Source: Granulosicoccus sp. (GTDB lineage Bacteria; Pseudomonadota; Gammaproteobacteria; Granulosicoccales; Granulosicoccaceae). Taken from it: 64,000 nucleotides of DNA. The position numbers and the translations under genes were made by a program. Below the pieces are notes generated by a model. That model did no database searches and had not been told where the DNA came from. It was given only the letters and a program-made list of their open reading frames with translations. The stretch spans positions 76,084 to 140,083 of the forward strand of contig JAHDGK010000001.1 of the NCBI GenBank assembly GCA_020627685.1, read 5' to 3'. This document shows, piece by piece, positions 1 through 64,000 of the stretch. Numbering within the stretch: the stretch's first letter is position 1; each line of letters starts with the position of its first letter.

Positions 1-1787
1 CTGAAAGGATGGATGGTGATCCTAATAGGATCCGGCAAATTCTTAACAATCTAATTACCAATGCTATTGCATTTACAGATAAGGGTGAAGTTGTAGTGCG
101 GCTGACACAATCAGACGCCGGTGAAGGACAATCCTCTTATCAATGTGATGTGCAAGATACCGGTGCTGGTATATCACCTGAAATGCAAGCTCAATTGTTT
201 AGCGCTTTTACCCAGGAAGACACCTCAGTGACTCGTGGTCATGGCGGAATCGGTATGGGACTCGCTATCACCAAAGAGCTGGTCTCAATGATGGGTGGTG
301 AAATCACTTTCCGCAGTCGTTTAGGTGGCGGGACACGGTTCAGTTTTACGATGGACCTAGAAAACGTTGATGCAGAAGAGGTGCCTACAGCACGTCGTAG
401 AACCTTAGCCGGTGCACATGTACTGGTCGTTGATGATAACGATACAAACAGAACCATCCTGTTTCATCAGCTGACAAGTTGGGGGATGATTGTAGAAACT
501 GCGGAAAGCGGGCAGGTTGCGCTTACGACTTTGCGTGAATCCTATGAGAACAATCAACGTTTTGACACGGTTGTATTGGATCTGCATATGCCGGGTATGG
601 ATGGTCTTGAGCTTGCCAGACTTATTCAAGCAGATCCCAATCTGAAAGATATCAAAGCGTTGTTATTAACGTCTGCTTCGCTTCCACTGGAAGCTGCAGA
701 GTTGCGTAAGCTGGGTATCTACAAATATGTCAGTAAACCCGTTAGGCAATCGGTTCTGCATGATTCGCTTGCCTCATTAATGCCCAATCAAAAGGCTATG
801 CCTGCTGAAACACTGATCAATAATCCCAAACCTAAAAACGCCAGGGTGCTGTTGGTCGAAGACAATATGGTTAATCGAGATGTCGCTGTTGGGATGCTGG
901 AACACTTGGGATGTCACGTTACGCTTGCCGAAGACGGTAGTGCAGCCGTTGAGATGGGTGAGTCTGAGAAATACGATATAGTCCTTATGGACTGTCAAAT
1001 GCCTTTGATGGACGGCTATGAGGCTACCCGCCTTATCAAAACCGATGGCGCACTGAATGCGCCGACACCGGTCGTTGCACTTACGGCAAATGCAACGTCT
1101 GGTGATCGCGAAAAATGTCTCTCTGCCGGCATGGATGACTATGTCAGTAAGCCCGTACGTACCCGCATGCTGTCGCATATGCTGGATAAATGGGTTGCTC
1201 ATCCTATCAATAAGCTTGATCCCAAGGTGCTGGATCAGGATCCTCCCATGCTGTTTACTGGCGTACGTGATTCTGATCTTCGATATGAAGAGGGTCTTGC
1301 AGCTGGGGCTGTCCCTATTTTACCTGAGGAACATTTGCACCCTGTGTCAGCGCAGTCGGAGATCAGTGCTCCCAAAGCACCAGTAGGACGCGTTAAGCCG
1401 ACTCAAGAAAAAGACACTGAGTCCGCACCAATCGCATCACACATCAATGTGGAGGCTATCGAGACGATCAGGGCTATGCAGCGCCCGGGTAAAGATGATC
1501 TTTTGTCTAAGGTTGTCGGTGTGTTCTTTAGCAAAACACCGGAAGTCATTGAGCAAATGCAGCTAGCCGCAAATGAAGGCGATACAGAGACTGCTTTCGC
1601 GGCAGCTCATAGCCTGAGTTCAAGCAGTGCCTACCTGGGAGCTGAGCGGATGTCCGAACTTTGTCATCAGATTCAATCGGTGGCTGAAGCGAAGGACGTA
1701 GACGATCTGAAAGAATTGGTCTCATCGTTAAAAGATGAGTATGGCAGGGTAGCCGATCAGTTGAACGAATTTGTGAAAGCGGCCTGA
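1..1787 (+). CDS. Hybrid sensor histidine kinase, C-terminal part (HATPase-REC-REC-Hpt)
   Basis: The gene is cut by the left window edge; the open frame runs in from base 3, so the sensor and HisKA parts are missing. What remains starts in the ATPase N-box (NLITNAIAF), followed by DTGAGI and GMGLAI nucleotide-binding boxes. Two receiver domains follow, the first with VVDDND and LDLHMPGMDG, the second with VEDN and LMDCQMPLMDG, each ending in a KPV motif. A C-terminal Hpt domain has the phospho-accepting His in AAHSLSSSSAYLGA. This HATPase-REC-REC-Hpt order is that of BarA-like multistep phosphorelay kinases, which pass phosphate to a separate response regulator. The input signal and the partner regulator cannot be inferred from here. 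Confidence 0.9.
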   Translation, partial: ERMDGDPNRIRQILNNLITNAIAFTDKGEVVVRLTQSDAGEGQSSYQCDVQDTGAGISPEMQAQLFSAFTQEDTSVTRGHGGIGMGLAITKELVSMMGGEITFRSRLGGGTRFSFTMDLENVDAEEVPTARRRTLAGAHVLVVDDNDTNRTILFHQLTSWGMIVETAESGQVALTTLRESYENNQRFDTVVLDLHMPGMDGLELARLIQADPNLKDIKALLLTSASLPLEAAELRKLGIYKYVSKPVRQSVLHDSLASLMPNQKAMPAETLINNPKPKNARVLLVEDNMVNRDVAVGMLEHLGCHVTLAEDGSAAVEMGESEKYDIVLMDCQMPLMDGYEATRLIKTDGALNAPTPVVALTANATSGDREKCLSAGMDDYVSKPVRTRMLSHMLDKWVAHPINKLDPKVLDQDPPMLFTGVRDSDLRYEEGLAAGAVPILPEEHLHPVSAQSEISAPKAPVGRVKPTQEKDTESAPIASHINVEAIETIRAMQRPGKDDLLSKVVGVFFSKTPEVIEQMQLAANEGDTETAFAAAHSLSSSSAYLGAERMSELCHQIQSVAEAKDVDDLKELVSSLKDEYGRVADQLNEFVKAA

Positions 1788-1804
1788 GCAACATTCTCAG
1801 GCCG
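1780..1804. terminator. Stem-loop in convergent gap, probable bidirectional terminator
   Basis: A perfect 9-bp inverted repeat (CGGCCTGAG / CTCAGGCCG) with a 7-nt loop spans the stop codon of the hybrid kinase and lies before the end of the convergent LOG gene. No clear T-run follows on either strand, so termination efficiency is uncertain. Confidence 0.5.
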
Positions 1805-1821
1805 TACGCATCTGGAGAATT

Positions 1822-2544
1822 CTATAAATCCATGAGTAATTGCGACTCATCGATGATGCTGTCCAGGTCAACGCCTTCATAGAAATTAAAGATCGTATTG
1901 ACGACAAATTGTGGGTCGTCAGTCACGTGGAACAAATTTAAATCTTCGGCGCTGATGGTGCCGTTTACTACCAAAGATGATTTGAACCATTCGATCAAGC
2001 CTTCCCAGAATTCTGAACCGTACAAAATAATCGGTATCTTTTTTGATTTCCCGGTTTGTACTAGCGTGAGAATCTCCGCCATTTCGTCCAGAGTGCCAAA
2101 TCCACCGGGCATCACTACATACGCCGACGCGTATTTAACGAACATGACTTTTCTGGCGAAGAAATATTTGAAATTAACGCTGATATCCTGATAAGCGTTA
2201 CCGGATTGTTCATGTGGCAGTTTGATGTTCAGACCCACGCTGGCTGACTTGCCGGCAAACCCGCCTTTGTTGACAGCTTCCATGACACCCGGACCGCCTC
2301 CGCTTACGACAGCGAAGCCGGAATCGGAAAGCAGGCGGGCCAGTTCTTCACTGGCTTTGTAATAGGGGTTGTCCGGTTTAAAGCGCGCAGAACCAAAAAT
2401 ACTGACCGACGGGCTTAAGTCTGCGAGCTGCTGAAAACCATCAACGAACTCGGCCATGATCTGGAAAATTTTCCAGGAGTCGCGAGTCAGCGCTTTGTCC
2501 CGGGCATCCCGCCGCATTTGGTTATGAGTAGGTAGTTGTCTCAT
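1822..2544 (-). CDS. LOG family (TIGR00730-type) Rossmann-fold protein
   Basis: This 240-residue cytosolic protein carries the two hallmarks of the LOG/lysine-decarboxylase-like fold: GGGPGVMEA at about residues 82-90 and PGGFGTLDE at about 146-154. Family members with these motifs act as nucleoside 5'-monophosphate phosphoribohydrolases (cytokinin-activating LOG, or PpnN-like nucleotide hydrolases). The N-terminal 40 residues are a charged helical extension of the bacterial branch. It is transcribed towards the hybrid kinase and divergently from polA. The exact substrate cannot be assigned; the old annotation as lysine decarboxylase is a misnomer. Confidence 0.85.
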   Translation of the reverse strand: MRQLPTHNQMRRDARDKALTRDSWKIFQIMAEFVDGFQQLADLSPSVSIFGSARFKPDNPYYKASEELARLLSDSGFAVVSGGGPGVMEAVNKGGFAGKSASVGLNIKLPHEQSGNAYQDISVNFKYFFARKVMFVKYASAYVVMPGGFGTLDEMAEILTLVQTGKSKKIPIILYGSEFWEGLIEWFKSSLVVNGTISAEDLNLFHVTDDPQFVVNTIFNFYEGVDLDSIIDESQLLMDL

Positions 2545-2633
2545 TGACTCGTCCTAAATGTAGTTTGCATTAAAGTCTAAGCAGATTCGCAGGTTTGGGT
2601 ACACTAGCGTCATTGCCCCGTCAGGTGTCTCTT

Positions 2634-5396
2634 ATGACCAGCGCCAAAACCGAAGTCACAACTACCCCGCCTGCCATCTTGGTAGATGGGTCTGCCTATC
2701 TGTACCGTGCGTTCCACGCCATGCCGCCGTTGACCAATTCAAAAGGTCAGCCCACAGGCGCTATTTACGGCGTGGTCAACATGCTGCGTCGGCTAGTAAC
2801 TGATTATCAGCCAGAGATAATGGTAGTTGTCTTCGATGCCAGCGGCAAAACCTTCAGAGACGATATCTACCCAGAGTATAAGGCTAACCGCGCCAGCATG
2901 CCCGATGACATGCGCACGCAAATAAAGCCCTTGTACTCGGTGGTGGAGAAAATGGGATTTCCGCTGGTCATTATTGAGGGTGTGGAAGCTGATGACGTCA
3001 TTGGAACCTTGTCGGTTCAGGCAACAGCCGCAGGCTTGAAAACAGTCATATCCACGGGCGATAAAGACATGGCTCAGCTGGTGGATGAAAATGTCACCTT
3101 GGTCAACACCATGACAAATACCGTCATGGATGTTCCTGGAGTTATCGAAAAGTTCGGTGTAAAGCCTTCGCAGATCATTGACTACTTGACCTTAGTGGGA
3201 GACACCTCGGACAATATCCCCGGGGTACCCAGTTGCGGCCCCAAAACCGCCGCCAAGTGGCTAGCAGCCTACGAGACGCTCGATGGGGTTATCGAAAATG
3301 CGGAATCGGTTAAAGGCAAAATTGGTGAGAAGCTTCGTGATGCAATTGCCCATTTACCCATGTCTTATGATTTGGCCACTATTCGGCTTGACCTGGACCT
3401 GCCAACGCCACTGCAGGAACTGAAAATCGGAGAACCGGACAGGGAAGGCCTGGCGGAGCTGTACAAAGAGCTTGAGTTCAAAACCTGGAGCCGAGAACTG
3501 GCTGAGGGCTTATCGCCCATTCAGCAGAAGCAGGCTGCCAGTGGTGATTCTCCATCGGCAACACCTGCGTCAGCGGCTGATTCCGCTGATCGAAATTACG
3601 AAACCATCACCAGCGTAGCGTCATTAGAGAGCTGGATCGAGAAGTTGGAGAATGCAGAGATCTTTGCATTCGATACGGAAACGACGAGTTTGGACTACAT
3701 GCAAGCTGAGGTCGTCGGGCTGTCTTTCGCGATTGCCGAAGGTGAAGCCGCCTATGTACCGCTGACACACGATTACGAAGGTGCTCCGGAGCAACTCGAC
3801 AGGGCGCTGGTACTGGACAAGCTAAAGCCGTTGCTTGAGGGTGAAAAACGAAATTTGGTGGGGCAGCACATTAAGTACGATATAAACGTGCTGCGTAATC
3901 ATGGAATTGAGCTGACCAATGTTGCGCATGACACCATGTTGCAATCCTATGTACTCGATAGTACGGCGACACGCCACGACATGGACTCGCTGGCAAAAAA
4001 ATATTTAGGGCTTGGAACAGTTAAGTTTGAAGATATAGCTGGCAAGGGTAAAAAGCAGCTTACGTTCAATCAAATAGCGGTAGATGTTGCTAGCCACTAT
4101 GCTGCAGAGGATGCAGACATTACGCTACGTTTGCATAACACGCTCTGGCCTAAGTTGTCGGCAGAACCCTCGTTAAAGTCTTTGTATCTTGATATTGAAC
4201 TGCCATCGTTACACGTCTTGTCACGTATTGAATATACGGGCGTCAGAATCGATGCCGGGATGCTTGAGACGCAGGGGAAAACAATCGCGACCACCATAGA
4301 GCGCGTGAAAGCAGAAGCGTTTGAAGACGCGGGGCGCGAGTTTAATTTAGGCTCTCCAAAACAGATTGGTGAAATCTTCTTTGAAGAAAAGCAGTTTCCA
4401 ATTATTAGAAAAACCCCTAAGGGCCAGCCGTCGACAGCTGAAGACGTGCTTGAACAATTAGCCATAGACTACCCGTTACCGAGGTTAATACTCCAGCACC
4501 GCAGCTTAACTAAGCTGATGTCCACCTATATTGAAAAGTTGCCGTTGCAGATCAATCCCGGTTCCAATCGTGTGCATACGTCATACAATCAGGCCGTGGC
4601 ATCGACGGGTCGTTTGTCCAGTACAGATCCTAACTTGCAAAATATTCCAGTACGGACCGAAGAGGGTCGACGTATACGAGAGGCCTTTATTGCTGAGTCA
4701 GGTTATCGTTTATTAGCAGCGGATTACTCGCAAATAGAATTACGCATCATGGCTCATCTATCAGGAGATGCAGGACTGGTGAGCGCGTTCGAACAATCAT
4801 TGGATGTTCACAAAGCCACGGCATCAGAAGTGTTCGGTGTGCCCTTAGATGCCGTCGAGCCTGATCAACGACGGTCGGCTAAAGCGATTAATTTTGGTCT
4901 TATTTATGGCATGTCAGCCTTTGGTTTAGCTAAACAGCTGGACATACCTCGTGGAGAGGCGCAGCAATACATAAACTTGTATTTCGAGCGCTATCCGGGT
5001 GTAAAAGCTTATATGGATGACACGCGAGCATTGGCAAAAGAGCAAGGTTATGTTGAAACCGTGTTAGGTAGACGTTTATATCTGCCTGATATCAATGCCC
5101 GCAATGCGCAAATGCGAAACTATGCAGAACGTACTGCCATTAATGCCCCCATGCAGGGAACTGCTGCCGATATCATTAAACGCGCCATGATCTCCGTAGA
5201 CCATTGGCTGAACAGTGATGGTATTGATGCTCGAATCATTATGCAGGTGCACGATGAATTGGTGCTTGAAGTTAAAGCCGGGGAATTAGACGCTGTGGGT
5301 AGCGAGGTAAGCCGGCTAATGACAGAGGCCGTTCAACTAAAAGTACCTTTAGAGGTCGATGTTGGCGTTGGTAATAGTTGGGAAGAGGCTCACTAA
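2634..5396 (+). CDS. polA: DNA polymerase I
   Basis: A 920-residue family A polymerase. The N-terminal 5'-nuclease domain begins LVDGSAYLYRAFHAMPPL and includes VEADDVIGTL and TLVGDTSDNIPGVPSCGPKT. A 3'-5' exonuclease domain follows with active acidic residues in FDTETTSLD. The polymerase domain shows motif A (AADYSQIELRIMAHLSGD), the O-helix (RRSAKAINFGLIYGMSAFG) and motif C (QVHDELVLEV). The protein functions in Okazaki fragment processing and repair. The ATG at 2634 is preferred over an upstream TTG at 2595 because family members start a few residues before the ILVDGSAY strand. The stop overlaps the convergent MFS gene by 4 bp. Confidence 0.97.
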   Translation: MTSAKTEVTTTPPAILVDGSAYLYRAFHAMPPLTNSKGQPTGAIYGVVNMLRRLVTDYQPEIMVVVFDASGKTFRDDIYPEYKANRASMPDDMRTQIKPLYSVVEKMGFPLVIIEGVEADDVIGTLSVQATAAGLKTVISTGDKDMAQLVDENVTLVNTMTNTVMDVPGVIEKFGVKPSQIIDYLTLVGDTSDNIPGVPSCGPKTAAKWLAAYETLDGVIENAESVKGKIGEKLRDAIAHLPMSYDLATIRLDLDLPTPLQELKIGEPDREGLAELYKELEFKTWSRELAEGLSPIQQKQAASGDSPSATPASAADSADRNYETITSVASLESWIEKLENAEIFAFDTETTSLDYMQAEVVGLSFAIAEGEAAYVPLTHDYEGAPEQLDRALVLDKLKPLLEGEKRNLVGQHIKYDINVLRNHGIELTNVAHDTMLQSYVLDSTATRHDMDSLAKKYLGLGTVKFEDIAGKGKKQLTFNQIAVDVASHYAAEDADITLRLHNTLWPKLSAEPSLKSLYLDIELPSLHVLSRIEYTGVRIDAGMLETQGKTIATTIERVKAEAFEDAGREFNLGSPKQIGEIFFEEKQFPIIRKTPKGQPSTAEDVLEQLAIDYPLPRLILQHRSLTKLMSTYIEKLPLQINPGSNRVHTSYNQAVASTGRLSSTDPNLQNIPVRTEEGRRIREAFIAESGYRLLAADYSQIELRIMAHLSGDAGLVSAFEQSLDVHKATASEVFGVPLDAVEPDQRRSAKAINFGLIYGMSAFGLAKQLDIPRGEAQQYINLYFERYPGVKAYMDDTRALAKEQGYVETVLGRRLYLPDINARNAQMRNYAERTAINAPMQGTAADIIKRAMISVDHWLNSDGIDARIIMQVHDELVLEVKAGELDAVGSEVSRLMTEAVQLKVPLEVDVGVGNSWEEAH

Positions 5397-6586
5397 GCGG
5401 TTTTCGGTGAATTGGGTGGTGCATCTTTAGAGGTTAAATACACCACTAGAGCAACCAACAATACCGCAGCATAAGTTCCGAATAAAATTTGATACGTTGC
5501 GGGAGAGCCGGTGTCGTCTTGAGCATCCACTATTCGACCGGTGATGAATTGCATTAAGCCGGCACCAAAAATTGAACAGAAGTTTATTAGAGTGACGCCG
5601 CGCCCGACTAAATGTCCGGGTAGAAATGCGCGGCCGTGCGCCATCAATACACCATAGCTGGTACCAAAGATACCCAGTACAACAAAGAGTGTTGTGGCAA
5701 CAAAGAGTGTCGGAGTAGGGTCGAATACAAAGTAGCTCAGGACGCAAAGCACGATTGCGTTACCTGTAAAGATGACCCATTTACGTGTATTGAAAAGTTT
5801 ATCTAACGGTCCGTACATAACGCTACCCACGATCATGGCGATAGCCATCCATAGCGTAACCGACCCTATTTGAAGACTATCTGCATTAAAAATATCGGCT
5901 AAGTAGGGACCGGTCCACAACCCGCGTATCCCTGCAACCGGGGCATAACACACTAATGTCATCAGCATGATGGCCCACAATACTTTCGACTTGAACAAGG
6001 TGATATAGCCTGACAAGCCCGAGTTGGCCGGAGAATCGACTTTCGGATCGCGTACAAGAAAAAATATGCCTAGAGCTATGACGAACGTAAATGCACCTAG
6101 GCCTGCCATGACCGTTCGCCAACCATAGGCATCTACGGCAGCAGCCATCGGGCTGGCACCAATCACGTTACCCAAATTGCCAAATGCCACGAACCAGGAT
6201 GTCATTATGGCGAACTGGCGCATCTCGAAACGTTGGGCAAAAATAAATAGAGAAGCCATAAGAACGGGTGAGCAACCAATTCCGAATAGCGTCATGGCGA
6301 TTACAATGGCGGTGGGTGATTGAGCGGTTGCGAAAACGATGGCGCCTGCCGTTCCGGCAAATCCAAAAATAACGCCAGCTGTTCTTCTTGGACCATATCG
6401 GTCTAAACCGACACCCACGATGAATTGCATTAAGCCGAATGCAATAAACCAAAGCCCCGAGGCTAGTGATAAATCGCCTTTGTCCGCGCCTAACTCGCTG
6501 GTTAGCTGTGGGGTTAGCACCGCAAGGAAAGAACGGTAGAACTGGCTCAGCACATAGGCAATAGCCAGTGAAATAAGTCCTGGCAT
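5393..6586 (-). CDS. MFS transporter
   Basis: A 397-residue integral membrane protein with about 12 hydrophobic segments and major facilitator signatures. After the first helices comes DRYGPRR (motif A-like loop), and a second copy of the loop pattern appears mid-protein after the cytoplasmic segment around DPKVDSPANS. The substrate cannot be read from the sequence; the family branch is found beside many unrelated genes. It is transcribed alone, convergent with polA (4-bp overlap) and divergent from merF. Confidence 0.8.
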   Translation of the reverse strand: MPGLISLAIAYVLSQFYRSFLAVLTPQLTSELGADKGDLSLASGLWFIAFGLMQFIVGVGLDRYGPRRTAGVIFGFAGTAGAIVFATAQSPTAIVIAMTLFGIGCSPVLMASLFIFAQRFEMRQFAIMTSWFVAFGNLGNVIGASPMAAAVDAYGWRTVMAGLGAFTFVIALGIFFLVRDPKVDSPANSGLSGYITLFKSKVLWAIMLMTLVCYAPVAGIRGLWTGPYLADIFNADSLQIGSVTLWMAIAMIVGSVMYGPLDKLFNTRKWVIFTGNAIVLCVLSYFVFDPTPTLFVATTLFVVLGIFGTSYGVLMAHGRAFLPGHLVGRGVTLINFCSIFGAGLMQFITGRIVDAQDDTGSPATYQILFGTYAAVLLVALVVYLTSKDAPPNSPKTA

Positions 6587-6649
6587 GGGCTAGGGCTGAC
6601 TCATATGGAAGTAGATGTTTGGTAGTGTACGAAAAAGAGCCTGTCGTGT

Positions 6650-6675
6650 GGAACCAATTTGCCAACTCTGGTTCT
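6650..6675. promoter_or_regulatory. Inverted repeat upstream of merF
   Basis: GGAACC and GGTTCT face each other across a 14-nt spacer, 35 bp before the merF start, in the gap between the divergent MFS and merF genes. It could be an operator. It does not look like the canonical MerR dyad, and no merR gene is nearby. Confidence 0.25.
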
Positions 6676-6709
6676 AGATGCAGCAAATAAATAGCACCTT
6701 GGGGGAGCA

Positions 6710-6904
6710 ATGAACAAAAAACAGCTGGCAGTCGGATTAACGGGTACAACAGTGACAGCATTGTGCTGCTTTACACCCTTGCTGAGTGTTGTATCAGCAG
6801 CGATAGGTTTCTCGATTTTATACAGTTGGCTCGATTACCTTTTAATACCAGCATTGATTATTTTCGTCATGATCACAGTTCATGCGCTCGTCTCGAAAAA
6901 TTGA
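6710..6904 (+). CDS. merF: MerF-like mercuric ion uptake protein, short form
   Basis: A 64-residue inner-membrane protein with two hydrophobic helices. Helix 1 contains the TALCCFTPLL signature with the vicinal Cys19-Cys20 pair that binds Hg(II) in MerF and MerT. The stretch YSWLDYLLIPALIIF matches MerF helix 2. A strong ribosome site (GGGGGAG) precedes the ATG. Characterised MerF proteins are about 81 residues and have a second Cys pair near the C-terminus; this one ends at LVSKN just after helix 2 and lacks that pair. No merA, merR, merT or merP is in the window, so mercury transport is inferred from family only. Confidence 0.75.
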   Translation: MNKKQLAVGLTGTTVTALCCFTPLLSVVSAAIGFSILYSWLDYLLIPALIIFVMITVHALVSKN

Positions 6905-6917
6905 ATACACTTTGCAT

Positions 6918-6928
6918 GATCGATCAAA
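6918..6928. promoter_or_regulatory. GATCGATCAAA element, copy 1
   Basis: An 11-mer GATCGATCAAA upstream of the DUF4142/cupredoxin operon. It occurs again, with the partly conserved preceding bases TG(C/T)A(T/C), at 8939-8949 upstream of the AraC gene that closes this locus. It may be a shared operator of that regulator. Confidence 0.3.
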
Positions 6929-7033
6929 AATGATGGTGAGTTGATCATATAGTTTATTTTCTCCAGATGTTCTATTAGGTGCTCGCGCTGCTTTTTTTGG
7001 CAGAGAGTATTTATATGTATCTTGGAGTTTGTA

Positions 7034-7561
7034 ATGAAATTTAAACAGTTTGTACTTGCCATTGCGTTACCTGTTTTAAGCGGGGTTGCTTTTGCGGCAA
7101 ATTCTCCTGATGAGCTTAATGATCTAGAGATAGCTCACGTCGCTTATACCGCTGACAATATTGATATTCAATATGCACATTTAGCGTTGGCAATTAGTCA
7201 GAACCCTGATGTTCGTGAGTTCGCAAAAACGATGATTCGCGATCATGAAGCGGTTAATGCACAGGCATTGGCATTGCTTGAAAAACTAAACGCAACTGCG
7301 CAGGATAATTTTCTAAGTCAAGCCTTGTTGGCTGGTGCTGAAAAAATTATTGATGAACTAACCGCTTTGCGTGGTGCTGAGTTTGATCGTCGATACGCGC
7401 AAAACGAGCTTGCTTATCATAAGGCAGTAAACGACCTGGTTGGCAATACGTTTATCCCTAATATTGACAACGCCGAAGTCAAATCACTCTTTGAAGCAGG
7501 TTTGGAAATATTCAAAGTGCACGAGCATCACGCGCAAATGATGGTTAATCAGTTGCAATGA
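7034..7561 (+). CDS. DUF4142 family secreted protein
   Basis: A 175-residue protein with a signal peptide (MKFKQFVLAIALPVLSGVAFA) followed by a predicted all-helical, ferritin-like DUF4142 domain: an early segment around DIQYAHLALAISQNPDVREFAKTM, a conserved RDHEAVN and a C-terminal KVHEHHAQMM. The ATG at 7034 has GGAG 6 bases upstream; a TTG at 7022 is the only in-frame alternative. Its stop overlaps the ATG of the cupredoxin gene (ATGA), so the two are translationally coupled. The His/Glu-rich helices suggest metal binding, but no function is established for the family. Confidence 0.8.
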   Translation: MKFKQFVLAIALPVLSGVAFAANSPDELNDLEIAHVAYTADNIDIQYAHLALAISQNPDVREFAKTMIRDHEAVNAQALALLEKLNATAQDNFLSQALLAGAEKIIDELTALRGAEFDRRYAQNELAYHKAVNDLVGNTFIPNIDNAEVKSLFEAGLEIFKVHEHHAQMMVNQLQ

Positions 7562-7902
7562 AAGCGCAGATAAGCAAATACGTGGTGAGCTTGGCAACAC
7601 TGTCTATTATGGTTCTAGCATTTGGCCATTCTAACGTGAGTGCGGACACCCCTACAGAACACGTGGTAGAAATTACGGGATTTCAGTTTGTGCCTGATTC
7701 TATTGACGTGACAAAAGGGGACACTATCACGTGGATAAACTTGGATATAGCGCCGCATACCGCGACTGCAGATGATTCAACATTTGATACGGGTGAAATA
7801 AAAATGGGCGCGTCTGTCAGTATGGAAGTATCGAGCAGTGGAGTTATCAGCTATTTTTGTCGATACCATCCTATGATGAAAGCAGAAGTTAACGTTAAGT
7901 AG
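7558..7902 (+). CDS. Cupredoxin (plastocyanin/amicyanin-like blue copper protein)
   Basis: A 114-residue periplasmic protein: signal peptide to about residue 29, then a small beta-sandwich. The type 1 copper ligands are visible as His67 (APHTAT), Cys101, His104 and Met106 or Met107 in CRYHPMMKAEV. The short Cys-x2-His spacing is that of amicyanin/pseudoazurin-type electron carriers. It is co-transcribed with the DUF4142 gene (4-bp overlap). The redox partner is unknown; the nearby quinoprotein and AOR loci are possible but untested. Confidence 0.88.
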   Translation: MKAQISKYVVSLATLSIMVLAFGHSNVSADTPTEHVVEITGFQFVPDSIDVTKGDTITWINLDIAPHTATADDSTFDTGEIKMGASVSMEVSSSGVISYFCRYHPMMKAEVNVK

Positions 7903-7920
7903 TTGGCTTAACGCTTATTA

Positions 7921-8871
7921 TCAAAGCTCGTTGCTTATGGCATTTGCATGCCTCCTGAAAGTTGCAGGAGGCATGTTGAAATATCGTTTAAATATTCGTC
8001 CAAAGGCGGCCTCTGATTGGTAGCCTGTTTTTAATGCAATATCGATAATCGCTGTATTTGTATCAAGCAACAGTTGTCTGGCAAGCTGCATTCGCCAATC
8101 GATTAAATAGTTAAGTGGAGTGTTTCCGATAAGTTCGTTGAAACGATTGGAAAACGAAGTTCGCGACATCCCTGCAAGTTTCGCTAGTTCTTCCACAGAC
8201 CAGTGCGCTTCAGGGTTCTTATGCAATGCGATTAATGCATTGCGAATTTGTGAGTCTGTAAACCCTGCGAGTCCCGGTTGAGATTTTCCCTCTGTTTCGA
8301 TGTAGTTGCGGATGGCTTGGGTGCAAATTATTTCTGATAGTTTCAGCGCAATTAAATCACCGCCAAGTTTTCCACTGCCTAACTCCGCACTGATCATGTT
8401 TAAGCTGTTGTCCAGCCAGTCTGGAGCAGCCGAACCATAGTCTTTTATATGGATAAGAGCGGGTAATGACTCCAGTAGTATATGAGTCGCGCCCGGGTCG
8501 AATGCAAAGTGGCCACAGATGAGTTGTGTCTCATGGCCTGCTTCCGGGTCACCCACTAACAATGCCCCTTTGCCTGAGAAACCGACATCTTCAACTAGGG
8601 TGTCCAGGTTTGTGATGTCTGAATCTTGCGGATCGCATAATGCATGTTTGGCACCACGGGTTATCAACACTAGATCCCCCTGTTTTAAACAGACAGGGTT
8701 TTCTTCAGTGTTTAGCCGGATATAGCATTGACCTCTATGAACATAATGAAACCGACAGACATCGTTGTGTGAAGGAACCTCAACACCCCACGGCGAATTG
8801 AACGACGTCCTGAAGTACAGTGACCCTGACATTTTTAGAAGGCTGAGTACGCTGCTTAATAGGTCCATCAT
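7921..8871 (-). CDS. AraC family transcriptional regulator with N-terminal cupin
   Basis: 316 residues. The N-terminal half resembles the AraC cupin_6 sensing domain (FNSPWGVEVPSHNDVCRFHYVHRG ends a beta-strand block rich in His). The C-terminal third is a double helix-turn-helix DNA-binding domain: SVEELAKLAGMSRTSFSNRF and then AIIDIALKTGYQSEAAFGRIFKRYF-type segments. It is convergent with the cupredoxin operon and divergent from the UDG-family gene. A 21-bp-spaced direct repeat lies just upstream of its start and is a good autoregulatory site candidate. The effector is unknown. Confidence 0.9.
   Translation of the reverse strand: MMDLLSSVLSLLKMSGSLYFRTSFNSPWGVEVPSHNDVCRFHYVHRGQCYIRLNTEENPVCLKQGDLVLITRGAKHALCDPQDSDITNLDTLVEDVGFSGKGALLVGDPEAGHETQLICGHFAFDPGATHILLESLPALIHIKDYGSAAPDWLDNSLNMISAELGSGKLGGDLIALKLSEIICTQAIRNYIETEGKSQPGLAGFTDSQIRNALIALHKNPEAHWSVEELAKLAGMSRTSFSNRFNELIGNTPLNYLIDWRMQLARQLLLDTNTAIIDIALKTGYQSEAAFGRIFKRYFNMPPATFRRHANAISNEL
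7947..7975. terminator. Perfect 11-bp stem-loop inside the 3' end of the AraC gene
   Basis: CATGCCTCCTG and CAGGAGGCATG form a perfect 11-bp stem with a 7-nt loop. It lies 45 bp downstream of the cupredoxin stop and within the last codons of the convergent AraC gene. No T-run follows, so it may stabilise an mRNA end or act as a weak terminator for the plus-strand operon. Confidence 0.4.
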
Positions 8872-8933
8872 GGTATTTCCGTGAATGTATGGGTGACGGT
8901 TCTATCAAGACTAGTTAGAAATGGGAAGGATTC

Positions 8934-8961
8934 TGTACGATCGATCAAATAATATGTACGA
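8934..8961. promoter_or_regulatory. Direct repeat TGTACGA, 21 bp apart, with GATCGATCAAA copy 2
   Basis: TGTACGA begins at 8934 and again at 8955, exactly two helical turns apart, the geometry bound by AraC-type dimers. The first copy runs into GATCGATCAAA (8939-8949), also found at 6918. The site sits between the AraC gene and the divergent UDG-family gene. Confidence 0.45.
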
Positions 8962-9028
8962 CGGGTTATGTTTTCACCATTAGTCTGCATACACTGTTCT
9001 TATCATTGGAAAAAGCGACGTCCAATTC

Positions 9029-9613
9029 ATGTCCGACAACTCATTTAATGTACAGCTCGCATCTATAAGAGCTTGCACCTTATGCGAGGATGATTTGGAG
9101 GCTGGAGTGCGTCCTGTCGTGCAGGCTCATCCAAAGGCCCGATTACTTATCGCCGGTCAAGCCCCTGGTTTAAAAGTGCATCAGTCAGGCGTACCTTTTG
9201 ACGATGCCAGTGGTGATCGTTTGCGCGACTGGATGGGAGTGGATAAGGCCACGTTCTACAATGAAGAGCAAGTGGCAATATTGCCTATGGGTTTCTGTTA
9301 CCCCGGTAGAGGGCGTAGTGGGGATTTACCACCACGCCCGATCTGTGCCGAAACTTGGCGAAACGCCTTGATCAATTCTTTGCCTAACATTGAGTTGACG
9401 CTGGTGATTGGCCAATATGCGCAAAACTGGCACCTGCCATTCCAACAGAGCACGCTAACCGCCACTATTCAGGACTGGGAAAAATACGGGTCGTCGTTAA
9501 TGCCGTTGCCACATCCGAGTCCGCGAAACAATATCTGGTTAAAACGGAATGAGTGGTTCGAAAAAGAGGTATTGCCCGTGCTAAAGGCAAGAGTGGCAGC
9601 TGCTTTATTGTGA
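9029..9613 (+). CDS. Uracil-DNA glycosylase family protein
   Basis: A 194-residue cytosolic protein of the COG1573-type UDG fold. Four Cys-like N-terminal features are partial (ACTLCEDD), followed by the active-site loop GQAPGLKVHQSGVPFDDASG and a C-terminal HPSPRNN block, equivalent to the Leu-loop HPS motif. This branch of UDG-like proteins is common in proteobacteria as a stand-alone gene; the catalytic residue and substrate are not settled. Whether it removes uracil is an inference from fold. It is divergent from the AraC gene. Confidence 0.8.
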   Translation: MSDNSFNVQLASIRACTLCEDDLEAGVRPVVQAHPKARLLIAGQAPGLKVHQSGVPFDDASGDRLRDWMGVDKATFYNEEQVAILPMGFCYPGRGRSGDLPPRPICAETWRNALINSLPNIELTLVIGQYAQNWHLPFQQSTLTATIQDWEKYGSSLMPLPHPSPRNNIWLKRNEWFEKEVLPVLKARVAAALL

Positions 9614-9825
9614 GACTGTCGGCTTCATCATTCGTAGCCGGAATTGCTTGAAACGCAGTCAACTTCAATGCGTGTCGACTAAAACGCGCAGGGTAATAAT
9701 TAGCTGGCTGCAGATTTATCGGGTAAATGTAGATTGTTGCTCTAGCGTGAAATATGTTGTTACAAAAATTGCCCTCTACCTGTTGTAGTGTTGTGAGCAT
9801 CAGGTGTGTCGGTGTTTATTGAGGA

Positions 9826-10971
9826 ATGTTGATTGGTTCAGTGTCACTGCATAAGCGGGCTGTATGCAGGGATCAGGTATGGTTTTTACAATATCGGTTG
9901 TGCTTCAATTTGCTCGTTGCCGTACTGCTTTGTTTGGCTCCGCTGGTTGGTTATTCCCAGTCCTTTTCGCTGCGCGCGACCAATACCTTGCAGTTAAATA
10001 GCTCCCCCGCTGTCCAGTCCACGGTTGATGAGTTTGAAGAGGTGTTCCAGTCTGGTCGGGCTTGGTCTTTTACGTTTGAAAACGACATTTTTGTGGGTGA
10101 TGACGATGGATTGACCAACGCATTTGGTTTCCAATTGGGTCGAGCGGCATTTGATCGATTCACCCCCGAGAATCTTCCAGGTTGGCTCCATAAATTCGTT
10201 GGTGACACTTATATAAACCGTGCTGATGGACGAAAACGCGGGGTGGTTTACGTATTCGGGCAGGCGATGCAAACACCGGAAGATATTCAGTCTTCTGAGC
10301 CGGTTATCGGTGATTTACCTTATGCGGGGCTGGTGTTTGCTTCCGCATCATTTTATGCAGCCGGACAACAACGATCCGACAGGCTGACCCTGGTTGGCGG
10401 AATGGTCGGGCCGGTGTCCTTGGCAGCGGAGTCGCAATCCTTAATTCATCGGATGACTGGATCGGACATTCCCAATGGCTGGGACAATCAGATCGACTAT
10501 GAACCCGTGTTTATGGTGGAAGCCGGAAAGATTGTCAGAGCGTTTTCAACCGATCCAAGCCGCGCTCTTGAATTTGACTCAATTGTGTTGGCAGATATTG
10601 GCTTTGGAAATTTACGCAGTTCGCTTAGCGCCACAGTTTTGGCCCGAATCGGAGACAATCTGGAAATAAGCTACCCCTTGGCGTCCGTGCTACCGGACCG
10701 GCAAGTCAGTCCTCTTGCATTCTCTAAAGCCCCGAGCTGGTACGCTTTTGCCGGTGTGCAAGCGGCCTATGTTGCCAATGACATTATGGTAGATGGCAAT
10801 ACCTTTACCGACAGCCTGTCAGTCCCGCTGGATCATACACAGGGGCGCCTCTCTTTGGGGCTGGGGTGGAATCTGGGTAGTTGGGCTTTCACCGTTCTTT
10901 TCTCCGAAAACAAGAACACTCGAGAAAGGGACCCATTCGGCTCGATCAGCGTGACACATCGGTATCAGTAG
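9826..10971 (+). CDS. LpxR-like (DUF2219) outer-membrane lipid A deacylase family protein
   Basis: 381 residues including an N-terminal hydrophobic export segment (CFNLLVAVLLCLAPLVGYS) preceded by an unusually long leader of about 28 residues. The mature part matches the LpxR barrel family: FTFENDIFVGDDDGLTNAFG near the start (Asn and Asp of the family active site), DLPYAGLVFASASF, and the catalytic-type segment around LIHRMTGSDIPNGWDNQ. LpxR removes the 3'-acyloxyacyl group of lipid A in the outer membrane. The ATG at 9826 has GAGGA directly abutting it, poor spacing, so a downstream start is possible. The 212-base gap upstream shows no other gene. Confidence 0.8.
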   Translation: MLIGSVSLHKRAVCRDQVWFLQYRLCFNLLVAVLLCLAPLVGYSQSFSLRATNTLQLNSSPAVQSTVDEFEEVFQSGRAWSFTFENDIFVGDDDGLTNAFGFQLGRAAFDRFTPENLPGWLHKFVGDTYINRADGRKRGVVYVFGQAMQTPEDIQSSEPVIGDLPYAGLVFASASFYAAGQQRSDRLTLVGGMVGPVSLAAESQSLIHRMTGSDIPNGWDNQIDYEPVFMVEAGKIVRAFSTDPSRALEFDSIVLADIGFGNLRSSLSATVLARIGDNLEISYPLASVLPDRQVSPLAFSKAPSWYAFAGVQAAYVANDIMVDGNTFTDSLSVPLDHTQGRLSLGLGWNLGSWAFTVLFSENKNTRERDPFGSISVTHRYQ

Positions 10972-11153
10972 AGTCCGGCGGGTACCTCCGGCCCGCAGCT
11001 TCATTTGCATTTGAAGCCTACATTTCATACTGTATGTCACAAACGAGATGACGAATTGGTACCCATTGCCCATAGCTCGGTCAGCTCTACTCGGCCACTA
11101 TTTGCATGTTGGGCTACTTCACCCACTACTCAATTACTAGAGGAGAGAGACGA

Positions 11154-11627
11154 ATGCAGAAATCCCTGCACATAGATCCGGGCAAGTGCACCGGATGTCT
11201 GCAGTGTGAGTCAGCGTGCTCGCTGGTCAACGAAGGCATGGTAAATCCGTCTAAATCACGGATTAAGGTCTTTACTTTCCATGACGAAGGTCGTTTTGTG
11301 CCATACACCTGCACTCAGTGTGATGAAGCCTGGTGCATGCAGGCATGCCCGGTAGACGCCATTGTGCTAAACCCGGCAAACGGATCTAAAGACGTTCTCA
11401 CTGATGTCTGCGTGGGCTGTAAGGTTTGTACGATTGCTTGCCCGTTCGGCACCATCAACTACAACACCGATACCGGCAAAGTCGTCAAGTGCGACCTTTG
11501 TGGTGGTGATCCCGAGTGTGCCGAGGCGTGCCCGACTCAAGCCATTACCTATGTCGATGCCAACGCAACGGGGCTAGATAAAATGCGAGCCTGGGCTGCC
11601 AAGACTGATAACGCGGCTGGCGCATAA
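11154..11627 (+). CDS. aorA: Four-cluster ferredoxin subunit of aldehyde oxidoreductase
   Basis: 157 residues with 16 Cys arranged for four [4Fe-4S] clusters: CTGCLQCESAC at the start, CTQCDEAWCMQACP, CVGCKVCTIACP and CDLCGGDPECAEACP. It is a DMSO-reductase/HycB-type electron-transfer subunit. The ATG at 11154 has GAGGAGAG upstream. It lies 11 bp before the tungsten subunit gene, the arrangement seen for AorA-AorB of the bacterial three-subunit AOR of Aromatoleum. Its role is to carry electrons between the tungsten subunit and the FAD subunit. Confidence 0.9.
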   Translation: MQKSLHIDPGKCTGCLQCESACSLVNEGMVNPSKSRIKVFTFHDEGRFVPYTCTQCDEAWCMQACPVDAIVLNPANGSKDVLTDVCVGCKVCTIACPFGTINYNTDTGKVVKCDLCGGDPECAEACPTQAITYVDANATGLDKMRAWAAKTDNAAGA

Positions 11628-11638
11628 GGAGACAAATT

Positions 11639-13495
11639 ATGAGTTGGACTAGAAAAATACTGCGTGTCAACCTGACCAACGGCACAGTCGCTGAAGAAGC
11701 GCTGAACATGGAATGGGCGAATGAGTACCTTGGCCAGCGTGGCTTGGCAACTCGCTATCTGGTTGACGAAATCGACCCAACGTGTGACGCATTGGGCCCG
11801 GATAACAAGCTCATCATGACCACCGGTCCTTTGACTGGCACGATTGCCTCAACTGGCGGTCGCTATTCTGTTGTTTGCAAAAGCCCGCTAACTGGAACAG
11901 TAGCCTGTTCTAATTCCGGCGGTTTTTTCGGCGCCGAGCTAAAGTTTGCTGGCTGGGACATGATCATTTTCGAAGGAAAGGCTGCCAGCCCCATGTATCT
12001 GAACATCGAAGATGATGTTGCTACTCTGATGCCTGCTGACGACCTCTGGGGTCAATCCTGCTGGGCGACAGATCACGCGCTACGTCAAAAGCATCAGGAT
12101 CCGCAAATTCGCATTGCGTGTGTTGGTCGTTCTGCCGAAGAGGGCAATCTCTACGCAGCTGTTGTTAATGACTTACACCGTGCTGCGGGTCGTTCTGGAG
12201 TCGGAACGGTTATGGCGTCCAAGAACCTTAAAGCGGTTGTTTGCCGCGGCACTAAGGGCTTGGGTGGTATTGATGACCCTCAGCGCTTCATGCAAACGGT
12301 TAAAGACGGCAAAAAGGTACTGGCTGAGAATGCGGTTACCGGTCAAGGCCTGCCGGCTTATGGCACACAGGTACTCATGAACGTTATCAACGAGGTGGGT
12401 GCTCTTCCAACTCGAAACATGAGTGAAACTCAGTTTGAAGGTGCTAACAACGTGGGTGGCGAAGCCATGCACGAGCCTCGTAAATCAGACGGCAAGCCAA
12501 ATCTGACAACCAATGGTGCTTGCTACTCTTGCACAATCGCTTGTGGCCGAATCTCTACCATCGATCGAACTCACTTCTCTGTCAAAGATAAGCCTGAGTA
12601 CTGGATCAATTCCGGTGGATTAGAGTACGAAGCAGCCTGGGCTCTGGGTCCTGACACCGGTGTCGATGATATTGATGCTCTGACTTACGTTAACTTCCTG
12701 TGTAATGAAGACGGTATGGATCCAATTTCACTCGGTTCAACGGTCGCTGCGGCCATGGAGCTGTTTGAAACGGGTGCAATTACCACTGAGCATACGGGCG
12801 GTATGGAGCTTAAATTCGGTTCTGCGGAAGCCTTGTGCTGGGCTGCTGAAATGACAGCGAAAGGCGAAGGCTTCGGAGCCGATCTCGGCTTAGGCTCTAA
12901 GCGACTGTGCGAAAAGTACGGTAAGCCTGAATTGTCCATGACCGTTAAAGGTCAAGAGTTCCCGGCATACGACCCACGTGGTATTCAAGGTATGGGATTG
13001 GCCTATGCGACTGCTAACCGCGGCGCCTGTCACTTGCGTGGATACACGGTAGCGTCTGAAATTCTCGGTATTCCTGAGAAGACAGATCCTTTGGAGTCTG
13101 ATGGCAAGGCGGGTCTGGTTAAGGCTTTCCAGGATGCAACAGCGGCTGTTGATTCTGCGGGTCTTTGCGTCTTCACCACATTTGCGTGGACGATGGACGA
13201 TATCGCACCTCAGGTAGATGCTGCTTGTGAAGGCGACTGGTCCACTGAGCGAATGATGGAAGTTGGCGAGCGAATCTGGAATCTTGAGAAAGACTTCAAC
13301 CAGAAAGCGGGTATTACCGGTGCCGATGACACGCTGCCTAAGCGTTTGTTGTCAGAAGGCGCAAACTCTGGTCCTGCTAAAGGAAAAGTTAGCGAACTGG
13401 ATCAAATGCTACCGGAGTACTACCAACTGCGAGGCTATTCAGCAGATGGCTCAATGACTGACGAAACTCGTCAGAAGTGGGCTCTGCCTAGCTAG
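11639..13495 (+). CDS. aorB: Tungsten-containing aldehyde:ferredoxin oxidoreductase, catalytic subunit
   Basis: 618 residues, the usual length of AOR. The N-terminal domain has TGPLTGTIASTGGRYSVVCK and SNSGGFFGAELKFAGWD, the bis-pyranopterin binding signatures. The [4Fe-4S] cluster ligands are Cys295, Cys298 and Cys302 (CYSCTIAC) plus Cys510 (SAGLCVF). DPRGIQGMGLAYATANRGAC is the conserved pterin-binding stretch of domain 3. The enzyme oxidises aldehydes to carboxylic acids in the cytoplasm, or reduces acids in reverse. The start has AAGGAG upstream. The adjacent moaD and moaA genes support a pterin-cofactor enzyme; tungsten rather than molybdenum is inferred from the family. Confidence 0.95.
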   Translation: MSWTRKILRVNLTNGTVAEEALNMEWANEYLGQRGLATRYLVDEIDPTCDALGPDNKLIMTTGPLTGTIASTGGRYSVVCKSPLTGTVACSNSGGFFGAELKFAGWDMIIFEGKAASPMYLNIEDDVATLMPADDLWGQSCWATDHALRQKHQDPQIRIACVGRSAEEGNLYAAVVNDLHRAAGRSGVGTVMASKNLKAVVCRGTKGLGGIDDPQRFMQTVKDGKKVLAENAVTGQGLPAYGTQVLMNVINEVGALPTRNMSETQFEGANNVGGEAMHEPRKSDGKPNLTTNGACYSCTIACGRISTIDRTHFSVKDKPEYWINSGGLEYEAAWALGPDTGVDDIDALTYVNFLCNEDGMDPISLGSTVAAAMELFETGAITTEHTGGMELKFGSAEALCWAAEMTAKGEGFGADLGLGSKRLCEKYGKPELSMTVKGQEFPAYDPRGIQGMGLAYATANRGACHLRGYTVASEILGIPEKTDPLESDGKAGLVKAFQDATAAVDSAGLCVFTTFAWTMDDIAPQVDAACEGDWSTERMMEVGERIWNLEKDFNQKAGITGADDTLPKRLLSEGANSGPAKGKVSELDQMLPEYYQLRGYSADGSMTDETRQKWALPS

Positions 13496-13564
13496 TGAGT
13501 CTTTGCTAGGGTCTGTCGTTTGTTATTGGCGCAGACTTACGTTTTAGACTTGATTATGATGGAC

Positions 13565-13599
13565 CTCGGGCGCAGCAGGACTGCGCCCGAGTTGTCTTT
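13565..13599 (+). terminator. Stem-loop between aorB and aorC
   Basis: A perfect 11-bp GC-rich stem (CTCGGGCGCAG / CTGCGCCCGAG, 13565-13591) with a 5-nt loop is followed by TTGTCTTT. It lies in the 186-bp gap between aorB and aorC. It may be an intrinsic terminator or a partial attenuator giving more AorAB than AorC, or a 3' mRNA stabiliser. Confidence 0.65.
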
Positions 13600-13681
13600 A
13601 AGGTTCGACAATCTGGATCTGGTGCGCGTAAAGGGTGGCACTGGACCATTGGTTTAATAACAACGTATTTAGGATATGGCT

Positions 13682-14950
13682 ATGCATTACGTGATCATTG
13701 GTGCGGGTCCTGCAGGTGTAAATGCAGCAGAACATCTGCGTAAATTTGACCCAAGCGGACAAGTGACTCTGCTGGTTGCAGAAGATGTCCCACCTTATTC
13801 ACGCATGGCGCTGCCATATTACTTAGTTGGCAATATCGCCGCTGAGGGGACCTACCTTCGCAAAAATGAAAATCATTTTGAGTCTCTTGGTATCACGGTA
13901 AAGCAAGGGCGTGCCAGCTCTGTAGATACTCAATCAAAGAGCATTACGCTTTTAGGTGGAGAGACACTGAGCTATGACAAACTGCTTGTCGCGACCGGTG
14001 CTACAGCGACCCGCCCGCCCATACCGGGCATTGATTCTGAAGGTGTGCACAACTGCTGGTCTTTGCGGGATGCACACAAAATTGTCGCTGGAACCGAGGC
14101 AGGTTCCAAGGTCATATTAATGGGGGCAGGTTTTATCGGCTGCATCATTCTTGAGGCTTTGGCCGCAAGAGGGGTGGACTTGACGGTCATTGAAATGGAG
14201 AACCGAATGGTTTCTCGAATGACTAACGAAGTAATGGGCACCATGATCAAAGACTGGTGCGTATCCAAGGGCATCAAGGTTCTCACCTCGACCAAAGTCT
14301 CTGAGATCGCAGAAGGTACAGCAGAGGACCCACTGAGCGTTAAAACAGAAGGTGGTGAGACACTGCCGGCTGATGTGGTCATTTGCGCGACTGGTGTTCG
14401 GTCAAATACAGCCTTCTTAGATGGCAGTGGTATCGAAGTCGATATGGGTATCGTTGTCGACGACTTTATGCAGACAAGTGCTGCAGATGTCTATGCGGCC
14501 GGTGATGTTGCTCAGGGGCGTGATTTATCTACGGGCGAGTATTACGTGCAAGCTATTCAACCAACGGCGGTAGAGCATGGCAAGTTGGCAGCGCAGAACA
14601 TGGTTCACGGACACAAGACCCCACATCCGGGTAATGTGAACATGAACGTGCTAGACACGGTTGGCCTGATTTCGACCTCGTTCGGTATGTGGATGGGTGT
14701 CGAGGGTGGAGAAGAAGGCGAGATGTCAGATGTGGAGAATTTCAAGTATTTGAACTTGCAGTTTAAAGATGATGTTCTCGTGGGGGCTAGCAGCCTGGGT
14801 ATGACTCAGCACGTCGGAGTTATGCGTGGTTTGATTCAGACTGGCGCGCACCTAGGAGAATGGAAAGATAAATTGCTCAAGGAACCTAACCGTATTTCTG
14901 AGGCCTATTTAGCCAGTGCACAACAACAACACGTCAACTTAGGACCCTAG
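13682..14950 (+). CDS. aorC: FAD/NAD(P)-binding oxidoreductase subunit of AOR
   Basis: 422 residues of the pyridine nucleotide-disulfide oxidoreductase class. The FAD Rossmann motif is VIIGAGPAGVNAAEH at the N-terminus, the NAD(P) motif VILMGAGFIGCIILEALA near residue 140, and the second FAD contact VYAAGDVAQ. There is no redox-active CxxxxC pair, so it acts as a flavin electron shuttle. In Aromatoleum-type AOR the third subunit has this fold and couples aldehyde oxidation to NAD. The ATG at 13682 is preferred over 13676 because AGGA lies 7 bases before it. Genes for MoaD, an unknown and MoaA follow closely. Confidence 0.85.
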   Translation: MHYVIIGAGPAGVNAAEHLRKFDPSGQVTLLVAEDVPPYSRMALPYYLVGNIAAEGTYLRKNENHFESLGITVKQGRASSVDTQSKSITLLGGETLSYDKLLVATGATATRPPIPGIDSEGVHNCWSLRDAHKIVAGTEAGSKVILMGAGFIGCIILEALAARGVDLTVIEMENRMVSRMTNEVMGTMIKDWCVSKGIKVLTSTKVSEIAEGTAEDPLSVKTEGGETLPADVVICATGVRSNTAFLDGSGIEVDMGIVVDDFMQTSAADVYAAGDVAQGRDLSTGEYYVQAIQPTAVEHGKLAAQNMVHGHKTPHPGNVNMNVLDTVGLISTSFGMWMGVEGGEEGEMSDVENFKYLNLQFKDDVLVGASSLGMTQHVGVMRGLIQTGAHLGEWKDKLLKEPNRISEAYLASAQQQHVNLGP

Positions 14951-14972
14951 AGAGTTCTCTGATACTTAACCC

Positions 14973-15227
14973 ATGAAAATTACCTTCAAACTCTATGCGA
15001 CGCTGCAAGATCTTTTACCCGCTGGGGCTGTGAAGAATGCGGTTGAAATAGAGGTCGCTGACGATGCATCTCTCAACGATATTATTGATCAGCATCGCGT
15101 ACCTCGAGACTTAGCCCATCTCGTTTTGGTTAACGGTATTTTTCATTGTGATGCTGATCGTGATGACAGGAACGTTCTCAAAGAGAATGATGTGCTAGCT
15201 ATCTGGCCACCGGTTGCGGGTGGGTAG
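14973..15227 (+). CDS. moaD: MoaD/ThiS-family sulfur carrier
   Basis: 84 residues, a ubiquitin-like beta-grasp protein (KITFKLYATLQDLLP at the N-terminus) ending in the diagnostic Gly-Gly tail (PPVAGG). The C-terminal glycine is adenylated and thiocarboxylated and donates the dithiolene sulfur of molybdopterin. Its place 22 bp after aorC suggests a dedicated carrier for the tungsten cofactor rather than the housekeeping MoaD. Confidence 0.88.
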   Translation: MKITFKLYATLQDLLPAGAVKNAVEIEVADDASLNDIIDQHRVPRDLAHLVLVNGIFHCDADRDDRNVLKENDVLAIWPPVAGG

Positions 15228-15232
15228 TTAGT

Positions 15233-15529
15233 ATGAGTTTTCCGCAGATAGCTTACAGTCGAGAGATGGGCTTGACGCATGATGATTTCTGGCGCTTGCT
15301 ACCCAAGGCAATGGGCGAGCATCGTTATGATGTGGAAGGCGATGTGGTTAACGCAACACTTCATGACGGCACGTTAAAAATTACCCTGGGACCAACTCAG
15401 GAACGACGTATTGCTTTGCTACGTCTGCCTTATTCTGAAGTTTCGTTTGAATTTAACAACGTGGCTGAAGAGCAGCAGCTGGCTTTTAAAACACATTTTG
15501 ATTTGCACTTCCAACGAGGGGGTGGCTAG
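15233..15529 (+). CDS. Conserved hypothetical in AOR operon
   Basis: 98 residues, cytosolic, no signal or membrane segment, no Cys. An alpha-beta pattern is visible: GLTHDDFWRLLPKAMGEHRY, then amphipathic strands GDVVNATLHDGTLKITLGP and RRIALLRLPYSEVSFEF, ending HFDLHFQRGGG. It starts 5 bp after moaD and ends close to moaA, so it is surely co-transcribed. I do not recognise a characterised family. The His-rich C-terminus and position between two cofactor-synthesis genes suggest a role in cofactor or AOR maturation. Confidence 0.75.
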   Translation: MSFPQIAYSREMGLTHDDFWRLLPKAMGEHRYDVEGDVVNATLHDGTLKITLGPTQERRIALLRLPYSEVSFEFNNVAEEQQLAFKTHFDLHFQRGGG

Positions 15530-15548
15530 TGTCCGCACCCAACAGACT

Positions 15549-16580
15549 ATGACTGATGTAAAAACGGCCGTTGCGCCGGCAAGTGATCGTTTCGATAGAC
15601 CGCTTAAAGATTTGCGTGTCTCGGTAACTGATCGCTGCAATTTTCGCTGCGTGTATTGCATGCCGAAAACAGTCTTTAACAAAGACTATAAGTTCTTACC
15701 CAAATCCGAGTTGCTGACCTTCGAAGAAATTGAGCGAATGGTTCAGGCGTCTGCCGAACTTGGTGTCACCAAAATTCGTCTAACCGGAGGCGAACCTCTG
15801 GTGCGTAGAGATCTTGAACAGCTCATTTCAAAAATTAGAAACGTCGCTGGCATTACAGATGTCAGTATGACCACTAACGCATCATTGCTAACGCGCGATA
15901 GGGCTCGAAGCTTACGTGATGCCGGCTTGCAACGTTTGAACGTCAGTTTGGATGCAATGGATGACGAGACCTTTATGCGTGTCAATGATGTTGATGTCAC
16001 GGTACAAACGGTACTCGATGGTATTCAGCATGCGGCAGACGCTAAGTTCGACTCTGTAAAAGTCAATATGGTGGTTAAGAAAGGACTGAATGATCACTCT
16101 ATTTTGCCCATGGCCAGATTCTTCCACGGCACTGGACAAATACTGCGCTTTATAGAGTTTATGGACGTTGGAAACAGCAATGCCTGGGATCTTTCGCATG
16201 TCACGACAAGCCAGGAAATCGCTGATCTGATCAATGCGGAAATGCCTATTGCTCCGGCTAAAGCAAACTATCGCGGTGAAGTGGCTAAACGATGGGAGTA
16301 TCTAGACGGTGGCGGCGAGATCGGTATTATTTCATCAGTGTCTGATCCTTTCTGTGGTGATTGCAGCAGAGCACGACTCAGCGCCACGGGAAGCATTTAC
16401 ACCTGCCTGTTTGCATCCAGCGGGCATGACATGAGATCCGTACTGCGAAGTGGTGATGTCGATGCCGTTCGTGATGCCTTGTCCAAGCTCTGGTCAGTCA
16501 GGGGCGACCGCTACTCAGAAACCCGAACCCAAGTCTCCGTCATCCGCCCCAAAGTAGAAATGTCCTTCATCGGCGGCTAA
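15549..16580 (+). CDS. moaA: GTP 3',8-cyclase (molybdenum/tungsten cofactor biosynthesis)
   Basis: 343 residues. The radical SAM cluster ligands are Cys30, Cys34 and Cys37 (TDRCNFRCVYCMP); the GGEPL motif follows. The C-terminal cluster ligands are in DPFCGDCSRARLSATGSIYTC-like spacing (C-x2-C-x13-C). The chain ends in the Gly-Gly tail (SFIGG) that is essential in MoaA. It converts GTP to 3',8-cyclo-7,8-dihydro-GTP, the first pterin step. The ATG at 15549 lacks a clear ribosome site; a GTG at 15522 overlapping the previous gene is an alternative. Its operon membership ties pterin synthesis to AOR production. Confidence 0.95.
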   Translation: MTDVKTAVAPASDRFDRPLKDLRVSVTDRCNFRCVYCMPKTVFNKDYKFLPKSELLTFEEIERMVQASAELGVTKIRLTGGEPLVRRDLEQLISKIRNVAGITDVSMTTNASLLTRDRARSLRDAGLQRLNVSLDAMDDETFMRVNDVDVTVQTVLDGIQHAADAKFDSVKVNMVVKKGLNDHSILPMARFFHGTGQILRFIEFMDVGNSNAWDLSHVTTSQEIADLINAEMPIAPAKANYRGEVAKRWEYLDGGGEIGIISSVSDPFCGDCSRARLSATGSIYTCLFASSGHDMRSVLRSGDVDAVRDALSKLWSVRGDRYSETRTQVSVIRPKVEMSFIGG

Positions 16581-16623
16581 CACAAGGGTCGGACCACGGT
16601 AACCTTATGTTTTACATAAAAAA

Positions 16624-17946
16624 TTGCACAAAATAATCAAAGATAAAGCCCTTAAATCCCGCTTTTGCGGCCAAAAAAGCACTGTTTTAGGAAAACACAC
16701 ATCACTGCTGTCTAGTGTAAATTCAGTCGCGCACCGAAACAGCCGTTCAAAATCCAGTTTGATTGGATCGCTTTTGGGTTGTCTTCTGCTTGCATCGTTT
16801 CAAACTTATGCGCAGACTCCCCAGCTCGACGTCAATATCGTCTATGTCGAACAAAAAATAGAGCATCCACCAGTCCTGTCGAACCTCGTAGCTTGGCCGG
16901 AAGACGAAGGATTGATGGGGGCCACACTTGGTATAAATGATAACAACACTACCGGACGATTTCTTGGGCAGAAATACAGCCTCGAAACACTTATCTTTGA
17001 AGTTGATGAACCAAAATCCTCACGAGACGAAAAGATCCAGCGTGTTTTGGCGGAAGGCTCAAAACTCGTCGTTGTTAACCTTCCGGCAGACGATCTGTTG
17101 TCTATCGTGTCTTTAGACGAAGCTAAAGACGATCTGTTTTTAAACGCTCAAAGTAGTGATAAGAATTTAAGAAACGAGGAGTGTCAAGCTAACCTGCTTC
17201 ATACAATACCTTCCCGTGCTATGCACGGCGATGCGTTAATGCAGTTTTTCACTAAGAAACGTTGGAAGCAGATTTTCTTAATAGAAGGCAACGGCTCTAG
17301 TGATAGTGCATTGGCCGATGCCATGCGGCAGTCCATAAAAAAATTCAATTTAAAAATTGTAGAAGACAAGCGTTGGATAGAAAACGCAGATATGCGACGT
17401 AATGCTTCTAATGAAGTCCCGGTATTTACGCAGGCCAGAAAATACGATGCCGTTGTAGTGACTGACGAAGACAGAGATTTTGCGCAGTATATTCCGTACA
17501 ACACGTGGTTGCCGCGTCCGGTTACCGGTAGTGCGGGGCTTATGCCGGTTACATGGTCTCCTGTTATTGAACAGTGGGGAGCCGCTCAGCTTCAATCACG
17601 CTTTAATAAGATCGCGCGTCGTTCTATGACAGGACGAGACTATAGCAACTGGGCAGCAATCAGAGCGATTGGCGAAGCAGTAACACGCACCGGTGCAGTA
17701 GATGCAACGACGATACGCAGCTACTTGTTGTCTGATGACTTTGAGCTCGCAGGCTTTAAAGGAACATCGTTGAGCTTTAGATCGTGGAACGGGCAGATGC
17801 GCCAACCTATTCAACTCGTACATGACCGCGCTGTAGTTGCCACCGCTCCCGTTGAAGGTTTTTTGCACCCTATCACCGAGCTTGATACTTTGGGCTATGA
17901 CAAGGCTGAAAGTCAGTGTGTGTCATTTGATAATAACAATCAGTAA
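16624..17946 (+). CDS. ABC substrate-binding protein of the PQQ-dependent alcohol dehydrogenase system
   Basis: 440 residues as drawn from a TTG at 16624. The N-terminus is doubtful: a hydrophobic export segment (GSLLGCLLLASFQTYAQ) begins near residue 48, so a TTG at 16759 would give a normal signal peptide. The mature part resembles type I periplasmic binding proteins of the TIGR03863 group found with PQQ alcohol dehydrogenases: VNIVYVEQKIEHPP, LGINDNNTTGRFLGQ and a C-terminal ESQCVSFD tail. Homologous PedA/LutA-type proteins are needed for lanthanide-dependent growth. It starts 44 bp after moaA, possibly in the same transcript. Its ABC partners lie at 51.8-53.4 kb. Confidence 0.75.
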   Translation: MHKIIKDKALKSRFCGQKSTVLGKHTSLLSSVNSVAHRNSRSKSSLIGSLLGCLLLASFQTYAQTPQLDVNIVYVEQKIEHPPVLSNLVAWPEDEGLMGATLGINDNNTTGRFLGQKYSLETLIFEVDEPKSSRDEKIQRVLAEGSKLVVVNLPADDLLSIVSLDEAKDDLFLNAQSSDKNLRNEECQANLLHTIPSRAMHGDALMQFFTKKRWKQIFLIEGNGSSDSALADAMRQSIKKFNLKIVEDKRWIENADMRRNASNEVPVFTQARKYDAVVVTDEDRDFAQYIPYNTWLPRPVTGSAGLMPVTWSPVIEQWGAAQLQSRFNKIARRSMTGRDYSNWAAIRAIGEAVTRTGAVDATTIRSYLLSDDFELAGFKGTSLSFRSWNGQMRQPIQLVHDRAVVATAPVEGFLHPITELDTLGYDKAESQCVSFDNNNQ

Positions 17947-17961
17947 AGGAACCTGTTTGTC

Positions 17962-18978
17962 ATGAGAGCACTTTTTCCCCATTCGAAAATATCAAAAGGC
18001 CTTTTCTCCAGTGTGTGTGCAGCGGGGCTTTTATTGACGGTTGCTGATGCTTCTGCACATTGGGCATACGTCACCAATGAAAAAGATGATTCTATTTCTG
18101 TTATCGATACCGAAACCAATGAGGTCGTTAAAACTATAGATGTTGGAGAGCGCCCTCGTGGCGTCACCTTAAGTCACGATTACACAAGATTGTTTATCTG
18201 TGCATCGGACTCCGATACCGTGCAGGTTATGATGGTTCACAATGACTCTATTGAGTTTGAATTACCTAGCGGAGAAGATCCGGAACAATTCGCATTGCAC
18301 CCCGACAACAGACATCTGTACATCGCTAATGAAGATGATGCAATAGCGACGGTTGTCGATATTGAAACCAGGCAGGTAGTGTCGCAAATCGACGTCGGCG
18401 TAGAGCCGGAAGGAATGGCAGTTAGCCATGACGGTAAGTACGCAATCGTTACTTCCGAAACATCCAACATGGCTCATTGGATTGATACGGAAACTCAAAC
18501 TATTATTGCAAATACTCTAGTGGACCAGCGTCCGCGAGATGCTGAATTCTCGCTGGATGATTCTGAGCTCTGGGTGTCATCCGAGATAGGCGGCACAGTG
18601 TCTATTATTGACACGGAAACCAAGGTCATAAAACAAGTTATTAATTTCGAAATTCCCGGTATCTCAAAAGATCGTATTCAGCCGGTTGGGATGGAGCTTA
18701 CATCGGATGGCAAAACTGCTTTCATCGCACTAGGCCCGTCGAATCATATAGCCGCTATAGACCGCAGCACTATGACAGTGACAGACTATATTTTGGTGGG
18801 TCGCCGAGTGTGGCACATGGCCTTAACACCTGAAGAAGATAAGTTGTACACCACTAATGGTGTATCCGGCGATGTGACACTCGTAGACGTGCAGGACAAG
18901 AAGGCTCTAAAAACTATTAAGGTGGGCCGCTACCCTTGGGGAATTGCCATTTTGCCGAAGGATAAGATTCCTAACTAA
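17962..18978 (+). CDS. YVTN beta-propeller protein, PQQ-dependent catabolism associated
   Basis: 338 residues with a signal peptide (GLFSSVCAAGLLLTVADASAHW). Six to seven propeller blades repeat the pattern VIDTETNEVVKTIDVGERPRG, VVDIETRQVVSQIDVGVEPEG and so on. It matches the TIGR03866 group of periplasmic propellers encoded with PQQ-dependent alcohol dehydrogenase ABC systems (PedA2-like). The gap to the upstream binding protein is 15 bp and AAGGA precedes the start, so the two are co-expressed. It has no enzyme residues I can name; binding or assembly roles are inferred. Confidence 0.85.
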   Translation: MRALFPHSKISKGLFSSVCAAGLLLTVADASAHWAYVTNEKDDSISVIDTETNEVVKTIDVGERPRGVTLSHDYTRLFICASDSDTVQVMMVHNDSIEFELPSGEDPEQFALHPDNRHLYIANEDDAIATVVDIETRQVVSQIDVGVEPEGMAVSHDGKYAIVTSETSNMAHWIDTETQTIIANTLVDQRPRDAEFSLDDSELWVSSEIGGTVSIIDTETKVIKQVINFEIPGISKDRIQPVGMELTSDGKTAFIALGPSNHIAAIDRSTMTVTDYILVGRRVWHMALTPEEDKLYTTNGVSGDVTLVDVQDKKALKTIKVGRYPWGIAILPKDKIPN

Positions 18979-19026
18979 AACCACGTTATCCTATCGAGTA
19001 GTTCAATTTCGCCAAAAGCGATAAAG

Positions 19027-19869
19027 ATGACCATACTCGTATTTGATTCAGGTGTAGGCGGGTTGTCCGTATTGCGCGAAGCACGCATGCTGATTCCCGA
19101 CCAGTCTTTCGTCTATGTAGGTGATGACGCTGGGTTTCCCTATGGGGAATGGGATGAAGAAGCGCTGACGATACGCATTACCGGATTATTTGATACCTTG
19201 ATAGAGAGGTTCAATCCGCACTTGGCAATCATTGCCTGTAACACCGCCTCAACAATGATAATGCCGGCGTTGCGTCAACGATTTAGTATTCCGTTCGTTG
19301 GAATTGTGCCAGCAATTAAGCCTGCATCAGAGCGTACGGCTTCGGGCATGATCTCTGTGTTGGCAACTCCCGGTACGGTAAAGCGTCGATATACCCTTGA
19401 GCTAATTGAGCGTTACGCATCTGATGTCAAAGTAAATCTGGTGGGTGCAACAAAATTAGCCCGCTTGGCAGAAGAGCACTTACAGGGTGAAGCGATTGAT
19501 ACCGATGTTTTGCACGATGAAATTTCTCCGTGTTTTGTAGAAGAGAATGGAAAGCGCACCGATATCATTACATTGGGTTGCACACACTATCCTTTTTTAG
19601 TGAATGAGATGAGAAAATTGGCCCCCTGGCCGGTTGACTGGCTGGACCCGGCAGAAGCTGTCGCCAGACAAGCCCTTAGAGAGCTTCATAGAGTACAGGG
19701 CCACACAGTTTCGGGCTATGGAAGTGCAGAAGCCACGCAACATGACGTTGCAATTATGACCTCTGTCTCACCTAGCATTTCGACCGAACGTTTATTATCC
19801 GGTTTAGGCCTGACTCTTGAAACGTTAGCCTTTCGTGAAACAACCCTCTATGTGCAGAGTGCCCAATGA
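19027..19869 (+). CDS. murI: Glutamate racemase
   Basis: 280 residues. The N-terminal motif FDSGVGGLSV holds the catalytic-site Asp and Ser; the two catalytic cysteines are Cys71 (IACNTAST) and Cys185 (LGCTHYPF). It makes D-glutamate for peptidoglycan in the cytoplasm. It overlaps the next gene by 4 bp (ATGA) and begins a small cell-wall cluster with an amidase, ampG, a glucosaminidase and an NlpC/P60 peptidase. Confidence 0.95.
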   Translation: MTILVFDSGVGGLSVLREARMLIPDQSFVYVGDDAGFPYGEWDEEALTIRITGLFDTLIERFNPHLAIIACNTASTMIMPALRQRFSIPFVGIVPAIKPASERTASGMISVLATPGTVKRRYTLELIERYASDVKVNLVGATKLARLAEEHLQGEAIDTDVLHDEISPCFVEENGKRTDIITLGCTHYPFLVNEMRKLAPWPVDWLDPAEAVARQALRELHRVQGHTVSGYGSAEATQHDVAIMTSVSPSISTERLLSGLGLTLETLAFRETTLYVQSAQ

Positions 19870-20132
19870 GCAAGGCAACACCCGAATTTTCTGAGTCTGA
19901 GCTTTCGCGCATTATCGAGATGGCCTGGGAAGATCGCACACCGTTTGATGCCATTGAATCCAGTCATGGAGTTAGTGAAAAACAAGTGATAGCGATCATG
20001 CGCAAGCATCTTAAAAGTGGTTCGTTTCGATTATGGCGTAAACGCGTTACGAGTCGATCCACAAAGCATGTAGCAAAACGAGCAGAGGGTATTACACGCG
20101 CTTATTGCCCGACTCAATATAAACAGCGATGA
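19866..20132 (+). CDS. DUF2805 / TIGR03643 family small protein
   Basis: 88 residues, basic, cytosolic. The conserved core is LSRIIEMAWEDRTPFDAIE and a helix-turn-helix-like stretch GVSEKQVIAIMRKHLKSGSF followed by RLWRKRV. Proteins of this family are widespread in proteobacteria but uncharacterised; the fold hints at DNA or RNA binding. Overlaps murI by 4 bp and lies 7 bp before the amidase, so the three form an operon. Confidence 0.8.
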   Translation: MSKATPEFSESELSRIIEMAWEDRTPFDAIESSHGVSEKQVIAIMRKHLKSGSFRLWRKRVTSRSTKHVAKRAEGITRAYCPTQYKQR

Positions 20133-20139
20133 TCACTGC

Positions 20140-20568
20140 ATGTTAAACCCTAAGGACATCCAGTATCTGGTGGTGCATTGTTCTGCCACGCCGGACGATG
20201 AGCCGATTGGTGCGGGTGAGATTCACGATATGCACTTAGGCTTTGGCTGGCACGGTATAGGCTACCACCGGGTCATTACCCGTGAAGGGGTCATTGAGTA
20301 CGGACGCCCTGACTATTGGCAAGGTGCGCATGTGTACGGCCACAATGAAATTAGTTTAGGGGTTTGTTTAATCGGTTGCGATCACTTTACTGCAGAGCAA
20401 TACGAATCTTTAGAGCAAGTACTCAGAGCCTGGAGGGACGCTTACCCCCATGCATCTATTTGCGGTCATACAGACTTCAGCTATACCGAAAAAACCTGCC
20501 CAAACTTTGATGTGTCTGCTTGGTGCAGGTCTCGTGGCTTAGACCCGTTAGAACCGCCACCGGCATAA
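20140..20568 (+). CDS. N-acetylmuramoyl-L-alanine amidase, T7-lysozyme type
   Basis: 142 residues forming a single amidase_2/PGRP domain without signal peptide. Zinc ligands are His13 (VVHCSAT), His110 (ICGHTDF) and Cys120 (KTCPNF); the catalytic Tyr42 (GYHRVI) and Lys118 of T7 lysozyme are also present. It cleaves the MurNAc-L-Ala bond. Phage enzymes of this kind are endolysins, but here no phage genes flank it and it sits in a murI operon facing ampG, so a cytoplasmic AmpD-like role in muropeptide recycling is more likely. Confidence 0.88.
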   Translation: MLNPKDIQYLVVHCSATPDDEPIGAGEIHDMHLGFGWHGIGYHRVITREGVIEYGRPDYWQGAHVYGHNEISLGVCLIGCDHFTAEQYESLEQVLRAWRDAYPHASICGHTDFSYTEKTCPNFDVSAWCRSRGLDPLEPPPA

Positions 20569-20570
20569 CA

Positions 20571-21956
20571 TTATGCTGTGGCTGTGTCGTTTTCGATTGA
20601 AGAAAATTTATCCCGCAAAAACCACAGAGCGATGAGTGACGGTATTACCATCAGTGTGGTGATAATAAAAAACAAACCCCAGTCTCCGTCAAGCGCATCT
20701 ACCATTGCCCCTGAAGAGGATGCCAGTAGTGTTCTGCCGGCGGTGCCCAGAGAGGCGAGCAAAGCATACTGCGTGGCTGTATACGTTCTGTCCACAAGCA
20801 GTGAAATAAACGTGACAAATATGACGGTAGCTATAGAAGCTGTAACGTCATCTATCAGAACCGCTGCAGCAAACAGTAATGCGGACGGTTCGCTGCTCCA
20901 TGCCATAAACGAGAACATTAAGTTGGTTGCAGCCATAGCAATGCCTGCAAAAAACAAGGCTTTTACAATGCCTTGTTTAACCGCAAACCATCCACCGATT
21001 AATGTAAAAACAACCGTGACTACCCAGCCGAGTCCTTTCGAATAGACAGCAATGTCTGACTTTGAAAAACCGACTTCCTTATAAAAAATAATAGACATCT
21101 TGCCGACGAAGGCTTCGCCGATTTTGAAAAGGAATATAAAGGCAAGTATGGCTATCGCTACCTTGATACCGTTTTGTCTGAAGAAGCTGGCAAAGGGCGC
21201 AACAATCGTTGTACCAATCCAGGCGAATAATCCGCGGTCGCCACTGCCAATGGCTGAGCCGATCATGGCTTGATCATCTGCTTGTGCTTTCGCCCGTTCT
21301 CGCCAGCTCGCCTCGGGAATGAGCAACAGCAGTACGTTCATAATGATGATAAGCACTGCCAGGCATTGAAACGTCAGTTGCCAATAATTTTCAAATCCGC
21401 GTTGCTCCAGTGCGTCCGCAAGCATTAATGAAATAAAGCCGCCGAGCTTATAGCCAGTCCACCAACCGACAACAGCCATTGCGGCCCCCGCAGCCATTGA
21501 GCCTGTCTCGTTTTTTCCTATTTGCTCTATACGAAGCGCATCGATAGTGATGTCCTGGGATGCGGAGCTAATCGCAATCGCCAAACCGACAGCGATGACA
21601 AGCCACAGATTTTCGGCCGGACTCAAATTACTCCACAGCAGCACGGAAACTAAAATAATGAACTGTAAGCTCAGAATCCAGGCTTTACGTTGCCCGACAC
21701 GCTCTGTAAGCCAGGGGATACGAATGCGATCAATCAGCGGTGCCCAGAAAAAATTGATGCTGTAGACACCGAAAATAAGTGATGCGAAACCAATGGTGCT
21801 ACGGCTCATGCCGTCTTCTTTCAGCCACAAAGACAGAGCGCTGCCAATGAGTACCCACGGAAAACCACTGATGGCCCCCAAGAGTAAGATACGAAGCATT
21901 CGCTTGTCTGCGTAAACGCCTAGAGAGGGGCGCTGTTGAATAGCTGTATCACTCAT
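20571..21956 (-). CDS. ampG: AmpG-family muropeptide permease (MFS)
   Basis: 461 residues with 12 or more hydrophobic segments. The N-terminal pattern LLLGAISGFPWVLIGSALSLW and FFWAPLIDRIRIPWL is that of AmpG, the inner-membrane importer of GlcNAc-anhydroMurNAc peptides. It is convergent with the amidase gene, only 2 bp apart, and divergent from the GH84 gene. Its neighbours (amidase, glucosaminidase, NlpC/P60) support muropeptide import. Confidence 0.85.
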   Translation of the reverse strand: MSDTAIQQRPSLGVYADKRMLRILLLGAISGFPWVLIGSALSLWLKEDGMSRSTIGFASLIFGVYSINFFWAPLIDRIRIPWLTERVGQRKAWILSLQFIILVSVLLWSNLSPAENLWLVIAVGLAIAISSASQDITIDALRIEQIGKNETGSMAAGAAMAVVGWWTGYKLGGFISLMLADALEQRGFENYWQLTFQCLAVLIIIMNVLLLLIPEASWRERAKAQADDQAMIGSAIGSGDRGLFAWIGTTIVAPFASFFRQNGIKVAIAILAFIFLFKIGEAFVGKMSIIFYKEVGFSKSDIAVYSKGLGWVVTVVFTLIGGWFAVKQGIVKALFFAGIAMAATNLMFSFMAWSSEPSALLFAAAVLIDDVTASIATVIFVTFISLLVDRTYTATQYALLASLGTAGRTLLASSSGAMVDALDGDWGLFFIITTLMVIPSLIALWFLRDKFSSIENDTATA

Positions 21957-22054
21957 GCTTCGTTACCGGTTGGTGTGATTTCCCGACTATAGCGTCTTAA
22001 GCTGGGCTAGGCTACTCTAACGAGCGCAATTGCGGTCAGGAAAAGCGTGTTTAA

Positions 22055-23200
22055 ATGGTAGAGCGTATTAGGGGATATGCCGAAGGCTATTACGGGAAGC
22101 TACTGACGTGGAGTGATCGATGCGACCTATTAGACGCACTGGCGAGAAACCGGCAAAATACTTATTACTATGCCCCCAAGGAAGACTCTCTTCATCGTCT
22201 TAACTGGAGAGCGCCCTATGATGCTAGCTGGCTTGCAGACTTCACCCGGTTTACCGATACCGCGTCAGCAAAAAAAATAGAGGTCGTTGCCGGCGTCGCT
22301 CCGGGTTTGGATTTTAATTTTCAGCATTTGCCGCATGGTCCGGACTTTATCTCATTGCTAGACAAGTGCCGGTGTCTCTTAAATGCCGGCGCAAGCCATA
22401 TCTCATTGCTGTTGGATGATATAGATGAAGACTTTGCAACTCGGTGTGCCACGTTCAAGAGCGAGGGTGCAGCGCATGCAAGCCTTGCGAACGCATTGTC
22501 TAATGAGCTGGGTCAACAGCTGTGGGTTACTCCCAGAATCTATGCGAATGAATTAGTAGAGTCGGCACCTGACTATTTGCCTGATTTTCTCAAAGAATTG
22601 GATGGTGAGCATACTGTTCTCTATTGCGGTAGCGATGTTGTTGCAAGCATTGCCTCGGTAGAATCGATCCTCGAAGCGGTATCTGTTTGTCACCAGAGGC
22701 TGATTCTTTGGGACAACCTCTATGCAAACGATTATTGCCCACGCCGTCTCTTTGTGGGACCGTGGACTGGGCGTCACGCAGATCAACATATTTTATTGAA
22801 CCCGACGGGCATGCCAAAAACGGATGCGCTTCTGCTGGCGTTGATGGCTAGTTCAGGGGAAGAGGGAGAGGCCGAGACAAATGAGTTGTCAGCGTGGAAA
22901 AAAGTGCTTTTAGAGCATGAGGTGCCGACGGCGTTCATATCTATTGCCGAGTACTTTTATCACCCGGTTTGCAATGGCATTAGCCCTTTGGAACCCACCG
23001 TTTCAGCAACAACAGCGCTGGAGGCTATTGAAGAGTGTCTTTGGCGGTGGAAGACACCGTTATCGCGCGAATGGTACCCGTATATGTTTGGCCTGAAGCA
23101 CGATCTATTAGTTTCACGAGGAGAGCTTCCGGAACTTCGTGTTAACAAAACTCAGAACTACCCCTTGGCGCAAGTTCTAACGCGTTCAACGATTAAGTAA
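22055..23200 (+). CDS. GH84-family beta-N-acetylglucosaminidase
   Basis: 381 residues, cytosolic (no signal). The GH84 entry motif RGYAEGYYGKLLTWSDR and NTYYYAPKEDSLHRLNWR are clear, and the paired catalytic aspartates are Asp121-Asp122 (LLLDDIDED). GH84 enzymes use substrate-assisted catalysis to remove terminal GlcNAc; eukaryotic members are O-GlcNAcases, while bacterial roles are mostly glycan degradation. This one lacks export and accessory domains and is next to ampG and a recycling-type peptidase, so a NagZ-like role on imported muropeptides is suggested. Its end overlaps the convergent NlpC/P60 gene by 8 bp. Confidence 0.85.
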   Translation: MVERIRGYAEGYYGKLLTWSDRCDLLDALARNRQNTYYYAPKEDSLHRLNWRAPYDASWLADFTRFTDTASAKKIEVVAGVAPGLDFNFQHLPHGPDFISLLDKCRCLLNAGASHISLLLDDIDEDFATRCATFKSEGAAHASLANALSNELGQQLWVTPRIYANELVESAPDYLPDFLKELDGEHTVLYCGSDVVASIASVESILEAVSVCHQRLILWDNLYANDYCPRRLFVGPWTGRHADQHILLNPTGMPKTDALLLALMASSGEEGEAETNELSAWKKVLLEHEVPTAFISIAEYFYHPVCNGISPLEPTVSATTALEAIEECLWRWKTPLSREWYPYMFGLKHDLLVSRGELPELRVNKTQNYPLAQVLTRSTIK

Positions 23201-23948
23201 ACAATCGCTTATACGACGATGGTGTTCCTGCTCTATCGATGATGTCACTTAGTGGTTCTTCTACGCACGATAATGAATGGGCCGTGGAATGCAGTACGGA
23301 TTGGGAATCCAGCAGTAGGCCTGTGTGTCCAGGCCAGTAGACAATATCGCTCTGTTGTCGTTGGTTTTCTGAGACGGTGTTGTTATTGGCCTTCTCTTGA
23401 TCACCACTATCCCGAGGTATGTGAATTCCTTGAGAGCGTGCGAGAAGTTGTATTAAGCCGGAGCAGTCTGCACCTTCGGGACTTCTGCCGCCCCAGACGT
23501 AAGGTGTTCCCAAAAAATGTGATTTGGCTAGCTCGATAACTTGCATTGGGTGTGGTGTGCCTAAAGACAGGCAGTGGTCAGTCCAGACGAAAAACCCGCA
23601 ATGTGTCTTGCTGAATGATGAGCCGCTGATTGCGGTGAGTGTTAGTTCAGCTGCAAACGGTATCCGATGCATTACCTGGCTTTTTAAATCAGGTTTTGAA
23701 AAGAGTAGAGTGCTACGCGGGGCAACCCAATGCGTTGTTGCCGGGTATGAATTATCAGTCGGGGCTAGTACATCGCTGTGAATAAAACCTTCATAGTCAT
23801 CATGATGCTGGCGAGCCAAAATCCATTGGCCGTGAGTTTCCAACAGGGTTACGCGTTCACCATACAAGGCTTCGCTGACACAGGTTGCCTCGTGGGAAGG
23901 GGCGACGTGCAGAGGCGCTAACGGTTTTGAAATTCGGAAAATCGACAT
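23193..23948 (-). CDS. NlpC/P60 (C40) peptidase with SH3-like domains, YkfC type
   Basis: 251 residues without a signal peptide. Two N-terminal SH3b-like domains (about residues 10-130) precede a C40 papain-like domain with Cys162 (GADCSGLIQ), His208 (PGHTGLLLD) and a third polar residue His220. YWPG and the double-SH3 layout fit YkfC-type gamma-D-Glu-diamino acid endopeptidases, which process recycled murein peptides in the cytoplasm. The neighbouring ampG and amidase support this. Confidence 0.85.
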   Translation of the reverse strand: MSIFRISKPLAPLHVAPSHEATCVSEALYGERVTLLETHGQWILARQHHDDYEGFIHSDVLAPTDNSYPATTHWVAPRSTLLFSKPDLKSQVMHRIPFAAELTLTAISGSSFSKTHCGFFVWTDHCLSLGTPHPMQVIELAKSHFLGTPYVWGGRSPEGADCSGLIQLLARSQGIHIPRDSGDQEKANNNTVSENQRQQSDIVYWPGHTGLLLDSQSVLHSTAHSLSCVEEPLSDIIDRAGTPSSYKRLFT

Positions 23949-24074
23949 ATCGTATTTACTTTAAGCGTTGTCGTTGTCTGATCACTATTAAAGGCTGAAT
24001 TGGTGTAAAACAGTCTGCTCAGAGCTTTGTCTATAGTAGACGGGTTTGTATAACTTCAGGCAAATGTTGCACAC

Positions 24075-24947
24075 GTGTTCTTTAATCTCATCGCTATAGT
24101 TTTTTTCGGGCTTTGTTGGGGAATCACCATTCCGCTGACAAAAGTTGCCATTGAGGCTGGCCATCACCCTCTGGGATTAATATTTTGGCAAATGCTCATT
24201 TCATCCATGTTGCTTGGAGCATACTTGATCTTCAAAAAGGAACGCGTTGCGCATTCCATCGTCGCGTTACGGTATTACTTAATCATTGCCATTATCGGCA
24301 CGCTAGTACCCAATACATTCAGCCTTATAGCCACTGATCATCTACCTGCAGGCATCATGGCAATCATTATTGCGACTGTTCCAATAATGTCCCTGGTCGT
24401 GGCGTTGCTTGCACGGATTGAGAAATTTTCCTGGGCTAGGTGCTTTGGCATCTTGCTCGGTGTTAGTGCTCTCGTATTAATTGGTCTTCCGGAAGCTAGT
24501 TTGCCGGACCCAAGCAAAGCACCATGGTTGCTTGTCGCCCTCATCGCGCCATTGTGCTACGCCATCGAAGGTAATTTTGTAGCGGCTCGCGCACCCATAA
24601 AACTATCACCCGTTGTCACCCTATTCGGTGCATCGTTGCTTGGCAGCGTGCTGCTTTTGCCCATTGCCACAATGACTGATATGGCGGTCTCATTGACGTT
24701 GCCATGGGATATATCGCGTTGGGCTATCTTTGGTTCTGCAGTGGGCCATGTTGTAGCTTACAGCGGATATTTATTGTTGCTCGCGCGTGCTGGTGCAGTT
24801 TTTACCAGTCAGATTGGGTATGTCGTGACTCTGACCGGTATCATGGGTGCGGTATTATTTCTAGGTGAAAGCTACGGCTATACTGTGTGGATTGCCGTTG
24901 CCATGATGCTCGCAGGTGTTGCCCTGGTCAGACCCATTAAACATTAA
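24075..24947 (+). CDS. EamA/DMT family transporter
   Basis: 290 residues with ten hydrophobic segments in two EamA repeats (FGLCWGITIPLTKVAIEAGHH at the start, FGILLGVSALVLIGLPE at the end of the first). Starts at GTG 24075. Substrate unknown; such proteins export amino acids or other metabolites. The neighbouring amino acid lyase gene 58 bp downstream, with its own ribosome site, makes an amino-acid role possible. Confidence 0.85.
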   Translation: MFFNLIAIVFFGLCWGITIPLTKVAIEAGHHPLGLIFWQMLISSMLLGAYLIFKKERVAHSIVALRYYLIIAIIGTLVPNTFSLIATDHLPAGIMAIIIATVPIMSLVVALLARIEKFSWARCFGILLGVSALVLIGLPEASLPDPSKAPWLLVALIAPLCYAIEGNFVAARAPIKLSPVVTLFGASLLGSVLLLPIATMTDMAVSLTLPWDISRWAIFGSAVGHVVAYSGYLLLLARAGAVFTSQIGYVVTLTGIMGAVLFLGESYGYTVWIAVAMMLAGVALVRPIKH

Positions 24948-25005
24948 AGATACACGGGCAACCAAAGTACGTATTGCTGCGTCTAATTTATAACAGGAGA
25001 TAACA

Positions 25006-26070
25006 ATGAGCGACACTACTCAACCCACTGAGCTTGCTGAGCCGTTGTTTGTGCCTGATGCCGATAGAGCGATGGAATTTGCTCGTTTCTGTCCTATCTA
25101 CACACCGACTGAATTGCTCACGCTTGAAGACAACGGAGCCACTGTATTCGTAAAAAACGAATCGACCCGGTTTGGCCTGGGTTCGTTTAAAGCGCTGGGA
25201 GGGATTTATGCGGTGGCCCAGCTACTCTCTGACACGGTTGAGGCTGAAACAGGCGTCCGGCCGAAGCTCTCCGATTTGCATTCAAGCGATGTGAAAACCA
25301 TAGCGGCTACGCAAACCTATGTGTGTGCCAGTGCAGGTAATCATGGAATGGCTGTAGCAACGGGTGCAAAACTCTTTGGCGCTCGTGCAAGAATTCATGT
25401 GTCATCCGAGGTGCCTTCAAGTTTTGCAACACGGCTTCGCGAACGCGGTGCTGAGGCTTGCATTTCCGGTTCGACTTATGAAGAGAGCTTGGAGATCGCG
25501 AATAAGGATGTCTTGGACAGCGGTGCTCATTTGCTCGCCGATGGCTCTTGGGCTGGTTATACCTATCCACCTTCACGGGTTATGGAAGGGTATACCGTGA
25601 TGGCGCGAGAGCTCAAAGAGTCGTTTCTTTCATCGGGTTTATGGCCGACAGATGTTTACCTGCAAGCCGGAGTGGGTGGTTTAGCTGCTGCCATTACCTA
25701 CATCATCAGGGACGAATGGAAGGTGCAGCCTCGTATTGTTATTGTTGAGCCCACGGCGGCTGAATGTCTGGCATTAAGTGCTAAGGCAGGCAAATTAGTT
25801 GAAGCAAGTGGACCTATCTCTAATATGGGTCGTCTGGATTGTAAAGCTGCATCGTTGCTGTCTTTTGATACCCTAATTCGTTCAGATGTCGAATATCGCA
25901 GTATCAGTGACGCTGATGCTCAACACGCAGTTGATCGTTTAGGTGAACTTGGTTTGGGTACAACACCTTCCGGTGGTGCCGGTTTTGGTGTCTGGCGAGA
26001 AGAAAAAAAATTACAAAAAACGGCGGGAGAGCGGCCTTTAGTCATCGTCAGTGAACAGGCTCTAGATTAA
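25006..26070 (+). CDS. Diaminopropionate ammonia-lyase-like PLP enzyme
   Basis: 354 residues of fold type II. The PLP lysine is Lys62 in ESTRFGLGSFKALGG, the spacing seen in diaminopropionate ammonia-lyases; SAGNHGMAVA is the phosphate-side Asn loop, and GYTYPPSRVMEGYTVM is a substrate-loop typical of YgeX. QAGVGGLAA is the PLP phosphate cup. It likely deaminates 2,3-diaminopropionate or D/L-Ser-like substrates to keto acid and ammonia. It is somewhat shorter than characterised YgeX (about 400). A strong AGGAGA precedes the ATG. Threonine/serine dehydratase is the alternative. Confidence 0.8.
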   Translation: MSDTTQPTELAEPLFVPDADRAMEFARFCPIYTPTELLTLEDNGATVFVKNESTRFGLGSFKALGGIYAVAQLLSDTVEAETGVRPKLSDLHSSDVKTIAATQTYVCASAGNHGMAVATGAKLFGARARIHVSSEVPSSFATRLRERGAEACISGSTYEESLEIANKDVLDSGAHLLADGSWAGYTYPPSRVMEGYTVMARELKESFLSSGLWPTDVYLQAGVGGLAAAITYIIRDEWKVQPRIVIVEPTAAECLALSAKAGKLVEASGPISNMGRLDCKAASLLSFDTLIRSDVEYRSISDADAQHAVDRLGELGLGTTPSGGAGFGVWREEKKLQKTAGERPLVIVSEQALD

Positions 26071-26148
26071 AATTTGGTCGCCTATGTTGCGTTTGCGTTT
26101 CCTTGATGAATAGCTAGCCAACAATAACTAAGCGAACGAGGTATACCT

Positions 26149-26820
26149 ATGTGTGGTCGGGTCAATGTTTCTGACAATGAGGGCGTAAGACTTCTGCTTG
26201 AATCTATGGGTATGGAAACCTGGCCTACGCGAGATCCACGCTATAACATCGCGCCCACGCAAACGCTGGATGTCGTCACCTTAGAGTCCGATCTAAATCT
26301 GGTTTCCATGAGTTGGGGAGTCTCAATGACACTGCCCGGTAAGAAGGGGATGGTGACAAAGCGCATTCAAAACTCGCGGGACGACAAGGTCTGGACATCC
26401 CGCTTGTGGAAGCCTTTAATCGAACGGCAACGAGTGCTGGTGCCAGTCAATGGTTTTTATGAATGGAAACGCAAGAATCGAAAATTGGTTGCGGCGTATC
26501 ACATCACGCCTGCTAACCAACCCGCTATGTTTTTCGCAGGCATATATAAGCATTCATCAGACTTGACACAAAAGCCCGAAGTTTCCGTTATAACAACTAG
26601 CGCCAATCAAGCAATGAGTGAGGTCCACGATAGGATGCCGGTTATCCTGACGTCCAATAATGCGGCAATGGCCTGGTTGCAGGAAACAGATCGGGAATCA
26701 TTGACGGAGTTGATGGTGTCGGCCAACAACGATGTATTGCAGTTCACCCAAGTTAGTGACTACGTTAACAAGAGTAGTAACGAAGGGCCTGAGTGTATTA
26801 AAGCTCTCAAAGCAGGGTAA
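26149..26820 (+). CDS. yedK: SOS response-associated peptidase (SRAP), abasic-site DNA-protein crosslinker
   Basis: 223 residues starting MCGR, so that Cys2 becomes the N-terminal nucleophile after Met removal. Key residues match YedK/HMCES numbering: Asn75, Glu105 (NGFYEWK) and His160 (EVHDRMP). The protein forms a thiazolidine crosslink with abasic sites in single-stranded DNA and shields them. It stands alone with a ribosome site AACGAGG and is followed by an intrinsic terminator. Confidence 0.93.
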   Translation: MCGRVNVSDNEGVRLLLESMGMETWPTRDPRYNIAPTQTLDVVTLESDLNLVSMSWGVSMTLPGKKGMVTKRIQNSRDDKVWTSRLWKPLIERQRVLVPVNGFYEWKRKNRKLVAAYHITPANQPAMFFAGIYKHSSDLTQKPEVSVITTSANQAMSEVHDRMPVILTSNNAAMAWLQETDRESLTELMVSANNDVLQFTQVSDYVNKSSNEGPECIKALKAG

Positions 26821-26826
26821 TAGTAC

Positions 26827-26848
26827 CTCTGGATATTCCGGAGTTTTT
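26827..26848 (+). terminator. Intrinsic terminator after yedK
   Basis: A 7-bp stem (CTCTGGA / TCCGGAG, one G-U pair) with a 3-nt loop is followed directly by TTTTT. It lies 6 bp after the yedK stop. Confidence 0.7.
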
Positions 26849-26891
26849 GTTACCTTAAAGCCGTTCTGGTTTTGGTCACTAGGTTAATGAA

Positions 26892-27497
26892 ATGAAACTA
26901 TTAGTCCGCTTTGTTGCTACAGCTGCCCTGTGTTTTTCGGGATCTTTATTCGCTGCTGATCTTCCTAGGGTGACAGGTTTGACCCTAACGGGCGATACGC
27001 TTTCCTGGGATGCACAAGACGGGGCAACCGGCTACAACATCCATTTAGACTATCAATACTACGATACGGTTCGCGGTGCGCTTGAATACACAGTGTCTTT
27101 ACCGGGTGATTACCACGTCATTTCATTTAATGATCAAGGTGATTTTGGTGTTACCCGGAACGATGATGAAGTAGGCGAGCCGTACATATTCGTTACCTAT
27201 GAAGCCGATGGCTCGGACAGTTCAATTTCGTATACTTATAATTACTCGACGCTAACGGTTCAACATACTTGCCGTGATGTTGGGCCCGGTGAAACGTGTA
27301 TAGCCACTTGCCCGTCTGAATATCAGCTTGAGGCACCGTTCAGTTCGCGGGTGTATACCGATTATCTATCAGGTGGGGCTTGCAGTACTTCTGATATTGT
27401 CGAGGCGGACGCATTCATAGGGCCGCAAACATACAGTTGTACGGTGCCTACTTATTCGGGGGAAGTTGTTGCTCAGGCGATATGCGTATTGTATTGA
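26892..27497 (+). CDS. Secreted protein of unknown function with Cys-rich C-terminal half
   Basis: 201 residues with a clear signal peptide (LVRFVATAALCFSGSLFAA). The mature N-terminus looks like a fibronectin type III or similar beta-sandwich strand pair (VTGLTLTGDTLSWDAQDGATGYNIHLD). The C-terminal half has seven cysteines (CRDVGPGETCIATC, GGACSTS, YSCTVP, AICVLY) that probably form disulfides. I do not recognise a family. It is a single gene ended by a strong terminator at 27550. Confidence 0.7.
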   Translation: MKLLVRFVATAALCFSGSLFAADLPRVTGLTLTGDTLSWDAQDGATGYNIHLDYQYYDTVRGALEYTVSLPGDYHVISFNDQGDFGVTRNDDEVGEPYIFVTYEADGSDSSISYTYNYSTLTVQHTCRDVGPGETCIATCPSEYQLEAPFSSRVYTDYLSGGACSTSDIVEADAFIGPQTYSCTVPTYSGEVVAQAICVLY

Positions 27498-27549
27498 TCA
27501 CGCTTTTCACGCCACTGTGAAATTTTGGACGCTATAGAAAACATAGAGC

Positions 27550-27580
27550 CGGCGGCTACAAGATAGCCGCCGAGCTTTTT
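27550..27580. terminator. Intrinsic terminator, bidirectional
   Basis: A perfect 9-bp stem (CGGCGGCTA / TAGCCGCCG) with 5-nt loop is followed by AGCTTTTT on the plus strand. It terminates the secreted-protein gene and sits immediately past the end of the convergent deaD gene, whose stop overlaps the T-run. Confidence 0.85.
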
Positions 27581-29609
27581 AGCTTTTTACGCGCTTGCCT
27601 TTGTTTTTCTTGTTGCGATGGCGTTCTTTTTTCTTGCCTTCACGTTTTTTCGCTGAGAGTTCACCGGGCTCATTAGCTAAGTCCTGAGTCGTGCTTTCAG
27701 TGGCCGCTTTGCGTTTCTTTGATTTAGCCGGGCTTTTATCTTTTCGTACTTTGCCGCTAAGCTCGTCCGTGCGTTCACCGTTTTTGTTTACGCGTGATAT
27801 ATCCAGCCTTTCATTACACACCCAAACACGTTTTAAGTCTTTCAGTAAAAACTTAGGCATGCCCGATGGCAGTTCAATCAAGCTGTGATCGGGGTTAATA
27901 ACAATACGACCAATAAACTCAGAGTCTAATCCTGCTTCATTGGCGATAGCGCCGACTAGGTTCTGTGGTTTAACGCCATGCTTATCACCGACTTCTACCC
28001 GGAAGCGTTCCATCTCAATGGCAGCTTCATCTGCAGCCTTACGTTTGGCCGCACGTGATTCAAGTTTAATGGATTTGTCGATGTTGACGGATGTAGGCTC
28101 GTCAGAGCGAGTGCTTGGTTTTCTATCAGCAGGTTTTTCAAAGCGCTCGCGTTGTGCGGGTCTTTCATCACGTCCTGCTGGAGTTCGATGTGTTGTTCGT
28201 GGCGAGTCGGCGCTATCCATGCTTCTTTCACGCTTGTTAGGCTTTTGCCGCTCTTTACGATTTTTGGGTTCGCCGTCCGATGCTTTGCCTGCTAAAAGAA
28301 GAGGCTGTTCACCGAGGCACATTTTGGCTAAAGCGGCAGCCACACGCTCAGGCGGTACATTGTGATCTCGAGAGAACTCTTCGGCTAATCGTTGAAGATA
28401 AGAAAGCTCACCCGTGGCGAGCGTGTCACTGATACGTTGTTTGAAATCGGCGATACGCTTGTTATTGACCATCTCAACGGTGGGCAATTGCAAGGCTTCG
28501 ATTTTTTGTTGTGTTGCTCTTTCAATTGAATTGAGCAATCGGCGCTCGCGTTGCGTGACAAACAAAATAGCATCACCACTACGTCCAGCTCTTCCGGTTC
28601 TGCCGATACGATGCACATAGGCCTCAGTATCATAGGGAATGTCATAGTTAATGACGTGGCTGATTCGATCAACATCGAGACCGCGTGCGACAACGTCCGT
28701 TGCGACCAATATATCCAGATGTCCACGCTTTAATTTGTTCACCATCTGCTCGCGTTGCTTCTGCGGCATGTCACCGTTCATAGCCGATGCGGCAAAGCCT
28801 CTGGCGCTAAGTTTTTCAGCGACCTCAACGGTTGCTGTCCGGGTTCGAACAAACACCAGCATGGCATCAAAAGTTTCTGCCTCCAGGATCCGTGTGAGCG
28901 CATCTAGCTTATGAAGTCCACTGACCATCCAGAAGCGTTGTCGAATCGTTGATGCTGTTTTCTGACTGCCTTCGACGGTGATATGTACAGGCTCAGACAA
29001 ATGCTTGTTGGCGATTTTACGGATTACGCTTGGCATCGTTGCTGAGAAAAGGGCCATTTGACGTTCTTTTGGCGCTTTCTCCAATATCCATTCAACATCG
29101 TCGATAAAGCCCATGCGCAGCATTTCGTCAGCTTCGTCGAGCACTAAGGTTTTGAGATGATCCAGTTTCAAGGTGCCCCGGCGCATGTGGTCCATGATGC
29201 GTCCTGGCGTTCCGACGACAATATTGACGCCCCGGTTGAGCTGTCTAATTTGCCCGGTGTAATCCTGGCCGCCGTAAATAGGCAGTACCCGCAGGTTTTT
29301 CATATGCGTTGCATATTTACTGAACGCTTCAGCAACCTGAATGGCTAATTCTCTGGTCGGAGCGAGTACTAGCGCTTGGACCCCTTTGGCATTGATATCC
29401 ATTCGCGCAAGGATCGGCAGAGCGAATGCGGCTGTTTTCCCGGTGCCGGTTGGGGCATGGCCGAGCAAATCACGACCCTCAACCAGGGGAGGGATGGTTT
29501 GCGATTGAATAGGAGTAGGGTTTTCGTAGCCTACATCTTGAATGGCTCGCATGAGTGGTGCGGGCAGGTCAAGTTCTGAAAAGTGCTTAATAGCGTTGGA
29601 TTCCGACAT
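27579..29609 (-). CDS. deaD: DEAD-box ATP-dependent RNA helicase DeaD/CsdA
   Basis: 676 residues. Helicase motifs in order: Q motif (PTPIQSQTIP), APTGTGKTAA, PTRELA, TPGR, DEAD, SAT, and HRIGRTGRAGR in domain 2. A C-terminal DbpA/CsdA-type RNA-binding domain follows (VGAIANEAGLDSEFIGRI, about residues 530-600), then a Lys/Arg-rich tail. It unwinds structured RNA in ribosome assembly and mRNA decay, often cold-induced. The long charged linker (residues about 430-520) and tail make it larger than E. coli DeaD. Confidence 0.94.
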   Translation of the reverse strand: MSESNAIKHFSELDLPAPLMRAIQDVGYENPTPIQSQTIPPLVEGRDLLGHAPTGTGKTAAFALPILARMDINAKGVQALVLAPTRELAIQVAEAFSKYATHMKNLRVLPIYGGQDYTGQIRQLNRGVNIVVGTPGRIMDHMRRGTLKLDHLKTLVLDEADEMLRMGFIDDVEWILEKAPKERQMALFSATMPSVIRKIANKHLSEPVHITVEGSQKTASTIRQRFWMVSGLHKLDALTRILEAETFDAMLVFVRTRTATVEVAEKLSARGFAASAMNGDMPQKQREQMVNKLKRGHLDILVATDVVARGLDVDRISHVINYDIPYDTEAYVHRIGRTGRAGRSGDAILFVTQRERRLLNSIERATQQKIEALQLPTVEMVNNKRIADFKQRISDTLATGELSYLQRLAEEFSRDHNVPPERVAAALAKMCLGEQPLLLAGKASDGEPKNRKERQKPNKRERSMDSADSPRTTHRTPAGRDERPAQRERFEKPADRKPSTRSDEPTSVNIDKSIKLESRAAKRKAADEAAIEMERFRVEVGDKHGVKPQNLVGAIANEAGLDSEFIGRIVINPDHSLIELPSGMPKFLLKDLKRVWVCNERLDISRVNKNGERTDELSGKVRKDKSPAKSKKRKAATESTTQDLANEPGELSAKKREGKKKERHRNKKNKGKRVKS

Positions 29610-29719
29610 TGCGGGAGCTTACCGTGTTATTGCTTGTCAATGGGCGCGTGCTTGCTTGAATCTTGAAGCACACCGTATTATCGCCAACAATGAAGTTAAA
29701 TTTTGGGGGACGGTAGGTT

Positions 29720-30181
29720 ATGAACTATTGGCTATTCAAGTCCGAACCGGATGCTTTTAGTATCAGCGACCTAAAAGCCATGAAAGGCAAAAAGGATCAT
29801 TGGGATGGAATCCGCAACTATCAGGCACGCAATCTTATGCGAGATCAGATGGTTAAAGGTGATTTAGGCTTCTTTTATCATTCCAGTTGCAAGGTGCCAG
29901 GCATTGTAGGCATCGTGGAAGTCGTGAAAGAGGCCTATCCGGACCACACATCGTGGGACCCTGAAGCTAAGTACTATGATCCTAAATCGAGTCCAGATAA
30001 TCCTCGATGGGTCATGATTGATGTGAAATTCAGGCAGGAGTTCAAAGAGATCATCTCTTTGGAGCAGCTTCGGACCGTTCCAAAGCTTGAGGGGATGGCT
30101 TTATTGCAGAAGGGCAGCCGTCTGTCCATTCAACCCGTGACAAAGGCTCATTGGAATACGATCGTCAAAATGTCGACCTGA
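29720..30181 (+). CDS. EVE domain protein
   Basis: 153 residues made of one EVE domain of the PUA-like fold, with the N-terminal MNYWLFKSEPDAFS and WDGIRNYQARNLM motifs. EVE proteins bind modified bases (5-methyl/hydroxymethyl-cytosine in DNA or modified RNA). It is a stand-alone gene here, divergent from deaD and convergent with the YHS gene; nothing in the context shows which nucleic acid it reads. Confidence 0.9.
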   Translation: MNYWLFKSEPDAFSISDLKAMKGKKDHWDGIRNYQARNLMRDQMVKGDLGFFYHSSCKVPGIVGIVEVVKEAYPDHTSWDPEAKYYDPKSSPDNPRWVMIDVKFRQEFKEIISLEQLRTVPKLEGMALLQKGSRLSIQPVTKAHWNTIVKMST

Positions 30182-30218
30182 TAACAAAGGTGAATCAGAT
30201 CGACATTTCGATGTGGCT

Positions 30219-30704
30219 TTACTGATCTTTCAGTAATTGCTCGAAAAGTTTATCGGCTGTGTTGATGTAGCCGGACGTATCTTTTTTCCAGGCTTTGTTG
30301 AGCTTTGCGTTGTAATTCAAATAAAGCTTGTCATCGAGAATGGTCCATTGCTCAGGCTCGATCTTCACCAGATTGCCCTGAGCAACTCCGTACGCGCAGT
30401 ACCCTCCATATTGCGGCGCATACTTCTCAGGGTCAGCAAGAAATAAATCCAGATTTTCTTGCGAAGAGAATTTCCATGTCGCTCCTGACCACTCAGTTGC
30501 ATACTGATCAGTACCTTCAACAGGCTTGCTTTGTGTGAAATAAGCCACGGTGTCATAACCACGAATGGCGATGCCGTTGTGCTCATAACCAAAAAGCCCT
30601 TCACGTTCCAGCGTGTTAATAGGCGGGGCTGCAAATACAGCTTGGCTGGCCACTAACAGAACAAAGAACGCAAAAATGTGTTTAATCGCTTGCATAAAAT
30701 TCAA
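30219..30704 (-). CDS. Exported YHS domain protein
   Basis: 161 residues with a signal peptide (KHIFAFFVLLVASQAVFAA). The mature protein carries the YHS pattern GIAIRGYDTVAYF, then WKFSSQENLDLFLADPEKYAPQYGGYCAYGVAQG. YHS domains occur in metal-handling proteins and often bind heavy-metal ions, but this small periplasmic form is uncharacterised. Single gene; 142 bp of intergenic DNA upstream shows no recognisable motif. Confidence 0.85.
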   Translation of the reverse strand: MNFMQAIKHIFAFFVLLVASQAVFAAPPINTLEREGLFGYEHNGIAIRGYDTVAYFTQSKPVEGTDQYATEWSGATWKFSSQENLDLFLADPEKYAPQYGGYCAYGVAQGNLVKIEPEQWTILDDKLYLNYNAKLNKAWKKDTSGYINTADKLFEQLLKDQ

Positions 30705-30846
30705 CTCACAAATGTTGATAACACCCTATAGGAGTGCGTTTTATTAAAAAAGTTTTATTCACTACTAATGGCTAGGGCTGATAAAACGCTAAGACGGCGT
30801 TGTTCCTTCAAAAAATGTGCCTCAGGACTCAATCTTTGAATACGCT

Positions 30847-32295
30847 TCAGAGCTCCGGCAGGAATCGTTCAGGCGTTCCACGCTTAGTATCACGAAGTTG
30901 TCTAATGCGTGCAAGGCATTCTCCCGTCCCCAATAATAAAACCCCGAGACCCAATAGTATTAGCGATACATTCCAGGGGATCCAATGACTTAAATGGCTT
31001 TGTACCCAGAGGTTAAATCTGTCCCAAAGGTTTCCTTGAATAGCAAGGTCCGCGAGTAGGTCGGCCCTATCGGGTAGCCCCACATTGATTCTTCGAGCCG
31101 GAATGATCGCCTCTTTTATATCTTGAGTATTGGTATTGAACCAGACAACCCTGACCGTATCCAGAAACACTGGAATTGGGCTTTGTGCCACCATTCGATA
31201 AGTGAATGTAGCTGTGGAGACAGGAGTGCCCTGATTCATGCTCTGGCTGCGTTGTTGATTGATCAAGGTGCTGCTGATTGCACGACTTTCCAAGGGTGTG
31301 ACATCTGGTAGGTGATTTGCCAATACGTCGCTGGCTGACAATGTAATGGTACGAATAATTTCATCACCTGCGGAGAGCTCCCTCGGATCTTTTGACCACT
31401 TATCAACAAGAGAAACTTGGGTTGCTGGCAGCCACCATTGTGATGCGCTTTGTGCAATGTTTATGTTCAGTTCACCGCCTTCTAGTGAACGGTTAAAATC
31501 ACTGCGTTGAGTGCGTGATTTTATGGTTGTACCACTCCAGCTAATGTCATCCACTGTGTGTGTACCTGAGCGTTGTGGAAATAGGTGATACCGCCACGCA
31601 ACAATTCGAAAGCTTTGAATTGAACCATCATCGAGAACTGTCTCTTCGGTCGTCCGTCGCTCTTCAAATTCTTTGAGAATATCGAAGCCTTCAAAAGACG
31701 GTAATTCCAGCTGCTCTTCAAAAATAGGGTGTTTATGTCGAAGTTTAATATCGGCGATGATGTGCTGCCCGACGAACGCATCTGTTGTGGCGGTTGGTTC
31801 CTCTATGTCAGAGTATTGCAAGATTTCGCCGTTATCCAACGTGTAAGTAATATCGATGGATAAGTCGTCGTCTTGAGGTTGCCATTGGGTATCGGCTTGC
31901 GGTTGCACATCCACAATGAGCGTGTTGGATGTGACGAGGCCTCGAATACTATCTGCGCTCAAGGGCCCAAAGAAAGCCCGGCCTTCTTCTTTGGGGATAA
32001 ATTCCATACGTCGAAGCTTTACTTCTACGACGCGCCCTTCGATTACGGCTATACGAGTACCCGTTGTTTCTCGCAGTAGATCGGCATATTTAAACAGAGC
32101 GCTCACATCCAGAGGTTCGAGTAGCCCTACCGCCTCTACATCAATGATTATGCTATCGCCCAGGTAGATGGTTTCGCTGTCGCTGATTAGCGTGATGCCG
32201 GGTTCGACGGTAGCCGCTTGAGCGGATGAACAATGCAGGGTGAGGGCAAGCAGTAATACGGTGTATATCGTTTGTACGCGTGAGAGCAGTGTCAC
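30847..32295 (-). CDS. BatD-like protein
   Basis: 482 residues: signal peptide (VQTIYTVLLLALTLHCSSAQA), a long periplasmic beta-rich region with BatD character (VEVKLRRMEFIPKEEGRAFF, SFEGFDILKEFEERRT), and one C-terminal membrane helix (VSLILLGLGVLLLG) followed by a short cytosolic tail. BatD is thought to present substrates or partners of the MoxR-VWA complex in the periplasm. It overlaps the TPR gene by 4 bp and is the last gene of the eight-gene operon. Confidence 0.85.
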   Translation of the reverse strand: MTLLSRVQTIYTVLLLALTLHCSSAQAATVEPGITLISDSETIYLGDSIIIDVEAVGLLEPLDVSALFKYADLLRETTGTRIAVIEGRVVEVKLRRMEFIPKEEGRAFFGPLSADSIRGLVTSNTLIVDVQPQADTQWQPQDDDLSIDITYTLDNGEILQYSDIEEPTATTDAFVGQHIIADIKLRHKHPIFEEQLELPSFEGFDILKEFEERRTTEETVLDDGSIQSFRIVAWRYHLFPQRSGTHTVDDISWSGTTIKSRTQRSDFNRSLEGGELNINIAQSASQWWLPATQVSLVDKWSKDPRELSAGDEIIRTITLSASDVLANHLPDVTPLESRAISSTLINQQRSQSMNQGTPVSTATFTYRMVAQSPIPVFLDTVRVVWFNTNTQDIKEAIIPARRINVGLPDRADLLADLAIQGNLWDRFNLWVQSHLSHWIPWNVSLILLGLGVLLLGTGECLARIRQLRDTKRGTPERFLPEL

Positions 32296-33206
32296 CAGTT
32301 ACTACCTCCGTCCGGGGCGCTTTGCCCTGCAGTGCGACGGCGCTTAAGCTCTAATTGGATGCGCCGTTGGAGATATAGTTGAGAGTCATGCGAAATTCGA
32401 TTAAGCCATTGTGTGGTGGCTTGTTCTGCTTCTAATGACGCCCTCATGCCAGCGGCTTGTGATTCATCTGCGGGTGTATCAGTTTCCGAGCCACCAGAAG
32501 GCCGGTTAGCCTCGCGGGTATCAGAGCTCTCACCTTGTACTGCACCACCACCGTCCTGATTTTCATCATTCGGTAATTGTTGTTTACTGGCTTCAGCACC
32601 CTTGCCGGATTGAGCATCTGACTGTGGCCCCATGGTTTGCGCGCCGGGATCATCGGATTTACCCGTAGGAGTCTCCTTCACGTCGCTTTGCTCATCGCCG
32701 CCCTGGCCATCGCCCTGTTCATCCGGTTCGGCCTCGGTGTCGAGTTTTTCTATTTCATCTCCTTCGGGATTGCGGCCACTTCGCTTTTTGTTATCGTCTT
32801 CGGCGGCTAAGAGCTGTCGCATGATGTCGGCGTTGTAGGAGGCATCATCGAGCGTGGGATCCATGGATAAGGCTTGCAGGTAGGCATCCAGTGCTAACGC
32901 GTAATAGCCTAGCTTTACATAGCTATTGCCCAGATTGAAGACTGACACTGCATCGTTCGCTCGCACAAAGGCCTCTGCCGCTCGCCACCATTGTGAAGAG
33001 CGATACAGGGCAACACCTTTCCAGGCCGGGTCTGTAAATATCTCTCCTGCCTGGGCGTATTTTCCTTCGTTAAATAAACGATGGGCCAATACGTTATCGT
33101 CGGCATGTGTAATACCCACAGGTGTCAGCAATAAAAATAAAGTTATGCAGCGGCAGTAGAAACGGCTTCGGATACTCAGTTGATTTGAGTTCATAGGACG
33201 TTTCAT
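32292..33206 (-). CDS. TPR protein of MoxR/VWA operon (BatC/MxaK-position)
   Basis: 304 residues with an export signal near the N-terminus (FYCRCITLFLLLTPVGITHA). One or more TPR units follow (SVFNLGNSYVKLGYYALALDAYLQALSMDP), then an acidic, Gln/Gly/Ser-rich low-complexity linker of about 110 residues, and a short basic C-terminus. In BatBCE systems the TPR protein sits with VWA proteins in the membrane complex. It overlaps both neighbours by 4 bp. The alternative start is Met5. Confidence 0.8.
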   Translation of the reverse strand: MKRPMNSNQLSIRSRFYCRCITLFLLLTPVGITHADDNVLAHRLFNEGKYAQAGEIFTDPAWKGVALYRSSQWWRAAEAFVRANDAVSVFNLGNSYVKLGYYALALDAYLQALSMDPTLDDASYNADIMRQLLAAEDDNKKRSGRNPEGDEIEKLDTEAEPDEQGDGQGGDEQSDVKETPTGKSDDPGAQTMGPQSDAQSGKGAEASKQQLPNDENQDGGGAVQGESSDTREANRPSGGSETDTPADESQAAGMRASLEAEQATTQWLNRISHDSQLYLQRRIQLELKRRRTAGQSAPDGGSNW

Positions 33207-34141
33207 GATCTGGCCTCTTCACGAAAGAGAGAGAGCAAGATTGGGATGATAAAAATCAACAACCAGTGGGACTGTAAACGCCAGATAAGTGCTTCTAAGT
33301 CGCTGTGAGTAGAAGGGTCTGCTTCATCACTAAGCTGAAGCTCATCGAAATCAAGTACGCCAAATCGGTTTGTGAATATTGCTTTGCCATTGCCGGAGTT
33401 TGCCAAATCCTCGGCAGCTTTTATATTAACGGCAGTTTCAGACTCTTCAGTGTTATTGATGTCTGAACCGAATACCAATAAATTCAAAGTGTGCCCGGCT
33501 GAGGCTAGGAATTGCGCCGCGGCAATACTGGATTTTCCTATGCCGCCGGTGTCGGTCAGCAAGATAACATTGGCCTGAATGAAGTTGCTTCCCTCTATTA
33601 CTGAGGACGATAATGACAGGGCTCTTGTCAGGTTAGAGCCCTCTAACGGAATCACGCCGTGTTCCAATAGTGCTGCGTGTTCATTGAATACGGACCTGTC
33701 GAATGCCGGAGGTGCAACCAGGAACGCATCACCGGCATATAGAATAAGTGAAATGGGTCGGGCACCTGCTGCGTCCGATAGATACGCCAGGGCTTCTCGT
33801 GCCGCACTGAGTCGGGACGGAACAATATCGTTCAGGGTCATGGAGCGCGATACATCGACTAGTACTACCCATCCGGTGCTGTGACGCCACGTATTGTCAT
33901 CACTCTGACGGAGCACGGGTTGGCTTAAGGCTATGGCTGTAACTGCAGCCCCCAGAAGTGTCAGATTCCAGCGAGACCGACGACGATGTTGGCCACCTAG
34001 ATAGTTAAAAACCTGCGGAGCAATGATCTTCGCCCAGGCACTGTGCGATGACGTTTGCCGGAAATAGAAGGCAGCGATCAGACAAACTATTGCCAATGCA
34101 AGCCATAAGGGCTGTAAAAACTGCAATGCACCGATGCTCAC
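33203..34141 (-). CDS. VWA domain membrane protein (BatB-like)
   Basis: 312 residues from the GTG at 34141, whose GTGA overlaps the stop of the upstream VWA gene; an upstream ATG at 34204 would require a 67-bp overlap. Two N-terminal membrane helices (LQPLWLALAIVCLIAAFYF, LTLLGAAVTAIALSQPVL) flank a short loop, then a von Willebrand factor A domain with MIDAS DVSRSM, and a C-terminal helix (LLIFIIPILLSLF). VWA proteins of this layout partner MoxR ATPases. Its twin is encoded next to it. Confidence 0.88.
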   Translation of the reverse strand: MSIGALQFLQPLWLALAIVCLIAAFYFRQTSSHSAWAKIIAPQVFNYLGGQHRRRSRWNLTLLGAAVTAIALSQPVLRQSDDNTWRHSTGWVVLVDVSRSMTLNDIVPSRLSAAREALAYLSDAAGARPISLILYAGDAFLVAPPAFDRSVFNEHAALLEHGVIPLEGSNLTRALSLSSSVIEGSNFIQANVILLTDTGGIGKSSIAAAQFLASAGHTLNLLVFGSDINNTEESETAVNIKAAEDLANSGNGKAIFTNRFGVLDFDELQLSDEADPSTHSDLEALIWRLQSHWLLIFIIPILLSLFREEARS

Positions 34142-35100
34142 GACCTGGCTCTCTGTTGGTATGCCAGAACGCATAAGCAAGTCAACAATATGTACAATGG
34201 CCAATGTCGTAAATCGTGCCGAAGTATGACCGGAGGTGCATTCACTTCACTACGCTCCAGTGTGTCAATGGTGACGTAAATATCTTGTAAATCATCGTAG
34301 GTTTTTGCACGAAAAAACTCACCTGATGATTCCTGAGCTACCGCGATGAGTGTGTCTTCATCTAAATCTGCTGATTGTGCGACTGCGAAGCCGCTAAGTT
34401 CTTTATCCTCACTGCCCATGGCAATGGTATGAATTCTTATGCCCATCGATTTTGCAAAGCTTGCCGCGCTTTCAGGTTCAACGGAACCGGCGTTATTGGT
34501 TCCGTCGGAGAGTAAAACAATCGCCTTTTGGGTTGATGGGTCTGAAGAAAGTGTTTGTATGGAAAGGCCAATAGCATCCCCTATCGCCGTAGATCTACCT
34601 GCCATGCCAATGCCTGCGCTATCGAGAATGCTGCTGACCGCGTTGAGGTCGAATGTAAGCGGCGATGCGATGAAAGCCTGCTTGCCATAGAGAACCAAGC
34701 TGATTCTGTCGCCTTGGCGTTTGTTAATAAACTCAGAAGCCACTCGTTTAACCACAGAAAGCCTGTCAAGTGTTTCGCCGTTAAGCGTAAAGTCTTTACG
34801 TTCCATACTGCCCGAGACATCAACGACGAGTGATATGGCACGTCCACTGACAGGTTGGACGACAGTATCACCGGGGTGCCAGGGTTGTGCTAAAGCCACG
34901 AGTAATGAGATCCACGATACCCACAATAGTACCCATCGAATATCAATAATTCTGTTGTGGCTTGTACTTACCTCATTTAACGCTTCACCTAATGCAGTAG
35001 GTATGCGAATGCCGATGTCGGTTGGGCTGGAACGCAAGAGGTTGGCCAATACAGGTAGTGGCAGTAGTAGAAGTGCCCATGGCCAATCAACGTTTATCAT
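34138..35100 (-). CDS. VWA domain membrane protein (BatA-like)
   Basis: 320 residues with an N-terminal helix (WPWALLLLPLPVLANLL), a second helix (WVLLWVSWISLLVALAQPW), a VWA domain with intact MIDAS DVSGSMERKD and a later VLLSDGTNNAG, and a C-terminal helix. It matches BatA/MxaC-type proteins. The ATG overlaps the DUF4381 stop (ATGA). Both VWA proteins retain the metal-ion site, so both can bind ligands via divalent cation. Confidence 0.9.
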   Translation of the reverse strand: MINVDWPWALLLLPLPVLANLLRSSPTDIGIRIPTALGEALNEVSTSHNRIIDIRWVLLWVSWISLLVALAQPWHPGDTVVQPVSGRAISLVVDVSGSMERKDFTLNGETLDRLSVVKRVASEFINKRQGDRISLVLYGKQAFIASPLTFDLNAVSSILDSAGIGMAGRSTAIGDAIGLSIQTLSSDPSTQKAIVLLSDGTNNAGSVEPESAASFAKSMGIRIHTIAMGSEDKELSGFAVAQSADLDEDTLIAVAQESSGEFFRAKTYDDLQDIYVTIDTLERSEVNAPPVILRHDLRHWPLYILLTCLCVLAYQQRARS

Positions 35101-35579
35101 TGAGCGCTTAAGTTCTGATTAGAACGATTGGGAAGTTTTTTGATGAGTTTGGCGATCTTGTCGCAGAGCGATAGATACGCGTCCGGTTGTAGACTGTTGT
35201 TACGATAAAGCTCACTGCCGAAGATTCTTCCTTGATCCGTTGAAAACCATTCGGTTGAAAAGTGCTGGTCTAGTTTTGCAAGCCATGCATCTCCGTGTAG
35301 CTCATTTCCATCATCCATTCTATGCAGCATTAACTGTCTAAGTGCCTTTGCAAGTTTCAGTGTTCCTGGCTGTGCGTCAAGCTTGCGCGCTTGCATAACG
35401 ATTTGAAGTGCTTCTCGTCGCCATCCTTCTTTGCGCCTTTTCCATCTAAGATAAAGCACTAAAACAATCAACAATACAAGGCAAAGGTTTGCAGCAATAA
35501 GTCCTATCGATGTTGAGGCAGGAGCCAGTGGCTCTTGAATATCTTTTAACGAATTGAGTAAGGCCTCTGTATCACTCAT
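35097..35579 (-). CDS. DUF4381 membrane protein
   Basis: 160 residues with one membrane helix (GLIAANLCLVLLIVLVLYLRW) preceded by a short periplasmic stretch with LKDIQEPLAP and followed by a cytosolic helical part. DUF4381 proteins are regular members of MoxR-DUF58-VWA operons and occupy the place of MxaA in methylotroph mxa clusters. It overlaps the genes on both sides by 4 bp. No activity is known. Confidence 0.85.
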   Translation of the reverse strand: MSDTEALLNSLKDIQEPLAPASTSIGLIAANLCLVLLIVLVLYLRWKRRKEGWRREALQIVMQARKLDAQPGTLKLAKALRQLMLHRMDDGNELHGDAWLAKLDQHFSTEWFSTDQGRIFGSELYRNNSLQPDAYLSLCDKIAKLIKKLPNRSNQNLSAQ

Positions 35580-36619
35580 GGCAGAAAACCATGATGGCGC
35601 AGTGAGCTGACTACCTGATTGTTACCTTCATGAGCGCCAACTATGCTCATCATTGATTCTTCTAGGAGAATCTGACGTTGTCGTTTCATCGCTAATAAGG
35701 TTTCTATTACCCGCTCGCTATCTCTCTTTCCGAGAAGTGCCAGCCGCGTAGTCTTTGAGCGATTCGGCTGGATAGAGGTGTTGTCAGGATCTTTATAGCC
35801 GTAGCGTCCAACCGGTAGTCCAGTATTGATGAGCTCGTCGTCAACAGTAATAGCGATTTGATTGCCGCGCATCGATAACAAATAAAGGTGTTTTTTGAAT
35901 TGTCTGCCACAACGGTTGAAAGGACTGAGCCAGAAAATGTTTTTAGATTTCTCTGTTCGTTGTAGTAACCACTCTGCTACCTGGTCAAGGTTGACACCTG
36001 TTTGTGGCGCGTCTTGTTCTGATGGAGGTAATGGAATAATCGAGTCGCTTACTGCATCGTTTAAAAGTTCGTCTGATGTATCTGCGTGTTTGAGATCAGT
36101 GTCACTAAGGCTTAGCTGTGTCTCTTTATAAGCACGGGCGATAAGCGCACAGCTGTCTATTGCAGACTGGTGACTGGTACCGGATTTGCCAAGGCGAATA
36201 CCCTCATCGGTTGCAATGAGTATTTGCGCTTTGCAACCGCCATCGGCGGCCTGCCATAGAAGTCGAGCAGCGAGACGTCCAACTCTCACTGCTTGCAACT
36301 GAGTGCTACCCGCAAACATAGCGTCTCTAAAGTCAACAATTAAAGTGATTTGAAATTCGCGTTCTTCGCGATATAGCCTTGTGTGTATCGAGTTTGTACG
36401 AGCGCTGGCTTTCCAGTCAATATGGCGAATGTCGTCACCGGCGCTATAGTGTCGAAGGTCGTCGAAATCTGTGCCTTGACCGCGTCGAGTACCGCGAAAA
36501 GGTCCTAGCCATAGTCCGCGTCCGGTAGGTTGCCGAGTCGATCCTGTTTTGATGGAGTGGCGCTCGTTGAGTAACGTTTCTACAGTTAGGTTAACGGATT
36601 CATGATCGTGTGCATTCAT
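35576..36619 (-). CDS. DUF58 domain protein (MxaS/YeaD-like)
   Basis: 347 residues, soluble. The DUF58 signature is GDDIRHIDWKASART with the preceding FRGTRRGQGTDFDDLRHYSAG. The C-terminal half is VWA-like with a degenerate metal site. In mxa operons the homologous MxaS accompanies the MoxR ATPase MxaR. It lies 8 bp after moxR and overlaps the DUF4381 gene by 4 bp. Confidence 0.9.
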   Translation of the reverse strand: MNAHDHESVNLTVETLLNERHSIKTGSTRQPTGRGLWLGPFRGTRRGQGTDFDDLRHYSAGDDIRHIDWKASARTNSIHTRLYREEREFQITLIVDFRDAMFAGSTQLQAVRVGRLAARLLWQAADGGCKAQILIATDEGIRLGKSGTSHQSAIDSCALIARAYKETQLSLSDTDLKHADTSDELLNDAVSDSIIPLPPSEQDAPQTGVNLDQVAEWLLQRTEKSKNIFWLSPFNRCGRQFKKHLYLLSMRGNQIAITVDDELINTGLPVGRYGYKDPDNTSIQPNRSKTTRLALLGKRDSERVIETLLAMKRQRQILLEESMMSIVGAHEGNNQVVSSLRHHGFLP

Positions 36620-36627
36620 CGTCTGAA

Positions 36628-37617
36628 CTACACGCGAGGGGTCGCCCTAATAATGTCCTGAATGATAGAACGATTGGTCAGGCCTTTCGCTCGTGCTTTG
36701 TAGTCTAGAGAAATTCTCCCGCACAAAATCTCAGGCGCTAAGGAGGCAATGTCGTTTGGGTCTACGTGATCACGTCCATCTAGCCAGGCTGCAGCCTGAG
36801 CGGCGATTGCGATATTGATTGATGCTCTGGGGCTGGCGGGTTGTGAAATATTTTCTGTGTGAATTCCGCCGGCACCATAGCCACGGGTCGCACCCACAAT
36901 TCTAACGATGTAGTCGCGAACCGCCTCGGAGAGAAATACACCAGCAACTTCTTGTCGCGCAGCAATGACGGTGTTTTTATCGCAGGTCTGGGCAGAGAAG
37001 GTTTTGTCCTCGTCGCCGGATTGCTCACTGAGTACCTGATCGAGTATTTGTCTTTCGTGTTCGACATTGGGTAGTTCGATGTTGACAAAAAACATGAAGC
37101 GATCAAGCTGCGCCTCTGGCAAGGGGTAGGTACCTTCATGTTCTATAGGGTTCTGAGTTGCCGCCACTAAAAAGGGTTCGTCAAGTTTTCGAGTGATGCC
37201 ACCCGTTGAAATCTGATGTTCCCCCATGGCTTCGAGTAACGCGCTCTGCACTTTAGGTGGAGCTCTGTTTACCTCATCAACTAAAATAATGTTATTGAAC
37301 AGTGGCCCAGGAAGAAAGGTAAATTCGCCGCTTTGTTGCTGGTATATATCTGTCCCGGTTATATCAGCGGGTAGTAAATCCGGCGTTGCCTGTATACGGA
37401 CAAAGCTGACGTCAAGTGCTTGCGAGAAAAGTTTTATAGTCCGCGTCTTTGCCACACCTGGAGGACCTTCTATCAGTATATGACCCTTCGAAAGCAAAGC
37501 GATTAGCAGCCTGTCAACCAGTGGCTCTAGTCCGACAAGATGTTTGAGTAAACCATTTTTGGCCGATAGGAATTGCTCGCGAGCAGATGATGTTTTCTGT
37601 GCGTCTATTTCGCTCAT
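36628..37617 (-). CDS. MoxR-family AAA+ ATPase
   Basis: 329 residues. Walker A is EGPPGVAKTRT, Walker B IILVDEVNRAPP, sensor 1 VAATQNPIEHEGTYPLPEAQ and the arginine-finger region DRFMF. MoxR ATPases act as chaperones that assemble or load metal cofactors, named after methanol dehydrogenase maturation in Paracoccus. The start codon shares a base with the stop of the upstream CXXCW gene (TAATG), a sign of tight translational coupling. Confidence 0.95.
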   Translation of the reverse strand: MSEIDAQKTSSAREQFLSAKNGLLKHLVGLEPLVDRLLIALLSKGHILIEGPPGVAKTRTIKLFSQALDVSFVRIQATPDLLPADITGTDIYQQQSGEFTFLPGPLFNNIILVDEVNRAPPKVQSALLEAMGEHQISTGGITRKLDEPFLVAATQNPIEHEGTYPLPEAQLDRFMFFVNIELPNVEHERQILDQVLSEQSGDEDKTFSAQTCDKNTVIAARQEVAGVFLSEAVRDYIVRIVGATRGYGAGGIHTENISQPASPRASINIAIAAQAAAWLDGRDHVDPNDIASLAPEILCGRISLDYKARAKGLTNRSIIQDIIRATPRV

Positions 37618-38687
37618 TATGGCCGTATGATTATTGAAGGGTAAAGCCTGTTCTTGGCGCCTTCGTCTATAAATTCCATTAAGTCTATGGGGTGACTATA
37701 GGGTTCTGGAGGGTTAGCCAGTACGTTTAAATCACCTTGTAGTAAATTCCCGGACAGCGTGCCATCTGCATTCATAGAGAGCTTGTAGTAAACGCCGTTC
37801 CAAGCATCAATGCCGAATGACTTTGGCGATTTCCAGATAAACAAAAGTTGGTATTCCAACTCCGTTAAATCATCTTCTGTGATGGTTTTCTTCAATTCAT
37901 ACGGGTAGGGGAGGTAGCAGAACCACTCCGCTGATCCTGTCAGACACCGAAAGGGTCGCATGGAGAGAAACTGATCTTCGAAACCGGCGCTGTCAATGTC
38001 TACATCGACACCATAAGCTCCGCCTTCCTGGCCGGAAAAAACCACTGTGCCTATATTAAATTCCTCACCTTTTTGATCTATCAGGTAGATGCTGGCTGAG
38101 TCAGGAAAGCCTGGGCCCGGTGTGGTGTCATCCAGAAAATTCACGGGCTGCACAGCTTGCAATTCAAATCCAGCCTCAAGCCAGCCATCTGTGCCCAGTG
38201 GATACCAATGCACGGCCGTGTAGCCCCATTCAATGGCTCGTCTGGATGCGTTCCAGCTCTGCCAGCAATCGGCGGTGCAGTAGAACGCCACCTTGCGGCT
38301 AAGCTCTCCCTCAGTCAGTCTGGCAAGGTTCCGTTTGAAATAATCTTCCGCTTCCGCGTCCAATGTGCCCCTCCCGACTTCGGGAAGCCAGACTCCGCCT
38401 GGAATAGTCGAACGTTTTTCGTTTGTCACCCAGAAACCATCGAGGGGATCAGGGCCTAAGCCTTTGGGGGGGTAGACATCAATAAAAACGATATCGCCTG
38501 CGCCATGCATTTGTGCTGCACTTTCGTTGCTAAGCGTAACGCCTCCAGGTACATCAGCAGGTACGGGGGCCCGGTATCGCTCCATTCTCAAACCGGTTTC
38601 CGGATCGACGGCGTAGCCTTCCAGAGCATGAGCGAGGCCTGCAAGGCCAAAAAGTAAGAGAGCAGCGAGTACGTTTTTAACAAACAT
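37617..38687 (-). CDS. PQQ-dependent catabolism-associated CXXCW-type rhodanese-like protein
   Basis: 356 residues with a signal peptide from the ATG at 38687 (MFVKNVLAALLLFGLAGLAHA). The rhodanese-like domain has IVFIDVYPPKGL and FYCTADCWQSWNASRRAIEWG, then VHWYPLGTDGW, as in the TIGR03865 group that accompanies quinoprotein alcohol dehydrogenases. Here the motif reads C-x3-C-W. About 170 further residues form an extra C-terminal domain with FRCLTGSAEWFCYLPYP that resembles nothing I can name. It leads the operon and is coupled to moxR by a one-base overlap. Confidence 0.85.
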   Translation of the reverse strand: MFVKNVLAALLLFGLAGLAHALEGYAVDPETGLRMERYRAPVPADVPGGVTLSNESAAQMHGAGDIVFIDVYPPKGLGPDPLDGFWVTNEKRSTIPGGVWLPEVGRGTLDAEAEDYFKRNLARLTEGELSRKVAFYCTADCWQSWNASRRAIEWGYTAVHWYPLGTDGWLEAGFELQAVQPVNFLDDTTPGPGFPDSASIYLIDQKGEEFNIGTVVFSGQEGGAYGVDVDIDSAGFEDQFLSMRPFRCLTGSAEWFCYLPYPYELKKTITEDDLTELEYQLLFIWKSPKSFGIDAWNGVYYKLSMNADGTLSGNLLQGDLNVLANPPEPYSHPIDLMEFIDEGAKNRLYPSIIIRP

Positions 38688-38809
38688 ATTTATAAGTATG
38701 CCTTTTGTGCCAAAGAAACGCTGTGGTACCAAAGTGCAAGCTAGGCCCATGATGGATAAAAATCGCATTATGTGTACACTGAAACGAGTCTTGGGAGGTG
38801 GAAATTAAT

Positions 38810-39796
38810 ATGTTTGTTCGATTACGTCGTTTTCTAAAAGTTGCAGGTGTTGTATCCGCACTGTCCCTGTTGAGCACCAATACCTTTGCCAGTGAACCTG
38901 TCGTGCGGGTTGGCGTACTGAAGTTCGGTACGGTCAACTGGGAGCTGAAGTCCATGAAGCATCACGGCTTGGACAAGGCAAACGGTTTTTCTCTGGAAAT
39001 TGTCCCGTTTGCCGGTGGTGACGCAACTCGCATTGCGTTGATGGGTGGAGAGGTTGACATTATCGTCTCCGATTGGCTTTGGGTATCACGTCAGCGATCA
39101 GAGGGGCGAGACTTTACCTTTTCACCGTACAGTTCCTCTGTGGGCGCCATCATGGTTCCAGGTGGAAGCGATTTGAAAAATTTAGGTGAGCTTCGCGGTA
39201 AGAAAATTGGTGTGGCTGGCGGGCCGTTGGATAAAAGCTGGTTGTTGCTACAGGGTATGGCCAAACAAGATTTTGATATGGACTTGGCTGGTGAAAACGA
39301 AATCGTTTTTGGTGCGCCTCCTTTGTTGGCAGAAAAAGCTCGTGATGGAGAGCTAGACGCCGTATTGAACTACTGGCATTTTTGCGCAAGGTTGGAGTCA
39401 GTCGGGTTTACTCGCTTGGTCAGTGCAGAAGATGCAGCCAACGCGCTGGGTTCCACCGGGCCTGTATCAGCCATTGGCTATGTTTTTGATGAAGCGTGGG
39501 CTGAAAATGGCTTGGCAGCGGCTTTTGTTAATGCCTCAAACGCGACCAAAGAAATTATGGGTACTTCCGATGAGGAATGGACCCGCTTGTCTGAAAGTGG
39601 TGCCATCAAAGATAATCCTGCAGCTTTGCAAGTCCTTCGGGACAGATTCCGAGAAGGCATTCCAGCAAGGGCTTTTGAAGATGAAGTCGCAGATGCAGCT
39701 GTCATCTATGGACTACTCAGTGACTTAGGTGGGAAAAAGCTAGTGGGTAATTCCCAAACCATGGCTGAGGGTACTTACTGGGTGGGTGCGCAGTAA
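38810..39796 (+). CDS. NitT/TauT-type ABC transporter substrate-binding protein
   Basis: 328 residues with a signal peptide (LKVAGVVSALSLLSTNTFAS). The type II periplasmic binding fold is indicated by VVRVGVLKFGTVNWELKSM, IALMGGEVDIIVSDW and LRGKKIGVAGGPLDKSWLL, as in SsuA/TauA/NMT1 proteins. GGAGGTGG precedes the ATG at 38810. The substrate is not readable. It starts 122 bp from the divergent CXXCW gene, with which it probably shares a regulatory region, suggesting membership in the quinoprotein regulon. Confidence 0.85.
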   Translation: MFVRLRRFLKVAGVVSALSLLSTNTFASEPVVRVGVLKFGTVNWELKSMKHHGLDKANGFSLEIVPFAGGDATRIALMGGEVDIIVSDWLWVSRQRSEGRDFTFSPYSSSVGAIMVPGGSDLKNLGELRGKKIGVAGGPLDKSWLLLQGMAKQDFDMDLAGENEIVFGAPPLLAEKARDGELDAVLNYWHFCARLESVGFTRLVSAEDAANALGSTGPVSAIGYVFDEAWAENGLAAAFVNASNATKEIMGTSDEEWTRLSESGAIKDNPAALQVLRDRFREGIPARAFEDEVADAAVIYGLLSDLGGKKLVGNSQTMAEGTYWVGAQ

Positions 39797-39849
39797 ATCG
39801 ATACGTGCATTAATGGCTGAACGCATCTTGTACTCAATAAAATCTTAAG

Positions 39850-40611
39850 ATGCGTTCTCGCCTACAAAAGATAGGATTGGTGGGTGCATCGCTAACCACG
39901 TTTGTTCTGTTATGGGCGCTGCTGGCTAATCATCTCAACGACAACGCACTACCACCTCCGATCGACGTGTGGAATTCGTTGTTAGTTGAGTATCGCTCGG
40001 GTGAATTGTTTCATCATTTAGGGATGACGTTGCTACGGGTGTTGGCGGCATTCATTGTGGCCATGGCTGTGGGCTCCGCTATTGGAATCTGGTTGGGCAT
40101 GCACAAGCTGTCCAACCGAATTCTCGACCCGTGGCTAATACTCTTGCTCAACATACCCGCGTTGGTCATCATCGTGCTGAGCTACATCTGGTTTGGTTTG
40201 AACGAAGCTGCGGCTGTGGGTGCGGTGGCGCTTAACAAAATTCCTAATGTAGTTATCACACTACGTGAGGGTGCGCGTTCTCTGAACCCAGAATATTCAG
40301 AAATGGCCCAGGTCTATCGATTTGGTTTTATAAAACGACTTAGGCACGTCGTTATTCCACAGCTTCAACCCTTCTTTGCTGCCGCCACGCGATCCGGAAT
40401 TTCCCTGATCTGGAAAATAGTATTAATTGTCGAATTGCTTGGGCGATCCAACGGCGTGGGTTTTCAAATTCACCTCTATTTTCAGTTGTTCGATGTTGCC
40501 ACCATCCTTGCGTATACCTTAGCCTTTGTCGCAGTGATGTTGTTTGTTGAGTATTGTCTGCTGCAACCACTGGATAATCATTCCAATCGCTGGCGTGCCT
40601 CTCATGAGTGA
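39850..40611 (+). CDS. NitT/TauT-type ABC transporter permease
   Basis: 253 residues with about six membrane helices and the binding-protein-dependent (EAA-loop) motif EYSEMAQVYRFGFIKRLRHV. It resembles SsuC/TauC permeases. The stop overlaps the ATG of the ATPase gene. Spacing of 53 bp from the binding protein suggests a three-gene operon. Confidence 0.9.
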   Translation: MRSRLQKIGLVGASLTTFVLLWALLANHLNDNALPPPIDVWNSLLVEYRSGELFHHLGMTLLRVLAAFIVAMAVGSAIGIWLGMHKLSNRILDPWLILLLNIPALVIIVLSYIWFGLNEAAAVGAVALNKIPNVVITLREGARSLNPEYSEMAQVYRFGFIKRLRHVVIPQLQPFFAAATRSGISLIWKIVLIVELLGRSNGVGFQIHLYFQLFDVATILAYTLAFVAVMLFVEYCLLQPLDNHSNRWRASHE

Positions 40612-41323
40612 AAACGCGCTGGTTGTCGATGTCCGTGATCACATTTTTAAAATGGGCCGTGGTGAGCAGTTAAAAGCCATCGAGCATGTCAATTTTTCAC
40701 TGCCAGCTAATTCTTTCACGTGTATTGTCGGACCATCCGGTTGCGGGAAAACGACTGTCCTGCGATTAATTCTGGGATTGGATAAGCACAATAATGGGCG
40801 TGTTGAATTACTAAGGGACGGCCCTGTCTCAGCGGTGTTTCAGGAGCCCAGATTATTACCTTGGCGGACGGTTGAGCAAAATATTCGCTTGGTTCTTCCA
40901 CCTTCGCGGCAACAGGAATCCCTAGACGATCTGTTTGAAGTATTAGGTTTGGCGGAATTGCGCGGCTTTTACCCCAATCAGTTGTCATTGGGTTTGGCAA
41001 GGCGGGTGTCGCTTGCCCGGGCTTTTGTTCTGGAGCCTCAGTTGTTAATCCTTGACGAGCCCTTTGTGTCGCTGGATGCTTCAACCGCTGAGCGTTTGCG
41101 CGAGCTCTTGTTGACGCTATGGCAGGCGCGTCCCACTACCGTGCTCATGGTTACCCACGATATTGCCGAGGCAGCCGCACTTGCAGATACCGTATTGGTG
41201 TTCACTCCAAGACCTTCCCGAGTAGTGGGTGTTGTAGATATTGATACACCCCGTGAATCAAGAAACACCGCTGTTATCGGTGATATTCAACAACAAATTT
41301 CAGCATTGTCGGTGACTGGTTAG
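40604..41323 (+). CDS. NitT/TauT-type ABC transporter ATPase
   Basis: 239 residues. Walker A is GPSGCGKTT, the Q-loop lies in VFQEPRLLPWRT, the signature is degenerate (LSLGLARRVSLARAF instead of LSGGQ), Walker B is LLILDEPFVSLD and the switch His is in VTHDIAEAA. It resembles SsuB/TauB. The ATG at 40604 overlaps the permease stop (8 bases), favouring translational coupling over the longer upstream reading. Confidence 0.9.
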   Translation: MSENALVVDVRDHIFKMGRGEQLKAIEHVNFSLPANSFTCIVGPSGCGKTTVLRLILGLDKHNNGRVELLRDGPVSAVFQEPRLLPWRTVEQNIRLVLPPSRQQESLDDLFEVLGLAELRGFYPNQLSLGLARRVSLARAFVLEPQLLILDEPFVSLDASTAERLRELLLTLWQARPTTVLMVTHDIAEAAALADTVLVFTPRPSRVVGVVDIDTPRESRNTAVIGDIQQQISALSVTG

Positions 41324-41388
41324 CATTCTGGCTGCAAGGTATAGTGTGTAGGCGATTTTGATCGCTTTCGATTAACTGGGAAGCCACC

Positions 41389-42567
41389 GTGACAGAACTT
41401 GCCCCGCTTGATGAAGAGATTACGCTTGAACAGCTTAATCTGGATCCGTACCCCATCTATCAACGCTTGCGTAAAGAATCTCCCGTGCTGCGTGTGAAAG
41501 CAACTGGGCGAACGATGCTAACAAAGGCGTCAGATACCGAATATGTCAAAGGCAATCCTGCGTTATTCAGTTCAGATGATCCAAACACCCCTATGCAAAG
41601 GGCTTTCTGGGCGCAAACGCTGATGCGCAAAGACGGTAACGATCACCGCCGCGAACGCATGGCCATGGCGGGAGCCTTTAAGCCTGCTGTAATTGAAAAC
41701 GATTGGGTGCCTCAGTATCAAAAAATTGCTGAAGAGTACGTCAGTCGTTTACCCAAAGGCGAAGTTGTCGATCTATTTCCCGCTTTGTCTGGCCCCTATG
41801 CTGCAAGAGGCCTCGCAGTTTTGTTGGGCATGGAGGAGGCAAGCGATGAACAGATGCAACGTTGGAGTCAGGCGCTCATAGAAGGTGCCGGTAATTTTGG
41901 CTGGCGCGATGAACCATTTGAACGTTCTGATAAAGCGAATGAAGAAGTCCATGCTCTATTGGATAGCTTGCAGGCCAGGCATAAAGCTGAGCCAAACAAC
42001 TCTGCATTTGCGCTGATGATTAATGCAGACAATCCGATCGAAACAAAACAGATTTACGCAAATATAAAAATAGCAATCGGCGGTGGTATTAATGAGCCGA
42101 GAGATGCGATCAACACTGTGGTTTATGGCTTGTTGACCCACCCGGATCAGCTTAGTGAAGTAAAGCGCAACGGTGATTGGGCAAAAGCGTTTGAAGAAGG
42201 TATTCGATGGGTGGCACCTATACAGGTATCTTCACGACTTGTTAAAGAAGATACTGAAATACGCGGTTGTCTGATACCCGCAGGCGATACCGTCATGACA
42301 ATACAGGCAAGTGCTTGTCGCGATGAAGAGCTGTACGAGGACGGTGAAAACTTTCATGTGTACCGAGACAAATGTCGTCATCAGGCGTTTGGTAATGGGC
42401 CGCATATGTGCCAGGGAAACAGAGTAGCCAGACAGGCTGTTGGAGAAATAATGTTGCCCTTGTTATTCGATAGATTCCCGAATTTATCCATACCTGATGA
42501 GTCTAAAGTGATTTGGCGCGGATTCGGTTTTCGCGGTCCTGTCCAAATCCCGGTCTTGCTCAAGTAA
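41389..42567 (+). CDS. Cytochrome P450 with atypical I-helix, in pca operon
   Basis: 392 residues, soluble bacterial P450 starting at GTG. The heme loop is FGNGPHMCQGNRVAR with axial Cys341; the K-helix ExxR is EGIR. The I-helix reads IGGGINEPRDAIN (about 230-242) instead of the usual (A/G)GxD/ET, so the acid-Thr pair is missing. P450s of the aromatic O-demethylase kind also deviate here. It is 14 bp before pcaI, so oxidation or demethylation of an aromatic substrate feeding the 3-oxoadipate pathway is likely. No ferredoxin or reductase gene is adjacent. Confidence 0.88.
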   Translation: MTELAPLDEEITLEQLNLDPYPIYQRLRKESPVLRVKATGRTMLTKASDTEYVKGNPALFSSDDPNTPMQRAFWAQTLMRKDGNDHRRERMAMAGAFKPAVIENDWVPQYQKIAEEYVSRLPKGEVVDLFPALSGPYAARGLAVLLGMEEASDEQMQRWSQALIEGAGNFGWRDEPFERSDKANEEVHALLDSLQARHKAEPNNSAFALMINADNPIETKQIYANIKIAIGGGINEPRDAINTVVYGLLTHPDQLSEVKRNGDWAKAFEEGIRWVAPIQVSSRLVKEDTEIRGCLIPAGDTVMTIQASACRDEELYEDGENFHVYRDKCRHQAFGNGPHMCQGNRVARQAVGEIMLPLLFDRFPNLSIPDESKVIWRGFGFRGPVQIPVLLK

Positions 42568-42581
42568 CAAGCTGATTTTTT

Positions 42582-43304
42582 ATGGATAAAACAACAGCCA
42601 ATTTGCGTGATGCCGTTGCCGATATTGCTGACGGTGCAGTACTTATGATCGGAGGGTTTGGAGGCTCTGGTGCGCCGATAGAACTCATACATGCGTTGGC
42701 TGATAGGTTCCGTGAAACCGGGAGTCCCTCGAAGCTTACGATCGTTAACAACAATGCGGGCAACGGTAAAATTGGCATTGCCGCTTTACTAAAGCTTGGC
42801 ATGGTATCTAAGGTGATCTGCTCATTTCCACGCACTGTCGATTCGCATGCGTTTACCGAGCGTTATCTTTCCGGTGAAATTGAATTGGAGTTAGTGCCTC
42901 AAGGTACGCTTGCTGAACGCATAAGAGCAGGCGGTGCGGGCATTCCTGCGTTTTACACCCCAACAGCTTATGGCACCGACTTAGCTCATGGTAAGCCGGT
43001 ACAAGAGTTTGAAGGCAAAGCTTATGTTTTAGAACGCTGGCTTAAAGCAGATGCTGCACTGGTGAAGGCAGAGATCGGAGACCGCATGGGCAACTTATCC
43101 TACCGCTTAACCGCTAGGAACTTTAATCCATTAATGTGCATGGCTGCCAAGATGACCATTGCACAAGTGTCTTGCATTGTTGAGCCGGGTGAGATTAAAG
43201 CAACAGAGGTGATTACTCCCGGTATCTATGTCGATAAGTTGGTTGAAGTGTCTCATTCTGTTCAAGAGGAGGTCATGATTAGAGCCGGTGTGGAATACGC
43301 ATGA
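42582..43304 (+). CDS. pcaI: 3-oxoadipate CoA-transferase subunit A
   Basis: 240 residues of the family I CoA-transferase alpha subunit: LMIGGFGGSGAPIELI, NNAGNGKIGIAALL and QGTLAERIRAGGAGIPAFYTPT. With PcaJ it moves CoA from succinyl-CoA to 3-oxoadipate. The overlap with pcaJ (ATGA) and the presence of pcaF favour 3-oxoadipate over acetoacetate as substrate. Confidence 0.92.
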   Translation: MDKTTANLRDAVADIADGAVLMIGGFGGSGAPIELIHALADRFRETGSPSKLTIVNNNAGNGKIGIAALLKLGMVSKVICSFPRTVDSHAFTERYLSGEIELELVPQGTLAERIRAGGAGIPAFYTPTAYGTDLAHGKPVQEFEGKAYVLERWLKADAALVKAEIGDRMGNLSYRLTARNFNPLMCMAAKMTIAQVSCIVEPGEIKATEVITPGIYVDKLVEVSHSVQEEVMIRAGVEYA

Positions 43305-43981
43305 GCTATAAAAAGCTTACTAATCCTCAAATCGCGTGGCGTGCCGCTCAGGATATAGACGATGGTGCGTATGTCAATTTAGGCATCGGTTTTCCGGAGA
43401 TGGTTGCGCGGTTTCAGCCACCGGGACGGGAAGTGATATTCCACAGCGAGAATGGAGTGCTCGGTTTTGGTGAGGCACCAGTAGATGGTGAAGAAGATTG
43501 GGATCTTATCAATGCTGGGAAAAAAGCTATTAGCTTGAATCCTGGGGCAGCCATATTTAACTCCGCGGATAGCTTTTCTTTGGTACGTGGCGGGCATTTA
43601 GATGTGGCTATTCTAGGAGCTTATCAAGTTGCACAAAATGGCGACTTAGCGAACTGGCGTGTGGGACACGCGGGGGTCCCGGCTGTGGGTGGGGCCATGG
43701 ATTTAGTCAATGGCGCAAAACAGGTTATCGTTGTTACAGATCACGTCACTAAGGATGGTCAACCAAAACTCGTAGAGTCTTGCAGTTTCCCGTTAACAGG
43801 GGTACGTTGCGTGACGAAAATTTATACATCATTGGCGGTCATACAAGTGCGTGATGAGCGTTTCGTATTACTAGAAAAGTTAAAAGACATTTCATTTGAT
43901 GAGTTGCAATCCCTGACAGGAGCAGCGCTTCATATAGAAAATGAAATTGTCGATTTGGAAGTTCCGGAGCTGGAATCATGA
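43301..43981 (+). CDS. pcaJ: 3-oxoadipate CoA-transferase subunit B
   Basis: 226 residues. The catalytic Glu lies in HSENGVLGFGEAP, the mark of the beta subunit; NLGIGFPEMVARF and GGHLDVAILGAYQV are further family motifs. It overlaps pcaI upstream and pcaF downstream by 4 bp each, so subunits are made in equal amounts. Confidence 0.93.
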   Translation: MSYKKLTNPQIAWRAAQDIDDGAYVNLGIGFPEMVARFQPPGREVIFHSENGVLGFGEAPVDGEEDWDLINAGKKAISLNPGAAIFNSADSFSLVRGGHLDVAILGAYQVAQNGDLANWRVGHAGVPAVGGAMDLVNGAKQVIVVTDHVTKDGQPKLVESCSFPLTGVRCVTKIYTSLAVIQVRDERFVLLEKLKDISFDELQSLTGAALHIENEIVDLEVPELES

Positions 43982-45180
43982 CAGAAGTATTTATTTGCGA
44001 TTACATTCGAACACCCATTGGTCGCTTCGGTGGTGCACTTTCATCAGTAAGGCCGGATGATCTAGGTGCGCTAGTGCTTCAGGCCCTTGCGGCTAGAAAC
44101 AGTTCGTTAGATTTAGAGGCGATCGATGAAGTGGTCTTCGGTTGTGCGAATCAAGCCGGTGAAGACAACCGAAATGTAGCGCGCATGTCTACTCTGTTAG
44201 CAGGCTACCCCACCAGTGTTCCTGGAATGACACTTAATCGACTTTGTGGTTCTGGTATGGATGCTGTCATAACTGCTGCCCGCGCCATTAAATCGGGCGA
44301 ACAAGAGCTAGTCGTTGCCGGCGGTGTCGAGAGCATGTCGCGCGCACCGTTTGTCATGCCCAAAGCCACTACGGCTTTTTCCAGGAATGCCGAGATATTC
44401 GATACAACCATTGGCTGGCGTTTTGTAAATCCATTGCTCAAAAAGCAGTACGGCGTCGATAGCATGCCTGAGACAGCTGAAAACGTTTCAGAGGATTTTT
44501 CAATTAGCCGTGAAGATCAAGATGCATTCGCCTTGCGTTCGCAAGAGAAGGCATCGCTTGCTCAATCAAACGGTCGGCTTGCCAAGGAAATTACGCCGGT
44601 ATCCATTGCTCAGCGTAAAGGTGAACCTAAAATCGTTGACGCCGACGAGCACCCGCGTTCAACCACATTGGAGGCGCTCGCCGGTCTACGTACACCGTTT
44701 AGAGAAGGCGGAACCATAACAGCGGGTAATGCGTCTGGTGTTAATGATGGTGCAGCCGCCTTGGTATTGGCCAGTGCTGCTGCTGCGTCGAAATATGGAT
44801 TAACTCCGATTGTGCGTGTGCTCGGTGGTGCAACAGCGGGTGTCGAGCCTCGTGTTATGGGTATTGGGCCGGCGCCAGCATCGAAAAAACTTATGCAAAG
44901 ACTCGGTTTGGTTGTGGACAACTTTGATGTCATCGAATTGAACGAAGCATTTGCGTCCCAGGGCCTAGCGACGCTTCGGGATCTGGGTGTTGCCGATAAT
45001 GACCCGCGTGTTAATCCAAATGGTGGGGCGATTGCTCTAGGGCATCCCTTGGGAATGTCGGGTGCTCGTATCACCGGCACCGCTGCACTAGAGTTGTCGC
45101 AGACCGGGGGCAAGCTTGCTTTGTCCACCATGTGCATTGGTGTGGGACAGGGAATCGCGATTGCGCTTGAGGCGGTTTAG
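43978..45180 (+). CDS. pcaF: 3-oxoadipyl-CoA thiolase
   Basis: 400 residues. The acyl-accepting Cys90 is in LNRLCGSGMDAV, His356 in GGAIALGHPLGMSGARI and the base Cys386 in STMCIGVGQG. It cleaves 3-oxoadipyl-CoA to succinyl-CoA and acetyl-CoA, the last step of the beta-ketoadipate route. The ring-cleavage genes pcaGHBCD are not in the window. Confidence 0.93.
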   Translation: MTEVFICDYIRTPIGRFGGALSSVRPDDLGALVLQALAARNSSLDLEAIDEVVFGCANQAGEDNRNVARMSTLLAGYPTSVPGMTLNRLCGSGMDAVITAARAIKSGEQELVVAGGVESMSRAPFVMPKATTAFSRNAEIFDTTIGWRFVNPLLKKQYGVDSMPETAENVSEDFSISREDQDAFALRSQEKASLAQSNGRLAKEITPVSIAQRKGEPKIVDADEHPRSTTLEALAGLRTPFREGGTITAGNASGVNDGAAALVLASAAAASKYGLTPIVRVLGGATAGVEPRVMGIGPAPASKKLMQRLGLVVDNFDVIELNEAFASQGLATLRDLGVADNDPRVNPNGGAIALGHPLGMSGARITGTAALELSQTGGKLALSTMCIGVGQGIAIALEAV

Positions 45181-45244
45181 ATAAAATTGACCTTCGTGGT
45201 ACTTACAGTGTTAATTGGATTTTGGAAAAATTCTATTTTGTGTA

Positions 45245-45275
45245 GGAATAATTAAGCAGGCTCATGTGTTCTCTT
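45245..45275 (+). promoter_or_regulatory. ECF-type promoter of the yceI gene
   Basis: GGAATAA (45245-45251), a 16-bp spacer, then GTTCTCTT (45268-45275). The same two boxes with the same spacing lie in front of the ECF sigma gene on the opposite strand at 47357-47387. The start codon of yceI is 46 bp downstream. Confidence 0.65.
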
Positions 45276-45320
45276 TTTTAAGCACTGCTTTTGGTGCGTT
45301 TGACTTGGAGAACTTGCCAC

Positions 45321-45914
45321 ATGTTTATACGAAAAATACTATCCGCCTCGCTGTTAGCAGCGTCCTTTCTGGTTGCGAATGTTGCATCAGCTGAGCTTAC
45401 GCTTGATTCAGAGCGCTCGTCATTATCGATAATCTCTTACAAAGTGCTGGCGGGTGCCAGTGCAAGTATCGCCGAACGTCATACGTTTACTGGACTGACA
45501 GGGTCTGTGAGCGATGCAGGAGCCGCATCAGTAAGTATTCCATTGGATAGTATCGAAACCAATATTCCTATTCGAAACGAGCGCCTCGCGAAATTTGTAT
45601 TCGAAACCGATCAGTATCCGAATGCAACGGTCACTGCCAAAGTGCCTGAAAGTGCGATGGCTGCTGGAACCTCCATGATGGATCTAGACGTTACACTTTC
45701 TCTTCATGGCAAAGAGCAGACTATGAGTGTTCCGGTGCTGGTCTCAAATGCTAATGGTGAGGTCAGTGTGAGTGCGACCCAACCTGTCATGCTGGATGCC
45801 GTTGCTTATGATTTTGGTGCCGGTGTCGCGAAAATGGCTGAGTTAGCAAAACTTTTGCATATTCCAACCGTGGTACCTGTGTCTTTTTCCTTAGTGTTTA
45901 CATCCGGAAGCTAA
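45321..45914 (+). CDS. YceI family periplasmic protein
   Basis: 197 residues with a signal peptide (ILSASLLAASFLVANVASA). The lipocalin-like YceI fold is recognised from LTLDSERSSLSIISYKV, FTGLTGSV, VSIPLDSIETNIPIRNERL and SLHGKEQTM. Such proteins bind polyisoprenoid-like lipids; some respond to stress. A promoter element shared with the neighbouring ECF sigma gene lies upstream, so it is probably a target of that sigma factor. It is convergent with the anti-sigma gene. Confidence 0.9.
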   Translation: MFIRKILSASLLAASFLVANVASAELTLDSERSSLSIISYKVLAGASASIAERHTFTGLTGSVSDAGAASVSIPLDSIETNIPIRNERLAKFVFETDQYPNATVTAKVPESAMAAGTSMMDLDVTLSLHGKEQTMSVPVLVSNANGEVSVSATQPVMLDAVAYDFGAGVAKMAELAKLLHIPTVVPVSFSLVFTSGS

Positions 45915-45958
45915 ACCGAAACAGATCTTTTTCTAAACGCCATGCGCAAAGATGATTC

Positions 45959-46780
45959 CTACAGAAACAATCTTTGCGCATGGCGGGCAATGGATTCAAT
46001 CGATTCCTGAGACTCATCAGCCACAATGACAAAACGCTGTGATGCTGTCCGCCAGCTGGCACTCCCCAGATCTTCATGAAGAGCAACGGTAATAGTGCTC
46101 TGATCCTCTCCTTGTGACGGCATAAAACACAATGCGAGAGGTTTTTTTCCAGGACTTGTATAGACCAGCTGGATGAGCGGTTGCCCTTGAAAGCCTAGCT
46201 GTTGTGCACGTACAAATTGATAGTCGTAGTCGCTTAGATCAGGGATTTGCGCATCCATAACATCCTTGATTTCTGATCGGGCTAATAGTTCGTCAGCCTT
46301 TGTACGACCATCCTGTATGTCTTTAACTGTTTGGGCGACATACAACGATTGATAGTCGGCGACGCGTTGTACCCACAAGGTGTCTTCCGTAGTTTGGCCG
46401 TGTATCACCGGATCGTTAACCGCAACTTGACCATTGCTACGCAAATTGGCAGTGCCGAATCCTAGGGCAAAACTCAGTCCAACCGCTGCTGCAACTGCGG
46501 CCACTTTCATGCCCCACGGCTTAGCTGCTTGAGGCTGCATGGAGGAGTTTCGCGCCACATCGGACCAGACTGATACAGTTTGTCTTAGGTTCTCAGGCAT
46601 TTCAGGGGCAGGGTTAAGCTTATAGGCCATGGAGTACGGCAGCTGAGAGGCCAGCATCGCGTCTACGCGCTGACTTAATTCGGCATCATTGTTGATGTCA
46701 CTGCGCAGTTGACTCGCAGACTGTTCATCCATGTCGCCGTCAACATAGCGCAATATGTCTTCATCGCTGTAGGATTTCAT
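45959..46780 (-). CDS. Anti-sigma factor, membrane-anchored
   Basis: 273 residues. The N-terminal cytosolic helix bundle begins SDEDILRYVDGDMDEQSASQL, as in anti-sigma domains, without the zinc HxxxCxxC motif. One membrane helix (VAAVAAAVGLSFALGFGTA, about 97-115) is followed by a periplasmic domain ending in SIESIARHAQRLFL. It overlaps the sigma gene by 4 bp and presumably inhibits it until a periplasmic signal arrives. Confidence 0.85.
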   Translation of the reverse strand: MKSYSDEDILRYVDGDMDEQSASQLRSDINNDAELSQRVDAMLASQLPYSMAYKLNPAPEMPENLRQTVSVWSDVARNSSMQPQAAKPWGMKVAAVAAAVGLSFALGFGTANLRSNGQVAVNDPVIHGQTTEDTLWVQRVADYQSLYVAQTVKDIQDGRTKADELLARSEIKDVMDAQIPDLSDYDYQFVRAQQLGFQGQPLIQLVYTSPGKKPLALCFMPSQGEDQSTITVALHEDLGSASWRTASQRFVIVADESQESIESIARHAQRLFL

Positions 46781-47352
46781 CGTAGAACCTCAGAGCCTTT
46801 GTGGCCGTCTTTATTATCGTTATTCGATTGCAATATCCTGTTTCCGATAAGGAGTCTTGCACGAGCCAGGCGGCTCATTATAGTGCCAATGGGAACTTCT
46901 AATATCTCAGCAGCTTCCTTATAGCTATAGCCTTCTACGCTAACTAAAAGCATGACAAGACGTTGAGCTTCGGGTAAGTTTTCCACTGCATCATGAACCT
47001 GATGCAACATGACGTTGCTTTCCGGTTCCAGAAAACCTTCACCATCAATGGCTTTGTTTTCCTCAGCTGTTGGAATGTGAACAGCGGTATTCGAAGGGCT
47101 TAATGTTTTCTGTTGACGAATACTTCGCGAGCGAATCTCATTTATCCAAATTCGATGCGCCACGCGCATTAACCAACTGGGAAATTTACCCCGCGCCTCA
47201 TACTGATCAGCTCTCTCCAATACGCGTAAGCAGGTTCGCTGCACAAGGTCTGCAGCATCATCCTGACTTCCGGTTAAGCGCCAGGAAAAACGCCAAAGCG
47301 TATCCAATTCGTTTTCCAGCAGGTGGCTGACATGTTCCGATTCTTGGCTCAT
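46777..47352 (-). CDS. ECF RNA polymerase sigma factor
   Basis: 191 residues. Region 2 is DAADLVQRTCLRVLERADQY with the downstream FPSWLMRVAHRIWINEIRS, and region 4 is LPEAQRLVMLLVSVEGYSYKEAAEILEVPIGTIMSRLARAR split by a helix-turn-helix. It probably recognises the GGAATAA-N16-GTTCTC element found upstream of itself and of yceI, forming an autoregulated stress unit with the overlapping anti-sigma gene. Confidence 0.93.
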   Translation of the reverse strand: MSQESEHVSHLLENELDTLWRFSWRLTGSQDDAADLVQRTCLRVLERADQYEARGKFPSWLMRVAHRIWINEIRSRSIRQQKTLSPSNTAVHIPTAEENKAIDGEGFLEPESNVMLHQVHDAVENLPEAQRLVMLLVSVEGYSYKEAAEILEVPIGTIMSRLARARLLIGNRILQSNNDNKDGHKGSEVLR

Positions 47353-47356
47353 AGTG

Positions 47357-47387
47357 AAGAGAACAGCGCGGTACGGGATTTTATTCC
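47357..47387 (-). promoter_or_regulatory. ECF-type autoregulatory promoter of the sigma gene
   Basis: On the minus strand GGAATAA (47387-47381), a 16-bp spacer and GTTCTCTT (47364-47357) stand immediately before the sigma ATG at 47352. A transcript starting the usual 6-7 bases after the -10 box would begin at or next to the start codon, giving a leaderless or nearly leaderless mRNA. Confidence 0.65.
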
Positions 47388-47590
47388 CTTACCGTCGGTA
47401 TTTTTGATAACGGATAAGGTTACGCAGAGTTTTCGAGTATGCCTGAAGGCTGACCGGATGCATCAGTAAGGAATTTCAGCACTTTTTCAACGTCTTGGCT
47501 GTTAATCTAGTCCGCATAGTGTGATTTAGCGAACACTTTGTTTGAGGCGAGTGTTTTCTTCTATTGATTAAATAAGGGTTGGCTTTGAGT

Positions 47591-48358
47591 ATGAATAATT
47601 GGATCGGAAAAGTTGCCGTTGTTACTGGCGGGGCATCGGGGCTGGGCTACGCAACCGCTCATGCTCTGGTTGTGCGTGGTATGAAGGTCGCCATTTTCGA
47701 TATGAATACAGAGGCGGGTGAGGCAGCGGCGTCCAAGTTAGATGCACATTTTTATAGTGTCAACGTCTCCAACGCCTCCAGCGTGTCTGATGCAATGGAG
47801 TCGGTGTCTTCTCAGCTAGGAACTCCGAGAGTGATAGTGAACTGTGCGGGTATCGCACCAGCAGCTAAAACCGTATCCAGAGGGCAGCCGCACGATGCCG
47901 AAGTGTTTGCTAAGACTATTCAGGTCAATTTAATAGGGAGTTTTTACTGCGCCAGTCAGGCGGCTAATTTAATGGTTGCTGCGGAACCACTAGACGAGGA
48001 TGGCGTTAAAGGTGTCATCATTAATACGGCGTCAGTCGCGGCCTATGATGGTCAAGTGGGCCAGGTAGCGTATTCGTCGTCTAAGGGGGGCATAGTCGGT
48101 ATGACGCTCCCTATGGCGCGTGACTTAGCCGACAAAGGTGTACGGGTCTGCGCCATAGCGCCGGGTTTGTTTCTTACACCCCTGCTTGCTGGAATGTCGC
48201 AAGAGGTGCAGGACTCTCTAGCGGCTCAAGTACCTTTCCCCTCGCGTTTGGGTAAGCCTGAAGAATATGCCAGCACGGTCTGCCACATCATTGATAACTC
48301 AATGTTAAATGGTGAAGTCATCCGGCTTGATGGTGCAATTCGCATGGCGCCCAGGTAG
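47591..48358 (+). CDS. Short-chain dehydrogenase, HSD10-like (3-hydroxyacyl-CoA type)
   Basis: 255 residues. The NAD motif is TGGASGLGYATAHAL, NCAG follows, and the catalytic residues are in NTASVAAYDGQVGQVAYSSSKGG (Ser, Tyr, Lys). The segments with NLIGSFYCASQAANLM and GLFLTPLLAGM resemble 3-hydroxy-2-methylbutyryl-CoA/17-beta-HSD10 dehydrogenases. The ATG at 47591 is chosen; a TTG at 47585 has better spacing to AAGGG. The 238-bp upstream gap holds the sigma promoter. Confidence 0.85.
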   Translation: MNNWIGKVAVVTGGASGLGYATAHALVVRGMKVAIFDMNTEAGEAAASKLDAHFYSVNVSNASSVSDAMESVSSQLGTPRVIVNCAGIAPAAKTVSRGQPHDAEVFAKTIQVNLIGSFYCASQAANLMVAAEPLDEDGVKGVIINTASVAAYDGQVGQVAYSSSKGGIVGMTLPMARDLADKGVRVCAIAPGLFLTPLLAGMSQEVQDSLAAQVPFPSRLGKPEEYASTVCHIIDNSMLNGEVIRLDGAIRMAPR

Positions 48359-48457
48359 TGACGCCGATGACCTTGTGCAAACATGAGGGTTCGATATCAT
48401 TAAAATAGTCATGGGCCAATTCCTATCTGTTGCTTCTATGTGAGGCTGAGTTGATCG

Positions 48458-49516
48458 ATGTTTCTACATGCTGTGGCCACCTTGGTGCTCTTGCTTTTTC
48501 TGCCGCTGACAAGTGTCGCCGGTGATAGGAAAGAAGCCTTTTTCTACTCAGAGAAAACCTTTGGTTCTGATGCGCTCTACAATCCAGCGAGTGCGTTTTT
48601 CACTTATTCGTTAGATACATTGCAGTTGTCTGAAAATTTTGATTTGGACAACTATAACGACGACTTATCCGACGTATGGGAGCAATTGAAACACCCGCGG
48701 CGGGCTATTGACAATGAAGGAGGTTTTCGTCGTTTTGTTAATCGTGAAATATTCCCGATAGACTCTGACCATCATCGCGATAGTTTTGCAATGTTGCCCA
48801 ATTACACATTGCACTTACTGGGAGATGGTATGGCTTACCGGCGTGATGTTGAATGGTTTCGTGAACACGACTATCCCTATCCGCGTTTGACGGCGGCTAT
48901 GATCGCAATGGTCAGTGAGGTATTGCAGGAGGGCTTAGAGGCACAGAACACAACCGATGCTGATGCGATTGCCGATGTCTATATATTTAGGCCTCTGGGC
49001 ATTTTGTTGTTTAGCCAGGAGTGGTTTGCCGGCGCTGTACATAGAATGTTAGATCCGCTCATTTGGCCGACAATAACCGCCTGGGACTTACGAAAAAACC
49101 GTTTTTCAAATACCGGTATTGCCTATGTTTATAGGCCACCCCGTTTTCAATGGGCAAACAAACGCCTGTTCGTTTATACCGGATTGAACAATATGTTCGG
49201 TTTGTCTCATCAGCGTGCATCCGGCCATACGTTCTCCTGGGCCTTTGGTGCCGCGGTAGAGGAGATTGTCAGACAGCGTAATATTCAGGCCGATTTGCGG
49301 CCCAGTGCGGGATTATTCTATGAGCGTGACGGAAGCCTTCTGTGGTCAGTTTTGATTAACGATACCGGTGATCAACGATTCAGACTGAATGTTTATCCTA
49401 AAGCCGTTCCCTGGCTAAAAAAAACGGGTTTTTATTTAGCCGTTAATGATGAAGGGCGCACGGCTGCGGGTATTGTCCATCGCCTGCCGATTGGTGTTGG
49501 CATGTCAAACATGTAA
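48458..49516 (+). CDS. Secreted protein of unknown function
   Basis: 352 residues with a signal peptide (AVATLVLLLFLPLTSVAG). The mature protein is rich in aromatic residues and short alternating strands (YNPASAFFTYSLDTLQLS, YTLHLLGDGMAYR, LFVYTGLNNMFGLSHQRASGH), and contains a HHRDSF stretch. A beta-barrel or outer-membrane association is plausible. I do not recognise the family. It is monocistronic, 99 bp after the SDR gene. Confidence 0.7.
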   Translation: MFLHAVATLVLLLFLPLTSVAGDRKEAFFYSEKTFGSDALYNPASAFFTYSLDTLQLSENFDLDNYNDDLSDVWEQLKHPRRAIDNEGGFRRFVNREIFPIDSDHHRDSFAMLPNYTLHLLGDGMAYRRDVEWFREHDYPYPRLTAAMIAMVSEVLQEGLEAQNTTDADAIADVYIFRPLGILLFSQEWFAGAVHRMLDPLIWPTITAWDLRKNRFSNTGIAYVYRPPRFQWANKRLFVYTGLNNMFGLSHQRASGHTFSWAFGAAVEEIVRQRNIQADLRPSAGLFYERDGSLLWSVLINDTGDQRFRLNVYPKAVPWLKKTGFYLAVNDEGRTAAGIVHRLPIGVGMSNM

Positions 49517-49636
49517 ATCGAAATTTTCGCAGTATCTTGAAATAAAACAAGCTTCTGATAAAACGCTGATTGCATCATTTTACACGCTGCATATGTTTAC
49601 GCCTTTGAACCTGTGGGTTGCAGGTGTTCTATAGCG

Positions 49637-50494
49637 TTAGTGATTATCCAAAAATTGATTTCGGTATTCGCTGGGTGTTTTTCCACGTGTGCTTTTAAAA
49701 CGTCTGCTGAAGTAGGAAGGGTCGTTAAAACCCAATTTATAACCAACATTTGCAACAGACATCTGAGTGAATGCAAGTAGTCTTGCAGCTTCTGACATAG
49801 TTGCAATTTCTATATATGTTGAAGCGCTAACGCCTTGTGATTCTCTGCACAGTCGACTTAGATGCCCGGTGCTGATGGATAGGGCGCACGCATAGTCAGA
49901 CGGTTTCCAACCATCCTGTAAATGCTGGTTTAGTAGTCTGTCAAATTGCTGTAAATGACTTTTGTGCGTTTCATCGAGTTGTATTGCGTTGTCACAACCG
50001 ATGGCGGCAATGGTTGCCAGTATCGTGTGAGCAAGGCTAACAGTGAGTTGCGTGCGCAGCAGGTTTTTGTTGTTGTATGCGGTTGTAAAAAGCTTTACCA
50101 GTGTGCTCAGGGAATCAGGTGTAGTGCCTTTAATAACCTGCGTCAGGCTGTGGGCAGCTTCTTGAGAGGGTGGGGCTAAACTGCGTACGATTTCCAGCGG
50201 TAAGGTAATAACAATGCCTTCGGTATCAGGCGCGAAAGAGAAGCTGTGTACGCAGTGTGGAGGTAGGTAGAGAAAGGTATGCGACTCAAACACAAAAGCT
50301 TCGTTGTCGAGTATTGATTGAGCTTGCCCTGTCTCAATCAGAATGAGTTGTGACATTCGCCTATGGCGGTGAGCTGAAATTTTCCAGCCGTGCTCTTTGG
50401 CCCGGTCCCTTATCCGTTCGCAATGTACAACATCAGGTAATTCTGCCGTTTCTCCGAAGAGTTCGAAAACGGGGATGCCTTCCGCGCGATTCAT
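49637..50494 (-). CDS. AraC family regulator, divergent from pobA
   Basis: 285 residues. An N-terminal cupin sensing part (HGWKISAHRHRRMSQLILIETGQAQ) and a C-terminal AraC DNA-binding domain (YACALSISTGHLSRLCRESQG, SVANVGYKLGFNDPSYFSRRFK). Divergent placement next to pobA is that of PobR/PobC-type activators of 4-hydroxybenzoate hydroxylase, so it probably responds to 4-hydroxybenzoate. It is named from context, not from a conserved effector site. Confidence 0.88.
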   Translation of the reverse strand: MNRAEGIPVFELFGETAELPDVVHCERIRDRAKEHGWKISAHRHRRMSQLILIETGQAQSILDNEAFVFESHTFLYLPPHCVHSFSFAPDTEGIVITLPLEIVRSLAPPSQEAAHSLTQVIKGTTPDSLSTLVKLFTTAYNNKNLLRTQLTVSLAHTILATIAAIGCDNAIQLDETHKSHLQQFDRLLNQHLQDGWKPSDYACALSISTGHLSRLCRESQGVSASTYIEIATMSEAARLLAFTQMSVANVGYKLGFNDPSYFSRRFKSTRGKTPSEYRNQFLDNH

Positions 50495-50545
50495 GTTCGA
50501 TTAATACCAGCAATTGCGGGAAGAGTCTATGTGATTTGGGGCTAT

Positions 50546-50571
50546 GAGACACTATTCTTGCAGTGTTTCTC
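50546..50571. promoter_or_regulatory. Inverted repeat in the regulator-pobA gap
   Basis: GAGACACT and AGTGTTTCTC form an imperfect palindrome around an 8-nt centre, 20 bp before the pobA start. It is a candidate operator or promoter element for the divergent AraC regulator. Confidence 0.35.
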
Positions 50572-50590
50572 CTATTTATAACACTTCTTG

Positions 50591-51760
50591 ATGAAAACAG
50601 AGGTCTTGATAATTGGTGGTGGTCCCTCGGGTCTGCTTTTATCCCAGCTGCTCAACAAAGCCGGTGTTGCAACGGTTGTGCTGGAGCGCACGACTCGGGA
50701 AAGAGTGTTGTCACGAATTCGCGCGGGAGTGCTGGAGACCGGAACGGTGTCTTTGTTAAAGGATGCGGGCATTGCCACGCGGCTTGAAAAGGAAGGACTT
50801 CCTCACGATGGTTGTTACCTAAGCGATGATGAGTTGATGGTCCATGTCAACTTTTACGAGCTTACGGGTAAGCGGGTAATGGTATACGGACAAACAGAGG
50901 TAACAACAGATTTGTACTCTGCGCAGGACGACATGGGTACAACGATAATCCATGAAGTGGAAGATGTTGCCATACACGAGCTTGATCAGAAAACATCGTT
51001 TGTCGAATACACCCTAGAGGGGCAGCGTAAACGAATCGATTGTTCCTATGTGGTTGGCTGTGACGGGTTTCATGGAGTGAGTCGAAAAACCATACCTGAA
51101 GATGCCCGGGTTGAATTTGAACGGGTATATCCGTTTGGCTGGTTGGGTGTTCTTTCACGCACGCCACCTGCGAACCATGAGCTTATTTATGCTAATTCCA
51201 GTCGTGGCTTTGCGCTGTGCTCGATGCGTAACGAGAACTTAAGCCGCTACTACATACAGGTTCCAATGAGTGATACCGTCGAGCAGTGGAGCGATGAACA
51301 GTTTTGGACCGAATTAAAATTAAGGTTGCCCAGCGAAACAGCTAATAACATGGTAACGGGTGCCTCTATTGAAAAGTCCATTGCACCACTACGCTCATTT
51401 GTTAGCGAACCCTTACGTTGGGGCAATCTATTTTTGGTCGGAGATGCAGCCCATATTGTCCCACCCACCGGAGCCAAGGGATTAAACCTAGCGGTTTCTG
51501 ATGTGTATTATCTTCATCAGGCACTCATTGCCGCTATAAAGCACGATGTTCAAACAGATATTAATGCGTACTCTGAAAAAGCCTTATCGCGCATTTGGAA
51601 AGCCATGCGGTTTAGTTGGCAGATGACGACGATGCTCCATCAATTTGATGGAGAAGATTCGTTTGCGGGTCAAATGCGCAAAGCGTCCTTAAGTCATTTA
51701 GCCCGTTCGGAAACGGCTCGCCGTGATTTGGCTGAAAATTATATAGGTTTGCCTTTCTAA
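50591..51760 (+). CDS. pobA: 4-hydroxybenzoate 3-monooxygenase
   Basis: 389 residues, the usual length of PobA. FAD motif GGGPSGLLLSQLLNKAG at the N-terminus, the family RIRAGVLE, the VVGCDGFHG (DG motif) and the second flavin motif GDAAHIVPPTGAKGLNLA. It converts 4-hydroxybenzoate to protocatechuate with NADPH. The ATG at 50591 is used. It feeds the pca pathway whose last steps are at 42.6-45.2 kb. Confidence 0.95.
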   Translation: MKTEVLIIGGGPSGLLLSQLLNKAGVATVVLERTTRERVLSRIRAGVLETGTVSLLKDAGIATRLEKEGLPHDGCYLSDDELMVHVNFYELTGKRVMVYGQTEVTTDLYSAQDDMGTTIIHEVEDVAIHELDQKTSFVEYTLEGQRKRIDCSYVVGCDGFHGVSRKTIPEDARVEFERVYPFGWLGVLSRTPPANHELIYANSSRGFALCSMRNENLSRYYIQVPMSDTVEQWSDEQFWTELKLRLPSETANNMVTGASIEKSIAPLRSFVSEPLRWGNLFLVGDAAHIVPPTGAKGLNLAVSDVYYLHQALIAAIKHDVQTDINAYSEKALSRIWKAMRFSWQMTTMLHQFDGEDSFAGQMRKASLSHLARSETARRDLAENYIGLPF

Positions 51761-51782
51761 CGCTTGTTAAGACGCTGCGGTT

Positions 51783-52595
51783 CTATGCGCCGGCAGTGCG
51801 CCCCGCGCGGAATCGTCTTGCCGGGTTATATGACCAGCAGGCGACGAAGAAAAAGACTAGCGTGCACCCAATGACAACGGCCAGAGAAATACCGTTTATC
51901 TGGCCATAGAAAGCAAATCGAATGGACTCGACTGCGTGTGTGAATGGGTTGTACTCACAAACCGTTGCAAGCCACTCGCTGGATTCACGCATCTTCCATA
52001 TCGGATACAAAGCCGAAGACATAAAAAACAAGGGGAATATAACGAAGTTCATAACCCCGGCAAAGTTTTCCAGTTGCTTAACGACCGATGCTATTAGAAG
52101 CCCCAATGCTCCGAGCATGATGCCCGTAATAATAAGAACCGGGAGCGCTTGAAACGCGCCGTCGTAGGCGAAGTCTATCCCTGCTATACGGGCAGTTATA
52201 AGAAAAGCACTAATCTGTAATAACGAGACCATGACGCCAGCTAACAACTTGCACAGCAGTAAATACCAGCGAGCCAAGGGCGCGGTTAGCAGCACTCTCA
52301 TGGATCCCATTTCCTGATCGTAGACCATGGATAGTGAAGACTGCATACCGTTAAACAGTTGAATCATGCCAATAAGCCCAGGCACAATATAAACTTCATA
52401 GGTAATGTAAGTTTCATACGGCGGGATTATCGATAAGCCAAGTGCGGCCCTAAATCCTGCGGCAAATACAACCAGCCAGAGTAAAGGTCGAACCAGTGCA
52501 GCGATAAAACGTTCACGTTGATGAACGAAGCGCATGAGCTCTCGGCGTACTATGCCAAACAGTGCATAGCCATGATTGGCCACTAAAGCCTTCAT
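51783..52595 (-). CDS. ABC-2 type permease of the PQQ alcohol dehydrogenase system
   Basis: 270 residues with six hydrophobic segments and the ABC-2 pattern (RRELMRFVHQRERFIAALVRPLLW, QEMGSMRVLLTAPL). It matches the TIGR03861 group, PedC/LutF-like permeases encoded with quinoprotein alcohol dehydrogenases and implicated in lanthanide-dependent growth. It overlaps the ATPase gene by 4 bp. Confidence 0.85.
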   Translation of the reverse strand: MKALVANHGYALFGIVRRELMRFVHQRERFIAALVRPLLWLVVFAAGFRAALGLSIIPPYETYITYEVYIVPGLIGMIQLFNGMQSSLSMVYDQEMGSMRVLLTAPLARWYLLLCKLLAGVMVSLLQISAFLITARIAGIDFAYDGAFQALPVLIITGIMLGALGLLIASVVKQLENFAGVMNFVIFPLFFMSSALYPIWKMRESSEWLATVCEYNPFTHAVESIRFAFYGQINGISLAVVIGCTLVFFFVACWSYNPARRFRAGRTAGA

Positions 52596-53365
52596 GGGTT
52601 CATCACCTGTTGCAACAAAGCAGAAAAATCATCAACACCATTTTCTTTGAGTAGCTGTCGGGCGTTGCCATCCTTAACCAGCTTCGATTCATGCAGTATT
52701 ACCACGCGGTCGGTGTCATGAATCTCATCAACCAGATGAGTGGCCCACAGTATGGCGCATCCTTGTGTTTCGGGTAGTCGGTGAATTTGCTCAATGAGTT
52801 CTGTGCGGGTAGGTATATCAAGGCCGACGGTCGGTTCGTCCAATAGCAATATGCTCGGCTGATGCAAGGTTGCACGAATGATCTCAACCCGTCTTCTATG
52901 GCCACCATTTAATGCACGGACTTTGTCGTCTTTACGCTGTAAGAGATCCATTCGCGAAAGTGCAACTTCAATTCTCGATTTAGATTCTGATCGGCTAATT
53001 CCATGCAGAGAACAGAAGTAACTCAGGTTTTGAAAGACGGTTAAATCTAAATCGAGAGTTTGGGATTGGAAAACGATGCCCAGTGGTGCAAGTGCTCTGG
53101 CATCGTTTAAACGTGACTTTCCATTGATATGAATATGTCCCGTGTCCGGTGCGAACAAACCGCAAATTAATGAGAATAGTGTGGTCTTACCTGCGCCGTT
53201 GGGGCCCAGCAAAATTACACTCTCGCCTTGCTTAATACATAGCGAAACACTGTCCAGCGCAACCTTCTTGCCGTAGTGAAAGGTGACACCGGCTAAATCC
53301 AGTGCGGGCGTGGCACTAACGATGGCCTCATTTTGAGTGTCAGTCGTGAAAGCAGGGGTGTTCAT
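52592..53365 (-). CDS. ABC ATPase of the PQQ alcohol dehydrogenase system
   Basis: 257 residues. Walker A GPNGAGKTT, a divergent signature (LNGGHRRRVEIIRA), Walker B LLLDEPTVGLD and the switch His in WATHLVDEIHD. It resembles the TIGR03864 group (PedB/LutE-like). It is divergent from the cytochrome c-550 gene with 77 bp between start codons. The probable partner binding protein and propeller lie about 34 kb away at 16.6-19 kb. Confidence 0.87.
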   Translation of the reverse strand: MNTPAFTTDTQNEAIVSATPALDLAGVTFHYGKKVALDSVSLCIKQGESVILLGPNGAGKTTLFSLICGLFAPDTGHIHINGKSRLNDARALAPLGIVFQSQTLDLDLTVFQNLSYFCSLHGISRSESKSRIEVALSRMDLLQRKDDKVRALNGGHRRRVEIIRATLHQPSILLLDEPTVGLDIPTRTELIEQIHRLPETQGCAILWATHLVDEIHDTDRVVILHESKLVKDGNARQLLKENGVDDFSALLQQVMNP

Positions 53366-53442
53366 AGTTCAAAAGTACCATGTTGAGCCCGCTTGGGTTT
53401 GCGCTATCCTGTGTCCATAATTTTTCTCAGGCTTTTCTTTTC

Positions 53443-53889
53443 ATGAAATATCGTTTGATTTTATTAGCAGCCTTGGGCTTGGCTGCATCACAGATGTTCT
53501 TCGTAAAAACAGGTTTGACGCACGGTGATGTGCAGCCGCAAGCGGTTGACACAGAGGGTCTCGAAGCGCTGCCTGAAGAGATCGCACTTGAAAACCCTTA
53601 CAGACTTGCAGGCGGTGAACAGTATGAACTAGCCAAGAAGATTGGCGCCTCAGCGTACAACTCTAACTGCGCCCGTTGCCACGGCCTAGAAGCGATTTCA
53701 GGAGGCATTGCGCCGGATCTACGCATGCTGGAGGACGGTGAGTTCGGCGATGAGTGGTACATGGAAAGAGTTCTTAAAGGCTATAGCCAAAATGGCGCGT
53801 ACAAAATGCCGCCGTTTGCACAAATCCTAAGCCAGGAAGCCATGTGGGCCATTCGTTCATACACGGAAACTCAGCCGCGACCGGAGTAG
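53443..53889 (+). CDS. Cytochrome c-550 (PedF-like)
   Basis: 148 residues with a signal peptide (MKYRLILLAALGLAASQM). The heme site is CARCH and the likely axial Met is in AYKMPPFAQ. The family-specific leader THGDVQPQAVDTEGLEALP and NPYRLAGGE are those of the PedF cytochrome that takes electrons from PQQ alcohol dehydrogenase. It starts the plus-strand run that ends in the dehydrogenase, in the same order as Pseudomonas pedF-PP_2676-2677-2678-pedH. Confidence 0.9.
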   Translation: MKYRLILLAALGLAASQMFFVKTGLTHGDVQPQAVDTEGLEALPEEIALENPYRLAGGEQYELAKKIGASAYNSNCARCHGLEAISGGIAPDLRMLEDGEFGDEWYMERVLKGYSQNGAYKMPPFAQILSQEAMWAIRSYTETQPRPE

Positions 53890-53922
53890 GTGTATTCTTC
53901 TGGTTTTGATTTGGGGAAGAGC

Positions 53923-54813
53923 GTGAGTAGTTTGACTGCAATCTCGCCACATTCAGGTGTCTTAGGACTACGTCGCTCCTTGTGCGTATTCGCCCTGCTC
54001 GTGGCAACGCTTATAGGTAGTGCTGCTCATGCAAGGCCGGTTGATGAAGTTGTCGACAGTGGAAAACTGGTCGTATTTGCGTACAGCGATTACGCCCCGT
54101 ATTCGTGGATGGAAGACGGTGAGCCGCGTGGAATCGATGTAGATATTGCTAAGCACTTTGGCAAGAGCTTAGGTGTGGAGGTTGAATTTCTTATCAGAGG
54201 TGCTGATGAGAATCTGGACGACGACCTGCGGGTCAATATATGGAAAGGCGATCTCATTCATCGAAAAGTTGCTGATGTGATGATGCATGCCCCGTTTGAT
54301 CGTGAGGTGGATGTCAGAAATGAATTAGCGGTGCTGACAGCTCCCTATTTTCAGGAACAAATAGCCTTGGTTTACGACCAGGACGTTCACCCAAGCGTTG
54401 AGACTTTCGGGCGTTTTGTATCCAAGCCGATTACTGTCGAGCTGGATACGGCAGGCGATTTTTTTCTATCCAATGCTTTTCGAGGTCGCCTGCAGCAAAG
54501 TATCCAGCGTGGAAGAACTTTTGCGGATTCCCAGAGTCTATATACCAGCGGTGAAGTTGGTGCATTGCTAGGGTCGCGTGCTCAAGCAGAGTGGGTGGCC
54601 TTCAAAGCGACGAACATAAATTCTGCGATTGCGCAGCCGCCCATGCCCGGAATAGTGCGAACAGGCTGGCCTATCGGAATAGCGATAAAGCACGATAGTC
54701 GGGATTTGGGCTACGCTTTGGGTGATGTTCTGACAGAGCTTACTGAGTCAGGCGAAATAACGTCCATTTACGCGAAATACGGTGTGGAATGGCTACCGCC
54801 TAAATTGGATTAA
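53923..54813 (+). CDS. Quinoprotein dehydrogenase-associated substrate-binding protein (XoxJ/MoxJ-like)
   Basis: 296 residues from the GTG at 53923, which has GGGGAAGAG upstream; an alternative GTG at 53890 overlaps the previous stop. Signal peptide around SLCVFALLVATLIGSAAHA. The type II binding fold begins VVFAYSDYAPYSWMEDGEPRG and continues VDIAKHFGKSLGVEVEF. Proteins of this group (TIGR03871) assist assembly of PQQ dehydrogenases in the periplasm, as XoxJ and MxaJ do. Confidence 0.87.
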   Translation: MSSLTAISPHSGVLGLRRSLCVFALLVATLIGSAAHARPVDEVVDSGKLVVFAYSDYAPYSWMEDGEPRGIDVDIAKHFGKSLGVEVEFLIRGADENLDDDLRVNIWKGDLIHRKVADVMMHAPFDREVDVRNELAVLTAPYFQEQIALVYDQDVHPSVETFGRFVSKPITVELDTAGDFFLSNAFRGRLQQSIQRGRTFADSQSLYTSGEVGALLGSRAQAEWVAFKATNINSAIAQPPMPGIVRTGWPIGIAIKHDSRDLGYALGDVLTELTESGEITSIYAKYGVEWLPPKLD

Positions 54814-54824
54814 GGAGTTTGTTC

Positions 54825-55610
54825 ATGTTGCGTACACTCGTTATGTTTGCGGCGCTGTCCCTTACTGCAACTCATGTCCATGCGCGTGAATTACCGCCAG
54901 ATCCGCTCGAATCCGTCATGTGGCAATCTATGGCCGATCGGTTTATGCCGGACGGTGACATTGTCTTTGATGACAAGGTCAAGATTATGGCGCCGCTTTC
55001 TGCCGAAAATCAGTTTCACGTGCCTATAACCGTCGATGCTACCGCTCTAGATAACGTGGAAAAAATTATTGCGGTTGCCGATTTGAATCCTATTCCTCTG
55101 GTACTCACTATCCGGCCGCAAGCTGCCTTGTCGTACGTCGGGTTTAGATTGAAGTTGCAACAGACGTCCCCTATTCACGTTGGCGTTAAAACCTCAGACG
55201 GTGTTTGGCATGTTGCCGGTGTGATTGTGGATGCGGCAGGTGGTGGGTGTACGGCTCCTGCGGCCGCGCACGGAAACAGTAACTGGATGAAAACCTTGGG
55301 GCAAACCAGGGCCTACGCCGGGCGTGAGACGCTCAGTAATGCGAGGCTGACGCTTCGCATGCGGCATCCGATGGATACCGGTCTTGCTGCAGGTATACCG
55401 GCGTTTTACATGAACGAACTCGTCATCAAAGACGATGACGGACAAGTGCTGGCTGAGGTGGATATGTATGAACCCGTCAGCGAAAACCCGACGCTTACGC
55501 TGAAGCCGCTTGTCGGTAGTGCGGAATCTGTACTGCGAGTGTCCACGCGAGATACGGAAGGTAACGTGTTTGAGTTTCCTTTAACGGTGCCGTCATCGGC
55601 AGGTCTGTGA
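54825..55610 (+). CDS. SoxYZ-like fused carrier protein, quinoprotein associated
   Basis: 261 residues with a signal peptide (TLVMFAALSLTATHVHA). The SoxY-like half ends with GGGCTAPAAA, holding the carrier Cys, and the SoxZ-like half has LTLRMRHPMDTG. This fusion (TIGR04557) accompanies PQQ dehydrogenases. AAGGAG is 7 bases before the ATG at 54825. Overlaps the metallohydrolase start by one base. Confidence 0.9.
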   Translation: MLRTLVMFAALSLTATHVHARELPPDPLESVMWQSMADRFMPDGDIVFDDKVKIMAPLSAENQFHVPITVDATALDNVEKIIAVADLNPIPLVLTIRPQAALSYVGFRLKLQQTSPIHVGVKTSDGVWHVAGVIVDAAGGGCTAPAAAHGNSNWMKTLGQTRAYAGRETLSNARLTLRMRHPMDTGLAAGIPAFYMNELVIKDDDGQVLAEVDMYEPVSENPTLTLKPLVGSAESVLRVSTRDTEGNVFEFPLTVPSSAGL

Positions 55611-56614
55611 TGGCAAGCACCTCCCATCACTTACGTAAAAGCGCTGCTCCGTTTTCGCAGGCTCGCAGGCGTGCTTTGCAGTGGATGGTCGCGGGTTGTG
55701 GCTGCGCCGCATGTGGTTCTATCAACGCCCGGCTCCTCGATTTCGATTTGTCAGCGGTAGAAATCGCCTCCAAAACATGGGCAGTGTTAGGCCGCACGGA
55801 CTACTTCGATATGTCCAATGGCGGAAATATCGTTAACGTTGCATTCATTGAAGTCCCTGACGGTATTGTTGTTATTGATACCGGTCCCTCTAAACGTTAC
55901 GGCGATGCGCTACGAGCACTTATTGAAAAAACAGTGCCCGGGAAACCTATTCTACGGGTGTACAACACGCATCATCACCCCGATCATTTTCTCGGTAATC
56001 AGTCCTTCGATGCGAATGTTATTGCCGCCCCGCAACAGGTTATTGAGAACATAACCATTGACGGCAACGGTTTCGCGGACAATATGTATCGCATTTTGGG
56101 AGACTGGATGCGGGGCACCTTGCCGATTGCACCCACGGTCGCCTTAAGCTCAGAAAGTGAACAGGTGGGAGGTCGTAAATTCTCATTGTTCTACCTCTCC
56201 GGCCATACAAGTAGTGATTTCGTTATTCGAGACGACCAGACCGGGGTTGTATTTGCGGGAGATTTGGCCTTTTTGTATCGTGCCCCGACCACCCCGCATG
56301 CGCAAATTGATGCGTGGCGCGAGTCATTGGATACTTTGGCAGCAATCGATAAGGATTTATTGCTGCCGGGGCATGGCCCCAGCGATCCGAAAGACGAGTC
56401 ATTAAGTCAAACTCGCGATTATCTGGATTGGCTGTACGGAACCTTAAGCGACGCTGTGAGCCGTGGCCTGACGATGAACGAGGCCATGATATTGCCTATT
56501 TCCCCGGAATTTGAAGGACTTGGCGTGGTTCGTACTGAGTTTGAGCGATCGGTAGTGCATCTCTATCCCGCTCTAGAAGATGCACTTTACCCAGTCATAG
56601 AAATCTCTCAGTAG
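55610..56614 (+). CDS. Quinoprotein relay system zinc metallohydrolase
   Basis: 334 residues with the metallo-beta-lactamase fold. The HxHxDH motif is NTHHHPDHFLGN, further zinc ligands are in GHTSSDF and FAGDLAF, and a C-terminal LLPGHGPSD. An N-terminal Cys-rich hydrophobic segment (WMVAGCGCAACGS) suggests export, possibly via Tat (RRR before it). It matches the SoxH-related TIGR04559 group next to PQQ dehydrogenases; thiol-ester or persulfide chemistry with the SoxYZ carrier is suspected. TGATG overlap with the previous stop. Confidence 0.88.
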   Translation: MASTSHHLRKSAAPFSQARRRALQWMVAGCGCAACGSINARLLDFDLSAVEIASKTWAVLGRTDYFDMSNGGNIVNVAFIEVPDGIVVIDTGPSKRYGDALRALIEKTVPGKPILRVYNTHHHPDHFLGNQSFDANVIAAPQQVIENITIDGNGFADNMYRILGDWMRGTLPIAPTVALSSESEQVGGRKFSLFYLSGHTSSDFVIRDDQTGVVFAGDLAFLYRAPTTPHAQIDAWRESLDTLAAIDKDLLLPGHGPSDPKDESLSQTRDYLDWLYGTLSDAVSRGLTMNEAMILPISPEFEGLGVVRTEFERSVVHLYPALEDALYPVIEISQ

Positions 56615-56787
56615 GCTCTGTCATCTCCCTGTAAAGAGAGGGCCACAGTAGACCTTTGGTCACTATGGTCGTACCCGCATTTTGGCTAGACTCCTCGATA
56701 GCGGGTTATTTGCGCCGTCATTACAACAGTACTTTCCGTTGTGCATCCACGGGTTGTAATTTACGAACACCATTTGAGGAGTTGTTA

Positions 56788-58572
56788 ATGAACCGAAAAC
56801 AAACACTGCTGGCTTTTGCCGGCTCCCTGGCATTGGGTGTCGCTGGATTCAGCACATCGGCCACAGCGCTGGATGTCACTATTGATGACATCATGAATGA
56901 CCAATCCACAGGCGGGGACATACTGTCATACGGACTGGGGCCACGTGCACAACGTTACAGCCCACTCGATACTCTCAACAAAGACAACATCAAGAACCTT
57001 TACCCGGTTTGGTCTTTCTCGTTTGGTGGTGAAAAGCAACGCGGTCAAGAGTCGCAGCCTTTGATCAAAGACGGCGTTATGTACGTCACCGGTTCTTACA
57101 GCCGTATGTGGGCTATCGATATAGCGTCTGGTGAAGAACTCTGGCAATACGATGCCCGTCTACCAGAAGGTATTCTGCCTTGCTGCGACGTGGTAAACCG
57201 TGGTGCTGCCATCTTAGGTGACAAAGTATTCTTTGGTACGCTCGATGCAAAAATTGTTGCGCTCGATGCAAAAACCGGCAAGGTTATTTGGCGTAAGAAA
57301 ATTGGTGATTACGAAGCAGGCTATTCCTACACGGCTGCGCCACTCATCGTACCGACTGAAGCGCACGGTCCTCTCATTCTGACCGGTAACTCCGGTGGTG
57401 AATTCGGTATTGTCGGTGCGGTAGAAGCCCGTCATCCTGATACAGGCGAACTCATCTGGTCTCGTCCGACCATTGAAGGCCATATGGGAACACTCAATGG
57501 CAAAGAGTCCACCATGACAGGCACAGTTAACGAGTCTTGGCCCGGTGACATGTGGAAGAACGGTGGTGGTGCTACTTGGTTGGGTGGAACCTACGATCCG
57601 GCGACTAAGCTAGCGTACTTCGGAACAGGGAACCCTGCGCCATGGAACAGCTACCTGCGTCCCGGTGATAACAAGTGGACATCTTCACGAGTTGCCATCG
57701 ACGTGGAAACCGGCAACATTGCCTGGGGCTTTCAAACCACGCCTCATGATGGTTGGGACTATGATGGTGTAAACGAGTTCATCTCTTTTGATATGGAAAA
57801 AGACGGTGAGACGATTCAGGCAGGAGCTACCGCAGATCGAAACGGCTTTTTCTATGTTCTCGATCGAACCAACGGTGACTTCATTTCAGCTGCGCCATTT
57901 GTTCAAAATATCAGTTGGGCAAAAGGCATGGATGAGAATGGCCGTCCATTGTTCGATCCGGAAAACCGTCCGGGTGACCCGACTGAATCTGCCGATGGCA
58001 AGAAAGGTAAATCCATATTTGCTATTCCTAGTTTCCTAGGGGGCAAAAACTGGATGCCTATGGCTTACTCACAAAAAACCAGCAACTTCTATATCCCTTC
58101 TAACGAATGGGGCATGGATTTGTGGAATGAGCCTGTAACGTACAAGAAGGGCGCAGCCTATCTTGGTGCCGGTTTCACCATCAAGCCTATCTTTGATGAT
58201 TACATCGGTTCACTAAAGGCGATGGATCCTGCAACAGGTGAAATTAAATGGGAATACAAAAACAAAGCACCTTTATGGGGTGGCGTTTTGACTACCGCTG
58301 GTGGTTTGGTATTCACAGGAACACCTGAAGGCTACTTGAAAGCGTTTGACGATGAGACTGGTGAAGAGCTCTGGAAATTCCAAACGGGCACCGGCATCGT
58401 ATCTTCTCCGATCACTTGGGAACAAGACGGCGAGCAGTACGTCGCGATCGTCACCGGATGGGGTGGAGCGGTTCCGTTGTGGGGCGGTGAAGTGGCCAAG
58501 GTTGTCAGCTATCTCAACCAAGGCGGATCCGTCTGGGTCTTCAAGATCCCTGAAGGTCTAGCATCGCGCTAA
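56788..58572 (+). CDS. PQQ-dependent alcohol dehydrogenase, lanthanide type (PedH/ExaF-like)
   Basis: 594 residues with a signal peptide ([21 protein letters not shown]). The eight-bladed quinoprotein propeller shows the vicinal disulfide Cys132-Cys133 ([12 protein letters not shown]), metal-ligand candidates Glu205 (GGEFG) and Asn282 (GNPAPWN), and the catalytic Asp324 in [12 protein letters not shown]. The extra Asp326 two residues on marks lanthanide-dependent enzymes (XoxF, PedH) as opposed to Ala/Ser in calcium enzymes. GAGGA is 7 bases before the ATG. It oxidises alcohols to aldehydes in the periplasm. A strong terminator follows. Confidence 0.93.
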
Positions 58573-58642
58573 TTTACAAACACGCAACACGGTTTGCTTA
58601 AGCTTATGGCTTGCATCAACTGATTGCTCAATGTAAAACAAG

Positions 58643-58676
58643 AAGGGCAGGTCGTTCATTCGGCCTGCCTTTTTTT
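58643..58676 (+). terminator. Intrinsic terminator after the quinoprotein dehydrogenase gene
   Basis: A GC-rich stem (GGCAGGTCG / CGGCCTGCC, one G-U pair) with a 6-nt loop, flanked by A and T pairs, is followed by seven T. It lies about 75 bp after the dehydrogenase stop and before the regulator gene. Confidence 0.9.
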
Positions 58677-58709
58677 ATCACTGAATATCTTGCGTAGTAT
58701 TAGGAAGCC

Positions 58710-59390
58710 ATGACTGATCTAACACAAGTTTTGATCATTGATGATCACCCGTTGTTCCGTGAAGCGTTAAGTGCTGCGGTAAGTCGCGCCTACCCTGATA
58801 CTCATTCACGAGAAGTAAGCACCTTGGAAGATGCCATAAACGAATTGGCCTCCAATCGTGATTTTGATATTGCCTTGCTCGATTTGAACATGCCGGGTGT
58901 TAACGGTTTTGAAGGTTTATTGCAGCTAAGAACGCTCCACCCTCGATTACCTGTGCTGGTGGTATCCGGTTTGGAAAACGAACAAATAATCGACGAGGCG
59001 ATAACCTATGGGGCAGCGGGGTTTTTGCCCAAGTCTCTGGGGCGCGAAGTGTTGGCCACAGCTATCGGCACTATTATGGCGGGTGATGTCTATGTGCCCG
59101 ATAAAATGCAACTAGACGAAGCCCCGGACGGTGCTGCTGAAAAAATTGAAATCATAGAACGACTGTTAAGTTTGACACCACAGCAGCTCAGAGTATTGTT
59201 TATGTTGCGTGAAGGACTACTTAACAAGCAAATAGCATACGAATTAGATGTCGGTGCAACAACTGTCAAAAAACACGTGTCTGAAATACTCAGAAAACTG
59301 CGAGTTTATAGTCGCACTCAAGCGGTTATTGAGGTATCAAAGTTAGATCAGGACGAGCTTTTTGATATGGAAAAGCGATTTCTTAATTAG
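58710..59390 (+). CDS. NarL/LuxR-type response regulator (ErbR/AgmR-like)
   Basis: 226 residues. Receiver domain with VLIIDDHPLFREAL, the phospho-Asp in LLDLNMPGVNG and the Lys in LPKS; LuxR helix-turn-helix with LTPQQLRVLFMLREG and NKQIAYELDVGATTVKKHVSEIL. ErbR/AgmR/PedR1 proteins of this type activate quinoprotein ethanol oxidation genes in Pseudomonas, and the gene directly follows the dehydrogenase. It has its own terminator upstream and is convergent with the nahK-like kinase. Confidence 0.88.
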   Translation: MTDLTQVLIIDDHPLFREALSAAVSRAYPDTHSREVSTLEDAINELASNRDFDIALLDLNMPGVNGFEGLLQLRTLHPRLPVLVVSGLENEQIIDEAITYGAAGFLPKSLGREVLATAIGTIMAGDVYVPDKMQLDEAPDGAAEKIEIIERLLSLTPQQLRVLFMLREGLLNKQIAYELDVGATTVKKHVSEILRKLRVYSRTQAVIEVSKLDQDELFDMEKRFLN

Positions 59391-59402
59391 TGAATTCATT
59401 CA

Positions 59403-60776
59403 CTAAGCACTCAGTTCATAATCTCTCGAACGCAGATGAGTCATTAGCGCCCTTAACTGCGCAGGCTTAACCGGTTTTTGCATCACTTCTAGTCTGCCTT
59501 GATCGGCCATTTTCCATAGTCGCTCCGATGGGTCGGCAGTGACCACAATAGCCGGTATTCTTCGACCGGTTAGTTGCCTGACTATCCGGATAATAGACGT
59601 GCCTCTTTCATTGTCGTTAAGATGCTGGTCGGCAATGATTAGATCCGGTTCCCAGTTGGCTTCATTGTTCAGTGCAAAGAGCGTTTCCTTGGTGGAGCTG
59701 GCAAGCTTTAAATGACATCCCCATTGAGTGAGCAAGGCATCCAGTGCCTGCAAGGCGGCGACGTCATTCTCGACAACCAATACTTTGGAATTTGCGAGCC
59801 TTGCACCACCGAGTTTTTCCGGGTGTCTAAAGCTTGTTTTAGGTTTGGGTGCGGGTGATGGAGTTTCTTTATACGGTAGTTTGAGGCTGAAGCATGAGCC
59901 GTGATCCAGGCGCGAGTTCAGGGTTAATCCTATTCCCAAGGTATTGACCATGCGTTCGACAATAGCCAATCCCAAGCCAAGTCCGGCCGAAGAACCGTCT
60001 ATGTCGCCTCGACCTTGACCAAACCGCTTGAACTCAATAAATATATCTTTATGTCGGTTTTTCTCAATGCCGATCCCTGTGTCGGCGACCCGAATGAGCA
60101 CGTGGTCGCCTCGTTTTCCAGCGGTTAATAGCGCTCCTCCGGTTTTGGTGTAACGAAGCGCATTGGCGACAATATTCTGTATGGTTCGTCTGAGCATCGT
60201 GGGGTCAGACCAAACCGAAAGTCCCGTTAGCCGTACGCGTAATTCCAGATTTCTCACTTGCGCTATCGGTTGGAAGTCAGACGCTATTGATTCAAATAAA
60301 CTGTCTAAAGATACCGTTTGCCATTGTGGTCTGACATCGCCGGCGTCGAGCCTGGACATGTACAACAAGTTTCTTAAAAGCGTATCCATGGTTTCTAAGG
60401 AATGTTCTACCTGCTGGCAAAGCCTATTGCCTTCATCATTGCTTTGCACACTGCTAAGAGTGGACATTAGCAGTAAGGCTGCGTTAAGCGGTTGCAATAC
60501 ATCGTGGCTTGCTGCTGCGAGGAAGCGAGTCTTGGATAGGTTAGCGGTCTCAGCAGCTTCTTTTGCGGTGATGAGTTGCAAATTGGATCGTTCCAGATCG
60601 GCAAGTGTGCTGCTAAGTTCGGCGGTTCTACGCCTAACCTGTTCCTCTAGACTAATCGCTGTTTGGAATAACGAGTAGGCATTGCTTTGTTGGTCAGCGG
60701 AGCGCTCCACCCGACTCATCAATGCTTTGTTTATTTTTCGAAGTTTTTCTAACTCCGTTTTTTCATCACTCGTCAT
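59403..60776 (-). CDS. nahK: Hybrid histidine kinase (NahK/ErcS'-like)
   Basis: 457 residues from the ATG at 60776. An N-terminal coiled coil (EEQVRRRTAELSSTLADLE) leads into HisKA with the phosphorylated His in AAASHDVLQPLNAALLL, a HATPase domain (NIVANALRYTKTGGA, DTGIGI, GLGLAI) and a C-terminal receiver (ADQHLNDNERG). In P. aeruginosa PA1976 has this layout and lies beside nosP and erbR. It forms an operon with the FIST gene 7 bp upstream. Confidence 0.87.
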   Translation of the reverse strand: MTSDEKTELEKLRKINKALMSRVERSADQQSNAYSLFQTAISLEEQVRRRTAELSSTLADLERSNLQLITAKEAAETANLSKTRFLAAASHDVLQPLNAALLLMSTLSSVQSNDEGNRLCQQVEHSLETMDTLLRNLLYMSRLDAGDVRPQWQTVSLDSLFESIASDFQPIAQVRNLELRVRLTGLSVWSDPTMLRRTIQNIVANALRYTKTGGALLTAGKRGDHVLIRVADTGIGIEKNRHKDIFIEFKRFGQGRGDIDGSSAGLGLGLAIVERMVNTLGIGLTLNSRLDHGSCFSLKLPYKETPSPAPKPKTSFRHPEKLGGARLANSKVLVVENDVAALQALDALLTQWGCHLKLASSTKETLFALNNEANWEPDLIIADQHLNDNERGTSIIRIVRQLTGRRIPAIVVTADPSERLWKMADQGRLEVMQKPVKPAQLRALMTHLRSRDYELSA

Positions 60777-60783
60777 GAAGTAT

Positions 60784-62061
60784 TTAAGGTGAGTCGCTAT
60801 TGCTTGTCGGTAAGCCAATAGCTACGCCGGTGAATGTCTGATTTATGTGCATAGAGTTAAATTGTTCGCCATAGGTGTTTATGCCGACAAAGTTCTTTTC
60901 TCTATACAAACTTGAGATTCGATGGGTAGTTTGGCGATGCCTTGCATCTAATTTTCTATAGATACAGTCGAAGCCAAACAGCATTTGTATCTCGCCGATT
61001 TCCTGTTCGATTTCTTCAATCGCGTGACGTGAAGATGCCACCATGCCTTCCGAGCGTGCCACTGTGAGCACCAGGCCGTTATCAATAGCACAGAAAAAAG
61101 TCAGTGACTGGTCATCGTTGAGTTGTTGAATGGAACGGCAGTAATGCTGACCGCCAAATCTAACAATGACTGAATACGAAGCAAAACTGCCTGCGTCGAG
61201 GTCTTGCGGGTCCATTCCTATGGCGCTGGCGTAGGCGACGGCTGCGGGTTCTGCGTTGAACTCACTGACGCAACGTTTGTCCGGATCGGCTTCGGTTACC
61301 ACCAGTTTGTGTTCTGTTGGAACGAAGTTGTTGTTGCTATAAACCTGACACGGAAGCTTGCAATGAATAAGCGTGAGAACCGCAGCGCCGGAGCATGCCT
61401 GGGAGTTAGTAATCTGCCAGGTCTTAACAAACTGTAAATCATCTCCCGCCGAGCCACCGATAAGCGGAATGCCATCGAGGCCTCTGTCGATGGCCAGTGT
61501 CACCGTCTCTTCCGAGTAGGAAAGACCGTCAATAAGATTTAGGGAGAAAATACCGGACTTGTCGTCAGTTTTTTGTAACTTCGTGAGGAAGTGATGACGA
61601 GCATCAGCGGTTTTACGTGCAATGGTTTCCATGCCCATGTGCGCAACATCTCTCATGAGTAGAACATGGACGTCAAACCAACGCTTGGGAAGCAATGTGG
61701 CAATAAAGCCGTTTTCTTGCATTCCGTCGGGTGTCACTTCACCACTGGTTGAGCAGCCTGTAAACAGTAATCCCGGTGCAAGTTCTGCGAGTCCCTCAAC
61801 AAGGTTTTGGCTGTCGTGTCGGGTTAGTGAATAACCAATAATGGCTAAGGCTAGCTCTTGCTTCTGTGCTTCTTGCGCAATAGCTGCGCACAACTCAGCG
61901 GTGTCGGCGGTCTCACTCCACAGCACGACGATGCCACTGCTAAAGCAGGTTCGCGATACCGGATGAGAGTTGTTCGCTAACACGTCAGATAAGAAGCACG
62001 TAAAAGAGTCGTCCCTAGAGTGTGTCACAAAGGGTGTGTGCTGGTGAAGCCCATACAGCAT
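60784..62061 (-). CDS. nosP: FIST domain sensor protein (NosP-like)
   Basis: 425 residues with FIST_N (ALAIIGYSLTRHDSQNLVEGLAEL, LLFTGCSTSGEV) and FIST_C (LDGIPLIGGSAGDDLQF, ASYSVIVRF...GLVLTVARSEG) domains, no signal peptide. In P. aeruginosa the FIST protein NosP binds heme and nitric oxide and controls the co-encoded kinase NahK. The same pair here suggests NO sensing next to the quinoprotein regulon. The N-terminal 30 residues are atypical and Cys-containing. Confidence 0.85.
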   Translation of the reverse strand: MLYGLHQHTPFVTHSRDDSFTCFLSDVLANNSHPVSRTCFSSGIVVLWSETADTAELCAAIAQEAQKQELALAIIGYSLTRHDSQNLVEGLAELAPGLLFTGCSTSGEVTPDGMQENGFIATLLPKRWFDVHVLLMRDVAHMGMETIARKTADARHHFLTKLQKTDDKSGIFSLNLIDGLSYSEETVTLAIDRGLDGIPLIGGSAGDDLQFVKTWQITNSQACSGAAVLTLIHCKLPCQVYSNNNFVPTEHKLVVTEADPDKRCVSEFNAEPAAVAYASAIGMDPQDLDAGSFASYSVIVRFGGQHYCRSIQQLNDDQSLTFFCAIDNGLVLTVARSEGMVASSRHAIEEIEQEIGEIQMLFGFDCIYRKLDARHRQTTHRISSLYREKNFVGINTYGEQFNSMHINQTFTGVAIGLPTSNSDSP

Positions 62062-62099
62062 CTGTTACTCTTAATACACACGAATATTTGAGTCAAAAC

Positions 62100-62456
62100 A
62101 TGAACGAAGCCCCTATTTTTAGAGCCGAGAAGGAGCTTGTAGAACGACCAGATACCGTGCTGAACGGCGTCGGTGCCGATGCGTGGCAGGCTTACAATGC
62201 GATGGAGACCACAAAACGTCGCCATTTTGATCTTCTTGAGATTCTGGATAACAAAAAGAAAAATTACAACATAGATCCAACGGCATTAGATCAGCAGTTA
62301 ATCGCCAATTTGCTCAAGGATCATGACGAACAGGTAAAGCGATTTACCAGCGCCAGCATTGCCTTAAAACAAAATAACGCAGAAGCTCATACCGCTTTAT
62401 TTGAGTATATTGGCGGCATTAACAAAGGAACGGATGACAAGCCCACCACGCATTAG
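62100..62456 (+). CDS. Small conserved hypothetical protein
   Basis: 118 residues, soluble and helical: TTKRRHFDLLEILDNKKKNYN, then QLIANLLKDHDEQVKRFTSAS and NNAEAHTALFEYIGGINKG. Charge pattern suggests a coiled-coil or helical bundle. The ATG at 62100 is chosen because the upstream extension to 62022 would overlap the divergent FIST gene. No family or function recognised. Confidence 0.65.
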   Translation: MNEAPIFRAEKELVERPDTVLNGVGADAWQAYNAMETTKRRHFDLLEILDNKKKNYNIDPTALDQQLIANLLKDHDEQVKRFTSASIALKQNNAEAHTALFEYIGGINKGTDDKPTTH

Positions 62457-62491
62457 TTGCCGAAACCGCCAGTTAGTTTAGCCGCATTAAG

Positions 62492-63586
62492 CTAGTTCAA
62501 GCGCTTGAGTTCGATGCGGCGGTTATCGCCTCGTCCTTTTCGCGTGCGGTTGCTCGCAATCGGGAACCGCTCGCCATATCCAACGGCTCTAATCTGGTTC
62601 GGTCCCACCCCTCTTAACATCAGATAATGTCTGACGGCAGCCGCCCGTTTATCTGAAAGTTTTTGATTGTTCGAGTCACTGCCAGCGTTGTCGGTATGAG
62701 CGGCAATTTCAAACAAATGATCCGGTGCTCTTTGTAGGGCGATAGCTGCACGGTCAAGCACCTGTCTGGATGCTACGTTCAGATAGCTATTGCCGACTTC
62801 AAAATTTATATCTTTTAAAATGACCAGCGGTTGGGAGTCGCAGCCCAATACATCCTCACCCGGGCGTTCTGAGATTATCGGCTCGGCTGCATCAGGAAGG
62901 CAGACATCGCGGTAATCTGGAATTTCATCTTTATCGATATCCGGCGAGCATTCGTCGCTCGGACCAATCACCGCTGCGCAAGGATCAATGACAATAACCG
63001 ACTCAGGGACGATTAATGAAAACTGCACAACCAGGTTGGGAATAGCGCCGCCATTTTGTGAGTAGCTTAAAACGTTGTCATTGTGCTGCCACTGGCCATC
63101 TATGTCATCAACGACATTGGTTTGTCCGTAAGAAATTAGCTTTGCATCGCTGGGTAATACCCAGGTAATGGTGGAGTGAAGAGTGGCTGCATTTTCACTA
63201 TCGACTGCAAAGTGCGCATCTCTGATCGATAATTCTAGAATGCTGTCCTCTAAGGATTCCAAGCCGGTGGTGTATTCATGGCGATATCGACTGATGGCGC
63301 TACCGGACCATAGTGAGAGCGCGTGCGGATTGTGAGCGTGAGCTGCGCTAAAGGTGAGGTGTTCCGGACCTGTAAAGCGTGTGCTTAATGCATCTCGCGT
63401 TTCCGGCAGCTTAAGCAGCAGGAGCTCCTCATCAGTCGACAATGTATGTTGAGCGATATAGTGCCTGCCGTCTTCATCCAGAACGACCAGTAGATCGCTG
63501 CTACTAGCCGCCAGGCTTGGCCGATGGATAAACAGTGCGGCGAAGATGAGCCCCAAGGCTGTGATATGAAGGCGCTGTGGAATCAA
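62492..63586 (-). CDS. OmpA family protein with thrombospondin-3-like motif
   Basis: 364 residues starting at a TTG at 63586, with a signal peptide (HITALGLIFAALFIHRPSLAA). An N-terminal beta-rich domain of about 200 residues is of no known family, then a Ca-binding-like PDIDKDEIPDYRDVCLPD linker, and a C-terminal OmpA peptidoglycan-binding domain with FEIAAHTDNAG, LSDKRAAAVRHYL and GYGERFPIASN...NRRIEL. It tethers the envelope to peptidoglycan. The start codon choice is uncertain. Confidence 0.85.
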   Translation of the reverse strand: MIPQRLHITALGLIFAALFIHRPSLAASSSDLLVVLDEDGRHYIAQHTLSTDEELLLLKLPETRDALSTRFTGPEHLTFSAAHAHNPHALSLWSGSAISRYRHEYTTGLESLEDSILELSIRDAHFAVDSENAATLHSTITWVLPSDAKLISYGQTNVVDDIDGQWQHNDNVLSYSQNGGAIPNLVVQFSLIVPESVIVIDPCAAVIGPSDECSPDIDKDEIPDYRDVCLPDAAEPIISERPGEDVLGCDSQPLVILKDINFEVGNSYLNVASRQVLDRAAIALQRAPDHLFEIAAHTDNAGSDSNNQKLSDKRAAAVRHYLMLRGVGPNQIRAVGYGERFPIASNRTRKGRGDNRRIELKRLN

Positions 63587-63705
63587 GGCTTAAAAATTAA
63601 CCTGGGTTGCGAGAGGGTCAAGCATAGATGAATGCCTGACTATGTAAGATTACGATGAGATGTCACTGAGTCTGCGACCTTGTCAGCTCTTAGGCGCTAG
63701 AAGCT

Positions 63706-63714
63706 TGATACAAT
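63706..63714 (+). promoter_or_regulatory. Extended -10 promoter for trpS
   Basis: TGATACAAT fits the extended -10 consensus (TGnTATAAT) 54 bp before the trpS start; no good -35 hexamer is seen at the normal distance, as is common for this promoter class. Confidence 0.4.
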
Positions 63715-63767
63715 TATACGGTCGAGACCCGCCAAAAGGGTAGGGTTGGAAATAGAACTGCATTGGT

Positions 63768-64000
63768 ATGTCAAAACAAACCTGGCTGACAGGAATCACC
63801 ACCTCCGGTACTCCACACCTCGGAAATTATGTCGGGGCCATTCGTCCGGCTGTCGACGCGAGTCGCAACTTAGATCAGGAAGGGTTTTATTTTCTGGCTG
63901 ATTATCACGCGATGATCAAAAATCAAGATCCAGTGATGTTGCGCGAGTCTCGTCAGGAAATCGCTGCCGCCTGGATAGCTTTGGGTCTGGATACCGACCA
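63768..64000 (+). CDS. trpS: Tryptophanyl-tRNA synthetase, N-terminal part
   Basis: The first 77 codons are present before the window ends. The protein starts [20 protein letters not shown], with TSGTPHLGN as the class I HIGH-like signature, and continues [14 protein letters not shown] and [16 protein letters not shown]. This is the catalytic-domain start of TrpRS, which charges tRNA-Trp. An extended -10 promoter lies 54 bp upstream. Confidence 0.92.

Follow-up and report, generated by a model that had tools for sequence, protein, structure and literature searches.

A Bat-type moxR operon as a candidate maturation machine for a PedH-like quinoprotein dehydrogenase in Granulosicoccaceae

Introduction

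The mxa cluster of methylotrophs includes genes for calcium insertion, according to the passages available from PMC3615186, and those available from PMC9976466 assign iron insertion to NorQ and NorD. Bat operons are widespread and uncertain in function; here one Bat-type operon gains a clear and testable candidate client, a PQQ alcohol dehydrogenase. The matter bears on how lanthanide-type quinoprotein dehydrogenases obtain their cofactors. A full-text search of mainly non-subscription literature found neither a link between a moxR or Bat operon and a PedH-type alcohol dehydrogenase (ADH) nor an experiment on one.

Results

The window, a 64,000-nucleotide stretch of Granulosicoccus sp. DNA, was analyzed by open reading frame reading and profile searches. 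A minus-strand operon runs from 38687 to 30847 in the order CXXCW, MoxR, DUF58, DUF4381, VWA, VWA, TPR and BatD:

38719..38736, minus: promoter-like motif CACTTTGGTACCACNG upstream of the operon (motif search across family loci)
37617..38687, minus: CXXCW protein, 356 aa, with a signal-peptide-like start, a predicted rhodanese-fold domain carrying CTADCW and a C-terminal beta-rich domain (TIGR03865; predicted model)
36628..37617, minus: MoxR AAA+ ATPase of the Bat-side lineage, Walker A GPPGVAKT, Walker B ILVDE (PF07726, E 2.3e-59; motifs; tree)
35576..36619, minus: DUF58 protein, probably cytoplasmic, no TM segment found (PF01882)
35097..35579, minus: DUF4381 protein with a single TM segment; charge places its C-terminus probably in the cytoplasm (PF14316)
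34138..35100, minus: VWA protein 1 (BatA-like), membrane anchored, MIDAS DVSGS (PF00092)
33203..34204, minus: VWA protein 2 (BatB-like), MIDAS DVSRS, likely start 34141 (PF13519)
32292..33206, minus: TPR protein (BatC-like), likely exported as judged by eye (TPR families)
30847..32295, minus: BatD-like protein, TM segment at the C-terminus (PF13584)

Gene calls, profile matches and junction spacings agree that the eight-gene operon of the original prediction is real, and the coupling of CXXCW to moxR by TAATG was borne out by a spacing of -1 bp. Overlaps of 1-4 bp had been claimed for almost every junction. This was accurate for most (DUF58-DUF4381, DUF4381-VWA1, VWA2-TPR and TPR-BatD, each -4 bp), but MoxR and DUF58 are separated by a gap of +8 bp, and VWA1-VWA2 is -67 bp, or -4 bp with the GTG at 34141 as the VWA2 start. 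The Walker A and B motifs of MoxR are intact, as is DxSxS in both VWA proteins. The genes from MoxR onward are the Bat set in order (MoxR, DUF58, DUF4381, BatA, BatB, TPR, BatD); VWA protein 1 scored 152 bits against the BatA_Lepto model, below its cut-off of 380.

For the CXXCW start, 38687 was chosen rather than the ATG further upstream at 38768, since it is followed by a signal-peptide-like stretch and preceded by the conserved promoter-like motif. Among 29 linked family loci, 15 had this motif as the top site of the stretch, immediately 5' of CXXCW; 8 of those 15 had trained the matrix. It has a single exact site in the window's genome, where two-mismatch matches numbered 7+10 versus 15+22 in a reversed control, and a regulon defined by it was rejected.

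The CXXCW protein falls within TIGR03865 (PQQ-dependent catabolism-associated CXXCW protein) at 181 bits, the curated cut-off being 128. Its predicted model (pLDDT 82) has a rhodanese fold that matched GlpE (1gmx; Z 11.9, rmsd 2.1, 104 aligned), and the CX3CW loop is conserved. A second domain, at about aa 186-356, had been missed in the original prediction; homologues of it occur elsewhere as stand-alone genes beside PQQ ADHs or in PQQ-ADH clusters. No Pfam family matched this domain or three of the stand-alone homologues, and no NCBIfam model matched two of these three. Predicted alone, the domain appears beta-rich (pLDDT 82). A Foldseek search of the PDB returned nothing convincing, the best hits (E 0.064) being nitrobindin- or lipocalin-like barrels, which does not imply a new fold.

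Also in the window are a divergent importer and a ped-type cluster with the dehydrogenase, hereafter ADH-A:

38798..41323, plus: divergent SsuA-type ABC importer, with SBP, permease and ATPase (profile matches)
51783..53365, minus: PedC/PedB-type ABC transporter (TIGR03861, TIGR03864, both over cut-off)
53440..53889, plus: cytochrome c550 PedF (TIGR04494, over cut-off)
53890..54813, plus: periplasmic binding protein, PedG/MxaJ-like by position, named by analogy (PMC12997753, passages available)
54819..56614, plus: SoxYZ-like carrier and SoxH-like metallohydrolase of the quinoprotein relay (TIGR04557, TIGR04558, over cut-off)
56656..58572, plus: ADH-A, PedH-like PQQ alcohol dehydrogenase with a WDYDG motif, likely start near 56770 (structure-sequence comparison, motif)
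58710..62061: ErdR-like response regulator (plus), NahK/ErcS-like kinase (minus) and NosP-like FIST protein (minus), all three below curated cut-offs

The SsuA-type importer adjoins CXXCW in many relatives. The quinoprotein that had been placed at about 56.8 kb is real and PedH-like. Where 1flg has WDFSG, ADH-A has WDYDG, and an Asp two residues past the catalytic Asp is the lanthanide-type mark. The closest solved structure was 6zcw (831 bits), identified as PedH in the part of PMC11996626 available. Judged by these two features of its sequence, ADH-A would be a lanthanide-dependent PedH-type enzyme. It is the one TIGR03075 enzyme over the cut-off in the window's genome; a profile search of the same genome for MxaI (PF02315) found none. 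A rough estimate puts at about 3% the chance that any of the four MoxR genes in the genome falls within about 19 kb of its single ADH.

Every family genome with ADH-A (32 of 32) had the operon, compared to 1 of the 16 lacking ADH-A, counts to be read in light of the relatedness of the sampled species and the non-independence of co-occurrence and linkage, a single loss taking out everything. Conservation of the linkage in relatives, on which the original prediction had been made to depend, was therefore observed. All eight genes were present in order at 23 of the 32 family operon loci, and the remaining nine end at a contig or retrieved-stretch edge. Of 40 family CXXCW loci, 28 had MoxR directly adjoining and one more had it beyond an intervening C-terminal-domain gene; where ADH-A was within the retrieved stretch, CXXCW and MoxR were adjacent in 23/23 loci, with CXXCW 3.5-15.7 kb from ADH-A. 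The XoxF-like loci of the family have CXXCW and no MoxR (0/9, 8 of these with at least 1.9 kb downstream), and ped genes were found in 0/9 retrieved stretches around generic Bat operons of the family. One 95%-complete genome of the family (G004) has a PedH-like ADH (67% identity, WDYDG, 804 bits to 6zcw), yet the operon, CXXCW and the C-terminal domain are all absent from it. Another (G047) has an orthologue-like operon without CXXCW on a different contig from its ADHs, with no ped gene in the 20-kb stretch around it.

The family also has a Rieske-linked ADH. This second quinoprotein is in line with a moxR operon in one genome (G019), and with the end of one on a truncated contig of another (G001). 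Outside the family, MoxR was adjacent in 0/50 CXXCW loci examined and nearby in 0/41 CXXCW loci of a phylum sample. The retrieved stretches of relatives of both ADH types elsewhere likewise had none, with 0/11 for the Rieske type. One relative with a Rieske-type ADH (G562) has an mxa cluster, including mxaR, about 10 kb away. Neither ped nor PQQ genes were found in the stretches around seven plasmid moxR operons examined.

In the MoxR tree, 10 MxaR proteins from mxaI-bearing clusters formed one clade (100/100) on a branch of 5.95, far from the window MoxR. The MoxR proteins linked to ADH-A grouped with that of G047 in a clade of their own (100/98), and ten generic Bat MoxR proteins of the family formed a clade (99/98) that excluded this window-type clade and hence the window MoxR; both lie on the non-mxa side. 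The window operon has neither a MoxR of the MxaR lineage nor adjacent mxaFJGI, and mxa membership was rejected on the tree and the absence of MxaI. The operon is of the Bat type because its MoxR is far from MxaR in the tree. MxaS is a DUF58 protein.

ADH-A carries the lanthanide-type Asp in 31 of 32 genomes; the remaining copy is truncated in its retrieved stretch. The same Asp was found in 27 XoxF-like and 10 PedH-like ADH loci without MoxR in the retrieved stretch, and three PedH-like loci with Ser at this position were likewise without MoxR. The Asp thus fails to separate linked from unlinked ADHs, and lanthanide type was rejected as the trait that the operon tracks. Six of the 8 readable XoxF-like loci of the family are in genomes carrying the operon, and a MoxR elsewhere in a genome could act on ADHs with no adjacent MoxR.

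Discussion

These data suggest that the operon probably encodes a maturation machine dedicated to the PedH-like quinoprotein dehydrogenase nearby. The step served is most likely cofactor loading, by analogy with MxaRSACKL and NorQD. The cytoplasmic MoxR and DUF58 proteins would form an ATP motor, whose stroke the DUF4381 protein and the two VWA proteins may pass across the membrane. The VWA domains, which we take to lie in the periplasm, together with BatD, the TPR protein and the CXXCW fusion would then keep the exported apo-enzyme open or correctly oxidized, and PQQ and a metal ion could enter while it is so held. This scheme does not require the metal to be exclusively a lanthanide.

A less likely explanation, one we would entertain tentatively at best, is that the operon guards the redox or sulfur state of the quinoprotein. 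CXXCW, SoxYZ and SoxH would form the active-site disulfide or strip sulfur adducts from PQQ, with the Bat part assisting. The predicted rhodanese fold of CXXCW and the SoxYZ and SoxH genes within the ADH-A cluster are consistent with this, and both roles have been proposed for PP_2666, PP_2677 and PP_2678 (PMC12997753, passages available); the MoxR part is left unexplained, however, because the phylum-sample CXXCW loci have no MoxR nearby.

Maturation by the operon could also take the narrower form in which a lanthanide ion is what the machine inserts. The Asp of ADH-A and its closeness to PedH point that way, but the insertion claimed in the original prediction was undercut by the same Asp in the XoxF-like and PedH-like loci without MoxR in the retrieved stretch, G004 included, and XoxF was still in use in a methanotroph deleted from mxaF into mxaC (passages available from PMC7104280). 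We therefore regard lanthanide insertion as doubtful. Least likely of all is a Bat operon of the ordinary stress or envelope kind, lying in the same genomic island by chance, which the Bat gene content and the other contexts of the plasmid relatives would allow, but which fits poorly with a separate generic Bat operon (L010) already in the genome, the separate clade of the linked MoxR proteins, the operon's presence in every ADH-A genome and its counterpart at a second quinoprotein.

Taken together, dedication of the operon to the dehydrogenase is well supported and lanthanide loading is not supported, so that two ideas originally joined now stand apart: a Bat-type operon maturing the quinoprotein, which gained from the coupling to ADH-A and from the second moxR-linked quinoprotein, and the lanthanide part, which did not hold. 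Nor does the locus give a function to the Bat module at large; Bat operons in general are not explained, because the CXXCW-moxR linkage was confined to this family in the samples examined. With a moxR operon at a second quinoprotein too, the question can be addressed twice. A broader and speculative reading, which we think is probably wrong as a whole, is that on three or more separate occasions (in mxa, in the ADH-A operon and in the Rieske-ADH operon) a MoxR-VWA machine was joined to a quinoprotein dehydrogenase and loads its cofactor in a substrate-specific way. The MoxR of the Rieske-ADH operon is on a long branch (1.42), so that a separate origin for it is not firm. On this reading the CXXCW protein of Granulosicoccaceae, with its fused beta-rich domain, would make contact with the apo-enzyme in the periplasm, and part of the Bat family would be quinoprotein loaders.

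Among known systems, mxaRSACKL of methylotrophs likewise places a MoxR ATPase, a DUF58 protein and a pair of VWA proteins next to a PQQ dehydrogenase. Its cluster is said to cover Ca insertion as well (PMC3615186, passages available). In contrast, MxaR is in a distant clade, the TIGR03075 enzyme of the window's genome is PedH-like and unaccompanied by mxaI, and CXXCW heads the window operon. The Bat operon moxR-batABCD shares gene kinds and order, as in the generic Bat operons of the family, whereas the window operon has its own MoxR clade, a leading CXXCW gene and linkage to a dehydrogenase. The ped cluster of P. putida KT2440 has PedH, PedF, PedG, SoxYZ, SoxH, PedBC, the rhodanese-domain protein PP_2666 and regulators; the gene-table passages available from PMC12997753 name no moxR operon there. 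In our reading PP_2666 is the CXXCW protein. NorQ and NorD, required for metal insertion (PMC9976466, passages available), are likewise a MoxR-class ATPase and its VWA/MIDAS partner, but they are two proteins that handle iron for a membrane client, and the window operon has eight genes and an exported client.

Operon structure and surroundings

The Bat-type operon occupies the minus strand from 38687 to 30847, and its eight genes encode, in order, CXXCW, MoxR, DUF58, DUF4381, two VWA, TPR and BatD proteins. Profile matches (181 bits for the CXXCW gene against TIGR03865, cut-off 128) and gene spacings (-1, +8, -4, -4, -67, -4 and -4 bp in order) agree with the predicted minus-strand operon led by CXXCW. 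The overlaps expected at its junctions were present at six (-1, -4 or -67), the VWA1-VWA2 value of -67 becoming -4 if the start is the GTG at 34141, and did not extend to MoxR-DUF58 (+8). The enzyme in question is:

56656-58572, PQQ dehydrogenase of the methanol/ethanol family (784 bits); ADH-A denotes this enzyme and its family orthologues (80% identity or more)

Its best solved relatives were 6zcw and 6zcv (831 bits), the former being the lanthanide-dependent PedH according to PMC11996626, and WDYDG, with the lanthanide-type Asp, stands at the place of WDFSG in 1flg. PedF, a binding protein, SoxYZ, SoxH and PedBC surround the gene; ErdR-, NahK- and NosP-like regulators lie nearby, all three below curated cut-offs. 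The window's genome has one CXXCW gene, one TIGR03075 enzyme above cut-off and four MoxR above cut-off, one of which would fall within the observed distance of about 19 kb from the dehydrogenase with a chance of about 3% (a rough estimate). A second, generic Bat operon is on another contig (L010).

Several neighboring features were also observed. The motif CACTTTGGTACCACNG at 38719-38736, upstream of the operon, is conserved in 15 of 29 linked family loci. An SsuA-type ABC importer (38798-41323) is a repeated neighbor of CXXCW and of quinoprotein clusters in Granulosicoccaceae and Alphaproteobacteria. It is separated from PedBC by a segment of about 10 kb (41389-51760; P450, CoA-transferase-like, thiolase-like, a sigma-factor-like pair, SDR and 4-hydroxybenzoate monooxygenase, several named by eye) that is missing there in L016 and L043 and partly seen in L015. 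Downstream of BatD (27579-30704) are a YHS-domain protein, an EVE-like protein (by eye) and a helicase, in a position kept in L015 and L130.

Coupling of the operon to ADH-A in the Granulosicoccaceae

The coupling of the Bat-type operon to a PedH-like quinoprotein is real, conserved and family-specific. ADH-A was present in 32 of 48 family genomes, and the operon in 32/32 of these compared to 1/16 of the others. The exception, G008 (86% complete), had an operon fragment only and no ADH at E 1e-60. Presence was scored as an operon-type BatD above 440 bits, or, for G017 and G028, whose contigs are truncated, as MoxR adjoining CXXCW. G047, with an orthologue-like operon (MoxR 60% identity, BatD 304 bits) lacking CXXCW and on a different contig from its PedH-like ADH, was scored as operon-less; scoring it otherwise gives 2/16 instead of 1/16. 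The Fisher test gave 1.5e-11, a descriptive figure only, because related genomes were treated as independent and adjacent genes can vanish together.

We scanned genome contigs with the window's CXXCW protein and obtained 26 loci. MoxR adjoined CXXCW in 20 (records titled Granulosicoccus, Granulosicoccaceae and one Chromatiales); five alphaproteobacterial loci had a quinoprotein and no MoxR, and one (L026) had the C-terminal domain alone beside a transposase-like gene (by eye). CXXCW exceeded the cut-off in 33 of the 48 family genomes, and all 40 places outside the window's genome were retrieved for neighborhood analysis. The predicted conservation of the CXXCW-moxR linkage in relatives held: MoxR adjoined at 28 of the 40, and in 23/23 stretches containing ADH-A, 3.5-15.7 kb from the ADH. 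At one further place a C-terminal-domain gene lay between, and at 11 MoxR was absent. Nine of these 11 had a XoxF-like ADH 38-41% identical to the window's, a label checked against solved structures for L087 and assigned by similarity and motif for the other eight. The L087 enzyme scored 897 bits to XoxF 6oc5 versus 589 to 2d0v, which we take to be a calcium-type MDH and which was the best of that type among the matches listed. The remaining two were a PedH-like locus whose sequence ends 344 bases after CXXCW (L080) and a place showing no ADH (L076). The complete order of all eight genes was found in 23 of 32 operon loci, a count omitting a 33rd row with a stray VWA match (L077); the other nine were cut by a contig or stretch edge.

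Distribution outside the family

CXXCW exceeded the cut-off in 8 of 369 class-sample genomes, including the window's, and in 39 of 398 phylum-sample genomes. MoxR was found at none of nine class-sample CXXCW places outside the family (G242 is below cut-off, and L069 has only 166 bases downstream), nor in the stretch at any of the 41 places retrieved (L188 among them) out of 42 in the phylum sample besides the window's genome. CXXCW with quinoprotein clusters is thus general, and PMC12997753 already links a rhodanese-domain protein to ADHs that depend on lanthanides and PQQ; as the head of a moxR operon, CXXCW was seen, in the samples examined, only in Granulosicoccaceae. MoxR matches occurred in 266 plasmid records, of which seven were inspected: five annotated Rhodobacterales records whose seven-gene operons are compact, an unannotated Methylobacterium record and a generic Bat operon. 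None had ped or PQQ genes of the query set in the stretch. Directly after the compact moxR operon of a Ruegeria sp. AD91A plasmid (L152:5647-15591) come genes for a response regulator, a FIST protein and a PAS protein/kinase, a set resembling one that this plasmid has beside a PQQ ADH (L203).

A second quinoprotein beside a moxR operon

In G019 (L138:4322-13995), a Bat-type operon continues directly into the genes for a Rieske protein and then a PQQ ADH (548 bits; WDWDE; nearest solved relative 6zcv, 346 bits). G001 (L137:250-5829), of another genus, has the same operon end on a contig beginning inside VWA2, and its ADH is 89% identical to that of G019. Within one family, then, a moxR operon adjoins each of two distinct quinoproteins. 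Relatives of both ADH types elsewhere manage without a neighboring one; for the Rieske-linked type, MoxR was in the stretch in 0 of 11 relatives from other genomes, all with the Rieske gene.

The CXXCW protein and its C-terminal domain

The predicted model of the whole protein had a mean pLDDT of 82, and its N-terminal part matches rhodanese folds (GlpE, Z 11.9). The C-terminal domain is beta-rich; instances are:

37617-38132 of the window, within the CXXCW gene
L026:586-1299
L201:8914-9468
L203:8917-9471

Pfam gave no match for the domain or three stand-alone homologues, and NCBIfam none for two of those three. Among the 20 genomes of the window's genus whose CXXCW exceeds the cut-off, the domain is joined to that protein in 17; it formed its own gene separating CXXCW from MoxR in L058, and stood alone in L064, L066, L080 and L124, in the first three between PedG-like and SoxYZ genes. 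Ten plasmid records (Ruegeria and Phaeobacter) carried it, divergent to a PQQ ADH in the three inspected. The domain was present in 27/32 ADH-A genomes versus 4/16 others (a weak broken match in G006 omitted); it is not indispensable, since G045, a complete genome with ADH-A and the operon, is missing it. FLSMRxF, two Cys, YPY and NG residues are conserved. In Alpha- and Gammaproteobacteria the domain is either part of the CXXCW protein or a separate protein encoded beside PQQ ADHs.

Proposed function of the operon

Kyte-Doolittle segments and charges placed no membrane segment in MoxR or DUF58 and placed segments in DUF4381 and the VWA proteins, with BatD ending in one; TPR and CXXCW would be exported and the VWA domains periplasmic. 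DxSxS is kept in VWA1 and VWA2. Most likely, the ATP-driven machine would remodel the exported apo-dehydrogenase for cofactor entry, because known cases of metal insertion depend on MoxR-class/VWA pairs: NorQ/NorD for iron (PMC9976466), and the mxa cluster, described as containing genes for calcium insertion (PMC3615186). As a whole, we moderately favor the operon being a dedicated maturation machine of the dehydrogenase. The main rival is that it acts as a redox or sulfur guard of the quinoprotein.

Loading of lanthanide only is less likely. The lanthanide-type Asp was present in 31/32 ADH-A genomes (G028 is truncated in the stretch), and equally in loci whose stretch shows no MoxR (27 XoxF-like, 10 PedH-like), so that lanthanide insertion was not borne out; three further PedH-like loci, likewise without MoxR, have Ser there. 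These are manual tallies of motif rows excluding non-catalytic-motif matches and other ADH types. Within the family, eight XoxF-like loci were readable: six in operon-bearing genomes and two (G006, G010) in genomes without the operon. There is no sign of a general need of lanthanide-type enzymes for the operon, because the Asp occurs in these loci with no MoxR in the stretch, a PedH-like ADH of G004 (95% complete) carries it in the absence of both operon and CXXCW, and PMC7104280 describes XoxF use by a methanotroph that has lost the segment from mxaF into mxaC. A MoxR from elsewhere in the genome could serve ADH loci without a neighboring one, and the operon may load metal into the window's ADH-A. 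With this coupling, the function of one Bat-type operon can be tested directly.

MoxR lineage and known systems

A tree of 42 MoxR sequences placed 12 linked MoxR together with that of G047 in one clade (100/98) and gave ten generic Bat MoxR a clade of their own (99/98). Ten MxaR, drawn from clusters with mxaI, formed a clade far away (100/100, branch 5.95), which makes the operon one of Bat type. A relict mxa set was rejected, the window MoxR being far from the MxaR clade. The G019 MoxR fell outside the ADH-A-linked clade, which makes a separate origin likely, although its long branch keeps this from being firm. Compared to the mxa cluster, the operon differs in its distance from MxaR and in the window's genome having no match for MxaI; compared to generic Bat operons, the MoxR of each is in a clade of its own. 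With NorQ/NorD and mxa, whose MoxR-class/VWA pairs serve metal insertion, the operon shares the same protein pairing.

Follow-up and report, generated by a model that had tools for sequence, protein, structure and literature searches.

The closest described systems are the group ECF26 sigma factors RpoE1, RpoE3, RpoE4 and RpoE6 of Sinorhizobium meliloti, which occur with the anti-sigma factors EcfR1, EcfR3, EcfR4 and EcfR6 (PMC6180224, PMC3511301). ECF26 promoters have the consensus GGAATA at −35 and GT at −10 (PMC6180224), and in S. meliloti the transcription starts mapped for the rpoE1 and rpoE4 operons are preceded by GAAT-N18-GTCT (PMC3616915). In these systems a membrane anti-sigma factor is encoded after the sigma factor, the regulons are small, and the rpoE1 operon is autoregulated. 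An S8 protease/lipoprotein neighbour is common in the group, although not stated as required, and rpoE6 was described as an ECF26 member with a divergent S8 peptidase (PMC6180224). Two further points of comparison come from other directions. In RseA–RseB and MucA–MucB, too, a membrane anti-sigma factor is controlled with the involvement of a periplasmic domain that has the RseB/MucB C-terminal fold, and leaderless transcripts that start at or next to the AUG have been mapped in S. meliloti (171 transcripts; PMC3616915) and in Cupriavidus metallidurans, where they are enriched for transcription genes (PMC7563307).

Here we analysed a 64-kb stretch of DNA (the window) that contains two promoter-like sites with identical boxes, one before yceI and one before an ECF sigma gene. 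The locus resembles the S. meliloti systems in its GGAATA and GT boxes at equal spacing, in the probable membrane anti-sigma gene placed directly after the sigma gene and in an apparently small regulon with predicted autoregulation. It differs in its putative targets, which would be YceI here and DUF4399 or CHRD proteins in relatives rather than the sulfite-oxidation genes of S. meliloti, and in a predicted sigma promoter that abuts the ATG. We conclude that both sites are very probably promoters of the ECF sigma factor encoded at 46777–47352, driving its own operon and yceI, and that the sigma mRNA would be leaderless or nearly so. The circuit type itself was already known; what is added to an earlier note on this DNA is the conservation of the site before unlinked yceI genes, the probable sigma group and the leaderless prediction.

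Two matching sites precede yceI and the sigma operon

The sequence GGAATAA-N16-GTTCTC, followed by TT, is present in the window at 45245–45273 on the plus strand and at 47387–47359 on the minus strand. The earlier note had reported that the boxes are identical at 15 of 15 bases with a spacer of exactly 16 at both sites, and that one site precedes yceI and the other the ECF sigma gene; we reproduced the letters and coordinates, and the gene positions agree. The features of the locus are as follows.

45226–45239, plus strand: A/T tract AAAAATTCTATTTT 5′ of the yceI −35 box, possible UP element
45245–45251, plus strand: predicted −35 box GGAATAA of the yceI promoter (pattern match, weight matrix)
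45268–45273, plus strand: predicted −10 box GTTCTC of the yceI promoter, 16 nt past the −35 box (pattern match, weight matrix, conserved before yceI orthologues)
45278–45280, plus strand: region where yceI transcription is predicted to start (based on the −10 position and on the spacing of S. meliloti ECF26 promoters)
45321–45914, plus strand: yceI, YceI-like protein of 197 aa (PF04264)
45959–46780, minus strand: likely anti-sigma factor of 273 aa (structure prediction, weak NCBIfam match)
46777–47352, minus strand: ECF sigma factor of 191 aa (PF04542 and PF08281, TIGR02937)
47352–47354, minus strand: region where transcription of the sigma operon is predicted to start, at the ATG or no more than 2 nt from it (based on the −10 position)
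47359–47364, minus strand: predicted −10 box GTTCTC of the sigma promoter (pattern match, weight matrix)
47381–47387, minus strand: predicted −35 box GGAATAA of the sigma promoter (pattern match, weight matrix)
47401–47405, minus strand: short A tract (AAAAA) 5′ of the sigma −35 box

The yceI product matched PF04264 with 50.2 bits against a cut-off of 23.7, and its N-terminal stretch resembles a signal peptide as judged by eye. The sigma factor contains regions 2 and 4 only, as in the ECF (group 4) family, with PF04542, PF08281 and TIGR02937 all above their cut-offs. Its gene overlaps the anti-sigma gene by 4 nt, and the NCBIfam match of the latter was weak and under its cut-off. Because yceI and the sigma operon are convergent, each needs a separate promoter. 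The end of the plus-strand site is 47 nt from the yceI ATG, so the predicted start region would give yceI a leader of about 40 nt. Upstream of yceI, at 41389–45180, are a cytochrome P450 gene and 3-oxoadipate genes (CoA transferase subunits and pcaF). On the other side of the locus, 48458–49516 encodes a protein of 352 aa that probably has a signal peptide and that matched nothing in Pfam or NCBIfam.

Shuffled versions of the window gave an expectation of 0.01 matches to the pattern, a value of limited weight given that the pattern was defined after sight. The same 64 kb contains 16 different split words of the form 7+N16+8 that are each present two or more times; thus the 15/15 match is not striking alone, and we dismissed this identity as proof of function.

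The motif accompanies relatives of the sigma gene

Relatives of the sigma factor were found in 26 of 143 genomes, counting its own, and others were found in named assemblies. Near these genes, 33 exact GGAATAA..GTT pairs had a spacing of 16, and none of the other spacings between 5 and 30 was represented by more than 4 pairs, although these counts include loci of close kin and represent fewer independent events than 33. The conserved core in the relatives consists of GGAATAA-N16-GTT, with N-T-(C/T) less strictly conserved after it. The box GTTCTC plus TT proposed earlier is present in full at both sites of the window, but its final TT does not belong to the conserved core.

A weight matrix was trained on 18 sites of relatives, with the window sites left out. 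The two sites scored 23.0 (yceI) and 19.9 (sigma) and ranked first and second among about 128,000 positions of the window, the next best score being 10.3. They fall at the low end of the relatives' sites, which scored 20.9–35.2. Many of the relatives' sites also have upstream A/T tracts similar to the one before yceI.

Sites of the same genus mostly face a divergent gene for a secreted protein, which is a DUF4399 protein in most cases, a CHRD protein in L126 and YceI in L129. Most of these relatives have a clear site at the divergent target only and none at the sigma gene; hence autoregulation is not uniform. Nine loci (L128, L130–L134, L136, L140 and L142) have, upstream of the sigma gene, a single divergent site of partial symmetry (GGAATAAAAC..GTGTTATTGG) and no good site facing the sigma gene. 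Such partly symmetric sites could possibly act as two-way promoters. When divergent sites were scored backwards as sigma promoters, two loci gave 12.9 and 11.2 and most gave less than 6. At one locus of another genome (L121, G006:C93), a stretch of about 2.5 kb holds a tandem array of three related ECF sigma genes.

The sigma factor probably belongs to ECF group 26

The nearest characterised counterpart of the window sigma factor is Sinorhizobium RpoE6. With RpoE6 as the query against the genome that contains the window, the window sigma factor was the best of seven matches (9e-29), followed by one at 3e-15. In a tree that included few other groups, the window sigma factor, its relatives and RpoE6 grouped together with moderate support (81/92), apart from E. 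coli RpoE and from the other ECF-like proteins of the genome. The spacing of GGAATAA-N16-GTT equals that of the mapped S. meliloti GAAT-N18-GTCT promoters. A COG5662-type partner is a trait of ECF26, and only 36 residues of the anti-sigma factor align with the RpoE6 partner. The S. meliloti plasmid homologue used as this query sits divergent from an S8 peptidase gene, which matches the published rpoE6 arrangement, and an S8 serine protease or small lipoprotein neighbour is present in S. meliloti and in relative L058; no such gene lies beside the window sigma gene. On the whole, the RpoE6 match and the promoter spacing suggest that the sigma factor most likely belongs to ECF26.

The structure of the anti-sigma factor was predicted with a mean pLDDT of 82. 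For its N-terminal helical domain, similarity to that of the anti-sigma factor ChrR was middling (Z 5.1 over 58 residues), one membrane helix is predicted at residues 93–113, and the C-terminal domain resembles that of RseB/MucB (Z about 9 over 94–100 residues). As there is no Cys or His in the first 90 residues, a zinc-type motif is absent. Whereas RseB and MucB are separate proteins, the RseB-like domain is fused here into the anti-sigma factor, and the sigma group and promoter boxes also differ from those of the RseA and MucA systems. All 19 aligned proteins share Cys218 of the periplasmic domain, but it is missing from the S. meliloti RpoE6 partner. This residue of the 45959–46780 product is a candidate sensor, and our guess is that a thiol or redox signal might act through it.

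Sites before yceI follow the presence of the sigma gene

With the window YceI as the query, 30 yceI loci were recovered. A site with a score above 10 was present in six of the nine loci from genomes that carry the sigma gene, 47–72 nt before the approximate start, and in three of these six genomes (G006, G029 and G039) yceI and the sigma gene are on different contigs. In contrast, where the genome gave no sigma match at 1e-20, yceI was without a site at every one of 21 loci, two of which are cut short upstream (one-sided Fisher test, worked by hand, about 1.4e-4). The yceI gene of G006, which is 76% identical and apparently follows pcaF as in the window, retains GGAATAAAATCCTATTCACAGGTGTTCTCC. 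On Ruegeria plasmids the closest relatives of the sigma factor and of YceI are divergent neighbours, and one such plasmid has CGAATAA-N16-GTTTGC before yceI; CGAATAA is also the form found in the S. meliloti SMc01022 promoter. The open papers that we searched contained nothing direct on an ECF sigma factor controlling YceI through this motif. The comparative evidence and the ECF26 consensus support the reading, already put forward in the earlier note, of likely ECF promoters with an autoregulated sigma factor and YceI as target.

That note had also suggested a search of the whole genome for further members. In the 4.93-Mb genome this produced a third exact match with a spacer of 16 (C39:14194), antisense inside a gene. 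We rejected a larger regulon in this genome, where most sites with at most one mismatch were inside or antisense to genes. The best-placed extra site, at C105:588-616 (L008), lies before a Spond_N gene that is divergent from a CHRD lipoprotein gene, and it scored 24.1. Sites of this type are not conserved before other Spond_N genes of the genus, and we consider it a candidate third site of the regulon in this genome. An A/T tract is also present upstream of it. Searching the genome for DUF4399 gave no match, and the search controls were likewise silent. Genus-wide, the pattern occurred at 27 sites compared with 12 for a reversed control pattern, an excess about equal to the number of sigma-adjacent sites.

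The sigma transcript is predicted to be leaderless

Only six bases, TTCACT, separate GTTCTC from the sigma ATG, so that its A is the seventh base past the box, and these six bases contain no ribosome site. If the published promoter strings are read as ending at the start itself, transcription from four S. meliloti ECF26-dependent promoters begins 5–7 nt past the −10 hexamer; one of these strings ends in a lower-case base, which denotes a start found by both methods. Since a start 5–9 nt after the sigma −10 box, the range named in the earlier note, would unexpectedly fall on or next to the start codon, the sigma mRNA most likely begins at or within 2 nt of its own ATG and would be leaderless or nearly so. 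Unlike the mapped transcripts of S. meliloti (PMC3616915) and C. metallidurans (PMC7563307), this one is predicted from sequence.

An in-frame ATG 4–8 nt past the box was found in about 14 of the approximately 21 relatives with a self-facing site (the window, L056, L057, L059, L062–L064, L068, one copy of L121, L123, L125, L160, L161 and L246). This arrangement, seen in Alpha-, Beta- and Gammaproteobacteria, perhaps represents seven or eight independent lineages. In L160 and L161, the two Caballeronia loci, the annotated ATG is 30 nt later than the ATG adjacent to the box. Among the open papers searched, none described an autoregulated ECF26 sigma factor with a leaderless mRNA. We see an even chance that, in a branch of ECF26-like systems, the sigma factor is autoregulated from a promoter that starts transcription at its own ATG, such that the stress-induced mRNA would need leaderless initiation and the targets, YceI and similar secreted proteins, would have ordinary leaders. 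A leaderless sigma transcript, if true, would point to a translational level of control within this feedback.

Alternative explanations and the proposed circuit

Three other explanations were weighed. The yceI site could be real while the sigma site is weak or unused, with another main promoter and perhaps translation from a later TTG. The sigma site has the lower score of 19.9 and leaves just 6 nt up to the ATG, there is a TTG 51 nt after the box, and many relatives have no site facing the sigma gene. However, the recurrence of a box-adjacent in-frame ATG in about two-thirds of the relatives with self-facing sites argues against this possibility, as does the fact that a TTG start would take away residues from the beginning of sigma region 2, for which the Pfam match runs from residue 13 on, and we consider it unlikely. 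It is very unlikely that both sites are ECF promoters used mainly by another sigma factor of the genome, the neighbouring one using other sites. The genome does contain other ECF-like genes (13 first-look candidates, and the seven RpoE6 matches), and the ECF26 members of S. meliloti cross-activate one another's targets (PMC6180224), but the motif travels with this sigma subfamily, yceI genes in genomes without the sigma factor are also without the motif, and no other gene in the genome strongly resembles RpoE6. As for functionless chance repeats, with which the 16 repeated split words of equal size would agree, the independent matrix scores, the placement before the right two genes, the conservation at unlinked yceI loci and the sharp spacing peak make this explanation extremely improbable.

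In the preferred explanation, the sigma factor drives its own operon and yceI. Sequence comparison demonstrates the two sites, the conservation of their spacing, their link to this sigma gene and to yceI, and where the ATG lies; that the promoters are active and that the second gene product works as an anti-sigma factor is inferred, as are the signal and the role in physiology. At rest, the membrane-anchored anti-sigma factor encoded directly after the sigma gene would hold the sigma factor. A periplasmic or envelope signal would free it, perhaps via the RseB-like domain and the invariant cysteine. RNA polymerase with the sigma factor would then read GGAATAA at −35 and GTTNT(C/T) at −10 with 16 bases between them, the sigma/anti-sigma operon would be amplified by positive feedback with the co-made anti-sigma factor as a brake, and secreted YceI would be produced from the second site. 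A little-studied sigma group would gain a circuit that can be tested and a new target that recurs among genomes, and YceI, DUF4399 and CHRD proteins, the roles of which are poorly known, would be tied by a shared sigma factor to one envelope response.

Divergent ECF26-like sites were also observed on the Caballeronia plasmids L160 and L161 (at about 4860–4945, 5′ of the sigma gene). They lie between the sigma relative and a small gene that is followed by hcp and tssA, B, C, E and F, and an ECF26-like sigma factor may control the type VI secretion cluster on these plasmids.
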